From Chloroflexota bacterium (GTDB taxonomy: Bacteria; Chloroflexota; Anaerolineae; B4-G1; SLSP01), in NCBI GenBank assembly GCA_019873725.1, contig JAIOAS010000009.1:1-42522 (forward strand): a stretch of 42,522 nucleotides of DNA. Reading direction: 5' to 3'. The position numbers and the translations under genes are program-made. Every line of letters begins with the position of its first letter. Position 1 is the first letter of the stretch. The notes under the pieces are model-generated. The model made no database searches, was not told the DNA's origin, and saw only the letters and a list, made by a program, of their open reading frames with translations. This document shows, piece by piece, positions 1 through 42,522 of this stretch.

Positions 1-258
1 GATGGTCGTCACGACGCCGGCCACGCCTTCCAGCCGGCGCACCTGCCGGGCGAACGTGTCACCCAAGGGCCGGGCATAGTCGCGCGGCCAGGCGATAATG
101 CGTTGCAGCGGATCTTGCTCATACGCAACGATGGAACGGTTCAGTTGTTCGGCGATCCCGCCGACGGCCGTCACCGCGAAAATGCCCACCGTGACCGCCA
201 GAACGGTCAGGGCTGTGCGCACCTTACGCCGCCAGAAGTATTTTAGAATATCGAGCAT
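1..258 (-). CDS. MacB/FtsX-type ABC transporter permease, N-terminal part
   Basis: The start codon is at 258 and the frame stays open to the window edge, giving 86 residues of an N-terminus. It begins MLDILKYFWRRKVRTALTVL, a short basic cytoplasmic stretch followed by a first transmembrane helix (about residues 17-37). The next residues resemble the start of the extracytoplasmic MacB_PCD domain. This layout is typical of FtsX/MacB permeases, which work with an ATPase to move lipoproteins or peptides, or to transmit mechanical force, rather than to pump a small solute. Substrate and partner genes lie outside the window. It is transcribed divergently from the gene at 437. The family call is fairly sure; the specific role is unknown. 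Confidence 0.7.
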   Translation of the reverse strand, partial: MLDILKYFWRRKVRTALTVLAVTVGIFAVTAVGGIAEQLNRSIVAYEQDPLQRIIAWPRDYARPLGDTFARQVRRLEGVAGVVTTI

Positions 259-375
259 AGGTCTCCAGTAACGTGTAATGACTTTGGACTATCATCGCCA
301 CCGGTTGGCGTACACCAGGGTATACGCACAGGTCTTCAAAACGGTTGCATCTGCGCATAACAGCAGAATCCTTAC

Positions 376-403
376 TTGCGCTGTGACAGGGTCTGGATAG
401 AAT
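376..403 (+). promoter_or_regulatory. Putative promoter for the TPR-like gene at 437
   Basis: TTGCGC (376-381) and TAGAAT (398-403) are separated by 16 bp, the same spacer length as two stronger promoters in this window (before rpoB and rpsL). It lies in the divergent intergenic region, about 30 bp upstream of the start codon. Assigned by eye. Confidence 0.4.
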
Positions 404-436
404 AAACGCTATTCGATTGGTGCGAGGAGGATACCC

Positions 437-1507
437 ATGAGCTATCAAGAGGCCGCGTTATATGGAGATCTGGTGCTCTTTTTGCGTGACCGGGCAGCGG
501 AATTGCTGGCGCGGGATGGCGATATCGAAGCGCAACGCGCAAAACTCGACATCCTCATCCGTGATTGGTTTTTTACACCTCAAGCAGCATTACATGGCTG
601 CGCACCGCGTGACTTGATCTGGGCGGAACAGAAAGGCGAACCGAATCCCATTCCGACGGAACGTTTGGATGAGTTCTTTTTCGATGACTGTCCTCTCTGC
701 CAGGATATGCGCGAAGAGTTGGAGGCCGATTTGGCGACGGGTGCGGACCCCGGTTTTCATTGGTATTACGACGATGGTGGATATCCTCTGATTGCTCAGT
801 ATGATCCTGAAGGATGGGAGGCGCTCTGTGCGGCTGAGGAGGCTACTTGGGAAGCCGCTTCTGCGACTCACGCGCAACAAGATGCGCTGATTGAGCAAGT
901 CAATCAACGCCTGGATGAAGACGACTGGCAGGCCGCTTCCGAGGTCGCCTACGAAGCCTTGTGGCTTGCTCCCCACAACTTCCGCGCCGCTAATGCCTTG
1001 CTGCGTTGCTACCTGCACCGCGATGCGCTGCGCGAAATGGAGCGGGTGCAGTTTCGCATGTTCCATCCCGAAGATCCTGATTACGATACGCCGCATCAGC
1101 GCCGGCGACGCCTGACGTATACCTATCGCGCGCTGCGTCAAGCAGCGGTGTGGGACACCTGGCTTGAGGATGAGCGTTGGGGATCGCCGGCCTTGAATGA
1201 GGTCGCTGAAACCCTACATGCAGGTTTTTCTGCGCTCAATGCCTCCTATTGTGTGGGAGAGGACGGCGCTTACGAACGCGCCCGTGATTTGTTTGCCGCA
1301 GCCGAAAAGCATTGCGCGGAGCGCGCGGCGCTTTATTGGTACCTGGCGCGCCTTTATGCTGACTACGGTTTCTTTGCAGAGTCACTCGAGGCATTGGCAC
1401 AACTTAACGCCATCGAAGATCAGGCGATGAGGCCAGAAGTCCAACAGCTCTGGGCTGAAGTCACGTGGTGGCATGACTACGGGGAGCGACTTCCCTGGAT
1501 CCATTGA
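437..1507 (+). CDS. TPR-like protein of unknown function
   Basis: I do not recognise a named family for this 356-residue protein. It has no signal peptide or membrane helix and is rich in Trp, Tyr and acidic residues. The N-terminal half has a DCPLC motif (Cys85 and Cys88), a possible metal or redox pair. The C-terminal half (about 150-335) is all helical, with A/L/Y spacing like tetratricopeptide repeats, for example the stretches near residues 160-185 and 270-330. That suggests a protein-interaction scaffold. The start is supported by GAGGAGG seven bases upstream of the ATG. The stop is 18 bp before the truncated hydrolase gene at 1526, so the two were probably one operon before the island arrived. 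Confidence 0.7.
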   Translation: MSYQEAALYGDLVLFLRDRAAELLARDGDIEAQRAKLDILIRDWFFTPQAALHGCAPRDLIWAEQKGEPNPIPTERLDEFFFDDCPLCQDMREELEADLATGADPGFHWYYDDGGYPLIAQYDPEGWEALCAAEEATWEAASATHAQQDALIEQVNQRLDEDDWQAASEVAYEALWLAPHNFRAANALLRCYLHRDALREMERVQFRMFHPEDPDYDTPHQRRRRLTYTYRALRQAAVWDTWLEDERWGSPALNEVAETLHAGFSALNASYCVGEDGAYERARDLFAAAEKHCAERAALYWYLARLYADYGFFAESLEALAQLNAIEDQAMRPEVQQLWAEVTWWHDYGERLPWIH

Positions 1508-1525
1508 CGTTCAGGAGACTGTAAG

Positions 1526-1681
1526 ATGAAGGGTATTTCTCATTTCATCACCGGCGTCGCCATCGCCACCTTCTTCCCGGAAGTCGTGCGGGCGGGCGCT
1601 GCGGGCTCGCTGCTGCCGATGCTCGGCGGGGTTGGCGGCATCCTGCCCGATACGATTGACTTCAAATTTGCCTGGTATTGA
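1526..1681 (+). pseudogene. Truncated 5' end of a YdjM-like membrane hydrolase gene
   Basis: This stretch encodes 51 residues starting MKGISHFITGVAIATFFPEV and ending in the PDTIDF motif region, then meets a TGA at 1679. By my count it matches the first 51 codons of the intact gene at 12023 at 43 of 51 residues but only about 76% of nucleotides, most differences being silent. Similarity stops right after TATTG (1676-1680). About 76% of third codon positions are G or C, against about 51% in the matching part of the intact copy. It has its own ribosome-binding site (AGGAG at 1513-1517) and sits 18 bp after the gene at 437. I read it as the stranded 5' end of the original resident gene, cut off by insertion of the island. 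A degraded paralogue is the alternative. Confidence 0.75.
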
Positions 1682-1942
1682 CACCAGGCTGATTAGAAGT
1701 GATCTCAAAAGCCTATTTGTTTTGATGTGCAATTGTGAGATGTTGTCCATAAGCGTGACTCCTTGTTAGATTCTTGGTGATCGAAGCTAAAAAAGCGAGT
1801 GACCAGCAACGCGCAACCAGTATCCAGCATCTTGCTTCAAGCGACAAGTTTCCAGTTTGGCAAACCAGCGCATCGTAGGTGCGCATCTGTCATATCTGCC
1901 GGGCTTTTCAAAACAAACTAAACTTGATCCCCAAAATCGTTC
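1682..1942 (+). other. Non-coding left edge of the island
   Basis: Between the broken gene end and the tetR promoter I see no credible coding region; the short frames here lack ribosome-binding sites and family resemblance. There is no integrase, transposase or clear terminal inverted repeat. The stretch is AT-richer than the flanking resident genes. Confidence 0.4.
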
Positions 1943-1971
1943 TTGACTTTTTATGCGACATATTGTAGCAT
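1943..1971 (+). promoter_or_regulatory. Promoter of the tetR-led catabolic operon
   Basis: TTGACT (1943-1948) and TAGCAT (1966-1971) are 17 bp apart. Two palindromes cover the spacer, the -10 box and the likely transcription start, which is the arrangement expected for a repressible promoter. Confidence 0.5.
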
Positions 1972-1995
1972 GTATATGCGACAGTATGTCGCATA
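1952..1995 (+). promoter_or_regulatory. Double palindromic operator for the TetR repressor
   Basis: The right site (1975-1995) is a perfect inverted repeat: arm TATGCGACA, spacer GTA, arm TGTCGCATA. The left site (1952-1972) is imperfect: TATGCGACA, TAT, TGTAGCATG, with 7 of 9 arm positions matching. Site centres are 23 bp apart, about two helical turns, so two dimers could bind the same DNA face. The right site ends where the ribosome-binding site AGGAGG (1995-2000) of the TetR gene begins. This layout is typical of autoregulation by TetR-family proteins; binding itself is inferred. Confidence 0.75.
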
Positions 1996-2009
1996 GGAGG
2001 ATTACAGGC

Positions 2010-2645
2010 ATGATTTCTACTTATGAAAGGAACCGCATAAACGGCGTCCACCAGGTGGATGAACAGCGGAATGCTATCCTGAATGCGGCTGAAACCCTCT
2101 TCTTGCGGGAGGGACTGGAAAACACCACCATGGGCGATATTGCTAAGGAAACCGGCATTCATCGCGCCACAGTGTACCGCTATTTTCCGGACCGCGATCC
2201 GATCGCGTTCGAAATCGCTGCAAGAATGTTGAAAAAAATCTCTCTGACAGCGGGTTACCTGGAATCTTCGAGCGAACCCATCAGGTTAAGGGAATTCTTG
2301 CTGGCAATGATCGATCATTTTGATGAGCTTCGGGATGCCTATCGCTATCTGGGCATGTTCAATCATCTGTACGGAGATCATTATCCGAATGAAACCCTGG
2401 CGAACTGGTTTAAAGAACAGGCTTTTTCTGTCGTTCCGTCCAGGCGAGAATTGCAGCGTGCGGAATTGAAAGGGGAACGCGATCAGGTCATCGTTATCAT
2501 CAATACCATCATGAGTTTTCTGGAGAAAATGGCCGGCAGGGGAGACCTTATGGCGAGCGAGCAGGGTGTTCCGATTGCCGAGCAGTTGAAAATCTTTCGA
2601 GAGATGATCCAGTTGTACATCGACCGTGTTCAATTGCATGTTTGA
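2010..2645 (+). CDS. TetR/AcrR-family transcriptional repressor
   Basis: I chose the ATG at 2010 because AGGAGG lies nine bases upstream; an in-frame ATG at 1953 would place the start inside the left operator. The product is 211 residues. The N-terminal helix-turn-helix domain is clear: an AILNAAETLFLREG helix, then TTMGDIAKETGIHRATVYRYF, the classic TetR recognition segment. The variable C-terminal part (about 75-211) should bind a small ligand and dimerise. It is the first gene of the operon, with the serine hydrolase starting 43 bp after its stop, and the double operator just upstream suggests that it represses itself and the downstream genes. The inducer is not shown by sequence; a phenolic or glycoside substrate of the operon is an inference. 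Confidence 0.9.
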   Translation: MISTYERNRINGVHQVDEQRNAILNAAETLFLREGLENTTMGDIAKETGIHRATVYRYFPDRDPIAFEIAARMLKKISLTAGYLESSSEPIRLREFLLAMIDHFDELRDAYRYLGMFNHLYGDHYPNETLANWFKEQAFSVVPSRRELQRAELKGERDQVIVIINTIMSFLEKMAGRGDLMASEQGVPIAEQLKIFREMIQLYIDRVQLHV

Positions 2646-2688
2646 TGTTGTGTGGCGGCAATTTTGTTTCTACGGCCAGGATAACCAA

Positions 2689-3873
2689 ATGGACATTGAA
2701 AAAATCAACGCGCAGATGGAAGCGTATGTCCGCACCAGAGAAATGGTCGGCGGCGCGCTGATCATCCGCAGGGATGGCGAAATCTTGCTGAAGAACAGGT
2801 GGGGCAGCCTGGACGCCGAAGGGAAGCAGCCGGTGACAGAGGGCACCATCTTTCGAATGGCGTCGATGTCAAAGCCGGTCACGGCTGTGGCTGTCATGAG
2901 GCTGGTGGAGCAGGGCAAGCTTGGCCTTGACGATGAACTGACAAAATACATCCCCGCATTTCAGGGCTTGCGTGTGGTTGTGGACAAGCGATACGCGTAT
3001 TCCGAAGAAAATGTAAAGAAGGTTCTCTGGCGTTTTTTGACGTTTCGACTCAAAAACGTTGCGACCGTGCCGGCTGACAGAATGATCACCGTGCGGGATC
3101 TGCTGTCACATTCCAGTGGCCTGGAGCAGGGATTGGTGGGTTTGATCCTGATGATGAAAATGAAGTTCAAAGATGATACGTTGGAAACGCGTGTGCAGAA
3201 ATACGCGACGCATCCGCTCGACTTTCAGCCAGGAACAACTGCCAGTTATTCCCCGCTCGCCGGCTTTGACATTCTGGCGCGCCTCGTCGAAATTGTGAGC
3301 GGCAAGCCTTTTGCCGGGTACGTTAGCGACAACATTTTCACCCCGCTGGGTATGCAGGATGCTACCTATCATCCAACGCCAGCCCAACGCGCGCGCATCC
3401 CCAGACTGTACCAGTACGGCAAGCGGAAATTGAAAGACGTCACCGGCAGCAAGAAGGACCTCAATGCCATTGGGCATATCGGCCCCAAGTATACGTCTGG
3501 TTCCGCAGGGTTGTATGCGACGCTCGAAGATTACGACCGCTTCGTGCAGATGCTGGCCAATGAGGGCGAACTGGACGGCGCGCGCATTTTACAGCCGGAA
3601 ACGGTGCGGCAGATGCACACGGAAGGCGCATATAAGCATCTGGAATTTCAGCCCGGTTTGACCTGGGGCCTCGGTATGCTCATCCGGCAAGACCCCGAAA
3701 AAGCGCACAGCTCTGCCTGTCAGGGAACTTATGGTTGGAGCGGCCATTTCGGTACGCATTTCTTCATCAGCCCCGCAGACCATCTTTCGCTCGTGTTCGC
3801 CATGAATCGGGCCGATGCCGGTGGGGCCGATGCCTACATCTCGAAAAGACTGGAGGAGTTGGTATTTGAATAG
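2689..3873 (+). CDS. Serine hydrolase of the beta-lactamase/EstB class
   Basis: This 394-residue protein has the class C beta-lactamase/esterase fold: S59-M-S-K62 (nucleophile and general base), Tyr187 in YSPLAG, and a late WSGHFGTHF segment in place of the KTG box. Such proteins are usually esterases or peptidases rather than true lactamases. I took the ATG at 2689 (AGGA at 2678-2681) over an in-frame ATG at 2626 that would overlap tetR. No signal peptide is visible, unlike true class C lactamases, so it should act in the cytoplasm. Its place between tetR and the symporter suggests it hydrolyses an ester in the imported compound, but the substrate is unknown. Confidence 0.85.
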   Translation: MDIEKINAQMEAYVRTREMVGGALIIRRDGEILLKNRWGSLDAEGKQPVTEGTIFRMASMSKPVTAVAVMRLVEQGKLGLDDELTKYIPAFQGLRVVVDKRYAYSEENVKKVLWRFLTFRLKNVATVPADRMITVRDLLSHSSGLEQGLVGLILMMKMKFKDDTLETRVQKYATHPLDFQPGTTASYSPLAGFDILARLVEIVSGKPFAGYVSDNIFTPLGMQDATYHPTPAQRARIPRLYQYGKRKLKDVTGSKKDLNAIGHIGPKYTSGSAGLYATLEDYDRFVQMLANEGELDGARILQPETVRQMHTEGAYKHLEFQPGLTWGLGMLIRQDPEKAHSSACQGTYGWSGHFGTHFFISPADHLSLVFAMNRADAGGADAYISKRLEELVFE

Positions 3874-3961
3874 TTGAAACCGTCTCAATTTCTCTGCCTG
3901 TATACGATGGAAGGACTTGTATTCAGAATTGAACACCACGGAAGCATAAGGAGAATAGCAC

Positions 3962-5467
3962 ATGACGACAGAATTGATGATCGAAAAGCAGAAATCGGCC
4001 CGAAAAACTCGAGAAGGCTGGATCGTTCCGAAACGTGAGAAAGCCAGTTATTTTATCGGCTCGGGTTCGCATTTCACGATGCATACGTTTATGTCGGCAT
4101 TCCTGACAACCTACCTGCTGATGATCGGTGTCAATCCCGCCACCTCTGCGACCGTAATGTTTATCCTTAGGGCTTGGGATGCGATCAACGACACTTTGTT
4201 TGGTTACCTCATCGACCGGGTTCGCTTCAAGCCGGGGAAGGGCAGGCTTTCGCGCTGGTTTTTCAGCGGCAGATACCTGCCCTGGTTCCGGATCGCTTCC
4301 TTCGTTATTCCGTTCTCCACGATCATCACGTTCACGGTCAATACAAACGCGCCGATGTGGCTGCGGGTCCTGCAATATGCCATTGGGTACTTGCTTTACG
4401 ATACCGCTTACACGATGTCGTTCGCGCCGTGGGGGGCTATGCTCTCATCTTTGACCAGCAACGTTGACGAGCGCAACTTTATTCAGTCATACAGTGTCCT
4501 CGGACAGGCGCTCGGTCTGGTGCCGGTGCTCTTCCTCGGAACAGCGCTCATCGCGGGCAGCTTTGGCTACAGCGGTTCGGCCATCCTCTTTGCGATCTAC
4601 GGCTTTTTGCTCACAATTCCAGCCATGTTCGTCATCAAGGAGCGCGTTGTCAGCCCTCCCCCTCTAGCTTCTGAACAGAAATACTCCCTCAAAGAGATGT
4701 TCAGATTTCTGATGAAAACGAAAGAGTTCCTGTTCTTCGAGCTTGGACAGATCGTTTGGGGCGTGCTTGCTACCGGCGGCGCTTACGGGCTGTTTGTGGC
4801 CTATTATATCTTTGGCGATGCGAACCTCGCTTTGCTTTTTGGGCTATTCCAATTCGCGCCCACTATTCTCCTGCTCCCCTTCTTCCCGGCCATTTTTAAG
4901 CGCATTAACAAGATCACTGCCCTCCAGATCGCTTGTCTGTTGATCCTCGTCTGTGGCTTGTTGATGTATTTCATCGGAGCTGACGGCCTGATGGCGTCCA
5001 AAGGTTTATTCTATATTCTTCTTACCATCCATGGTACGGCTACTGTGTTTGTGGCAGTTGGTTCAGCCATGCTCCTCCCTGATATCGCGGAGCTGGCAAA
5101 ATATCGGACGGATACCGAACACGTCGGTATCATCTGGTCCATCCATTCTACTGTGACAAAGCTGATTAGCTCGCTCGTGGTTTCCGTGTCGCTCCTGATT
5201 CTCGGTGCTTATGGATGGGTCAGCGTCACCGCCGGTTCATTTGAAGAGCTGGCAGCGCTCAACGCGCAGGGTATTGGCTTACAGACGCCGCAGGCCCTGC
5301 AAGGGTTATGGAATGTGATGTATCTGTTCCCATCGATTGGTTTTGGGCTGGCCGCGTTCGTTTTCCTGCTGGTCAAGATCGACCGGAATCACATCAAAAC
5401 GATGATCCGGGCGAACACCGGTGAAATCACCCGTGAAGAAGCTGAAGCGATGTTGACTGGCGTTTAG
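3962..5467 (+). CDS. GPH-family sugar/glycoside:cation symporter
   Basis: The product is a 501-residue polytopic membrane protein with about 12 predicted helices. An early WDAINDTLFGYLIDR segment matches the D-x-x-x-D signature after helix 2 of glycoside-pentoside-hexuronide symporters, and a later FAPWGAM segment is also typical. Members such as MelB move sugars or glycosides with H+ or Na+. AAGGAG precedes the ATG. It lies 88 bp after the serine hydrolase and 27 bp before the rhamnosidase. As the only transporter in the cluster it is the likely entry route for the rhamnosidase substrate. The cytoplasmic C-terminus is about 25 residues long. Confidence 0.88.
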   Translation: MTTELMIEKQKSARKTREGWIVPKREKASYFIGSGSHFTMHTFMSAFLTTYLLMIGVNPATSATVMFILRAWDAINDTLFGYLIDRVRFKPGKGRLSRWFFSGRYLPWFRIASFVIPFSTIITFTVNTNAPMWLRVLQYAIGYLLYDTAYTMSFAPWGAMLSSLTSNVDERNFIQSYSVLGQALGLVPVLFLGTALIAGSFGYSGSAILFAIYGFLLTIPAMFVIKERVVSPPPLASEQKYSLKEMFRFLMKTKEFLFFELGQIVWGVLATGGAYGLFVAYYIFGDANLALLFGLFQFAPTILLLPFFPAIFKRINKITALQIACLLILVCGLLMYFIGADGLMASKGLFYILLTIHGTATVFVAVGSAMLLPDIAELAKYRTDTEHVGIIWSIHSTVTKLISSLVVSVSLLILGAYGWVSVTAGSFEELAALNAQGIGLQTPQALQGLWNVMYLFPSIGFGLAAFVFLLVKIDRNHIKTMIRANTGEITREEAEAMLTGV

Positions 5468-5494
5468 CACAGCCAACCACTGGGGGAGATGACG

Positions 5495-8317
5495 ATGCTG
5501 GAAGTCTATGAGTTACGGACAGAGTATCGCAAAGATCCGATAGGTATTGATGCTGAAAGGCCGCGGCTCTCCTGGAAGATCAGAAGTGCGGAAAGCAACG
5601 TGATGCAGACGGCCTATGCGATCACTGCATCCACCGATCCCAACGGCCAGAACGTGATCTGGAACAGCGGGAGAATTGCCAGCGATGCCTCTCAGCATGT
5701 TCTGTGGGATGGTCCGTCCCTTTCCTCCGGCGAGAGAGTGTACTGGAGAGTTACGGTGGAGGCCGGCCGAGCCACCGCAGTCAGCCCGGTGGCGTTCTTT
5801 GAAATGGGTCTGCTATCTCCTTCGGACTGGATAGCGGAATGGATTGAAGTGGAGGATGAGATCGACCCGGATGCATACAAACCAGCGCCATATCTTCGCA
5901 AGGAGTTCGATGTGCGGACCGGTCTGGTGAAGGCCCGGATCTACCAGAGCGCGCACGGCCTGTATGAGTTCTGGATCAACGGCGAGCGCGGCACGCAGGA
6001 TATCTTCAAGCCTGGATTCACCTCCTATTATGCCAGAACCCAGTACCAGGCCTACGATATCACATCGCTGCTTGTGCCGGGCAGAAACTGCTGGGCGGTT
6101 GCGCTCGGAGATGGCTGGTGGCGTGGCAAAACGGGCGGCATCACACGCAATAATTTCGGTTACAAGGTGGCCTTTATCGGGCAGATCGTACTCACCTATG
6201 CGGACGGCACAACAGAAGTGATCACATCCGACAAGCGCTTCAAAACTGCCACGGGCGGCTTGCTGAAAAGCGACATGAAGGAAGGCGACCTGTTTGACGC
6301 CAGATTAGAACCAGAGGGCTGGAAAATGGCCGGTTTCGACGACTCCGGCTGGAAATACGCGCATGCAGAAAGTGAAGGGCACGGCGACGTTCGTACATTG
6401 ATCGCCAGCCGCAGTGTGCCGGTACGCGAACACGAAACTTTTAACGCCACCGTGTTGAAAACACCCAATGGTGAGACCGTGTTGGATTTTGGACAAAATA
6501 TCGCCGGCTATGTGCGGATGAAGCTGCGCCGCGGTCGGCCCGGTCAGACCGTCACGCTGGTGCATGGCGAAGCGCTCGACGAAAACGGCAACTTCACGCA
6601 GAAAAACATCAAGGTCGACCAAAACACCAGGCTGCAGGAAGTTGAGTACATCATGAAGGGAGAGGAAGAGGAGCACTATACCCCGCTCTTCTCCATATTC
6701 GGGTTCCGGTATGTTCTACTCAAAGGTTATGAGGACAAAATTCAGCCGGGTGATTTTACGGCGGTGGCGGTGTATTCCGCGCTGGATGAAACCGGTGAGT
6801 TCACCTGCTCGCATCCGTTGATCAATCAACTGGTCAGCAACAGCCGGTGGAGCCAGAAAGGCAATTTCATGGATGTTCCTACCGACTGCCCGACGCGGGA
6901 ACGCTCTCCCTGGACCGGCGACAGCCAGGTCTATGTCCGGACCGCGACGTACTTTATGAATGTCTATCCGTTCTTTGAAAAATGGCTGCTCGATCTGAAC
7001 GTCGAGCAGTTTGCCAGCGGCAAGGTGGCTAATACGATCCCCTCAACAATCAGCATACACAATCCCGTTGAATGGCAGCGCCAGCGCGAAAAGATTGACG
7101 CCGTATCTGATCCGACGATCAAAATGGTCATGGAGATGGCGATGGGGGACCTGGAAAACGGCAGCCTGGCCGATGGATCTTCGGGCTGGGGCGATACGGC
7201 CACGATCACGCCCTACACCCTGTATCTCTGCTACGGAGATCCGCGCATCCTTGAAAATCAATACAGTTCGGCGAAAAAGTGGGTTGATTACATTGTCCGC
7301 GAGGCGGAGAAAGCCAACCCCACCTATGCGGACCTGGACTATTATCAAAATCCTGACGATGCTAAATATGTCTGGGATACCGGCTACCACTGGGGAGAAT
7401 GGTTGGAGCCAGACGTGACGCTCGCGGAAGGCCCGCAAGGCATCATGCACCTGTATCAGCATCCGCAGTATGCCGTGGCGACCATGTACTACTTCTATTC
7501 GGCCAGTCTGGTTTCCAAAATGGCAGCGATCCTCGGTAAGCCGGATGATGCGCAGAAATACAAAGAAATCGCGGCGAATGTAAAGCGCGTGTACAACACT
7601 TATTTCATTCGAGAGGATGGCACCATTACGGAAGGCCGCCAGGCGCCGAACGTGCGCGCGCTGGCATTTGACCTGGTTGATGAGACTAAAAAGCAAGCGG
7701 TTGCCGCCAAACTGGCGCAGATGGTGACGGAGAACGGCTACCGGCTGAATACCGGTTTCCTGGCAACCCCGTATCTGCTACACGTTCTTGCCGACAATGG
7801 GTATGCAGAGCTAGCGTTCAAAGTCCTGGAGCAGGAGCAAAGCCCGAGCTGGCTGTTCAATGTGAAAGCCGGCGCGACAACGATCCTGGAGGATTGGCAA
7901 GGGTTTGAAAAGTGCGTTGCTTCCTTCAACCATTATAGTTTTGGCGCGGTCTGCGATTTCCTGTTCGCGGGCATTGCCGGGATCCGCCCGGAGATCGAGC
8001 ATCCCGGATATAAGCATTTCCTGCTCAAACCTCTGGTTGGAGGAACACTGACCGAAGCCCATGCAAAGTACGAGAGCATCTATGGGCCGATCGAATCTTC
8101 GTGGAAGCGGAACAGAGACACAGTGGACTATACCTTTGTCGTACCCCCCAACACCACCGCCACTGTTATGCTGACCGCGGATCCGGCAGCGCTTGAACTG
8201 GTCAGGCGTACCTATCCTGATGCGGTGTATGAAAACGGTCGGATCTGTTTTTCCGTCGGAAGCGGCAGGTGGCAGGTGAAGGGGATTCGTATGCAAGCAG
8301 GGAGCGATGAAAGATGA
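5495..8317 (+). CDS. Alpha-L-rhamnosidase, glycoside hydrolase family 78
   Basis: This 940-residue enzyme should cleave terminal alpha-L-rhamnose from glycosides by an inverting mechanism. The N-terminus has the typical EYRKDPIGIDAERPRLSWKI segment of the first beta-sandwich domain, followed by the Bac_rhamnosid_N region and the (alpha/alpha)6 barrel. The acidic signature DCPTRERSPWTGD is intact, with Asp464, Glu469 and Asp476 spaced like Asp567, Glu572 and Asp579 of Bacillus RhaB. A second essential acid fits Glu799 in GATTILEDW, followed by SFNHYSFGAV. ATG codons at 5489 and 5495 are both possible; I prefer 5495 because of its distance from GGGGGAG at 5482-5488. There is no signal peptide. 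Its stop overlaps the next start (ATGA), implying translational coupling to the esterase. Confidence 0.93.
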   Translation: MLEVYELRTEYRKDPIGIDAERPRLSWKIRSAESNVMQTAYAITASTDPNGQNVIWNSGRIASDASQHVLWDGPSLSSGERVYWRVTVEAGRATAVSPVAFFEMGLLSPSDWIAEWIEVEDEIDPDAYKPAPYLRKEFDVRTGLVKARIYQSAHGLYEFWINGERGTQDIFKPGFTSYYARTQYQAYDITSLLVPGRNCWAVALGDGWWRGKTGGITRNNFGYKVAFIGQIVLTYADGTTEVITSDKRFKTATGGLLKSDMKEGDLFDARLEPEGWKMAGFDDSGWKYAHAESEGHGDVRTLIASRSVPVREHETFNATVLKTPNGETVLDFGQNIAGYVRMKLRRGRPGQTVTLVHGEALDENGNFTQKNIKVDQNTRLQEVEYIMKGEEEEHYTPLFSIFGFRYVLLKGYEDKIQPGDFTAVAVYSALDETGEFTCSHPLINQLVSNSRWSQKGNFMDVPTDCPTRERSPWTGDSQVYVRTATYFMNVYPFFEKWLLDLNVEQFASGKVANTIPSTISIHNPVEWQRQREKIDAVSDPTIKMVMEMAMGDLENGSLADGSSGWGDTATITPYTLYLCYGDPRILENQYSSAKKWVDYIVREAEKANPTYADLDYYQNPDDAKYVWDTGYHWGEWLEPDVTLAEGPQGIMHLYQHPQYAVATMYYFYSASLVSKMAAILGKPDDAQKYKEIAANVKRVYNTYFIREDGTITEGRQAPNVRALAFDLVDETKKQAVAAKLAQMVTENGYRLNTGFLATPYLLHVLADNGYAELAFKVLEQEQSPSWLFNVKAGATTILEDWQGFEKCVASFNHYSFGAVCDFLFAGIAGIRPEIEHPGYKHFLLKPLVGGTLTEAHAKYESIYGPIESSWKRNRDTVDYTFVVPPNTTATVMLTADPAALELVRRTYPDAVYENGRICFSVGSGRWQVKGIRMQAGSDER

Positions 8318-9324
8318 AGATCACCAAAGACACCAAACTGAGGGACATCCATAACGCTCCGGAGTTCTCGCAGGCGAGAGGCCATTTGATCTCCGGTAGT
8401 ACGGACATATTCAGCGGCGAGGGTGGCGAGCTTACGCTGGAAGATCTCCAACGAAAAACACCGACCTGGAATTACCGCGATATGATCTATGGCCTGGAGC
8501 GTCTGCAGGAGGTCTCCGGGAAAGGCGGTCAATATGTGTACCCCGTGTATACCGATGGGGAAATAAAAGACGACCCGCATTTAGGGCAGGTTCAGCTTTT
8601 TTACCTGCCTGCCGGCCAGAAGCGCCACGACTTCTACGCGATTCTGCTTGCCGGTGGTGCCTATGGCGCTGTGTGCACCATGGTGGAGTCGCTTCCCGTT
8701 GCCGCGAGGCTCAACGATCTGGGCGTCACGTGCTTTTGTCTGAACTATCGCACCGCAGTTCAGGAGAGTTTTATTTCCGGCCTGATGCCAAAGCCCCTGG
8801 ATGATCTTGCCGCTGCGTGGCGGTTCATTGCATCGCATCAAGATAGTTTTGGCGTCAATGTGGAAGATTACATAGTAGGTGGATTCTCCGCCGGTGGTCA
8901 TACCGCAGCCCTGTGGGGTACAGCGCACTTGGGCTATCGCAACTATGGCATTCCCGCTCCCAAGATGCTGCTGTTGGGTTACCCGCTGATCACGATGGAA
9001 AACCAGAAGCCGGGACAGGTTACGGACTATATCAACCTTGGCTTGTTTGGGACCGGCTATACCATCGAGGATATCCGCCGGTATGCCGTCAATCTGCACG
9101 TGGATGCGGCATATCCCAAAGTCTATTTGGCGCAGAGCATGGATGACGATACCGTCCCTCCCCAGGATTCCGAGGACTTGAGAATCGCTTTGGAAAGAGC
9201 CGGTGTTCCTTTCCGCATGGAGCGTCCCGCCTCCGGTGGGCACGGCTTTGGCCTCGGCTCTGCCACGCCGCTGGATGGCTGGGTGGAACGCGCTATGGCG
9301 TTTTTGAATGAACGAACGTTATGA
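8314..9324 (+). CDS. Alpha/beta-hydrolase esterase
   Basis: The 336-residue protein has an alpha/beta-hydrolase core. The nucleophile elbow GFSAGGH carries Ser192, the acid is probably Asp278 in the SMDDDTVPP turn, and His310 lies in GGHGFG. The LLAGGAYG segment near residue 110 fits the oxyanion-hole loop. Layout and motifs resemble the carbohydrate acetyl-/feruloyl-esterase group (BD-FAE type, COG0657). No signal peptide is seen. It starts inside the stop of the rhamnosidase gene and ends inside the start of the tannase-like gene (ATGA at both joints), so the three proteins are probably made in matched amounts. De-esterification of a rhamnoside is the likely role; whether it removes acetyl or aromatic acyl groups is not decided by sequence. 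Confidence 0.85.
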   Translation: MKITKDTKLRDIHNAPEFSQARGHLISGSTDIFSGEGGELTLEDLQRKTPTWNYRDMIYGLERLQEVSGKGGQYVYPVYTDGEIKDDPHLGQVQLFYLPAGQKRHDFYAILLAGGAYGAVCTMVESLPVAARLNDLGVTCFCLNYRTAVQESFISGLMPKPLDDLAAAWRFIASHQDSFGVNVEDYIVGGFSAGGHTAALWGTAHLGYRNYGIPAPKMLLLGYPLITMENQKPGQVTDYINLGLFGTGYTIEDIRRYAVNLHVDAAYPKVYLAQSMDDDTVPPQDSEDLRIALERAGVPFRMERPASGGHGFGLGSATPLDGWVERAMAFLNERTL

Positions 9325-10874
9325 AAGAAAAAGATAACATCCAGTTCTGGGATACTTCCGCGCTGGCAGAAACCGCCGCCATTCGCAGTCGCTGCGACGC
9401 TGCGTATATCGAAGCACAGCTAAAATTGCGATTTCCGGAAGAAACCATGCGCGTGATCTCGGTTAGCATCAACGAGACCGGGGTGTATAAGAGCACCTCG
9501 CATCTTCTTCTGAAGCTCCTGAGTGGTTTCTCGCCGATCAAGGGGCTTCCTCCCTACTGCGAAGTGCAACTGGACCACCAGACCGGCAAATTCACCGAGC
9601 GCGTCACGGTCTGGTCGCCCCTGGCGTGGAATGACCGCTTTGCCGGCACCGCAGGCGGCGGCATCAGTACAGGCGGTATGCAATACATCACCGCACCCAA
9701 CAATACGGTCAGAGGGTGGACGCTTCCCTTTGCGCTTATCAACGGCTTTACTGCCGCAACCGTTGATGCGGGTAACGTCACCGGCCGCCATGACCGGGCC
9801 GTTGACCCCGTTACACACGAACTGAACGATGACCTGATCGAAAACTGGCGGGCAAGAGCTACCCATTTTATGACCCTGTTCGGCAAAGCCGTAGCCGAGA
9901 TACTCCACCAGCGTCCCGTCCGGTATGCCTATATGAACGGCGGCTCCGGCGGCGGCAGACAGTCTATGGTGGAGGCTCAGGAATTTCCGCAGGATTATGA
10001 CGGCATTTGGGCCTCCTGCCCTGCCATTAACTGGTCGAAATTCGTGCTGGTGGGTTTCTGGCCTATAGCGGTGATGAACAGTTACGGTCATACTCTGACG
10101 CCCGATAAGATTGGCTATTTCCGCACCGCCGTTCATGACAGTGTCGGCGGAAGAGAGTCCTACTTTAAGCTGGCGCATAGGGTGGATTTTGACCCCGAAA
10201 CTTTGATCGGTCGAAAAACGAAAGATGGGCCAATCACCCAAATGGATGCCATCGTTATGAAGGAAATCTGGAACGGCCCGCGCCGCAAAAACGGTCAACG
10301 ACTGTGGTATGGCTTCCGACCCGGCGTTAAATTCTGGAATGTGGGTCTGCCGGTGGGCGCTTTCTATTACAGTCTCATCGGCAAGAAACCGAAGCCCTTC
10401 TTTCTCTGCAACAACTACGCCCGCTGGATTACCAGGGACCCCCAGCAAGATTTCAGCGGCATCACGATGGAAGAGTTTGAGGCGCTTTTTGACAAGAGCA
10501 CCACACTTTTTGCTCACGCTGCTGGAGACAAGGCGGACCTGCGGCCCTTTGCGCAGGCCGGCGGTAGGCTAATCATTGACCACGGCCTTGATGACCCGCT
10601 CATCCCCGTGGACGGCACCATTGATTACTATGATCGTATGTGTCGCCTCCATGGCGGCAAGGAAAGTGTGGACGAATTCTGCCGACTATACCTGACACCA
10701 GGCGACGGTCATGGCAATTGCTTTGGCAATGGCCCTGGCATCACTGAGTCCGATGGGATGCGCGTGTTAATTGATTGGGTGGAGAACGGACAGGCTCCTG
10801 GCGCAATGCGCGTTGTTCAGGTCAAAAGACTGGGCGGTAAAACCATGTGCGAGCGTGTACAACTGCCGCACTGA
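9321..10874 (+). CDS. Tannase/feruloyl-esterase family protein lacking the CS/HC cysteines
   Basis: This 517-residue protein matches the tannase/feruloyl esterase family (PF07519 type): a GGSGGGRQ nucleophile elbow with Ser209, a YDGIWASCPA segment just after it, Asp425 in HGLDDPLIP, and His464 in GDGHGNCFGNGPG. Known members hydrolyse galloyl or feruloyl esters and are mostly secreted. They carry a CS-D-HC motif in which a disulfide joins the residues next to Ser and His. Here both positions are Gly (G208 and G465), and the nearest Cys (467) is two residues off. No signal peptide is visible. Together this suggests a form adapted to the reducing cytoplasm. It is the last gene of the operon; I see no clear terminator before the convergent gene. 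Confidence 0.82.
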   Translation: MKEKDNIQFWDTSALAETAAIRSRCDAAYIEAQLKLRFPEETMRVISVSINETGVYKSTSHLLLKLLSGFSPIKGLPPYCEVQLDHQTGKFTERVTVWSPLAWNDRFAGTAGGGISTGGMQYITAPNNTVRGWTLPFALINGFTAATVDAGNVTGRHDRAVDPVTHELNDDLIENWRARATHFMTLFGKAVAEILHQRPVRYAYMNGGSGGGRQSMVEAQEFPQDYDGIWASCPAINWSKFVLVGFWPIAVMNSYGHTLTPDKIGYFRTAVHDSVGGRESYFKLAHRVDFDPETLIGRKTKDGPITQMDAIVMKEIWNGPRRKNGQRLWYGFRPGVKFWNVGLPVGAFYYSLIGKKPKPFFLCNNYARWITRDPQQDFSGITMEEFEALFDKSTTLFAHAAGDKADLRPFAQAGGRLIIDHGLDDPLIPVDGTIDYYDRMCRLHGGKESVDEFCRLYLTPGDGHGNCFGNGPGITESDGMRVLIDWVENGQAPGAMRVVQVKRLGGKTMCERVQLPH

Positions 10875-10935
10875 AGAGAGGCCGGCGCTAATGCACATCA
10901 TCCAGCACGAAAATGGCTGACTACAAGACTAACGA

Positions 10936-11748
10936 CTACGTGACTAAATTCGAAACGTTCATATATCTCAACGGCACGACCATGTCGAAATAGCGCAGCG
11001 AGTAAGGATCACCGTGAACCAACCGAGCCATTTTTCCCAGTCCGGGGAAGCTCCACTCTTCTTTGGTGTGGGGCAAATCATGGGTGATCCATTGAATCAT
11101 ATGCTCAAGATAGGCCTTGGGAAGAGCACAGCGGTCGTGGGCGGAATAGATCACATCAAAGTCTTGTGCCTGGAGACGGCGCAAAGATTCGCAGAACACA
11201 TGGAGGGGGACAAAGTCGGTCATGCCATAGAGCAGACGCCGGGCACAAGTATCGCCGGAGAGCAGGACTTTTGACTGGCGATCAAGAAGAAGTATGCTTC
11301 CCGGTGTGTGACCGGGTATGTTGAATACATCCAGCACACGATCGCCCAGATCAAGGGTGTCGCCATCCTGCAGAGAATGTATGGTGGGACAGGGGGTTAC
11401 AGGCGGCATCCCCATCATCCCATCTCGGATCAATTTTTCATCAGCAAGGTGCATCCACACATCGCTGAATTCGCTCAAAAAGTAAGTGTGATCGGGATGT
11501 CCGTGGCTGAGCACAAGCTGAACGGGCTTTCCGGCCAGCTCTTGGGTATATTCCCGCATACCGGCCTCGTTCACCGCCAAATCGAACAATAGCGCCCGCT
11601 CCTTGCCAACGACGAGATAAGCGTTGCCGGTGGGATTTCCGGGAGCAAGCGAGCTTCCTTCCGTTGTGGGGCTTGTGCATAGACTGGAAATCAGAAAAAT
11701 CCCACGCATGATTTCTACATGAAACAGGTTCTCCGATTTGTTCATCAT
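10936..11748 (-). CDS. Metallo-beta-lactamase-fold hydrolase
   Basis: The 270-residue protein has the MBL-fold metal site: H82-x-H84-x-D86-H87 in LSHGHPDH, His147 in the PGHTPGS loop, Asp166 in SGDTC and His204 in YSAHDR. This is a full two-metal set of the glyoxalase II-like/lactonase type. The reaction is unknown; lactone, thioester or cyclic-ester hydrolysis are family options. ATG codons at 11748 and 11745 are both possible; AAAGGAG lies about 13-16 bases upstream. It faces the tannase-like gene tail to tail and lies inside the island, so it may act on a lactone made downstream of sugar or aromatic release. No signal peptide is obvious. Confidence 0.85.
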   Translation of the reverse strand: MMNKSENLFHVEIMRGIFLISSLCTSPTTEGSSLAPGNPTGNAYLVVGKERALLFDLAVNEAGMREYTQELAGKPVQLVLSHGHPDHTYFLSEFSDVWMHLADEKLIRDGMMGMPPVTPCPTIHSLQDGDTLDLGDRVLDVFNIPGHTPGSILLLDRQSKVLLSGDTCARRLLYGMTDFVPLHVFCESLRRLQAQDFDVIYSAHDRCALPKAYLEHMIQWITHDLPHTKEEWSFPGLGKMARLVHGDPYSLRYFDMVVPLRYMNVSNLVT

Positions 11749-12022
11749 TATCAGAAGAATACTCCTTTGGTATATTCATGCTACATCTGGTTACCCAGAA
11801 TCATCGCCAATGCGCTTTGTTACCATAGAGTATGGCTTATAGTTGTCGAAAGGTCAAATTCGAGTGGGATGAAACTGATCAAGTAATCTGCATATGGGCT
11901 GAGGATTCCTTGGCATTGTCTGATTCGTGTTTCGGAATAAAATGTGAGTGCGCCGTAATAAGGAATTCTGATCGGTATCTACGAGCTAGTCCACATCTGC
12001 ATCGAAATAGTGGAGAGGAACT

Positions 12023-13054
12023 ATGAAAGGTATTTCTCATTTCATCACGGGCGTAGCGATTGCGACCTTCTTCCCCGAAGTTGTGCGGCAGGCTGAATTA
12101 GGAGGACTGCTGCCAATGTTAGGAGGGATCGGTGGCATCTTGCCTGATACGATAGACTTTAAGATTGCCAGATATTGGGAACGATTTGATCTCTCTATCG
12201 ATCCCGGCCTGGAACCCGATGCAGAAAAGATCGCCGATGCCCTCGTCGCGGCAATGCGGCGGGCTTACGAGACCGGCACGGATGTCAACCTCGTCGCTCA
12301 TACGATTCGTGTAGGGGCCGATCTCTGGCGCGAGTACGCCATCCGCTTCATCCCCGACAGCGACGAGATTGCCGTGCGCATCGGGCCGTTGGTCAACACC
12401 GGGCAGGTGCCGCTTGCCGGAAGTGAGCCGGAGGGGGCGGTGGAAGTCCGCCGCAAGGTCGGCGTGCCGGTGCGCAACACGTACAGCGAAGAGTACAAAG
12501 TCAACATCTTTTCCGGGCCGACGTTCCGCTTTGCGCGGGAGGGGGACCAGGTGCGGGTTCACTTCCTGGATTGGCATCACCGCTGGACGCACAGCTTGCT
12601 CCTCGCCGTGGCGGTCGGTGCGGTGATGGGGCTGCTGGTGGGGCTGCTCACCGGCAACTGGAACACGGCAGGGTGGGGTGGCCTGGTGACGGGGTTGGGT
12701 TTTGCCGGGCATATCCTTGAAGATCAGCTTGGACATATGGGCTCCAATCTCTTCTGGCCGCTCACGCGCAAGCGCATCCCCGGTCCGGGTCTGATTCACG
12801 CCAGTGATGCGATTCCCAACTTCCTCACGGTCTGGACAGCCGTGGCGTTGATTCTCTTCAACCTCGACCGGTTTTCGGGCGCGGCGCGCCTGCTGCCCTC
12901 GAGCTACCTGCTGGTCGCGGTGGGGCTGCCGTGGCTCATGCTGGGCGGAGTGTATGTGCTCGGCAAATCTCGCGGAGCGCATCCGCAGCCTTTGCGGGAG
13001 GGTGTCCGCCAGGAGGAGCGCATTGCGGAAGCCAACCCGGTCGAGATGGCCTGA
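12023..13054 (+). CDS. YdjM-like membrane-bound metal-dependent hydrolase, mosaic gene
   Basis: The 343-residue protein follows the YdjM/PF04307 pattern: His6 in KGISHFITG, Asp42 and Asp45 in ILPDTIDF, a HHRWTHSLLLA segment, and a HILEDQLGHMG segment before FWPLT, all near predicted membrane helices (about 190-220 and 260-310). These conserved His and Asp residues suggest a metal site at the membrane; the substrate is unknown. The first ~52 codons use A/T-ending codons about half the time, whereas later parts are GC-rich like the neighbours. A second, GC-rich copy of exactly that 5' part lies at 1526-1681. I infer that the 5' end was supplied by the incoming island and joined to the resident 3' part at a TATTG sequence. 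Confidence 0.8.
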   Translation: MKGISHFITGVAIATFFPEVVRQAELGGLLPMLGGIGGILPDTIDFKIARYWERFDLSIDPGLEPDAEKIADALVAAMRRAYETGTDVNLVAHTIRVGADLWREYAIRFIPDSDEIAVRIGPLVNTGQVPLAGSEPEGAVEVRRKVGVPVRNTYSEEYKVNIFSGPTFRFAREGDQVRVHFLDWHHRWTHSLLLAVAVGAVMGLLVGLLTGNWNTAGWGGLVTGLGFAGHILEDQLGHMGSNLFWPLTRKRIPGPGLIHASDAIPNFLTVWTAVALILFNLDRFSGAARLLPSSYLLVAVGLPWLMLGGVYVLGKSRGAHPQPLREGVRQEERIAEANPVEMA

Positions 13055-13068
13055 TGTCCACGGAACTG

Positions 13069-13077
13069 TGGTATAAT
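13069..13077 (+). promoter_or_regulatory. Extended -10 promoter close to a GTG start
   Basis: TGGTATAAT at 13069-13077 is an extended -10 element with no convincing -35 box. Transcription would start near 13084, so the mRNA of the gene starting at 13086 would have almost no leader. The same TGGTATAAT appears before rpoB and rpmJ. Confidence 0.6.
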
Positions 13078-13085
13078 TCCTGTTT

Positions 13086-14105
13086 GTGAGAAAGGTTTGC
13101 GCATCGTCTCTGCCCTGGAGCATCAGAGTAGCGTTGCTCCTGGTTCTCGTCTTGACGAACGCCTGTCAGGCTGTTGTAACGCCTCCGCCCACTGCGACGC
13201 TCCCGCCTACCACGACGTCTACTCCGCGGACGACTGCGGTGTTGTCACCGAGCGGCTTTCTTACGCCCATCCCACCCACGGCAACGTTGACGCTGACGCC
13301 TTCTCCTACTCCGGTGGTGCATATCGTGGTGCAAGGGGATACACTTTTCGGCATCGCTCTGGAATACGGCGTCAGCATGGATGCGCTGGTGCAGGCGAAC
13401 GGCCTGGATGTGAACCAATACCTGAGCATCGGGCAGACGCTGGTTATCCCGATGGACACGGAGGAGGGCGAGGAGCTGGGCATGGTCGCGCCGGTGGGAC
13501 ACATGATTTTGGCGACCCCGACGCCGTTGCCTTTGGACATCGTGGGGACGACGTTGTACCAGACACCGGTGGGGGGGGTGTGGTGTATGGGCGAGGTCGC
13601 CAATACCACCGCCGGCCCGATCACTAACATCCAGGTGCAGGTGACGCTGGTTACTGCCGGTGGCATACCGTTACAGGCGAGCACGGCGTTAGCGGCGGCC
13701 GATTACCTTGCGCCAGGCGCGCGCGCGCCCTTTGCCGTCTTGTTCAAAGCGCCGCCTGCCGGCTACGCGGATATGCAGGTGAGTCTGCTGCGCGGTGAAG
13801 CGGTGAGTGCCATCACCGCCGGCTTTGTCCCGCTGGATGTGGCGCAATCCGCCGGCGCAGTCTCCGGCCCTCAATATCGGGTCACAGGGGTGTTGCTCAA
13901 CAACAGTGGCGTTGCCGTAAGTCGCATCACCGTGGTGGTGACGCTCTACGACAAGGAGGGCAAAGTTCTTGGGTATCGGCAGACCGTTTTGGATGCCGAG
14001 ACGGTTTTGCCCGCCGGACAGAGCCGAGAATTCAGAGTCTTACTGACGCCGCAAGGCCTGCAGCCGCCTGCTTCTTTTCAAGTTCTGGCCTGGGGTGTGC
14101 GTTAG
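13086..14105 (+). CDS. LysM-domain lipoprotein
   Basis: The 339-residue protein starts at a GTG. A hydrophobic stretch (13-24) ends in the lipobox LTNAC with Cys27, so it should be lipidated and surface-exposed. A Thr/Pro-rich linker (about 32-77) follows, then one LysM domain (about 79-122, core VVQGDTLFGIALEYGVSMDA) that binds glycan chains. The rest (about 150-339) contains two beta-rich segments with similar N-terminal pattern, resembling the FxLYD-like domains of Chloroflexota envelope proteins; I cannot name them firmly. No good Shine-Dalgarno sequence precedes the GTG, which fits the near-leaderless transcript predicted from the -10 box. Likely role: cell-wall-associated structural or sensor protein. 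Confidence 0.8.
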   Translation: MRKVCASSLPWSIRVALLLVLVLTNACQAVVTPPPTATLPPTTTSTPRTTAVLSPSGFLTPIPPTATLTLTPSPTPVVHIVVQGDTLFGIALEYGVSMDALVQANGLDVNQYLSIGQTLVIPMDTEEGEELGMVAPVGHMILATPTPLPLDIVGTTLYQTPVGGVWCMGEVANTTAGPITNIQVQVTLVTAGGIPLQASTALAAADYLAPGARAPFAVLFKAPPAGYADMQVSLLRGEAVSAITAGFVPLDVAQSAGAVSGPQYRVTGVLLNNSGVAVSRITVVVTLYDKEGKVLGYRQTVLDAETVLPAGQSREFRVLLTPQGLQPPASFQVLAWGVR

Positions 14106-14154
14106 CGTCTGACTAACGACTACCAAATTATTTCCGAGGGGGAGGGATGTATTG

Positions 14155-14811
14155 ATGGAAGGCTATTGGAAAGTGCATCGGGTGATCGGCGCGCTCTACC
14201 GTCTGTTGACTCGTCTGGAAATCAGCGGAGCAGAGCATATCCCCGCAGAGGGCGGTTGCTTAATCGTTACCAACCACATCAGCCGGCTCGATACGCCGAC
14301 CTTGCTGATAGCTGTACCTCGGCGCATCTATCCGTTGGCCGCCGATAAGTACAAGCACTTTCCGGTCTTCAATTGGTTGCTCAACATCAGCGAAGCTGTC
14401 TGGATCAACCGCACCGAGTTCGACCGTGAGGCCCTGCTGAAATCGATTGAGGTGCTCAAGCGGGGCGACGTGCTCGGTATTGCGCCCGAAGGCACCCGCT
14501 CCCGGAGCGGGACTTTGCAAAAAGCCAAGCCCGGCGTTGCCTTTCTGGCTGCGCGTACCGGCGTTCCCATTGTTCCGGTGGGTATCACCGGGACCAATAC
14601 CATGCTGCAAGACTTTTTGCATTTGCGGCGGATGCACATTTGCGTCCGATTTGGCGAGGCGTTTTACTTGCCCAAGTATGGCAAGCTGACCGCGGAAGAG
14701 TTGGACGCCACGACCGATTTGATTATGAGCCGCCTGGCCGCGTTGTTACCACCTGCCTATCGCGGCGTGTACGCGACTACTACAGTCGCCACAGGGTTCG
14801 CCGTCACGTAA
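14155..14811 (+). CDS. plsC: PlsC-type 1-acyl-glycerol-3-phosphate acyltransferase
   Basis: This 218-residue protein carries the two acyltransferase motifs: NHISRLD (H41-x4-D46, catalytic) and PEGTRSRSG (E112-G-T-R, phosphate binding). It should transfer an acyl chain to lysophosphatidic acid at the inner face of the membrane, making phosphatidic acid for phospholipids. I use the ATG at 14155, eight bases after GGGGGAGGG; an in-frame TTG at 14152 is possible. It stands 49 bp after the LysM gene and just before the rpoB promoter, where rplL or rplJ would usually be found. Specificity among lysolipids cannot be told from sequence. Confidence 0.87.
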   Translation: MEGYWKVHRVIGALYRLLTRLEISGAEHIPAEGGCLIVTNHISRLDTPTLLIAVPRRIYPLAADKYKHFPVFNWLLNISEAVWINRTEFDREALLKSIEVLKRGDVLGIAPEGTRSRSGTLQKAKPGVAFLAARTGVPIVPVGITGTNTMLQDFLHLRRMHICVRFGEAFYLPKYGKLTAEELDATTDLIMSRLAALLPPAYRGVYATTTVATGFAVT

Positions 14812-14835
14812 AAGCATCGAGCATTGATTTGCGTT

Positions 14836-14863
14836 TTGACGGAAAACATAGTCATGGTATAAT
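14836..14863 (+). promoter_or_regulatory. Strong promoter of rpoB
   Basis: TTGACG (14836-14841), a 16-bp spacer ending in TGG, and a perfect TATAAT (14858-14863) form a near-consensus, extended -10 housekeeping promoter. The predicted leader to the rpoB start is about 150 nt and contains the triple hairpin at 14935-14988. Confidence 0.85.
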
Positions 14864-14897
14864 ACTCGTTCGCATGTCTCTATTGTCGAGTTATTTT

Positions 14898-14910
14898 TTG
14901 GTTCATCATT
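14898..14910 (+). promoter_or_regulatory. 13-nt leader element shared with tuf
   Basis: TTGGTTCATCATT lies in the rpoB leader and occurs again, identical, in the tuf leader at 22344-22356. Its function is unknown. Confidence 0.4.
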
Positions 14911-14934
14911 GCGTGAGCGATGAAGCGAACAGCA

Positions 14935-14988
14935 CCCACCGTCAGGTGGACACCCACCGTCAGGTGGGCGCACCCACCGGATGGTGGG
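14935..14988 (+). promoter_or_regulatory. Three consecutive hairpins in the rpoB leader
   Basis: CCCACC followed by a 4-nt loop and GGTGG occurs three times: 14935-14950 (loop GTCA, 5 bp), 14953-14968 (loop GTCA, 6 bp) and 14973-14988 (loop GGAT, 6 bp). Neighbouring arms can also pair with each other, for example GGTGGG of hairpin 2 with CCCACC of hairpin 3 across CGCA, so two exclusive folds exist. There is no U-tract. The last hairpin ends 16 nt before the AGGAGGGG ribosome-binding site of rpoB, so translational or stability control is possible. Confidence 0.65.
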
Positions 14989-15022
14989 CGTCACATTGGC
15001 ACCCAGGAGGGGAAGAAATAGC

Positions 15023-18000
15023 ATGTCAGTAGCCAACCTTGGGGTAAAGTCTTATGCGCGAATTTCCAGCGCCTTGCCGTTACCGGGTCTGGTCGAGGTA
15101 CAGTTAGAGTCGTATCAATGGCTGCTCACTGAAGGGCTGTTGCAGCTCTTCGATGAAATCTCACCGATTGAGAGCTTTAATGGTTTGCTGAGTCTGTATC
15201 TGCCGGGCAGTAAAGCCAAAGAGGCCGGCTTCGACCTCGGCTATCGTTTTGGCGAACCCAAGCACAGCCAGGAAGAATGTTTGGACCGCGATCTCACCTA
15301 CGCGGTGCCGTTGTACGTGGATGTGGCCCTGGTCAACCGTGAGACCAGCGAAATCGTCCAGCAGGAGATTTTCCTGGGCGATCTCCCGCAAATGACCGAG
15401 AGCGCCACGTTCATTATCAACGGCACAGAGCGCGTGGTCGTGAGCCAGTTGATCCGTTCGCCCGGCGTCTATTTTGGCGTGGAAGATGACGGCGGCCACC
15501 GGCTGGCGACGGCTAAGTTGATTCCCGATCGCGGCGTGTGGATGGAGTTCGAGACGCGCAAATCGGGCTACCTGACGCTGCGCTTCAACCGTAAGCGCAC
15601 GATTCCCGTTACCATCTTCCTGCGGGCTCTGGCCGCCGTAGATGATGAACTGCACGGCACGCTCCTCACCGTCGGCGATGACGCCGAGTTGCTGGAACTG
15701 TTCGCCGAGGCCGATAATGACCCGGATCATCCCTGGATCGCCAATACGATTCGCCAGGAACCGGTGTGGGAGCCTCGGATGGACCGCACCGTGGCCCAGG
15801 AAGCCTTGATCGAATTCTACCGCCGTATGCGCCCTGGCGATCCGCCAACGTTGGAGAACGCCCAGGAGTACATGGTTTCGCAGATTTTCGACCCGCAGCG
15901 TTACAACTTGCAGCGGGTAGGGCGCTACAAGCTCAACCAGCGCATGCAAATCAATGTGCCGTCGTCCATTTTGACGATCACCAAAGAAGATATCGTCGCC
16001 CTGGTGCGGCGTATGATCCACATCAACAACGGCGTCGCCGGTCCTGACGACATGGACCACCTCGGCAACCGCCGGGTGAAGACCGTGGGTGAACTGGTGC
16101 AGGCGAAGATTCGCGTTGGCCTGGTACGCATGGAGCGGGTCGTCAAAGAGCGCATGAGCATCCGTGAGGAATCACCGACGCCCGTCAATCTTGTCAACAT
16201 CCGCCCGGTGGTGGCTTCGATTCGGGAGTTCTTCGGCTCCAGTCAACTCTCCCAGTTTATGGAGCAGACAAATCCGTTGTCCAGCCTTACCCACAAGCGC
16301 ACACTCTCGGCGCTTGGCCCTGGCGGTCTGCGCCGTGAGCGCGCCGGCTTCGATGTGCGCGATGTGCACAACAGCCACTATGGCCGCATCTGCCCCATCG
16401 AAACCCCGGAAGGCCCCAACATCGGCCTGATCGGGCGCTTGTCCACGTATGGGCGGGTCAATGAATTGGGCTTTATCGAGACGCCTTATCGCCGTGTCGT
16501 GCGCGCGCTGCACCACAAAACCGATCAATTGGTCGGCGAGATTCTGCGTGAAGATGTGGTCGATCCGGCGACCGGCGCGGTGGTGGCGCCGGCCAACACC
16601 GAGATTACCCCGGCGTTGGCGCAGCACATCGCGGCTTTGGACTTGACCGAACCTGTCAAAATCGTCCCGCGTGTCACCAACGATGTCGTCTATCTCTCCG
16701 CCGACCGCGAAGAGCCTTACGTGATTGCCCAGGCCAATGCGCCGTTGGACAGCAACGGTCGTTTCAAAGGAAAGCAAGTCTCGGTGCGCAAGGGCGACCA
16801 ATTCAGCTTCTCGCCGGTTGACCGCATCGATTTTATGGATGTCGCTCCGGTGCAAATTGTCGGCGTCTCGGCTGCGTTGATTCCTTTCCTGGAACACGAC
16901 GACGCGAACCGCGCGTTGATGGGATCGAACATGCAGCGGCAGGCCGTACCGCTGATCCAGCCCGAAGCGCCTTACGTCGAAACCGGCATTGAGCAGGCCG
17001 CGGCACTGAACTCCGGCCTGGTGATCCTCTCCAAAGGCCCCGGCGTGGTGTTGAGCGTCACCGGCGACCGCATCGTCGTGGGGCAGGATGACGGTCAGGT
17101 GGTGACGTATAACCTGAAGAAATACGCGCGTTCCAACCAGAGCACGTGCATCGACCAGCGCCCGAACGTGATTAAAGGACAGCGAGTGGAAAAGGACACC
17201 ATCCTGGCGGATAGCTCTTCTACCGAGGGGGGACGCCTGGCGCTCGGTCAGAACGTGTTGGTCGCCTTTATGTCCTGGGAGGGCGGTAACTACGAAGACG
17301 CCATCCTGCTCAGCGAACAGTTGGTGCGGGATGACCGCTTCACTTCCATTCACATCGAGAAACACGAAATCGCCGCGCGCGATACCAAACTTGGGCCCGA
17401 AGAAATCACCCGCGAAATCCCCAACGTTTCTGACGACGCGTTGCGTGACCTCGATGAAGAAGGCATCGTGCGCATCGGCGCGGAAGTTGGGCCGTTGGAC
17501 ATTCTGGTTGGGAAAATCACCCCTAAGGGTGAGAAAGAACTGACGCCCGAAGAGAAACTTCTGCGCGCCATCTTCGGCGAAAAACTGCGCGATGTGAAGG
17601 ACACCAGCCTGCGCATGCCGCACGGCGCGCATGGCAAGGTGGTCGAGGTCAAGGTCTTTGACCGTGAGGAATACCGCGATTTGCCGGCGGGGGTTGAGCG
17701 TGTTGTGCGCGTCAGCGTGGCGCAGCGCCGCAAGATCACCGAGGGCGACAAGATGGCCGGACGCCATGGCAACAAGGGCGTCATTTCGCAGATCGTCCCC
17801 CTGGAGGATATGCCGTACCTGGCCGATGGCACCCCCGTTGATGTGATTCTCAACCCGCTCGGTGTGCCGGGCCGTATGAACATTGGGCAAGTGCTGGAGA
17901 CGCATCTGGGGTGGGCTTCTGGACGCCTCGGATTCCGCTCGATCAGTCCTGTCTTTGATGGCGCAGATGAGGAAGAGATCGCCGCCGAGTTAGCGCGCGC

Positions 18001-18922
18001 GTGGCTCATCGATTATGCATGGGACATTGTGACAGAGCGCGCCTGGGCCTGGCTGAAAGCGCAGGAATATCCCCTGGAGATGCTGCGGGATGATGACGAA
18101 GCGCGCCTGCTCTATATCGCCGCCTGGTTGACGCCCAAGGGGTACAAAGTCGATGCGTTGCGCGATGATCGGAACTATGCGCGTCGCTCCGTGTTACGGG
18201 AATGGCTCAAGGAAAAGGGGTATCGTCCTGAAGATCTGCTCTTCTTTGAAGACGATCCCCGGCCTATCAGTGAAAGTGCAGAGGTCAATCGCCGGGCGCA
18301 GGCGGTATGTCTGCGTCTCTGGCTGGAAGCGCGTGGGCAGGATGTCAGCAACCTGAGTGACGAAGAGGCCATTCTCAAGGCGACGGAATACAGCTTCGCC
18401 CATAACGACCCGCTGCCCACGTTGGGGAAGATGGTGCTTTACGATGGCAAGACCGGATTGCCCTTCGACCAACCGATCACTGTGGGTATCATCTACATCA
18501 TGAAGCTCGCGCACCTGGTCGAAGACAAAGTGCATACCCGCTCTACCGGTCCCTACTCGCTGGTCACCCAACAGCCGCTGGGAGGCAAGGCGCAATTCGG
18601 CGGGCAACGCTTCGGTGAAATGGAAGTGTGGGCACTGGAGGCCTACGGCGCGGCGTACACGCTGCAAGAGATGCTCACCATCAAATCGGATGACGTGCAG
18701 GGGCGGGTCAAAGCCTACGAGTCCATCGTCAAGGGCCTGCCGATTGAAGAGCCAGGCATCCCGGCTTCGTTCAAAGTGCTGGTGAAGGAACTGCAAAGCC
18801 TGGCGTTGGCGGTCGAAGCCGTCACGGATTCGGGCGAAGTCCTGCGCTTTGGACGTGATGACCGGCGCATGCAGTTGCCCAAACTAGGCATGGGCTTGTT
18901 GGGGTTGGCGCCCAGGGAATAA
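15023..18922 (+). CDS. rpoB: DNA-directed RNA polymerase subunit beta
   Basis: This is a full-length beta subunit of 1299 residues. The ATG at 15023 follows AGGAGGGG (15005-15012); the in-frame ATG at 14981 lies in a leader hairpin and is rejected. Family landmarks are present: the [11 protein letters not shown] rifampicin region, the [11 protein letters not shown] segment, [12 protein letters not shown] near the active site, and the [19 protein letters not shown]-terminal clamp region. Two oddities stand out. In the rifampicin pocket Glu414 and Thr427 occupy the positions of E. coli Asp516 and Arg529. Between FDGADEEEI and the LYDGKTG segment there is an extra domain of roughly 110-120 residues with a repeated WL-x-x-K-G-Y pattern starting at W1010, W1035, W1061 and W1100. 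The usual downstream partner rpoC is missing here; rpsL follows after 254 bp. Confidence 0.98.
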
Positions 18923-18948
18923 GCTGCGCGCTGCCGTCGGTGAATGGG

Positions 18949-18976
18949 TTGACGTTTTTTCCCTTTGTGGTACAAT
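18949..18976 (+). promoter_or_regulatory. Promoter of the str operon (rpsL)
   Basis: TTGACG (18949-18954) and TACAAT (18971-18976) are 16 bp apart, with TGG before the -10 box, closely matching the rpoB promoter. An inverted repeat, CTGCCGTC (18931-18938) and GACGGCAG (18988-18995), flanks it. The predicted leader is about 190 nt. Confidence 0.8.
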
Positions 18977-19023
18977 TTTTATTCGCTGACGGCAGCAAGA
19001 ACTCCTGCCATCGACAAGTGAAA

Positions 19024-19101
19024 GGGGCTGAAGGCTAAGGGCAAAGCCCCAGGTACTACGGCAACAACGAGGAGGCCATCGCAGCTAAAGATGGCCTTCT
19101 T
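19024..19101 (+). promoter_or_regulatory. Structured leader of rpsL
   Basis: Two helices can form. GGGGCT (19024-19029) pairs with AGCCCC (19045-19050). A longer 12-bp helix joins 19069-19080 (core GGCCATC) with 19090-19101 (core GATGGCC), with two G-U pairs and a 9-nt loop. The second is followed by a short pyrimidine run but not a strong U-tract. It does not match a riboswitch I know; ribosomal-protein autoregulation is possible. Confidence 0.45.
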
Positions 19102-19176
19102 CACTGGAATTATGAAGGTTTTTGACATCAGAGGCCGGTCTGATCCTGGCTGATGGGTTAAGTTGAGGAGGAGAAA

Positions 19177-19629
19177 GTGCCTACAATTAATCAGTTGCTG
19201 CGCAAGGGACGCAAACCGAAGTCGCGCAAAGCGCAGGCGCCTGCGCTTCTGTATAACGTGAATACGAAGAAGGGCGGCCGACGCACGCGACCAGGGGGCG
19301 GTAACCCGCAGAAGCGTGGTGTTTGCACGGTGGTCAAGACAACCACACCCAAGAAACCGAACTCCGCATTGCGGAAAATCGCGCGTGTTCGGTTGTCCAA
19401 CCGTATCGAAGTCACGGCGTACATTCCCGGTGAAGGCCACAATTTGCAGGAGCACTCGGTGGTGTTGGTGCGCGGTGGTCGTGTGAAGGACCTCCCTGGT
19501 GTGCGTTATCACATCATCCGCGGGGCCTTGGATTCCACCGGGGTCGATGGACGCAGTCAGCAGCGTTCTAAGTATGGGACGAAGAAAAACGCGAAAGACG
19601 CTAAGGGCGCCGTCAAGAAGAGGAAGTAA
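19177..19629 (+). CDS. rpsL: 30S ribosomal protein S12
   Basis: The 150-residue S12 sits at the decoding centre. The core [13 protein letters not shown] is intact; Lys59 and Lys60 occupy the streptomycin-contact region, so no classical resistance change is seen. PGVRYH follows the RGGRVKD loop that bears the often methylthiolated Asp. Compared with E. coli S12 there is a Gly/Arg-rich insertion of about 16 residues between PAL (22-24) and PQKRGVC (44-50), longer than the similar insertion in Bacillus-type S12. The start is GTG with GAGGAGGAG just upstream. It is the first gene of the str cluster, 16 bp before rpsG. Confidence 0.97.
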
Positions 19630-19645
19630 GGAGACAAAGCAAACC

Positions 19646-20116
19646 ATGCCGAGACGAAGCAGTCCGCCTAGACTTGAAATCCCCCCCGACATCCGCTACA
19701 ACAGCGTGCCGTTGCAGCGGTTCATCAATCGTATGATGCGCGTCGGCAAGAAGAGTGTTGCGCAGCGTGTGATGTACAAGGCATTGGAGCGTGTGGAGGC
19801 GCGCACCAACAAGCCGGCTCTTGAGGTTTTCGATGCCGCGTTGCGCAATGTTGCGCCGGCCATTGAAATCAAACCGCGCCGGGTGGGTGGGGCTACCTAT
19901 CAGATTCCGGTCGAAGTACCGGCGCACCGTCAGCTTTCCCTGGCGATTCGTTGGATTTTGGATGCGGCGCGCAAGCGCTCCGGCCATGGCATGGTCGAGA
20001 AATTGTCGGCGGAGCTGATAGACGCGGCTAACAATGCCGGCGCCGCAGTTAAGAAGCGTGAGGACACCCTGCGTATGGCGGAGGCTAACCGCGCTTTCGC
20101 GCACTTGCGCTGGTAA
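19646..20116 (+). CDS. rpsG: 30S ribosomal protein S7
   Basis: The 156-residue S7 organises the head of the 30S subunit by binding the 3' major domain of 16S rRNA and lies near the exit site. The N-terminal MPRR start, the [12 protein letters not shown] segment and the [21 protein letters not shown] end are typical of the family. AAGGAG overlaps the rpsL stop region and places the start at 19646. In many bacteria S7 represses its own operon by binding the rpsL-rpsG junction; here that junction is only 16 bp. Confidence 0.97.
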
Positions 20117-20191
20117 GCGCCATCGAGTCTCCCCGCCGAGCGCAGCGGACCCGCATTGGCTGTCGCTGGTTGAACGACAAAGTGGTTGGCG

Positions 20192-22264
20192 ATGGCCGCA
20201 GAACATTCACTTGCACATATACGTAACATCGGCATCATTGCGCATATCGATGCCGGTAAGACGACGACCACCGAGCGGATCCTGTACTACACAGGCAAGA
20301 CGCACCGGCTAGGTAACGTCGATGAGGGCACCACCGTCACCGACTGGATGATCCAGGAACGGGAGCGCGGCATCACGATCACCTCCGCCGCCGTCACCTG
20401 TTACTGGCGCGACCATCAGATCAACATCGTGGACACGCCCGGTCACATCGACTTTACCGCCGAAGTGCAACGCAGCCTGCGGGTGCTGGATGGCGGAGTG
20501 GTGGTTTTTGACGGGACGGCGGGCGTGGAACCGCAGTCCGAAACCGTGTGGCGGCAGGCCCGCATGTTTGGTGTGCCGCTCCTGGCCTTCATTAACAAGA
20601 TGGATAAACTCGGCGCCGATTTCGCGTACGCTGTTGGAACGATGCGCGAGCGTCTGAAGGCGCACCCTCTGCCCATCCAGTGGCCGATGGGGGCCGAATC
20701 GAGTTTCCGTGGGGTGGTGGACCTCCTGGCGTGGAAGGCCATCATCTGGGCCGATGAGCTCGGAACAGTTATCCAGGAAATGGCAGTCCCCGCCGAAGTG
20801 GAGACCGAGGCGTGGCTGGCGCGCGAAGCGATGATCGAGTCCATCGTCGAGACGGATGAGCGCTTGACAGAGCGCTATCTGGAAGGCGAAGAGATTGCCG
20901 CAGCAGACTTGCGCGCTGCCCTGCGGAAGGCGACCTTGCGGGGTGAGTTACAGCCCGTGCTGTGTGGCTCTTCCCTGCGCAACAAAGGCGTGCAATTGTT
21001 GCTTGATGCGATTGTGGACTTCTTGCCCTCACCGGAGGATATTCCGCCGGTCCGCGGTAAGAATCCCAAGAAAGACACCATCGAAGAGCGTCCGGCGGAC
21101 CCTGAAGCGCCGTTGGCAGCTCTGGTCTTTAAAATTGCGACTGACCCTTACGTGGGGCGTCTGGCTTACTTCCGGGTGTATTCCGGGAAGATAAGCCGGG
21201 GGAATGTTTACCTGAACCCCACCAAGGGGGTACGCGAACGAGTTCCGAAGCTGTTGCGCATGTTTGCCGACCGCCGGGAAGAAGTCGATGAGTTGAGCGC
21301 GGGCGACATCGGCGCGACACTTGGCCTGAAAAGCACGTTCACCGGCGATACGTTGGCCGCCATGCATGCGCCGATCATCCTGGAAACCATCCGTTTCCCT
21401 GAGCCGGTCATCTCGGTGGCGGTTGAGCCGCGCACGGTTGCCGATCAGGATCGGCTGAACGAAGCGTTGCAGCGACTCGCCGAAGAAGACCCCACCTTCC
21501 GGGTGCGCCTGGATGAAGGAACAGGGCAGACCGTCATCTCGGGGATGGGGGAACTGCACCTGGATATCCTGGTGGATCGGATGCTGCGCGAGTTCAACGT
21601 GCAGGCTAACGTGGGCAAGCTCCGGGTCTCGTATCGAGAAACGGTCACCCGTACCAGCCAGGCCGATGTGGTTTTCGACCGGATGCTGGCTGGAAAACCG
21701 CAGTACGCGCGGGTTGTTTTGGAAGTAGCTCCCGCCGACACAGGCGGAGAATCGCGATTTGAGAACATGCTGCGTCCGCAGGACCTGCCGCCCACATTTG
21801 TTGAGGCGGTCAGAGCTGGGGCGCTAGAGTCGTTGGACAGCGGTTTCCTGGCAGGGTACCCGGTGGTGGGCGTGATCGTCCGGCTGATCGGGGCGGAAAT
21901 GCGGCCGGAGTTTTCGACCGAGATCGCCTTCAAAGCCGCAGCGGCGCAGGCGTTTCGCCAGGCCGTCGAAGCGGCGGCCCCGGTGCTGTTGGAGCCGGTG
22001 ATGGATGTCGAAGTGGTCCTGCCAGAGGAGTTCGTTGGCGAGGTGTTAGGCGATTTGAACGCGCGTGACGCCAGTGTCCAAATGATGGAAGCCCGTCCTG
22101 GCGGCGGACAGGCCATCCGGGCCTACTGCCCTTTAGCAAAAATGTTTGGGTATGCAACCGACCTGCGGAGTATGACGCAAGGACGGGGAACATTCACAAT
22201 GGAGTTCCATCACTATGCACCGGTGGACTCCCGGCAAATGGATGCCATTTTATATGGCGCGTAG
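20192..22264 (+). CDS. fusA: Elongation factor G, divergent in domain IV
   Basis: The 690-residue GTPase has intact nucleotide motifs: AHIDAGKTT (P-loop), RGITITSAA (switch I), DTPGHIDF (switch II) and NKMDK. It drives tRNA-mRNA translocation and, with RRF, ribosome recycling. Domain IV is unusual. The loop that normally reads GGRGQYGH is AGKPQYARV (500-508), and the tip segment that normally has YHDVDS reads MRPEFS (570-575), so Arg571 takes the place of the conserved histidine (E. coli His583). In domain V the usual NSRRGRI reads NARDASV. Its place between rpsG and tuf argues for the main EF-G, but the changes resemble those of fast-evolving paralogues. I use ATG 20192; TTG 20186 is possible. 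The ribosome-binding site is weak. Confidence 0.92.
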
Positions 22265-22294
22265 GACCAGTTGTATAGCAGGGTTAACTGTAAG

Positions 22295-22356
22295 CAGTGG
22301 ACGCTGACATCAGTGGACACTGTCACCAGTGTCGCTATCGTGGTTGGTTCATCATT
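22295..22356 (+). promoter_or_regulatory. tuf leader with repeated motif, hairpin and shared 13-nt element
   Basis: CAGTGGACGCTGAC (from 22295) and CAGTGGACACTGTC (from 22311) are imperfect direct repeats. The second joins a perfect 7-bp hairpin, GACACTG (22316-22322), loop TCAC, CAGTGTC (22327-22333). TTGGTTCATCATT at 22344-22356 is identical to 14898-14910 in the rpoB leader. No clear promoter or U-tract is seen, so tuf may be read from upstream or through a processed transcript. Confidence 0.5.
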
Positions 22357-22403
22357 CGAGTATACATAAGATCAATTAGCAAAGAAATAAGGAGAGGCAA
22401 GCA

Positions 22404-23624
22404 ATGGCTAAAGAGAAATTTGAGCGCACAAAGCCACATGTGAACGTTGGGACGATTGGTCACATCGACCATGGGAAGACCACGCTGACCGCGGCGATCA
22501 CCCGCACCTTGTCGACCAAGGGCTGGGCGACGTTCAAGGGGTATGATGAGGTTGCCAAGGCGGATGCCAAAATGTTCCGCCGTGATGCGACCAAAATCTT
22601 GACCGTCGCTATCTCCCACGTGGAATACGAAACCGAAAAACGCCACTATGCGCACGTGGACTGCCCTGGTCACCGCGACTACATCAAAAACATGATCACG
22701 GGTGCCGCGCAGATGGATGGCGCTATCCTCGTGGTGTCCGCGGTGGATGGCCCGATGCCTCAGACGCGCGAGCACATCCTCCTGGCGCGCCAGGTTGAGG
22801 TTCCCGCCATCGTGGTCTACATGAACAAGGTTGACCTGATGGACGACCCCGAACTGTTGGAGCTGGTTGACCTGGAGATCCGCGAAGTGCTGAGCGGGTA
22901 CGGATTCCCCGGCGACGAAACCCCCATCGTGCGCGGGTCCGCGTTGGCGGCCTTGAACTGCAAGAGCGATGACCCCAATGATCCGGCCTACGCGTCGATC
23001 TGGGAGCTGATGCGCGTCGTTGACGAATACATTCCTACGCCGCAGCGTGACGAGGACAAGCCGTTCCTGATGTCCATCGAGGACGTCTTCTCCATCAAGG
23101 GCCGCGGTACCGTCGTTACCGGGCGTGTGGAGCGCGGGACGATGCGCCCCAACACCGAGGTCGAGCTGGTGGGTGGCATGTATGAGAAGCCCCGCAAGAC
23201 CGTGGTGACGTCGATGGAAATGTTCCACAAGACGTTGGATGTGGTGCGGGCAGGCGACAATGCCGGCTTGTTGTTGCGCGGCGTCGACAAGGATGAGGTG
23301 GGCCGTGGCGTCGTCGTGGCTGCGCCGGGCACCATCCACGCCCGCAGCAAGTTCGAGGCCGAGGTCTACATCTTGCGCCGCGATGAAGGTGGGCGCCACA
23401 AGCCCTTCTTCTCCGGCTACAAGCCGCAGTTCTTCATCAGCACGATGGATATCACCGGCACCGTGCATCTGCCGGAGGGCGTCGAGATGGTGATGCCTGG
23501 CGACCGCACCAACATGACGGTGGAACTGATTTCGCCGGTGGCGATTGAGTCTGGTCAACGCTTCGCCATTCGTGAAGGTGGCCTGACCGTTGGTGCCGGT
23601 ATCATCACCAAGATTCTGGGCTAA
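22404..23624 (+). CDS. tuf: Elongation factor Tu with an atypical switch I
   Basis: EF-Tu carries aminoacyl-tRNA to the ribosome. This 406-residue protein has an intact P-loop (GHIDHGKT, 19-26), His90 in the switch II loop and NKVD (141-144), and all three domains. Switch I is abnormal: where nearly all EF-Tu have EEKARGITI, it reads [11 protein letters not shown] (59-69), keeping only the metal-binding Thr (Thr67), and the region is five residues longer than in E. coli. Switch II reads PGHRD instead of PGHAD, the form seen in archaeal and eukaryotic EF-1A. In domain 3, FFISTMD replaces the usual FYxRTTD-type segment and [10 protein letters not shown] replaces REGGRTVGAG. AGGAGAGG precedes the ATG. 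The start of a typical S10 operon follows 26 bp later. Confidence 0.95.
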
Positions 23625-23650
23625 TCCAATCCTGCACTACAAGGTGGTTT

Positions 23651-23959
23651 ATGGCTAAACAACGTATTCGTATTCGGTTGAAGGGATATGATCATCGTAT
23701 CCTGGATGAGTCCGCGCGGCGTATTGTCGAAGCGGCTGAACGGACGGGGGCGCGGGTCGTCGGCCCGGTGCCGCTGCCGACCAAGATTGAGCGATTTGCG
23801 GTACGCCGTTCGACGTTCATCGACAAGGATAGTCACGAGCACTTCGAGATTCGCACTCACAAGCGATTGATCGATATCCAGGAACCGGATTCGAAGACTA
23901 TCGATACGCTGATGCGGTTGAATATGCCGGCCGGCGTCGATATCGAGATCAAACTTTAA
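23651..23959 (+). CDS. rpsJ: 30S ribosomal protein S10
   Basis: S10 (102 residues) is a 30S head protein and, as NusE, a partner of NusG and NusB in transcription elongation and antitermination. The sequence [20 protein letters not shown] and the ending [14 protein letters not shown] are characteristic. AAGGTGG lies just before the ATG. It starts 26 bp after tuf, so the str and S10 gene sets are directly joined. A stable hairpin in the gap to rplC may separate their mRNAs. Confidence 0.97.
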
Positions 23960-23983
23960 GCGTTGAGTTGCGCTGCTACAGCT

Positions 23984-24027
23984 GCCCCCTGGTCGTTTCC
24001 CAACTACAGGGTTAAGGACCAGGGGGC
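23984..24027 (+). promoter_or_regulatory. Perfect 11-bp hairpin between rpsJ and rplC
   Basis: GCCCCCTGGTC (23984-23994) pairs perfectly with GACCAGGGGGC (24017-24027) around a 22-nt loop. No U-tract follows, so it is unlikely to be an intrinsic terminator. Candidates are an RNA-processing site or a ribosomal-protein binding site controlling rplC and genes below. Confidence 0.55.
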
Positions 24028-24089
24028 TAGTGTGGCGGTAGCATGGGATGATGCGGCAACCTAGGGCTGGCAGTCCCAAGGAGGATAGG

Positions 24090-24752
24090 GTGAAAGGGAT
24101 TCTAGGTACTAAAGTGGGGATGACCCAGGTTATTCAAGAGGACGGCCTCGTGGTGCCGGTGACAGTGGTAGAAGCCGGGCCGTGTTTTGTCACGGGTGTG
24201 CGCACCCCCGAGCGCGATGGGTACCGCGCGGTGCAGTTGGGGTTTGGCCCGACCAAGTCCCAGCGCCTGACCAAAGGTCAGCGGGGCCATTTACAGCAGG
24301 CTGGCGTGCCCGACCTGCGCTATTTGCGCGAGTTGCGTACCCGCGAGGATGAGCAGTACGAGCTGGGGCAAAAGGTGCTGGTGGATATTTTCGCGCCGGG
24401 CGAGTGCGTCGATGTCGAAGCGAACTCCAAAGGGCGCGGATTTGCAGGGGTGGTCAAACGCCATAACTTTGCCGGTGGTCCACGCACTCACGGTCAATCG
24501 GATCGGGAGCGCGCGCCGGGGTCCATCGGTGCATGTGCTACGCCCGGTAAAGTGTGGAAAGGCAAGAAAATGCCCGGTCGGATGGGCGGCAAGAAAGTAA
24601 CGGTTTCCAATCTCGAAGTTGTGCTGGTTGATCCAGAGCGCAACCTGATTGCTTTGCGGGGCAGCGTCCCTGGGCCAAACGGTGGTTTGGTTGTGATCAA
24701 GACCGCCCGTAAGCAAAAGACTGACAAGTCAGTCGCTAAGGGAGGTAAGTAG
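24090..24752 (+). CDS. rplC: 50S ribosomal protein L3
   Basis: L3 (220 residues) binds 23S rRNA near the peptidyl-transferase centre and helps start 50S assembly. Its N-terminus MKGILGTKVGMTQ and the long loop GGPRTHGQSDRERAPGSIGA are typical; the loop usually reads SDRHRAPGS, so a His is Glu here. The GTG at 24090 is chosen because AGGAGG lies five bases upstream; the longer frame from 24048 runs through the leader. Two bases separate its stop from rplD. Confidence 0.96.
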   Translation: MKGILGTKVGMTQVIQEDGLVVPVTVVEAGPCFVTGVRTPERDGYRAVQLGFGPTKSQRLTKGQRGHLQQAGVPDLRYLRELRTREDEQYELGQKVLVDIFAPGECVDVEANSKGRGFAGVVKRHNFAGGPRTHGQSDRERAPGSIGACATPGKVWKGKKMPGRMGGKKVTVSNLEVVLVDPERNLIALRGSVPGPNGGLVVIKTARKQKTDKSVAKGGK

Positions 24753-24754
24753 CA

Positions 24755-25387
24755 ATGCTTATTCCAGTCATGAATATGCAGGGCGAGAAAGTCGACGAGA
24801 TTGAACTGCGCCCGGATATTTTTGAGGCGGCGGTGAACGTCCCGTTGATGCATCAAGCACTGGTGCGCCAGGCCGCGAATGCTCGCCTCGGCACGCACAA
24901 AACGAAGACTCGCGGTGAAAATAACCGCTCGAAAACCAAGTGGTATCGCCAAAAGGGTACCGGGCGTGCCCGCCATGGCAGTCGCAATGCCCCCATCTTC
25001 GTGGGGGGTGGGATTGCTCACGGCCCTGTGCCGCGCAGCTATGAGAAGAAGATGCCGGTGAAGATGCGGCGCGCGGCGTTGCGCTCGGCGCTTTCGGTCA
25101 AAGCCGCAGCGCAGCAGATCGTCGTGGTTGACCAGTTGGCGATGGATGCGCCCAAGACCAAAGAGATGGTGCGGGTATTGCGCAACCTGTCGGTAGTGGA
25201 TGGCAAGTCCCTGATCCTGCTTCCGGAGCGCAATGCACCGGTTGAACTTTCTATCCGCAACCTGCCCACAGCCAAAGCGCTGCGTGCGCATTATCTGAAC
25301 ATCAAAGACTTGATGAGCGCCGACTATCTCGTCATGCCATTGGGGGCGCTTGAGGTGGTCGAGTCCATTCTGGGACTGGCCTCCTAG
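24755..25387 (+). CDS. rplD: 50S ribosomal protein L4
   Basis: L4 (210 residues) contributes a long loop to the peptide exit tunnel. That loop is present, with the [12 protein letters not shown] sequence about residues 68-79, where macrolide-resistance changes are found in other bacteria; none is visible. In E. coli L4 also represses the S10 operon, but the E. coli-type leader is absent here because rpsJ follows tuf closely. AAGGGAGG precedes the start at 24755. Confidence 0.96.
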
Positions 25388-25409
25388 ACACGGCGAGAGG
25401 AGTAGAGTC

Positions 25410-25697
25410 ATGGATATTTATGAAGTCATTGTCCGCCCGCTCGAAACGGAAAAGGCTTATAGCCAACGTGAGTTGGGGCAGTACGTTTTTATGGTCAATC
25501 GCAAAGCGAACAAAGCACAGATTTCACGTGCCGTTGAGGAAATCTACAGTGTTAACGTGCAGTCTGTGAATGTGATGAACATGCCGGCCAAAATCAACCA
25601 CATCCGTGGACGCCACCCGGTTACCCGTCGTTCTCCGTGGAAAAAAGCCGTGGTGACTTTGGCGCCGGGTGAATCGATCGAGGCTCTGGAGGCTTAG
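25410..25697 (+). CDS. rplW: 50S ribosomal protein L23
   Basis: L23 (95 residues) sits at the exit of the peptide tunnel and is the docking point for trigger factor and [22 protein letters not shown] is the standard N-terminus, and the central [19 protein letters not shown] matches the family. AGAGGAG upstream supports the ATG at 25410. Its stop is one base before the rplB start, so the two are likely co-translated. Confidence 0.95.
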
Positions 25698-25698
25698 G

Positions 25699-26538
25699 AT
25701 GGCAATCAAAAATTACAAGCCCACTTCTCCCAGCCGCCGCTGGATGACCGGACACACGTTTGAAGAGATCACCCGGACGGAGCCGGAAAAGAGCCTGGTG
25801 TGCCCTCTGCGCAAGAAGGCCGGTCGCAACGCCTACGGGCGGGTCACGGTGCGCCATCGCGGTGGCGGTCACGCACGCCAGTATCGCCTGATCGATTTCC
25901 GGCGTGACAAGTTCGACATTCCGGCGCGGGTGGATTCGATCGAATATGATCCCAACCGCTCGGCGCGCATCGCCTTGCTGGTCTACGCCGATGGCGAAAA
26001 GCGCTACATCCTGGCGCCCTTGGGCCTGCGGGTAGGGAACACGGTGGTCAGCTCGCGGAAGAGCGCCGAAGTCTACGTGGGGAATGCTATGCCCCTGGAG
26101 CGGATTCCGCTGGGGACGACCGTCCATAACGTTGAGCTTTACCCCGGTCGTGGCGGCCAAATGGTGCGCGCAGCAGGCGCGTCGGCTCAGGTTTTGGCTA
26201 AAGAAGGGGATTATGTGACCTTGCGCTTGCCCAGTGCGGAAATGCGCCGGGTGCACAAAACCTGTATGGCGACGGTAGGACAGGTCGGGAACCTGGATCA
26301 CGCTAACGTCAAATTGGGCAAGGCTGGCCGCAAACGCTGGTCAGGATGGCGGCCTGCCGTGCGCGGTTCGGCGATGTCGCCGCGTGACCATCCGCATGGC
26401 GGTGGTGAAGGGCGTACCCCAATCGGTATGTCCGGCCCGAAGTCTCCGTGGGGCTGGCGGACATTGGGCCGCAAGACCCGCCGGAACAAATCCACTGACA
26501 AGTATATCGTTCGTCGGCGCAATGCCGGCCGCCGGTAA
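25699..26538 (+). CDS. rplB: 50S ribosomal protein L2
   Basis: L2 (279 residues) is needed for subunit joining and peptidyl-transferase activity. The C-terminal [15 protein letters not shown] segment carries the conserved His of the family, and the N-terminal [16 protein letters not shown] is typical. GGAGG before the start lies inside the end of rplW. Length is close to the usual 275. Confidence 0.97.
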
Positions 26539-26554
26539 GTAAGGGAGGTATAGA

Positions 26555-26842
26555 ATGTCGCGTTCTTTGAAAAAAGGACCTTACGTCAACCCGAAGCTGC
26601 TCAAGAAAGTCGAAGAGATGAATCGCAGCGGGCAGAAGCGTGTGCTGCGCACGTGGTCGCGTGCCTCCGTCATCTTCCCGCAGATGGTGGGACACACCAT
26701 CGCGGTCCACGATGGCCGGCGACATGTGCCGATCTACGTGACGGAGAACATGGTGGGCCATCGCCTGGGGGAGTTTGCCCCCACGCGGACGTTCCGCGGC
26801 CATATCGTCAAAGAGAAAAAGGGCCGGGTTGCTACACGGTAA
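26555..26842 (+). CDS. rpsS: 30S ribosomal protein S19
   Basis: S19 (95 residues) lies in the 30S head next to S13 and contacts the 50S bridge. [18 protein letters not shown] and the [17 protein letters not shown] block are diagnostic. GGGAGG precedes the ATG. It is in the usual place between rplB and rplV. Confidence 0.97.
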
Positions 26843-26861
26843 GGGGAATGAGGTAAAGATA

Positions 26862-27221
26862 ATGCCTGAGAGTGTACACGCTATCGCTAAGCATATCCCT
26901 ATGTCGCCGATGAAAGTACGGCGCATCCTGGCCCCCCTGCGGGGCATGCCGGCGCAGGCCGCCCTGGATGCGTTGCGGGCTATGCCTCACGCAGCAACGG
27001 AACCGATTTACAAAGTGATCCGTTCTGCGGTGGCGAACGCCGACGAGATGGGGCTGGATATCGGAAGTCTGTATATCGTTCAGCTTAAGGCTGATGAAGG
27101 ACCAGGTCGGATGCCCGGCAGGGGTTGGCGCGCGAACTGGGGTAGCCGCGGGCGTTATCGGCCGATCCGCAAACGTTCATCGCACATTACGGTCGTTCTC
27201 GAAGAACGGCTTCCAGAGTAG
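26862..27221 (+). CDS. rplV: 50S ribosomal protein L22
   Basis: L22 (119 residues) has a beta-hairpin that lines the peptide tunnel. The HIPMSPMKVRRILAPLRG start and the hairpin region GPGRMPGRGWRANWGSRGRY are recognisable; the hairpin contains Trp and Asn residues not typical of E. coli L22. I chose the ATG at 26862, eight bases after GAGG, over the longer frame from 26775 that overlaps rpsS. Confidence 0.95.
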   Translation: MPESVHAIAKHIPMSPMKVRRILAPLRGMPAQAALDALRAMPHAATEPIYKVIRSAVANADEMGLDIGSLYIVQLKADEGPGRMPGRGWRANWGSRGRYRPIRKRSSHITVVLEERLPE

Positions 27222-27239
27222 GCTGAGAAGGAGGCGATT

Positions 27240-27923
27240 TTGGGACGCAAGGTTCATCCCTACGGTTTTCGTTTGAAGGTGATTCGCGATTGGAAGTCGC
27301 GCTGGTTTGCCGAGGGTCGGGAATATGCTGACCTGTTGACGGAAGATCGCAAGATTCGCGATATGATTGCGAAGGAAATGCGCGCGCGGGCGCGTGACGG
27401 CCAAACCGGCATTTCGCGGGTCGAAATTGAACGCTTTCCCCCCAATCAGGTGTCGGTCATTATCTGGACGGCCCGTCCGGGTGTGGTGATCGGGCGCAAA
27501 GGGGAGAACGTCAAGGTCCTGCGGCAGCAACTCGAGGACCTGACCGGTGGTAAGCGCGTGCATGTGGATATTCAAGAGATTGAACAACCGGACATCGATG
27601 CCCGGCTGGTGGCGGAGAATATCGTCGCCCAGTTGGAGAAGCGCATCTACCACAGCCGTGCGATGAAACGGGCCGTGCGCCAGGCCTTGCGCGCCGGCGC
27701 CGAAGGTGTGAAAGTGATGTGCAGCGGGCGTCTGGCCGGTGCCGAAATGGCACGCCGTGAGTGGATGCGTGAGGGGCGCGTGCCCCTGCAAACATTGCGC
27801 GCTGACATCGACTACGCTCAGGATGAGGCGCTGACGACTTACGGTCGTATCGGTGTCAAGGTGTGGATTTACAAGGGCGAGGTCATGCCCCGCAAGTCCG
27901 TCGTTGTCGAAGACGCCGAATAG
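27240..27923 (+). CDS. rpsC: 30S ribosomal protein S3
   Basis: S3 (227 residues) forms part of the mRNA entry tunnel. The protein begins [11 protein letters not shown] after a TTG start that is five bases behind AAGGAGG; no nearby ATG fits. The KH domain with [13 protein letters not shown] and the C-terminal domain with RAGAEGVKV and [11 protein letters not shown] are intact. It follows rplV by 18 bp. Confidence 0.97.
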
Positions 27924-27974
27924 CGCCCTGAGACTGTAAGTAGCTTACGTTGTTATATTGAAGGAGATAGAACC

Positions 27975-28400
27975 ATGTTGATGCCTAAGCGCGTGAAATA
28001 TCGCAAGCAACATCGTGGGCGCAGAACGGGCAAGGAATCCCGTGGGGTGGATGTATCCTTTGGCGATTACGGGCTGCAAGCCCTGGAACCGGCCTGGGTC
28101 ACTGCCCGGCAAATCGAAGCTGCGCGGCGCGCCATCGTGCGTCATATGCGCCGGCGCGGCAAGTACTGGATTCGCATTTTCCCCGATAAACCGATTACCG
28201 CTAAACCGGCGGAGACCCGCATGGGTAAAGGGAAAGGCAATGTCGAACAGTGGGTAGCTGTTGTGCGTCCCGGTCGTGTCATGTTCGAGGTGGGGGGTAT
28301 CCCGCTTGATGTGGCGCAGGAGGCCCTGCGTCTGGCAGCCCACAAGCTGCCGATCAAAACTCAGGTGATTACCCGTTTGGATTTGGAGCAGGAGAGTTAG
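27975..28400 (+). CDS. rplP: 50S ribosomal protein L16
   Basis: L16 (141 residues) helps position tRNAs at the A site and is added late in 50S assembly. [16 protein letters not shown] and the [12 protein letters not shown] loop, which contains the arginine hydroxylated in other bacteria, are standard. AAGGAGATAG lies before the start. A 51-bp gap separates it from rpsC, one of the longer gaps in the cluster. Confidence 0.97.
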
Positions 28401-28402
28401 CC

Positions 28403-28624
28403 ATGCAGGCACACGAATTACGAGAAATGACAGAGGAAGAGTTGCGGCAACGCCTGCGGGAAACTCGGCGTGAATTGTTCAACCTGCGGCAACAATGGTA
28501 TGCCGGCAGCTTGGAGGATCACAATCGGCTGCGCGCGGTGCGCAAGGACATTGCGCGTATCCTGACGATTCTTCGTGAACGCGAGTTGGGAGTAGCGTTG
28601 GCGCAGAAAGGAGCAGCGGCATGA
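28403..28624 (+). CDS. rpmC: 50S ribosomal protein L29
   Basis: L29 (73 residues) is a small helical-hairpin protein at the tunnel exit near L23. The sequence [26 protein letters not shown] is typical. It begins two bases after the rplP stop, and its own stop overlaps the rpsQ start by an ATGA junction, implying coupled translation. Confidence 0.95.
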
Positions 28625-28872
28625 GAGAGCGTCGTCGTCGTCTGACAGGTGTGGTGACCAGTGACAAGATGGACAAGACCGTAGTGGTGAGCGTGGAGCG
28701 GCGCTATCGCCACCCGCTTTACAAAAAAGTTGTGCGCGCGATGAAGAAGTACATGGCGCACGATGAAAACAACGATTGTCGTCTGGGTGACCGGGTGAGC
28801 ATCGTCGAGTCGCGCCCCTACAGCCGCCGCAAGCGTTGGGCCGTCGAAGAGATCCTGGAACGGGCTGCGTAA
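28621..28872 (+). CDS. rpsQ: 30S ribosomal protein S17
   Basis: S17 (83 residues) is a primary 16S rRNA binder with an OB fold. [19 protein letters not shown] and the later [14 protein letters not shown] block are diagnostic. It begins within the rpmC stop codon and ends 11 bp before the L14 gene. In the classical arrangement the S10 operon ends here; no terminator is seen, so reading probably continues into the spc genes. Confidence 0.96.
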
Positions 28873-28883
28873 GGAGCTTTGCC

Positions 28884-29255
28884 ATGATTCAAAAAGAAAC
28901 GCGGTTACAAGTAGCAGACAATACGGGCGCTCAGGAACTCCTGTGCATCCATGTGTTGGGCGGGTCGCGGCGGCGCTATGGTTACATCGGCGACCACATT
29001 GTGGCGTCGGTCAAATCGGCGACGCCCACCGCCTCGGTGAAAAAGGGCGAAGTGGTACGCGCGGTCATCGTGCGGGTCGCCAAAGAATACCGACGCTCCG
29101 ATGGCTCTTATATCCGTTTTGATGACAATGCCGCCGTCATTCTGGATGCTTCGGGCGTCAATCCACGCGGAACCCGCATCTTTGGGCCGGTGGCGCGCGA
29201 GTTGCGTGAAAAAGGCTTTATGAAAATCGTGTCTCTGGCACCCGAAGTGTTGTAG
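28884..29255 (+). CDS. rplN: 50S ribosomal protein L14
   Basis: L14 (123 residues, the usual length) contacts 16S rRNA in an intersubunit bridge. [20 protein letters not shown] and the [20 protein letters not shown] block are diagnostic. AAGGAG lies before the ATG at 28884; the longer frame from 28836 overlaps rpsQ and is not used. Confidence 0.97.
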
Positions 29256-29272
29256 GACCGTGAGGTATTGAG

Positions 29273-29593
29273 ATGAACCGTATAAAGAAGGGTGATACCG
29301 TACAAGTGATCACTGGCGAGGATAAGGACGTCCGCGGCGAAGTCTTGCGGGTCTTGGCTAAAGAAAATCGCGTAGTGGTCTCGAAAGTCAACATCGTGAC
29401 GAAGCATCAGAGCGCCCAACGGGCCGGTCGGTCGCAGATGCAGGGCGGGCGGATTCAGTTTGAAGCGCCGATTCACATCTCCAACGTGATGCTGGTGTGC
29501 CCGAAGTGCGATCAGGCTACGCGCGTGGGCTATGCCGTCGTCGATGACCGGAAAGTGCGCGTTTGCCGCAAGTGCGACGCAGTGATTGACTAA
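29273..29593 (+). CDS. rplX: 50S ribosomal protein L24, zinc-ribbon form
   Basis: L24 (106 residues) initiates 50S assembly. The KOW motif region ([20 protein letters not shown]) is clear. The C-terminal part has two CxxC pairs, Cys76/Cys79 and Cys98/Cys101, making a probable zinc ribbon that is absent from E. coli L24 but present in several other phyla. It ends 16 bp before the chosen rplE start. Confidence 0.95.
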
Positions 29594-29609
29594 AACGAAG
29601 AAGGTCGAT

Positions 29610-30146
29610 ATGCAACCGTTACAAAAGCGTTATCGTGAAGAAATTGCGCCGAATTTGATCAAAGAGTTTGGCTATGCCAATGTGATGCAAGTGCCGCGCA
29701 TTCGCAAGGTAGTGCTCAATGTGGGGATGGGCGAAGCCCTGGACAACCCCAAAGCTCTGGAGTATGCCGTGGCGGACTTGCGGACGATCACCGGGCAACA
29801 GCCGGTCATCACCAAGGCGCGCAAGTCGGTGGCGAACTTCAAGTTGCGCGAGGGCCGCGCCATTGGCGTCAAGGTGACCCTGCGTGGGGAGCGGATGTGG
29901 GCGTTCTTGAGCCGTCTGATCAATATCGCGCTGCCGCGCACGCGTGACTTCCACGGCGTGCCCGACAAACTGGATGGGCGGGGTAACTACACCCTGGGGC
30001 TGCGCGAGCAATTGTTATTCCCGGAAATCAATTACGACAAGATCGATAAGATTCGCGGGTTTGAAGTCACCATTAACACAACGGCCGAGACCGACGAAGA
30101 GGCGCGCCGTCTCCTGGAAATGCTGGGGATGCCTTTCCAGCGTTAA
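29610..30146 (+). CDS. rplE: 50S ribosomal protein L5
   Basis: L5 (178 residues) binds 5S rRNA and contacts the P-site tRNA. The [16 protein letters not shown] and [19 protein letters not shown] segments are diagnostic. I use the ATG at 29610, which follows GAAGAAGG; an in-frame TTG at 29586 overlaps rplX and would add eight Lys-rich residues. Confidence 0.96.
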
Positions 30147-30216
30147 TGGCCGCCGGACTGGTGAGCGAAAGAAAGTCGTTTCTTTGAAGCAGTTTTTGTG
30201 AAGAAGGAGTAAAGGT

Positions 30217-30399
30217 ATGGCGAAAACATCAATGCCGATTCGCGAAACCCGGCGGAAGTATAAGATACGGGTACGCAACCGCTGTTCTCGTTGTGGACGT
30301 CCGCGTGGATATTACCGTCGCTTTGGCTTGTGCCGGATTTGTGTTCGTGAGTTGGCCTTAGAGGGGAAGATCCCCGGCTTGGTCAAGTCGAGTTGGTAA
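30217..30399 (+). CDS. rpsN: 30S ribosomal protein S14, type Z
   Basis: This 60-residue protein is the short, zinc-binding form of S14, with Cys23, Cys26, Cys39 and Cys42 in CSRCG and [17 protein letters not shown] and the end LVKSSW are typical. It folds into the 30S head. A 70-bp gap with a weak A/T hairpin (30168-30185) separates it from rplE. AAGGAG precedes the ATG. Confidence 0.97.
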
Positions 30400-30411
30400 T
30401 GGAGTAAAGCG

Positions 30412-30825
30412 ATGATAACAACTTCAGATCCAATTGCCGATATGTTAACGCGCGTGCGCAATGCTTTGATGGTCAGGCATGCGACGGTGACGATGCCCTC
30501 GTCCAAAATCAAGGTGGCCATCGCCAAAATCCTTAAGGACGAAGGGTACATCGAGGACTACAAAGTGGTCACAGACGAGAACATGCACCGCAACCTGGTC
30601 ATCCAATTGAAGTACCAGGGCGACTTGAAACATCAGCGGCCTGTGATCACCAACCTGACGCGGGTGAGTAAACCCGGCCGGCGCATCTATACGGCGGCCA
30701 AGGACATTCCCTGGGTGCGCAGTGGGATGGGGATTGCCATCCTCTCCACGCCCAAGGGGGTGCTCACAGGTCAACAGGCGCGCCGCCTGAATGTCGGTGG
30801 CGAAGTCATCTGCTACGTCTGGTAG
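30412..30825 (+). CDS. rpsH: 30S ribosomal protein S8
   Basis: S8 (137 residues) binds the central domain of 16S rRNA and in E. coli also represses the spc operon through the rplE m[21 protein letters not shown] and the end [20 protein letters not shown] are diagnostic. It begins 12 bp after rpsN. Whether the rplX-rplE junction here holds an S8 target is not evident. Confidence 0.97.
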
Positions 30826-30844
30826 AACGGGGAGGGAGGTTGAA

Positions 30845-31390
30845 GTGTCACGTATAGGGAAATTGCCCATCCCGGTCCCGGCTGGGGTGCAGGTGAAAAT
30901 TGAGGGAAACACGGTCACGGTCAAAGGCCCACGCGGGGAGTTGACACGCGAGTTCCATCCTGAGATGCAAATTGCCCTCGCGGATGGGGTTGTGCGGGTC
31001 ACCCGTCCGAATGACGAAAGCGCGACCAAGGCCCTGCATGGCCTCACGCGCGCCCTGCTCCACAACATGGTGGTCGGGGTCCACGAAGGCTACAGCAGAG
31101 TGTTGGAAGTGTTGGGAACCGGCTATCGGGCCGAATTGCAGGGAACAAACCTGGTGATGAACTTGGGCTTCTCCCATCCTGTTGTGATCACGCCGCCGCC
31201 GGGCATTGCCTTCGAGGTCAATCCGCGTACCAGCACGATCACGGTCAGAGGCTGTGATAAGGAAGTGGTGGGGCGCATTGCGGCGGAGATTCGCGCCTGG
31301 CGTCCGGTGGAACCTTACCTGGGTAAGGGCATCCGCTACCAGGGCGAGGTGGTGCGGCGCAAGGCCGGCAAGTCTGGCAAGGCCAAGTAA
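30845..31390 (+). CDS. rplF: 50S ribosomal protein L6
   Basis: L6 (181 residues) lies near the factor-binding site and the sarcin-ricin loop. SRIGKLPIPVPAGV and the late PYLGKGIRYQGEVVRRKAGK block are diagnostic. The start is GTG at 30845, six bases after GGGAGG; the longer frame from 30791 overlaps rpsH. It ends 45 bp before rplR. Confidence 0.96.
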   Translation: MSRIGKLPIPVPAGVQVKIEGNTVTVKGPRGELTREFHPEMQIALADGVVRVTRPNDESATKALHGLTRALLHNMVVGVHEGYSRVLEVLGTGYRAELQGTNLVMNLGFSHPVVITPPPGIAFEVNPRTSTITVRGCDKEVVGRIAAEIRAWRPVEPYLGKGIRYQGEVVRRKAGKSGKAK

Positions 31391-31435
31391 TCGCTGGTAT
31401 TCAATAAACACGTGGAACTGAGGGTGAAATAAAAG

Positions 31436-31804
31436 ATGAAACCGGAAATTGATCGTCGCAAAGCCCGAGCACGGCGTCACGCGCACATTCGTAAGACGGT
31501 GCATGGGACGCCAGAACGTCCACGTCTGAGTGTCTTCCGCAGCCTGGATCACATCTATGCGCAGATCATTGACGATAGCGTGGGGTACACGTTGGCGTCA
31601 GCCTCCACAGTGGATCAGGCGGTGCGTCAGCAGGTCGTCGACCTGTCGAAGACCGAACAGGCGCGGGTCGTGGGGCAAGTATTGGCCGAGCGGGCCTTGT
31701 CAAAAGGGGTGACGAAGGTGGTATTTGACCGTGGGGGGTATAAGTATCACGGTCGTGTAAAAGCTCTCGCCGAGGCCGCGCGTAAGGCGGGCCTGGATTT
31801 CTAA
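31436..31804 (+). CDS. rplR: 50S ribosomal protein L18
   Basis: L18 (122 residues) binds 5S rRNA together with L5. The [24 protein letters not shown] start and the [25 protein letters not shown] end are diagnostic. Its position between rplF and rpsE is canonical. The ribosome-binding site (GAGGGTG) is modest. Confidence 0.96.
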
Positions 31805-31845
31805 TGTATACGGCTGCGCCTTAGTCGCGTCCGGCAGGAGGAGAT

Positions 31846-32403
31846 ATGGAATCACGACAAGATATGGAAGTACGACGAGATCGTAGACCATTTGAGGGTG
31901 AACAAGAAGAACTGGATGAGCGCGTAGTCGACATTACGCGGGTGGCTAAAGTCGTCAAAGGTGGTCGCACCTTCCACTTCCGCGTGGTGGCGATTGTGGG
32001 CGACAACAAAGGCCAGATCGGCTTGGGGATCGGCAAAGCACGCACGGTTCCCGATGCCATCGGCAAAGCCACCGAACGCGCGCGCCGCGCCATGCACGCC
32101 ATCCCCCTGGAAGGGACATCCATCCCTCACGAAGTGGTGGGGCGTTGCGGTGGAGCGCAGGTGTTGCTGCGTCCGGCGACCAAAGGGACCGGCGTGATCG
32201 CCGGTGGTGGTGTACGTGCTGTGCTGGAAGCCGCCGGCATCCATGACGTGTTGACGAAGTCCCAGGGCAGCGCCACCGCGATCAACGTTGTGCAGGCCAC
32301 AATGGAAGCATTGGATCAACTGCGCTGGGTCGAGGAAGTTGCCAAAGAGCGTGGCAAGCCGGTGGCGGAAGTCATGCCATTCTGGCGGAGGAGAAGTGCA
32401 TGA
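31846..32403 (+). CDS. rpsE: 30S ribosomal protein S5
   Basis: S5 (185 residues) lies at the mRNA entry site and affects fidelity. The [19 protein letters not shown] loop corresponds to the spectinomycin-contact region; exact resistance residues cannot be judged without alignment. GGAGGAG precedes the ATG. The stop overlaps the rpmD start through ATGA. The first ~25 residues are very charged ([14 protein letters not shown]), longer than in E. coli. Confidence 0.96.
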
Positions 32404-32606
32404 TGGCGAAGATATTGCGCATTACACTGGTGCGTAGTCCCATTGGCTATTCCATTCGCCAGAAGCAAACTGTGCGAGCATTGGGACTGCGGAAGTTGCA
32501 GCAGGTCGTGGAACACCCCGATAATCCGGCTGTGCGCGGGATGGTGAACAAAATCTCGCACCTGCTGCGCGTCGAGGAAATTGCCGCGGCGGATGCCGAG
32601 GCATAG
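32400..32606 (+). CDS. rpmD: 50S ribosomal protein L30
   Basis: L30 (68 residues) is a small 50S protein. [21 protein letters not shown] followed by [21 protein letters not shown] is typical. Two adjacent ATG codons (32400 and 32403) are possible starts; GGCGGAGGAG lies just upstream, inside the end of rpsE, indicating translational coupling. Confidence 0.94.
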
Positions 32607-32619
32607 GGTGGAGGATACC

Positions 32620-33102
32620 ATGAAGTTACATGATTTGCAGCCCGCTGAGGGTGCAAAAAAGGATCGAAAACGCAAGGGGCGTGGTATCGCTGCCGGGCAG
32701 GGTAAAACAGCCGGGCGGGGTACGAAAGGCCAGAAAGCGCGCAGCGGCCCGGGGATGGGGCCATACTTTGAAGGCGGACAACTGCCTTTGGTGCGCAAAA
32801 TCCCCTTTGTTCGTGGTTATAAGTTCTTTAACCCGTACAAGGTGACGTTCAAGCCGGTGAACCTGGGCCAGATCGCCGAGCGTTTTGCGGCGCAAGCTGT
32901 TGTTTCCCCGGAAACTTTGGTCGAGGTAGGGTTGATCAAGCACGCGGATGATCTGGTGGTTGTGTTGGGAGATGGCGAAATCGATCGCCCCTTGACCGTG
33001 ACGGTGCATCGTATCTCGGCTGCAGCGCGGGCCAAGATCGAGGCTGCGGGCGGCGTGGTGGAACTGCTGCCGTGGACACGCGGCGGGTATCGCACCCGTT
33101 AA
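32620..33102 (+). CDS. rplO: 50S ribosomal protein L15
   Basis: L15 (160 residues) is a late-assembly 50S protein with a long Gly/Lys-rich tail. MKLHDLQPAEGAKKDRKRKGRG and the Gly-rich segment that follows are typical. GGAGG precedes the ATG at 32620. It ends 43 bp before secY, the classical order. Confidence 0.96.
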   Translation: MKLHDLQPAEGAKKDRKRKGRGIAAGQGKTAGRGTKGQKARSGPGMGPYFEGGQLPLVRKIPFVRGYKFFNPYKVTFKPVNLGQIAERFAAQAVVSPETLVEVGLIKHADDLVVVLGDGEIDRPLTVTVHRISAAARAKIEAAGGVVELLPWTRGGYRTR

Positions 33103-33145
33103 TCGGCGCAAGCTGATCTGGGTAAAACTCTGACGGAGGCAAGTC

Positions 33146-34477
33146 ATGCTTGAGGCCCTGCGTAATGCTTTAAAACTTCCGGATCTGCGCCGGCGGATTT
33201 TCTATACGATTTTGATCCTGGTAATCTTTCGTCTGGCGTCGAATATTCCCGTTCCCGGTGTGGACCGTTTGGCGCTCAAAGCTTTCTTTGACTCTGCTAC
33301 GAGCGGCGGTCAGGCGGCAGGGTTGGGGCAGTTTGCTAACCTGCTGAACTTGCTATCCGGTGGGGCAGTGCAGAACTTCTCGGTGCTCGCCGCAGGCGTC
33401 TATCCGTATGTGACGGCGCAAATTGTCCTGCAACTGCTTCTGCCGATCTTCCCCAAGTGGGAACAGCAGATCAAAGAAGAGGGTGAAGAAGGCCAGCGCA
33501 AGATGAATCAATGGACGTTCTATTTGACCGTCCCGCTGGCAGCGCTATCGGCTTTTGGGCAGGCGCAGCTCTTCCGCTCGGCAAGCATAGGAACACAGCA
33601 GATTCTACCAAACTTTGGCTGGGGACCGGGTCAGATCCTGCCCACCATTACGTTGCTGCTCACGATGACGGCGGGGACGATGTTCGCCGTCTGGTTGGGC
33701 GAGTTGATCTCCGAACAGGGCATCGGCAACGGTCTGTCGTTGATCATCTTCGGCGGTATCGTGTCGCGCGTGCCGTCCAGCTTCCAAAGCATCTGGGAGA
33801 CCGATGGCATCGTCGGCATCCTGGTCTATGTCGTGATCATGGTGCTGACGATCCTGTTCATCGTCTTCGTCCAGGATGGCGAGCGGCGGATCAAAGTGCA
33901 GTATGGGAAGCGCGTGCGTGGTATGAAAGTCTACGGGGGCGGTAGCACCTATATCCCGTTGAAGATCAACACCGCCGGCATGATCCCGTTGATCTTCGCC
34001 CAGTCTATCTTGGCCTTTCCGGCAGTCATCGCGCAGTTCTTCCTGGGCAGCACCAACCCGGGTGTGGTGAACTTTGCGAACAGCGTCGTGAGCTTCTTCG
34101 GTGGAAAAAGTCCCTGGTATGCGCCACTCTACTTCCTGGCGGTCTTTGGGCTGACTTACTTTTACACGTTCGTGATGATCGAGCAGCAGAACCTGCCGGA
34201 GATGTTGCAGAAACAGGGTGGTTTCATTCCGGGCGTGCGACCGGGCAAAAAGACCGAGGAGCATATTCTGGGGATTTACAAGCGCATCACCCTGGCTGGC
34301 GCACTCTTCCTGGGGATCGTGGCCGTGCTGCCTTACATCGTGGGCATCTTTATGAAGTCCAACCAGATGCTCATTCAAAGTTCGGGCTTGCTCATCGTCG
34401 TGGGTACGGTGATGGACACTGTGCGCCAGTTGGAAGCGCAACTGCTTATGCGTAACTACGAGGGCTTCCTGCGCTAA
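33146..34477 (+). CDS. secY: Protein translocase channel subunit SecY
   Basis: SecY (443 residues) forms the membrane channel for protein export with SecE and SecG. Ten hydrophobic helices are evident. The plug-side FRLASNIPVPGVD after helix 1, GIGNGLSLIIF in the middle, and the cytoplasmic loop GGFIPGVRPGKKTEEHI, which contacts the ribosome and SecA, are conserved. GACGGAGG precedes the ATG. In most bacteria adk, map and infA follow; here only an 89-bp gap with a new promoter leads to rpmJ. Confidence 0.97.
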   Translation: MLEALRNALKLPDLRRRIFYTILILVIFRLASNIPVPGVDRLALKAFFDSATSGGQAAGLGQFANLLNLLSGGAVQNFSVLAAGVYPYVTAQIVLQLLLPIFPKWEQQIKEEGEEGQRKMNQWTFYLTVPLAALSAFGQAQLFRSASIGTQQILPNFGWGPGQILPTITLLLTMTAGTMFAVWLGELISEQGIGNGLSLIIFGGIVSRVPSSFQSIWETDGIVGILVYVVIMVLTILFIVFVQDGERRIKVQYGKRVRGMKVYGGGSTYIPLKINTAGMIPLIFAQSILAFPAVIAQFFLGSTNPGVVNFANSVVSFFGGKSPWYAPLYFLAVFGLTYFYTFVMIEQQNLPEMLQKQGGFIPGVRPGKKTEEHILGIYKRITLAGALFLGIVAVLPYIVGIFMKSNQMLIQSSGLLIVVGTVMDTVRQLEAQLLMRNYEGFLR

Positions 34478-34483
34478 AAAGTG

Positions 34484-34492
34484 TGGTATAAT
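34484..34492 (+). promoter_or_regulatory. Extended -10 promoter before rpmJ
   Basis: TGGTATAAT (34484-34492) lies seven bases after the secY stop; a weak TTCCTG sits 15 bp upstream of the -10 box. The leader that follows can form AGCCG/CGGCT and GAACC/GGTTC hairpins before AAGGAAGGAG. It probably gives the alpha-operon genes their own transcript. Confidence 0.65.
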
Positions 34493-34566
34493 AACCAGCC
34501 GTGTGTATGCTACCCGGCTAGGAACCGCGAACAGGTTCTAATGGATTTAAGGAAGGAGTTGGAATC

Positions 34567-34680
34567 ATGAAGGTATCACCATCGGTCAAGCGGCGCTGTC
34601 CGAAGTGCAAGATCATTAAGCGGCGTGGGGTCATTCGTGTCATTTGCGATAACCCTAAGCATAAGCAGCGTCAAGGCTAA
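34567..34680 (+). CDS. rpmJ: 50S ribosomal protein L36, zinc form
   Basis: This 37-residue protein starts [20 protein letters not shown] and ends in HKQRQG. Cys11, Cys14, Cys27 and His32 form the usual zinc site of the C+ type. GGAAGGAG lies just before the ATG. It opens the alpha gene set and directly precedes rpsM, but the usual upstream neighbour infA is not there. Confidence 0.96.
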
Positions 34681-34722
34681 TTCTGCCCTTGTGGTTGATT
34701 TTGAGGAGGCTGGTAAACAAAT

Positions 34723-35112
34723 ATGGCACGTATAGCAGGAGTTGACCTGCCGCGTAACAAGCGTATCGAGATCGGTCTGACCTACATCTACGGGATTGGG
34801 CGCAAGACCAGCAGTGAGATTCTGGAGAAGGCGGGCGTTGATCCCAGCAAGCGTGACACGGATCTCACCGAGGCTGAGCTGGCGTCGATTCGTGATATTG
34901 TCGATCGTGAGTATGTCGTTGAAGGTGATCTGCGCCGCGAAGTGCAAATGAACATCAAGCGGCTGATCGAAATTGGCTCCTACCGTGGACTGCGCCATCG
35001 CCGCAACTTGCCGGTACGTGGTCAGCGCACGCGGACCAATGCACGCACCAAGCGTGGTCCCAAGAAGACGGTTCCCGGTCGCGGTCGTCGCCGTGGCTCG
35101 AAGAAGAAGTAA
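34723..35112 (+). CDS. rpsM: 30S ribosomal protein S13
   Basis: S13 (129 residues) lies in the 30S head and contacts the P-site tRNA and the 50S bridge. [20 protein letters not shown] and the tail motif [21 protein letters not shown] are diagnostic. GAGGAGG precedes the ATG. A 61-bp gap follows, with an ACTTGCC/GGCAGGT hairpin that has one G-U pair. Confidence 0.97.
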
Positions 35113-35173
35113 TCCTGACTTGCCTGTGGTGGCAGGTATGAGTAACTGGTGTATAAGGAGCTAGGAGGATTTT

Positions 35174-35578
35174 ATGGCGAAACGTGCAGTTCGCACCGCG
35201 CGCAAGACCGCTCGGCGTGTCAAGCGTAATGTGCCTCGCGGTTGCGTCTATATTCAAACAACGTTTAATAACACGATCATTACCGTGACGGACCCACAGG
35301 GGAACGTGATGCGCTGGGGGAGCGCCGGCGCCTCGGGATTCAAGGGAACCCGCAAGAGCACGCCTTTTGCCGCGCGGTCGGCCGCGGAAAAAGTGGCAAA
35401 AGACGCCATCGACAACGATGGTTTGCAGGAAGTCGATGTGTTCGTCAAGGGCGCCGGCCCTGGTCGAGAGGCTTCGCTGCGTGCGCTGGCGGCCGTGGGG
35501 CTGCGTGTGCGTTCGATTGTAGATACGACGCCCATTCCACACAATGGGTGCCGGCCGCCCAAGAGACGGCGCGTGTAA
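35174..35578 (+). CDS. rpsK: 30S ribosomal protein S11
   Basis: S11 (134 residues) forms the platform with S18 and S6 near the E site. The [14 protein letters not shown] and [18 protein letters not shown] segments are diagnostic, including the NG site that undergoes isoaspartate formation in some bacteria. AGGAGG precedes the ATG. Position between rpsM and rpsD is standard. Confidence 0.97.
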
Positions 35579-35610
35579 GTCGACGAGAGTCGGAAGCATA
35601 AGGAGAGGTT

Positions 35611-36249
35611 ATGGCAAGAAATATAGAGCCTTCGTGCAAGCAGTGTCGGCGTGAAGGGATGAAGCTTTATCTCAAGGGGGACAAGTGCTATACCGAAAAA
35701 TGTCCCTTTGACGAGCGCGCTTATCCACCCGGTCAACATGGGAAAGAATCCGCTTTTCGCCGGCGCAAATTGTCTGACTATGCCATGCAGTTGCGCGAAA
35801 AACAAAAAGCGCGCCGGATTTATGGCGTGCTGGAGCGGCAGTTCCGTCGTTATTACCAAGAGGCGCAGCGGCGCCCAGGCTTGACGGGTGAGAACCTGTT
35901 AACCTTGCTGGAAAGCCGGTTGGACAACATCGTTTATCGGTTGGGCCTGGCTGATTCGCGCGCGCAAGCGCGCCAACTGGTCCAGCACGGCCATTTTACG
36001 GTCAACGGTCGCAAGACGAATATCCCGTCTTTCCTGGTGCGCCCTAATGACGTGGTGGGAGTGCGGCCAGAAAGTCGGCGTGCCAAGTACTTCAAGGAGC
36101 GCAAAGACCTGCTCGGCAAACGGGCCGTGCCGGCCTGGTTGAGCTTCGATGAAGAAACCATGGATGGGCGTGTGTTGGTGTTGCCGACGCGACAAGAGAT
36201 TGACGTGCCGGTGCAAGAGCAGTTGATCGTCGAATTCTACTCACGCTAA
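35611..36249 (+). CDS. rpsD: 30S ribosomal protein S4, zinc form
   Basis: S4 (212 residues) is a primary 16S rRNA binder and, in E. coli, the repressor of the alpha operon. The N-terminal Cys9, Cys12, Cys26 and Cys31 make a zinc site of the C+ type. The S4 domain ([22 protein letters not shown] through [14 protein letters not shown]) is intact. AAGGAGAGG precedes the ATG. Confidence 0.97.
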
Positions 36250-36266
36250 AGCAGACAGGAGGCGCC

Positions 36267-37238
36267 ATGTTAGCAGCACCAGTTCTGCCGAAGGTCGAGG
36301 TGGAGGTCAATACTCAACAGTATGGCCGTTATGTGGTCGGCCCGCTGGAGAGTGGCTATGGGGTGACGTTGGGCAATTCCCTGCGGCGGGTGTTGTTGTC
36401 GTCGCTGGAAGGTGCGGCAATCACCGCCGTCCGCATCACCGACATCCCGCACGAGTTCTCCGCCATTCCGGGGGTGCGGGAGGATGTGATTCAGGTTATC
36501 CTCAGGTTGAAACAAATTCGCCTGAAATTGCAAGGTGAAGGTCCGCAGTATATGACCCTACGGATCGAAGGGCCGGGTGTGGTGACGGCCGGGGACATCA
36601 TTGCCCCGCCGCAAATTGAAATCCTGAACCCCGATTTGTATCTGTTTACTGTGGATAACGATGAGGCGCATCTGGATTTCGAGTTCACCGTTGATGAGGG
36701 GCGTGGGTATTTGCCTTCCGAGGGCCGCGGGCGGATGCCGATTGGTGTGCTGCCGGTTGATGCGATCTTCAGCCCGGTCCGCCGTGTCAACTTTCGGGTG
36801 GATCAAGCCCGCGTTGGGCAGTTGACCAACTACGACCGCCTGATCGTGGACATCTGGACGGATGGCCGTATCGCACCCCTGGATGCGCTCAAGGAGTCGG
36901 CACGGATTCTGGTGACGCACCTGCGTCTGATTGCCGGCGCCGAGGTGGAAGAGGAAGTCGAAACGGTGTCGGACGTGCAGAAAGAGGCTATCCCGTATCA
37001 AGCCTACGCGGTCCCCATTGAAGACCTGGGGCTGGGCGTGCGTGTTTACAACGCCCTCAAGCGCACCGGCATTTCCAACGTCGGTGAGGTGTTGGAGATG
37101 ATCAGCCGGGGCCGGGATGCTATGTTGTCCATCCGCAACTTTGGTGAAAAGTCGCTGGATGAGCTGATCGAACAACTAAAAATCAAGGGGTTCTGGACGG
37201 ACGCGGCTGAAGAATTAGAAGCCGCGGCGATCGTCTGA
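36267..37238 (+). CDS. rpoA: DNA-directed RNA polymerase subunit alpha
   Basis: The alpha subunit (323 residues) dimerises to nucleate core polymerase. The N-terminal domain has GYGVTLGNSLRRVLLSSLEG; the C-terminal domain (about 250-315) has EDLGLGVRVYNALKRTGI and SIRNFGEKSLDEL, the helix-hairpin-helix elements that touch UP-element DNA and activators. CAGGAGG precedes the ATG. It lies in its usual place between rpsD and rplQ. Confidence 0.98.
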   Translation: MLAAPVLPKVEVEVNTQQYGRYVVGPLESGYGVTLGNSLRRVLLSSLEGAAITAVRITDIPHEFSAIPGVREDVIQVILRLKQIRLKLQGEGPQYMTLRIEGPGVVTAGDIIAPPQIEILNPDLYLFTVDNDEAHLDFEFTVDEGRGYLPSEGRGRMPIGVLPVDAIFSPVRRVNFRVDQARVGQLTNYDRLIVDIWTDGRIAPLDALKESARILVTHLRLIAGAEVEEEVETVSDVQKEAIPYQAYAVPIEDLGLGVRVYNALKRTGISNVGEVLEMISRGRDAMLSIRNFGEKSLDELIEQLKIKGFWTDAAEELEAAAIV

Positions 37239-37260
37239 ACGCAAGCCAGGAGGTTGAAGT

Positions 37261-37647
37261 ATGCGACATCGTGTCGCGGGTAAGAAATTAAGTCGTTCGG
37301 TAGGCCACCGGACTGCCCTGCGTCGCAATCTGGTGACGGAGTTGTTCCGCCATGATGCCATTCGCACGACCCGCGCGAAGGCTGAGGCGATTCGCGGGCA
37401 GGCCGAGAAGCTAATCACGTTGGCTAAGCGGGGTCTGGCTGCCGGACAGGTGGATCCTGCTAAGGAAGTACATGCGCGCCGTTTGGCGGCCGCGCGGCTC
37501 AATGATCCTGCCGTCGTGCAGAAATTGTTCAGTGAAATTGCGCCCCAATTTCAGGATCGGCCTGGCGGTTACACGCAAATGCTGAAGCTGGGTATGCGCA
37601 GGGGCGATGCCGCCCAAATGGTTCTTTTAAAACTGGTCGAAGATTAG
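37261..37647 (+). CDS. rplQ: 50S ribosomal protein L17
   Basis: L17 (128 residues) lies near the tunnel exit. MRHRVAGKKLSRSVGHRTALRRNL is a textbook start, and the end RRGDAAQMVLLKLVE is typical. AGGAGG precedes the ATG. The gap to truA holds a perfect 8-bp hairpin. Confidence 0.97.
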   Translation: MRHRVAGKKLSRSVGHRTALRRNLVTELFRHDAIRTTRAKAEAIRGQAEKLITLAKRGLAAGQVDPAKEVHARRLAAARLNDPAVVQKLFSEIAPQFQDRPGGYTQMLKLGMRRGDAAQMVLLKLVED

Positions 37648-37657
37648 GCTGTGCGGT

Positions 37658-37679
37658 GACGCCGTCCATACACGGCGTC
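37658..37679 (+). promoter_or_regulatory. Hairpin between rplQ and truA
   Basis: GACGCCGT (37658-37665), loop CCATAC, ACGGCGTC (37672-37679) is perfectly paired. No U-tract follows. It could stabilise or process the ribosomal mRNA upstream and lower truA expression. Confidence 0.5.
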
Positions 37680-37696
37680 GAAGGGTGGAGTGTAGG

Positions 37697-38437
37697 GTGC
37701 GCGTCAAGGCCGTCGTGGCTTACGATGGCACAGGATACGGGGGGTTTCAGCGACAAAAGAATGCTCCCAGTATCCAGGCGGAACTCGAACGGGCGCTGGA
37801 GAAGATAACGCAGACACCATGTTCCGTTCTCGCCTCCGGGCGCACCGATGCCGGCGTCCATGCCGAAGGCCAGGTGATCGCCTTCGATACGGCCTGGCCG
37901 CACTCATTGTCCGCTCTGCAACGGGCGCTGAACGCTGTGCTGCCCTCACAGATCGCAGTGCTGCAGGTGGAAGTCGCTGCGCCGACCTTTCATCCCCGGT
38001 ACGACGCGCTGCGGCGCGCTTACCGGTACACGCTCTATTGCGGGACGGTGCGGCACCCGTTGGCGGTGCGCTACAGTCTGCACGTCGAACGCACATTAAA
38101 CCTGGAGGCCATGCAGGCTGCTGCCGCGCTGCTGGTGGGATGGCACGATTTCGCCGCGTTTGGTTCACCGCCGGTCGGGGAAAACACGGTGCGCGAAGTC
38201 TACAGCGCAACGTGGACCCGGCAGGAAGCGTGGCTGTATTTTGACATCGAAGCCAACGCTTTCCTGTACCGGATGGTGCGGATGCTGGTTGGCTCCTTGC
38301 TTCGCGTGGGCTATGATGTGTTGTCGCCGGAGGCCTTTGGCGAAATCCTACGCGGACGTGAGCGGCGTAAGGCCGGTCCGGCAGTAGCGCCACAGGGACT
38401 CTGTCTCAGGTATGTCTCCTACGCAGAGGAGACTTGA
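37697..38437 (+). CDS. truA: tRNA pseudouridine synthase A
   Basis: TruA (246 residues) makes pseudouridine at positions 38-40 of tRNA anticodon arms. The catalytic Asp51 lies in GRTDAGVHA. YDGTGYGGFQRQ near the start and FLYRMVRMLVGSLLRVG in the second half are diagnostic. I use the GTG at 37697, six bases after GGAG; an earlier in-frame GTG at 37685 is possible. Co-location with rplQ, rplM and rpsI is common in bacteria. Confidence 0.96.
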   Translation: MRVKAVVAYDGTGYGGFQRQKNAPSIQAELERALEKITQTPCSVLASGRTDAGVHAEGQVIAFDTAWPHSLSALQRALNAVLPSQIAVLQVEVAAPTFHPRYDALRRAYRYTLYCGTVRHPLAVRYSLHVERTLNLEAMQAAAALLVGWHDFAAFGSPPVGENTVREVYSATWTRQEAWLYFDIEANAFLYRMVRMLVGSLLRVGYDVLSPEAFGEILRGRERRKAGPAVAPQGLCLRYVSYAEET

Positions 38438-38474
38438 TTTCCGAAGCTTTTATTTGGGTTAGGGGTGAGAAAAA

Positions 38475-38942
38475 GTGAAACAAGCGAGAATCCATAAAAC
38501 CTTTGTCGCCAAGCCGGCTGACATTGAGCGGGATTGGTACGTCGTTGACGCAACCGATTTGACCTTGGGCCGGCTGGCTACGCAAGTGGCGAGTGTGCTG
38601 CGTGGCAAGCACAAACCGCAATATACACCGTATGAAGATGTCGGTGATTTCGTCATCGTGATCAATGCGGAAAAGGTGCAGGTGACAGGCCGAAAGCTGG
38701 ATCAAAAATTCTATTATCGCCACACCGGTTACCCGGGTGGGATCAAGTCGATCAGCCTGCGCAAACAACTGCAGAAGCATCCTGAGCGGGTCATCGAACA
38801 TGCGGTCAAGGGGATGCTGCCGCATGGACCGTTGGGCCGACGGCAGTTCAAGAAGCTCAAGGTCTACGCGGGTCCCGAACATCCACATCAAGCTCAGTTG
38901 CCTAAGCCAATGCCAATTGTTGAAATGGCTGAGAAGGAGTAG
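38475..38942 (+). CDS. rplM: 50S ribosomal protein L13
   Basis: L13 (155 residues) is an early-assembly 50S protein. [19 protein letters not shown] and the [13 protein letters not shown] block are diagnostic, as is [13 protein letters not shown]. Length is somewhat above the E. coli 142 because of a longer C-terminus. It is separated by five bases from rpsI, its constant partner. Confidence 0.97.
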
Positions 38943-38947
38943 CGTTT

Positions 38948-39334
38948 ATGTATTACGAAGGAATCGGACGTAGAAAGACGGCGACGGCGCGTGTGCGCTT
39001 GCACTCGGGCGGGAGTGGGCAGTTGGTGGTGAATGGACAGCCCTATAAAGAGTATTTCCGTCGTGACGTGGATTGGAATAACGTGCTGATGCCCTTGAAA
39101 CTCACCCGCACCGAAGCCCAATTCGATGTCAGCGTGCTGGTGGAAGGCGGCGGCATCACCGGGCAATCTGAAGCCGTGCGCATGGGCATTTCGCGTGCGC
39201 TTCTCAAGGTTGACCCTGAGTTTCGCACCCTGCTGCGCAAAGCGGGCATTCTGACGCGCGACGCGCGGGAGAAAGAGCGCAAAAAGCCAGGTCTCAAGCG
39301 GGCGCGCAAGGCTCCGCAATACACGAAGCGTTAG
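38948..39334 (+). CDS. rpsI: 30S ribosomal protein S9
   Basis: S9 (128 residues) reaches the P-site tRNA with its C-terminal tail, which here ends APQYTKR with the usual final Lys-Arg. YYEGIGRRKTATARVRLHSG is diagnostic. AAGGAG lies in the end of rplM. It is the last gene of the ribosomal block; a strong terminator follows. Confidence 0.97.
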   Translation: MYYEGIGRRKTATARVRLHSGGSGQLVVNGQPYKEYFRRDVDWNNVLMPLKLTRTEAQFDVSVLVEGGGITGQSEAVRMGISRALLKVDPEFRTLLRKAGILTRDAREKERKKPGLKRARKAPQYTKR

Positions 39335-39369
39335 TCGCGCGCAGTTTTGCCGGTGTGGTTTGAATGTGG

Positions 39370-39406
39370 CAGGTAGGCAATCTACGGATTGCCTACCTGT
39401 TTGTTG
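39370..39406 (+). terminator. Intrinsic terminator closing the ribosomal block
   Basis: CAGGTAGGCAATC (39370-39382), loop TACG, and GATTGCCTACCTG (39387-39399) form a perfect 13-bp stem with a T-rich tail (TTTGTTG). It lies 35 bp after rpsI and is the clearest terminator on the plus strand after rpoB. Confidence 0.93.
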
Positions 39407-39444
39407 TATGATGCGCTGATTGGCAAGGATTTTAGCGAGGAAAT

Positions 39445-40908
39445 ATGCCCCATATCACCATTGTCGGTTTAGGCCCCGGCGCTTTTGAGCAATTGACCCA
39501 GGAAGCGCTTGCCACATTGTCTCAAGCCTCCGCGGTGTGGCTGCGCACGGCGCGCCATCCGGTCGTTTCCCATCTGCCTGCCGGCCCGGCGATCCATTCG
39601 TTTGACAGCCTTTACGAAGAGGCACGCACATTTGACGAAGTGTACGCGACCATTGCGCAGCGTGTGCTGGCCCTGGGCGCACGTCCAGAGGGTGTCGTGT
39701 ACGCTGTACCCGGTCATCCTCTCGTCGGCGAGTCGACGGTCACGCAAATCCTCAAGGCAGCGCGCGAAGCGGGTATTCCCACGCGCGTCGTTCCCGGTCT
39801 GAGCTTCATCGAACCCACCTTGACGGCTCTGGGCCTGGATGCACTGGACGGCCTGCAAATCGTGGATGCGCTCGACGTGGTCGGGTCATATTACCCGATG
39901 CTGAACCCTGACCGGCCCACTCTGATTGCACAGGTCTACAGCCGCTCCGTAGCCTCAGACTTGAAGCTCGTGCTGATGAACATGTATCCCGATGAACACC
40001 AGACCGCCCTGGTTGATGCGGCAGGGACGGCGGCAGAAACGGTGGTGTGGGGACCGCTCTATGAGATCGATCACCGCGATCACACCCCGCTGACCTCGCT
40101 CTATGTCGCGCCGTTGCCCTATATTGGCGGTTTCGAGCATTTGCTGGAGACGGTGGCGCATCTGCGCAGCCCGGAAGGTTGTCCCTGGGACCGTGAACAA
40201 ACGCACGCGAGCTTGCGGGAGAATCTGCTGGAAGAGGCATACGAAGTTTTGGAAGCGCTCGACAGGGAAGATGACGACGCGCTCTGTGAAGAATTGGGAG
40301 ATTTGCTCTTGCAGGTGGCGCTCCATGCGCAGATCGCCGGGGAAGAGGGCGCGTTCCGCATGGCGGATGTGATTGCCCACATCGACGCCAAACTGAAGCG
40401 CCGCCACCCGCACGTGTGGGGCGAAGTCCAGGTCGCCGGTGCGCACGACGTGGTCGTCAATTGGGAGGCAATCAAGCGCGAGGAGCGTGAGCACAAAGCG
40501 CATGCCAGCAGTGCAGATACGTTTCGTTCCTTGCTGGATGGCGTTCCAAAAACGTTGCCGGCGCTGGCGCAGGCTCGCGCCTACAGCAGTCGCGCGGCGC
40601 GCGTCGGTTTGGATATGGTTGAAATTACCGCCGCCGTCGCGCATATTCAGCAGACGGTGGAAGCCTTTCTCCGGGCACATCCTGCCGAAGCACGCAGCCT
40701 GGCGCTCGGTGAGGCGCTGTTTGCGATTGCCCAATGTGCCGACCGTCTGGAACTTGATCCCGAAGCTGCACTGCGGGAAGCCAACATGCGCTTTGCCCGG
40801 CGCATGCGTCGCGTGGAGCAGACGGCCCACGCCCAGGGCCTGACACTGACTTCGTTGGATGCGGCAGAATGGCTCCGCCTTTGGCGTGAGGCGGACGACT
40901 CAAAGTAA
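39445..40908 (+). CDS. mazG: YabN-like fusion: tetrapyrrole-methylase-like domain plus MazG pyrophosphohydrolase
   Basis: The 487-residue protein joins two domains. Residues 1 to about 225 are a SAM-dependent tetrapyrrole (corrin/porphyrin) methylase-like domain (HITIVGLGPG start, YAVPGHPLVGE). Residues from about 229 are MazG: CPWD (246-249), then E263-E264-x-x-E267 and E283-x-x-D286, the metal-binding set, with a second helical half ending near 465. MazG hydrolyses nucleoside triphosphates to monophosphates and pyrophosphate and removes aberrant dNTPs. The same fusion is known as YabN in Bacillus; what the methylase half does there is unclear. GAGGAA precedes the ATG. Confidence 0.92.
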   Translation: MPHITIVGLGPGAFEQLTQEALATLSQASAVWLRTARHPVVSHLPAGPAIHSFDSLYEEARTFDEVYATIAQRVLALGARPEGVVYAVPGHPLVGESTVTQILKAAREAGIPTRVVPGLSFIEPTLTALGLDALDGLQIVDALDVVGSYYPMLNPDRPTLIAQVYSRSVASDLKLVLMNMYPDEHQTALVDAAGTAAETVVWGPLYEIDHRDHTPLTSLYVAPLPYIGGFEHLLETVAHLRSPEGCPWDREQTHASLRENLLEEAYEVLEALDREDDDALCEELGDLLLQVALHAQIAGEEGAFRMADVIAHIDAKLKRRHPHVWGEVQVAGAHDVVVNWEAIKREEREHKAHASSADTFRSLLDGVPKTLPALAQARAYSSRAARVGLDMVEITAAVAHIQQTVEAFLRAHPAEARSLALGEALFAIAQCADRLELDPEAALREANMRFARRMRRVEQTAHAQGLTLTSLDAAEWLRLWREADDSK

Positions 40909-40910
40909 AT

Positions 40911-40939
40911 CAAACTCCCGGTTTCGGCCGGGAGTTTTG
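40911..40939. terminator. Bidirectional terminator between mazG and trxA
   Basis: AAACTCCCGG (40912-40921), loop TTTCGG, CCGGGAGTTT (40928-40937) form a 10-bp stem with T-runs after it on the plus strand and A-runs before it, so it can work for both convergent genes. Confidence 0.9.
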
Positions 40940-40965
40940 TTCGGGAGCGGCAAAACAGGAGCGTT

Positions 40966-41292
40966 TTACCCCAGATACGGTTGCAATTCCTGGATAAGGG
41001 CAGCCTTGGCGCGATTGCCGACCAGCCGCGCCACCTCTTGACCGTTCTTGAAGATGATCATCGTGGGAATGTTCATCACCCCATACTGTGTCGCCAGTGC
41101 GGACTCTTCTTGCACGTTAACCTTGACGACTTTGAGTTGCCCTTCCAGATCAACGGCGACTTCTTCCAGCGTAGGGCCCAATTTCCGGCAGGGGGGGCAC
41201 CACTCCGCCCAAAAATCCACCAGCACCGGCAGGGTGGCCTGTTTGACTTCGGCGTCGAAGCTTTGCGCGCCTACATGCGTTACATTTCCCAT
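40966..41292 (-). CDS. trxA: Thioredoxin with a WCPPC active site
   Basis: This 108-residue thioredoxin keeps the fold signatures: VDFWAEWCPPCRKLGP with Cys32 and Cys35, and the cis-Pro loop NIPTMIIF. The dipeptide between the cysteines is Pro-Pro rather than the usual Gly-Pro, a change known to shift redox potential in this fold. There is no signal peptide, so it is cytoplasmic and likely a general disulfide reductase. GGAGG lies upstream of the ATG on the minus strand. Confidence 0.94.
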   Translation of the reverse strand: MGNVTHVGAQSFDAEVKQATLPVLVDFWAEWCPPCRKLGPTLEEVAVDLEGQLKVVKVNVQEESALATQYGVMNIPTMIIFKNGQEVARLVGNRAKAALIQELQPYLG

Positions 41293-41447
41293 TCCTTTTA
41301 CCTCCGTTTGGTATACTGTGTCCGTGTTGTATGCTAGAATCTTGGTGGAGCGGTATGTGATCCCGCTACGTTGCGGGCATTTGCCTTGAACTGACTGTGA
41401 TTATCGCATGGCTGAACGCATTGTCAACTGGTGATTACCTCCATGTC

Positions 41448-41951
41448 AGGGTCTTATCATGCTTGCTCCCTTTTTGCTCCGAGGGGAACGTCAGTTCCCC
41501 GTTTTAAGCGCATAAGACGCGGATCTGACGATCCGCTCGAAGCAAAAATAGGGTCTTATCATGCTTGCTCCGAGGGGAACGCCAGTTCCCCGTTTTAAGC
41601 GCATAAGACGCGGATCTGGCGATCCGCTCGAAGCAAAAATAGGGTCTTATCATGCTTGCTCTGAGGGGAACGCCAGTTCCCCGTTTTAAGCGCATAAGAC
41701 GCGGATCTGGCGATCCGCTCGAAGCAAAAATAGGGTCTTATCATGCTTGCTCCGAGGGGAACGCCAGTTCCCCGTCTTACGCTCAGACGCGGATCTGACG
41801 ATCCGCTCGAAGCAAAAATAGGGTCTTATCATGCTTGCTCCGAGGGGAACGTCAGTTCCCCGTTTTAGGCTCATAAGACGCGGATCTGGCGCTCCGCTCG
41901 AAGCAAAAATAGGGGCTTATCATGCTTGCTCCGAGGGGAACGCCAGTTCCC
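41448..41951. repeat. Tandem array of ~91-bp units with paired palindromes
   Basis: Units begin at 41448, 41550, 41641, 41732, 41820 and 41911; spacings are 102, 91, 91, 88 and 91 bp. Five are complete and the sixth stops in its first hairpin. The first has an 11-bp insertion. Each unit has hairpin A (GGGGAAC, 4-nt loop, GTTCCCC) followed by GTTTT in most units, then hairpin B (GCGGATC, 4-nt loop, GATCCGC). GTCTTAT and ATAAGAC can pair around hairpin A. The A and B loops are GCCA and TGGC in units 2-3 and GTCA and TGAC in unit 1, in each case complementary. The unit length is not a multiple of three. No cas genes, transposase or reading frame goes with it. It fills most of the trxA-LysM gap. 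Confidence 0.92.
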
Positions 41952-41997
41952 ACCTGTGGTTTGTTGATTGCGTCAGGAAATCGTCAGATTAGGGAGG

Positions 41998-42026
41998 TTG
42001 CCAATTATTTTTTCTTATGCTATAAT
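41998..42026 (+). promoter_or_regulatory. Promoter of the 42068 LysM gene
   Basis: TTGCCA (41998-42003), a 17-bp spacer ending TATGC, and TATAAT (42021-42026) make a near-consensus promoter with an extended -10 (TGC). Transcription would start near 42033, giving a ~35-nt leader with an AAGCC/GGCTT hairpin. The element lies about 45 bp downstream of the repeat array. Confidence 0.82.
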
Positions 42027-42067
42027 AAGCCTGTTGGCGGTTCAAGATCGTCACAAGGCTTGTGAGC

Positions 42068-42522
42068 ATGGAAAATACACAAGAGAGTAGTTTACAAGCA
42101 ATAGATAGTTCACGCCCGCAGAGGAGTCTCTCCGGTCTTGTCGGGCGAATCATAGGTAGAACAACGGCGATCGTTTGGCGGTGGGGCAATGACCGCCAGG
42201 CTGTCGCTGCTTTTGTTGGCCGTTACAGCGCCCACATGTCCATTCTGATGTTGGCGCTGCTGATTGGATTGGCCGGCCGTCTTGCGCTGGCACCGATCAG
42301 TGTGGCGGTGACCCCTGAGGTTGGCATGATGTCCTTGCCGGTTGCGGCCGAACCCCAGGCTACCCCAACAGCTTTTGTGACCGAGACCCTTTCTGGCTGG
42401 CAGAACACCAATCAAGTGTCACGGGCGGTTTTCAGAATGGCTCAACCGCGCACCGATATCCCCGAACGGGTGCGTCTGGAAGTGATTACCTACACCGTCC
42501 AATCCGGTGATAACATCTTCTT
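42068..42522 (+). CDS. Membrane-anchored LysM protein, N-terminal part
   Basis: The frame is open to the window end, giving 151 residues. A ~55-residue basic cytoplasmic N-terminus is followed by one transmembrane helix (about 58-76, LMLALLIGLAGRLAL region), then an outer segment with QATPTAF, and the beginning of a LysM domain at ITYTVQSGDNIFF. The protein is therefore a type II membrane protein with its C-terminal part outside; such Chloroflexota proteins often end in an M23 peptidase domain, but that part is not in the window. The ribosome-binding site is weak (AAGG). Confidence 0.8.
   Translation, partial: MENTQESSLQAIDSSRPQRSLSGLVGRIIGRTTAIVWRWGNDRQAVAAFVGRYSAHMSILMLALLIGLAGRLALAPISVAVTPEVGMMSLPVAAEPQATPTAFVTETLSGWQNTNQVSRAVFRMAQPRTDIPERVRLEVITYTVQSGDNIF

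Follow-up and report, generated by a model that had tools for sequence, protein, structure and literature searches.

A mosaic YdjM-family gene and a displaced 5' stump in a Chloroflexota genome may record an island that carried a whole spare copy of its target

How did the 5' end of a conserved gene come to stand about 10.3 kb (1681–12022) from an intact gene that resembles it, with catabolic genes between them? The window analysed here, the whole stretch of 42,522 nucleotides, is the entire contig G000:C9 of a draft genome (G000; 5.27 Mb, 415 contigs, 3.56% contamination), and no tRNA genes were found in it. The target is a conserved membrane-protein gene of the YdjM family (PF04307, 65.8 bits compared with a Pfam gathering score of 29), and the gene at 12023 is an open frame of 343 codons with a foreign 5' part. 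The first-pass annotation had proposed that an island was inserted into a resident gene and supplied it with a replacement 5' end. Its measurements were reproduced: the stump and the start of the gene at 12023 are identical at 43 of 51 amino-acid positions and at 117 of 153 nucleotides (76%), and G or C stands at 39 of 51 third positions in the stump versus 26 of 51 in the corresponding part of the intact copy. A search of the genome itself gave only two strong matches to the gene (E 5.7e-22 and 9.3e-234), the third being weak (E 0.003). The reading preferred here, with a probability of about 0.6, is that a site-specific island with a whole spare gene copy entered the YdjM-family gene and that recombination between the spare and what was left of the resident 3' part later gave one mosaic gene. 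The features of the locus are collected in Table 1.

Table 1. Features of the locus in window coordinates, with the matches on which each assignment is based.
Feature	Position	Strand	Evidence
Left resident flank	17–412	.	Start of a minus-strand permease gene and promoter-like region; 81% to G003:C85 1–397
Resident 5' stump of YdjM-family gene	1526–1681	+	51 codons then TGA; 90% to G003 gene start; clade with G003 97/92
Presumed left attachment core (TTTGCCTGGTATTG)	1667–1680	+	Last bases common with resident gene; G001 and G035 truncated copies start at gene nucleotides 144–152
Left island end, non-coding	1681–1952	.	First 16 bases 11/16 like the letters past the same break in G036:C217
TetR-family regulator	1953–2645	+	PF00440, E 6e-13
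Serine beta-lactamase-fold protein, esterase-like by inference	2626–3873	+	PF00144, E 6.7e-68
Sugar transporter, MFS_2	3962–5467	+	PF13347, E 7.3e-42
Alpha-L-rhamnosidase (GH78)	5489–8317	+	PF17389, E 3.4e-94, plus four more rhamnosidase domains
Alpha/beta hydrolase	8314–9324	+	PF20434, E 2e-13
Tannase / feruloyl esterase family protein	9321–10874	+	PF07519, E 5e-50
Metallo-beta-lactamase-fold protein	10936–11748	-	PF00753, E 4.3e-16
Block upstream of spare copy	11906–12022	+	About 88% to G001:C175 3922–4037; promoter-like site 11916–11943
Foreign-type (spare copy) part of mosaic gene	12023–12313	+	90–96% to G001 copy A; clade 100/100
Crossover interval, spare copy/resident gene	12314–12348	+	Best single breakpoint; 0/5000 shuffles reach the gain
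Resident part of mosaic gene	12349–13054	+	Groups with G001 copy B and G003 at 89/93; 81/115 informative sites resident-type
Right resident flank	13086–26920	.	Syntenic with G001 behind truncated copy B, 86.5% (match from 12173); with G003 to 18633

Four relatives bear on the history of the locus, of which G001 and G003 belong to the same genus as G000, G035 to another family of the order and G036 to another family. An empty, uninterrupted site is present in the sister genome G003, where window 1513–1680 corresponds to C85 398–565 (90%) and window 12023–18633 to 411–7096 (85%). Because the gene there is unbroken, the island is absent from G003, and the proposal of an insertion into a resident gene gains the empty site that it called for in relatives. 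The resident-derived bases of the stump run from 1526 to 1680, and the cut falls after TATTG, at gene nucleotide 155. Centred on the left junction is a perfect inverted repeat, with arms of 7 bp and a spacer of 6 bp (GCCTGGT-ATTGAC-ACCAGGC, 1670–1689); it resembles a recombinase core site and is absent from G036.

Two other genomes hold the gene in duplicate. In G001:C175, a complete copy A (4038–5072, including the stop codon) is followed 129 bp on by a 5'-truncated copy B, in which resident-like sequence begins at 5202 and leads into 14.9 kb of synteny with the window at 86.5%. Similarly, a complete copy in G035 (229–1257) is followed by a 5'-truncated, decayed copy, which retains the downstream gene seen behind the YdjM-family gene in several relatives; the two G035 copies belong to different clades in the tree. 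The homology of the truncated copies begins at gene nucleotide 144 or 149 in G001 copy B, depending on the reference used, and at 152 in G035, and the target position is fixed across G000, G001 and G035, with all breaks in gene nucleotides 144–155. The right end is preserved in G001, with GGTATTG, and in the window only the left end is. No left-hand stump was found in G001 or G035, and the left flank is missing from the G001 assembly, so that stump, island and truncated copy have never been seen together; no similarity was detected between the G001 and G035 spacers. Matches to the target gene occur in 34 of 48 genomes of the order and in 75 of 396 genomes of the class, and among the latter a complete copy adjoining a copy cut at this site was found only in G000, G001 and G035. 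Six further genomes gave two match rows each (G030, G036, G087, G129, G171 and G180), and none has a full copy beside a site-cut copy; their rows are alignments that were split, pieces from contig ends, a distant partial stump and weak matches. No examined relative carries two full copies at both places.

These arrangements bear on two ways of doing without an island. One is that a related copy was gained or duplicated beside the resident one, truncation and fusion followed by chance deletions, and the cargo came in a separate event. Tandem copies are common substrates for deletion, and the joint arrival of cargo and gene copy is not proven; however, the copies lie in different clades and are not recent duplicates, and the break positions coincide, which makes ordinary duplication highly improbable. 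The other is an artefact of a draft metagenome assembly, a concern raised by the contig count and contamination given above. It is hardly credible, since both flanks are syntenic with a single sister locus in G003, the break pattern in two genomes would need repeated errors at one place, and the stump/gene pair (66 bases, 88%) is the only repeat longer than 31 bases in 1400–12700 among the largest 20 of 33 direct-repeat families.

The point at which foreign sequence gives way to resident sequence was mapped at 171 informative sites, defined as those where G001 copy A differs from the agreeing resident copies. Up to 12313, there are 47 foreign, 6 resident and 3 other sites; from 12349 onwards, there are 22 foreign, 81 resident and 12 other sites. 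Over 12023–12342 the window gene is 90–96% identical to G001 copy A compared with 71–76% to G003, and past 12342 it is mostly closer to G001 copy B and G003. G or C occupies 36 of 56 third positions in codons 52–107 and 192 of 236 in codons 108–343, in agreement with foreign-type sequence to 12313 and resident type by 12349. The phylogenies also differ between the two ends of the gene, as had been predicted. For codons 1–98, the tree unites the window gene and copy A at 100/100, and the stump and G003 at 97/92; the AU test rejects (p 0.0015) a tree that puts the window gene with the stump and G003. For codons 52–98 alone, the window gene groups with copy A at 100/99, and grouping with copy B and G003 is rejected (AU p 0.033). 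Over codons 110–343 its group is formed by copy B and G003, though support is incomplete (89/93). The test does not reject a placement with copy A for these codons (AU p 0.075), a result that counts against the preferred reading.

It had further been claimed that TATTG marks the break or join in both the stump and the intact gene. This holds for the end of the stump, but the right-hand gene is unchanged at that place and is foreign-type to 12313, with 22 of the 23 informative sites in 12179–12313 of the foreign kind. In the same way, the 5' end of the intact gene is foreign as proposed, but it is not a piece of 51 codons joined at TATTG, a breakpoint at 12178 being 22.9 lnL units worse than one at 12314–12348. 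The foreign part of the mosaic gene spans about 97–109 codons, and the TATTG at 12175–12179 is the spare copy's own uninterrupted site. This site differs by one silent base from that of G003 (AGATATTG vs AGGTATTG), a difference that might protect it from re-entry. An element whose sole contribution to the gene was a new 5' end, attached at TATTG, with 12179–12313 converted to the foreign type later, would have the form known from dusA islands (PMC4482086), and G001 copies A and B do seem to have exchanged sequence. Nevertheless, the run of foreign-type sites past TATTG and the whole foreign copy kept in G001 and G035 render it rather improbable. Copies A and B in G001 are unusually alike (86–91%) over the stretch matching window 12343–12582, suggesting that the two tandem copies exchanged sequence.

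The sequence upstream of the spare copy is also common to two genomes. The block is present in G000 (from 11906) and in G001 (from 3922), the DNA beyond it differs and gives no match, and a promoter scan found four sites compared with 1.1 expected. The spare parts of G000 and G001 are 90–96% alike versus 86.5% for the flank, which suggests separate acquisition, although slow evolution of this stretch could give the same picture. A proven place in the element was considered for the gene block that precedes copy A in G001, and was rejected: homologues lie away from the gene at G000:C4 and G003:C659, so the block need not belong to the element. It recurs in three genomes of the genus (G000:C4 6511–12148, L145; G001:C175 2–3509, L033; G003:C659, L146), beside a DnaB-like helicase gene in G000 and directly upstream of the spare copy in G001.

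According to the preferred reading, an integrative island would have inserted itself at a fixed position of the resident YdjM-family gene, at about gene nucleotides 144–155 (codons 49–52), leaving the 51-codon 5' stump at its left, while a complete second copy with its own promoter block would have stood near its right end. Since the island would have carried this complete, promoter-equipped copy, the function could survive the insertion. The left end, cargo and spare copy would have travelled together in one island, with a site-specific recombinase as the probable agent. The spare and the 5'-truncated resident gene would then have lain in tandem about 130 bp apart, as they still do in G001, whose tandem is likely an earlier state of the window locus. 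Recombination between the tandem copies in a high-identity stretch would come afterwards and would delete the 3' part of the spare, the spacer and the right attachment site; the product would be a single mosaic gene, and loss of the right site would have fixed the island, making the insertion probably permanent. The mosaic protein presumably works, so that the target function would have been restored by island sequence. A whole spare with a later homologous crossover is the simplest reading because in both G001 and G035 the resident gene that lacks its 5' part stands next to a foreign copy that is complete; the integration step itself is one that we infer, given that no integrase was found and that G001 and G035 lack a left-hand stump.

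Site-specific integration could also be dispensed with if foreign linear DNA, consisting of cargo and a homologous gene, had entered by homology-facilitated illegitimate recombination, with 12314–12348 as the homologous anchor and a microhomology join near TATTG, for which no integrase is needed. In favour of this route, the crossover at the right-hand join is homologous, the stump has a short motif at its end, and the island yielded no integrase; however, the route predicts neither that the truncated copies of G001 and G035 should start at one position to within a few bases nor that G036 should have a stump ending as in the window, and it is judged unlikely.

The G036 sequence deserves separate comment. 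Near a contig end, G036:C217 has a partial stump that breaks at the same base as the window stump and is followed by similar letters; 5 of 20,000 shuffles reach the likeness of 11 in 16 bases, and the gapped local score is unremarkable (6231/20,000). A 21-base left-end pattern was found in 2 of 396 genomes, both being those used to build it. As a clean independent insertion this candidate was rejected, the partial stump being 90% like that of the window even though G036 belongs to another family. Misbinning of the contig is possible, since its stump is closer to the family of the window than to that of G036, and it was counted as weak support only.

Searches for the recombinase covered the cargo, six genomes and mobile elements. 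Integrase domains gave 36 matches, distributed over all six genomes searched, and none of the 36 could be tied to the site. A composite attachment-site pattern was sought near 30 of the 36 integrases and dismissed: the best match (17 of 22 bases, L171) is without the GGTATTG core, and matches of that quality are also met elsewhere. Tandem pairs of integrase-family genes lie near contig ends at G000:C19 775–2602 and G003:C124 968–2748, and are perhaps a mobile element that the two genomes share. No match was found for relatives of the first 62 codons of the target gene in viral contigs, nor for the whole target protein in plasmids and in phages; scans of viral contigs for the left-end pattern and for the promoter block gave 0 matches each, and one G001 island protein had no viral relatives.

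Each of the seven cargo proteins tested falls in a Pfam family of catabolism, transport or regulation, which bears out the description of the intervening 10.3 kb as catabolic genes, and the island cargo is predicted to degrade sugars and tannins. The remark that no integrase is visible holds as well: none of the seven belongs to a recombinase family proper, and two helix-turn-helix models that bear the names of resolvase and transposase are also touched by the TetR protein. Among 60 genomes searched, no close relatives of the tannase were found, and outside G000 there were only two matches, both at 34%. A 20-base inverted repeat (1952–1995, 90% complementary) overlaps the TetR gene start and is likely an operator.

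Islands that repair the gene they enter are already known. SXT-type elements in prfC supply a replacement 5' end and a promoter to a protein gene, as the window island would; unlike it, they are large and conjugative and carry an integrase, and we know of no whole spare copy in them. The window island is a variant of the dusA-type gene-restoring islands. As described in PMC4482086, dusA-specific genomic islands and prophages insert at a conserved position close to the start of a conserved protein gene, island sequence becomes the gene's new 5' end and the original 5' end is displaced, and each of these traits recurs in the window. The differences from that description are that the window target is PF04307 YdjM and not dusA, that the host group is another, that no dusA-type integrase is present in the island, and that the island appears to carry a whole gene copy, the present joint being a homologous crossover past the site. 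As with the tRNA-gene islands of Islander (PMC4383910), a split target is restored by island sequence and a displaced fragment marks the other end; unlike them, the target is a protein gene, fragment and restored gene are homologues 76% alike and not near-identical, and there is no integrase. Among the papers listed by the literature searches there was no report of this YdjM-family gene as an island target, or of such islands in this Chloroflexota group, which is no proof of absence in print.

To the extent that these accounts describe gene-patching islands, they supply just the missing end, and the new element here is a whole spare that would later fuse with the remnant. Such fusion offers a specific mechanism, open to test, through which a mobile island would lose its exit and be fixed. 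Its scar, a mosaic gene with a displaced 5' stump, could reveal old islands without an integrase. If the boundary between foreign and resident sequence is not mapped against relatives, a joint that looks site-specific can be put in the wrong place. It is possible, and is put forward tentatively, that the Thermoflexales-group Chloroflexota host a family of islands with one fixed YdjM-type gene site, in which a whole promoter-equipped spare preserves function and, lying in tandem with the cut resident gene, recombines with it; the loss of the right attachment site in this step would provide an inherent path from mobile to permanent cargo.

Two further observations concern the surroundings of the site. 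Between the resident promoter region and the stump, the window has a 1.1-kb stretch (413–1512) with an ORF at 437–1507 (356 aa, no Pfam match), which G003 lacks exactly between the same flanks; it may be an insertion in the window or a deletion in G003. In addition, several contigs terminate within the target gene: G030:C231 ends (L037 9214) at codon 50 and G023:C91 starts (L040 1–139) at codon 46, while a G042 contig ends at codon 62 and a second G030 contig at codon 228. The ends near the break site in G030 and G023 are suggestive of assembly branching in mixed populations with and without the insert.

Follow-up and report, generated by a model that had tools for sequence, protein, structure and literature searches.

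In the REPIN/RAYT system (Bertels and Rainey 2011, PMC3116915), REPs occur as inverted doublets that can fold either into one long hairpin or, alternatively, into a 'clover' made up of two local ones, and they are found in ordered tandem clusters that include their flanks and in clusters adjoining the RAYT gene. The repeats described here share each of these traits; however, they differ from the published system in that many doublets lie inside DDE-type MITEs with terminal inverted repeats (TIRs) and target duplications, in the foot of the hairpin, which is YCGA rather than GTAG, and in the host, which belongs to the Chloroflexota. Atypical REP feet have been published for subclass 2.6 (RAYT group 5) and class 3 of the TnpA-REP proteins (PMC6006769). 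Furthermore, GTAG- and CGTC-tagged REPs have been described along with TIRtrons (Di Nocera 2013, PMC3733652), a survey in which GTAG repeats were already listed for Chloroflexi and some REP units were joined to unrelated stem-loops. Those REPs resemble ours in forming dimers and clusters, but the foot here carries neither tag, and ours are found preferentially in divergent gaps, in contrast to the published ones, which favor unidirectional and convergent gaps. BrickBuilt of Porphyromonas gingivalis (PMC4596501) is, like the element described below, an intergenic MITE with an internal tandem array, although its repeat is a 23-bp minisatellite and not a REP doublet.

The window, by which we mean the whole stretch of DNA analysed, comprises 42,522 nt of a Chloroflexota bacterium (assembly GCA_019873725.1, contig JAIOAS010000009.1, positions 1 to 42,522, forward strand). 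The draft assembly consists of 415 contigs, and its gene calls, promoters and families are predicted. Tandem Repeats Finder, applied to the window, reports a period of 91 with 5.3 copies and 94% matches at 41474-41951. Within the array, hairpin A (GGGGAAC-GYCA-GTTCCCC) occurs six times, the sixth with one mismatch, against a shuffle expectation of 0.11 matches, and every unit carries a pair of 7-bp hairpins, one with the loop GYCA and the other with TGRC. The original prediction, which described ~91-bp units with two 7-bp hairpins each and complementary loops, is borne out by the repeat finder and the pattern scan, and the loop states that it gave for units 1-5, including the mismatch in unit 4 and the wobble in unit 5, are correct (Table 1). 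The unit as a whole is one imperfect inverted repeat, and its best RNA fold is a single long imperfect hairpin, not two (-42.7 kcal/mol, z -5.2), with the loop hexamers forming the central helix of this favored fold. The plasmid collection that we searched contained no match.

Table 1. Features of the tandem array and its surroundings, in window coordinates.
Feature	Position	Strand	Details
Thioredoxin gene, left flank	40966..41292	-	PF00085, 106 bits
Predicted thioredoxin promoter	41400..41427	-	TTGACA-16-GATAAT with TG extension; three congeners conserve the region
Left terminal inverted repeat of MITE	41447..41463	+	CAGGGTCTTATCATGCT, one mismatch to CAGGGNNTTATCATTCT
Unit 1	41448..41549	+	About 102 bp, 11 extra nt; loops GTCA/TGAC
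Unit 2	41550..41640	+	91 bp; loops GCCA/TGGC
Unit 3	41641..41731	+	91 bp; loops GCCA/TGGC
Unit 4	41732..41819	+	88 bp; loops GCCA/TGAC (one mismatch)
Unit 5	41820..41910	+	91 bp; loops GTCA/TGGC (wobble)
Unit 6	41911..41951	+	Stops inside 3' arm of hairpin A; without second half and right TIR
REP palindrome A, unit 2 example	41574..41591	+	GGGGAAC-GCCA-GTTCCCC
REP palindrome A, remaining copies (starts)	41483, 41665, 41756, 41844, 41935	+	
REP palindrome B, unit 2 example	41610..41627	-	Inverted motif, GCGGATC-GCCA-GATCCGC on minus strand
REP palindrome B, remaining copies (starts)	41519, 41701, 41789, 41880	-	
Predicted promoter of rightward gene	41998..42026	+	TTGCCA-17-TATAAT with TG extension; three congeners conserve the region
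Rightward flanking gene, start near 42068, cut by window end	42068..42522	+	LysM-like TYTVQSGDNIF motif by eye

Taken together, our findings identify these repeats as a very small mobile DNA element, of which this genome contains dozens of copies, and the array itself is very probably the internally amplified remnant of a non-autonomous MITE of the ISAs1 type with a REPIN at its center.

Both hairpins of the unit represent the palindrome GCTYCGA[SGGAWC-GYCA-GWTCCSC], once in each orientation, and because the doublet holds the motif together with its inverse, its loops are complementary automatically. The REP pattern has 463 matches at up to three mismatches in the 5.27-Mb genome, compared with 0 for the reversed-pattern control. 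An exhaustive Hamming scan provided 275 copies from this genome for counting stem and loop states. All seven stem pairs are intact in 210 of the 275, and stem positions 2 and 6 change jointly on both sides (C-G/T-A in 122, G-C/A-T in 113 and G-C/T-A in 16 copies). Since the stem pairs are kept and the positions at which A and B differ change on both sides of the stem, it is the local palindrome that is the conserved object. The foot of the hairpin reads TCGA in 107 and CCGA in 77 of the 275 copies; with YCGA in place of GTAG (or GTGG), this is therefore not a GTAG-type REP. By the gene calls of a simple codon model, which also underlie the gap-orientation test given below, just 5 of 232 REPs fall inside called genes, though 83% of that sequence is coding.

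We counted 102 inverted doublets, and 57 inverted REP doublets have a spacing of 16. Other REP arrays, on contigs C3 and C152 of this genome (G000; L095 and L252), have no paired MITE ends at their borders and differ in period (52 bp, with every REP in a single orientation, and about 74 bp, in pairs). Elsewhere in the window, three tandem 20-bp mini-hairpins of the type CCCACC-GTCA-GGTGG (14932-14990), with the loop GTCA as in the REPs, lie in the leader just upstream of rpoB (ORF 14981-18922, Pfam Rpb2 domains), whose true start may lie at 15023, as a ribosome-binding-like AGGAGG suggests.

Alignment of the solitary copies revealed common flanking sequence on both sides of the doublet, in the arrangement CAGGGTCTTATCATTCTT-doublet-AAAAATAGGGAACTGTGACGAGAATGATAAAGCCCTG, and ends formed by 17-bp TIRs, CAGGG(TC/CT)TTATCATTCT. 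A scan for the TIR gave 118 matches against 0 in the control. The elements with paired TIRs are mostly about 123 bp in length (118-132 bp) and lack coding capacity, and target duplications of 7-10 bp accompany 18 of the 32 sibling elements, compared with 0.15% when flanks are shuffled among elements. CAGGG ends together with duplications of 8-10 bp are the mark of the ISAs1 family. The insertion sequences of that family and the MITEs derived from them thus have the CAGGG ends and the duplication of about 8-10 bp in common with our element, which differs from the insertion sequences in being non-coding; the member ISArsp11, for example, has the CAGGG ends CAGGGCTGATGC and a 10-bp duplication (PMC6305408). 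The genome studied here also encodes an ISAs1-family transposase, frameshifted, in a copy with ends CAGGGCTTATCAACGCTCT (L263, G000:C73:17800-20288); these resemble the MITE ends without being identical to them, and the right one lies exactly at the contig end. We looked for an intact autonomous element whose TIRs are exactly those of the MITE and found none; the unpaired TIRs marked only further MITE copies or remnants. REPs were located inside MITEs in 105 of 164 cases at the examined loci and in 0 of 83 at extra loci from the listing of the REP pattern, shares that do not amount to an unbiased estimate because loci had in part been selected for their resemblance to the window unit.

At the locus in the window, one copy of this MITE inserted between the divergent promoters of the thioredoxin gene and its neighbor and then grew to 5.3 units. 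At the orthologous sites of the congeners G001, G002 and G003 the flanks are conserved and the array is absent. The array is bounded on its left edge by the terminal inverted repeat CAGGGTCTTATCATGCT, beginning at 41447, and is without the right TIR; no target duplication is recognisable at this copy. It lies between two divergent predicted -35 boxes, upstream of both flanking genes and of their promoters, and is therefore outside both expected transcripts. The rightward of these genes gave no Pfam match. To the right of the doublet, solitary elements run from AAAAATAGGG into AACTG and on to the right TIR, and the array junctions run from AAAAATAGGG into TCTTATC, which suggests that the tandem units may have arisen between two AGGG tracts. 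Such units would result if the AGGG of the right segment (AAAAATAGGG) recombined with that of the left TIR (CAGGGTCTT), or if replication slipped between them, and the right end of the window copy would have been lost later. Internal tandem amplification of the same MITE is also seen at L033, L035, L043, L046, L052, L056 and L063, with units of about 80-122 bp; given several loci with differing unit lengths, array formation has happened repeatedly.

Two Y1-type genes are present in the genome. When a RAYT-type transposase was sought elsewhere in the genome, as the original prediction had proposed, one was found on contig C87, flanked by REPs. It encodes a protein of 186 aa with HIH and YIHDNP motifs and matches the NCBIfam family REP_Tyr_transpos (NF047646) with 92.7 bits against a cut-off of 80. 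A REP triplet ends a few nucleotides from its stop codon and a run of many REPs lies on its 5' side, all of them outside TIR pairs. We infer from this adjacency that the RAYT may act on these REPs. Its ortholog in G002 (88% identical) is also REP-flanked, in agreement with the published REPtron/REPIN anatomy (PMC3116915), and other Anaerolineae RAYTs, with 49-60% identity, have their own flanking palindrome families. TnpA-REP subclass 2.6 (PMC6006769) is similar in its NH[LIV]H and YIH-NP motifs and in the non-GTAG palindromes around the gene, and its phylum, Bacteroidetes, is also the source of most of the nearest non-Chloroflexota relatives that we found for the C87 protein; the CCGA foot of palindrome A is similar to CnGA, the foot of class 3. 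Nevertheless, the tryptophan motif here is WE rather than WQ, and the Y motif is not that of class 3 (no Y----Q). A PDB sequence search with the RAYT returned no match. The second RAYT-like gene, on contig C304, has no REPs beside it and for this reason was not adopted as the cognate enzyme. In the relative G012 no close RAYT was found, the best reaching 34% identity, despite about 207 REPs. Another relative, G015, contains 26 matches to Y1_Tnp, many of them broken by stop codons, which suggests a burst of an IS200/IS605-type element in that genome.

The same REPs are also carried in a different vehicle. In G012, doublets are found within 142-bp near-perfect inverted-repeat elements with ends TAGTACAGCGCGGC and the doublet at the apex (e.g. 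L265:885-1026), and a scan for the TIR of this element gave 219 matches against 64 in the control. Related elements carrying these REPs occur in G002 and G038. In these three genomes the flanks follow the pattern C-TA...TA-G, with TA on both sides in 13 of 19 elements and, in 17 of 19, a preceding C and a following G; this is an IS630-like TA target and points to an IS630-type MITE. Indeed, G002 has the REP doublet in both types of vehicle (L303-L305 and L306). The genome G037, from another genus, possesses 151-bp elements with CAGGG...TTATCATTCT ends, some with 7-9 bp duplications, that have a different interior and none of these REPs. Because two MITE types carry the REPs and G037 has the CAGGG element without them, vehicle and passenger are separable. 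The REPINs appear to have entered the MITEs, and a RAYT acting on hairpins of single-stranded DNA was probably responsible.

It could be argued that the doublet is a plain REPIN or BIME, mobilised only by RAYT as in Pseudomonas, and that the flanking inverted repeats are incidental. The REP doublets, the REP-flanked RAYT and the ordered tandem clusters do match published REPINs, and the 83 REPs at the extra pattern-chosen loci lie outside TIR pairs. However, the TIR-bounded elements are near-constant in length and have target duplications of 7-10 bp, and in G037 the same TIR element is present but lacks these REPs. Target duplications are not known to result from single-strand Y1 transposition. 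For the TIR-bounded copies this reading is largely refuted, and as a full account of the array we consider it unlikely. The REP/BIME-like element suggested in the original prediction, in which a single core motif is read in both orientations, is upheld by the 463 REPs and the REP-flanked RAYT, but this account is incomplete, the doublet being embedded in a mini-transposon with TIRs and target duplications.

Alternatively, the palindromes may be original to the MITEs, and the REPs at the RAYT gene may be MITE fragments gathered there. In favor of this, most G012 REPs appear to lie in MITEs, as judged from the excess of TIR matches over the control, in a genome for which no close RAYT was found. 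Yet the same palindromes are shared by two types of MITE whose ends and target rules are unrelated; the REPs on contig C87 are outside TIR pairs and lie on both sides of the RAYT, as they do in G002; and the more distant Anaerolineae RAYTs have palindrome families of their own. An origin within the MITEs thus strikes us as quite improbable.

Returning to a REPIN housed within an ISAs1-type MITE, the following course of events can be proposed. The RAYT, an HUH tyrosine transposase, would recognise and spread the REP hairpins as single-stranded DNA and would have placed a REP doublet in the hairpin-forming interior of MITEs, after which an ISAs1-family DDE transposase would have moved the composite of MITE and doublet. 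It is tempting to speculate that REPINs in Chloroflexota are passenger cassettes that have repeatedly entered the hairpin interior of unrelated DDE-type MITEs (of the ISAs1 and IS630 types), so that they are spread by two chemistries, first single-strand transposition by the RAYT into the MITE and then DDE transposition of the composite, a generalisation that is plausible but that we hold tentatively, as falling slightly short of probable.

The co-varying, complementary loops had been thought to fit a kissing-loop RNA, that is, a structured RNA in which the loops pair in the transcript and their complementarity is under selection. The loops are complementary in most copies, and G012 has GTCA in both loops of 15 of 17 doublets where this genome mostly has GCCA in both. 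The G012 state is compatible with pairing but equally fits one protein reading both copies, under which such a change between genera is just as much expected. Within this genome the covariation could be examined in the 85 of 102 inverted doublets that have a GCCA or GTCA loop on both sides. Their loop bases (A/B) are C/C in 64, C/T in 17, T/C in 3 and T/T in 1, so that the double change was seen once against 0.85 expected under independence (Fisher p=1), and this sole compensated doublet is the window's own unit 1. The test rests on the absence of double changes, and not on counts of mismatches, because C/T doublets are G-U wobbles on the other strand; the spacing-16 doublets alone (46 C-G, 1 T-A, 1 T-G) have loops too invariant for it. 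The apparent co-variation therefore fails in the other copies, and the transposon-like target duplications that the original prediction had set against an RNA are present in 18 of 32 sibling elements. Furthermore, a search of the window for Rfam families gave no match, and the position of the array between two divergent predicted -35 boxes argues in the same direction. On the independence of the loop bases and the Rfam result we reject a kissing-loop RNA, and we regard this or any other structured RNA as highly improbable; the loops are complementary as a side effect of one motif facing its own inverse.

Finally, an array of transcription terminators or attenuators, as proposed from the terminator-like look of hairpin A with its GTTTT, is scarcely credible, for although GTTTTA follows hairpin A, scanning the array revealed no site resembling a terminator, both genes lie downstream of it, and the enrichment of REPs in divergent gaps (20 of 49 REP-bearing gaps compared with 11 of 106, p=2.5e-5, or p=0.026 when the reference gaps are those of 150 bp or more), with convergent gaps making up only 2 of the 49, is evidence against terminators.

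A REPIN nested in a MITE is a new variant, both kinds of element being already known, and it illustrates that complementary loops can arise without any RNA function. The nesting of one mobile element in another can moreover be put to the test in this case. On the prevailing view, a REPIN depends on a RAYT gene in its own genome. Carried on mini-transposons as well, it would gain a second, RAYT-independent route of spread, and such a route could account for genomes that, like G012, are rich in REPs but have no obvious cognate RAYT.
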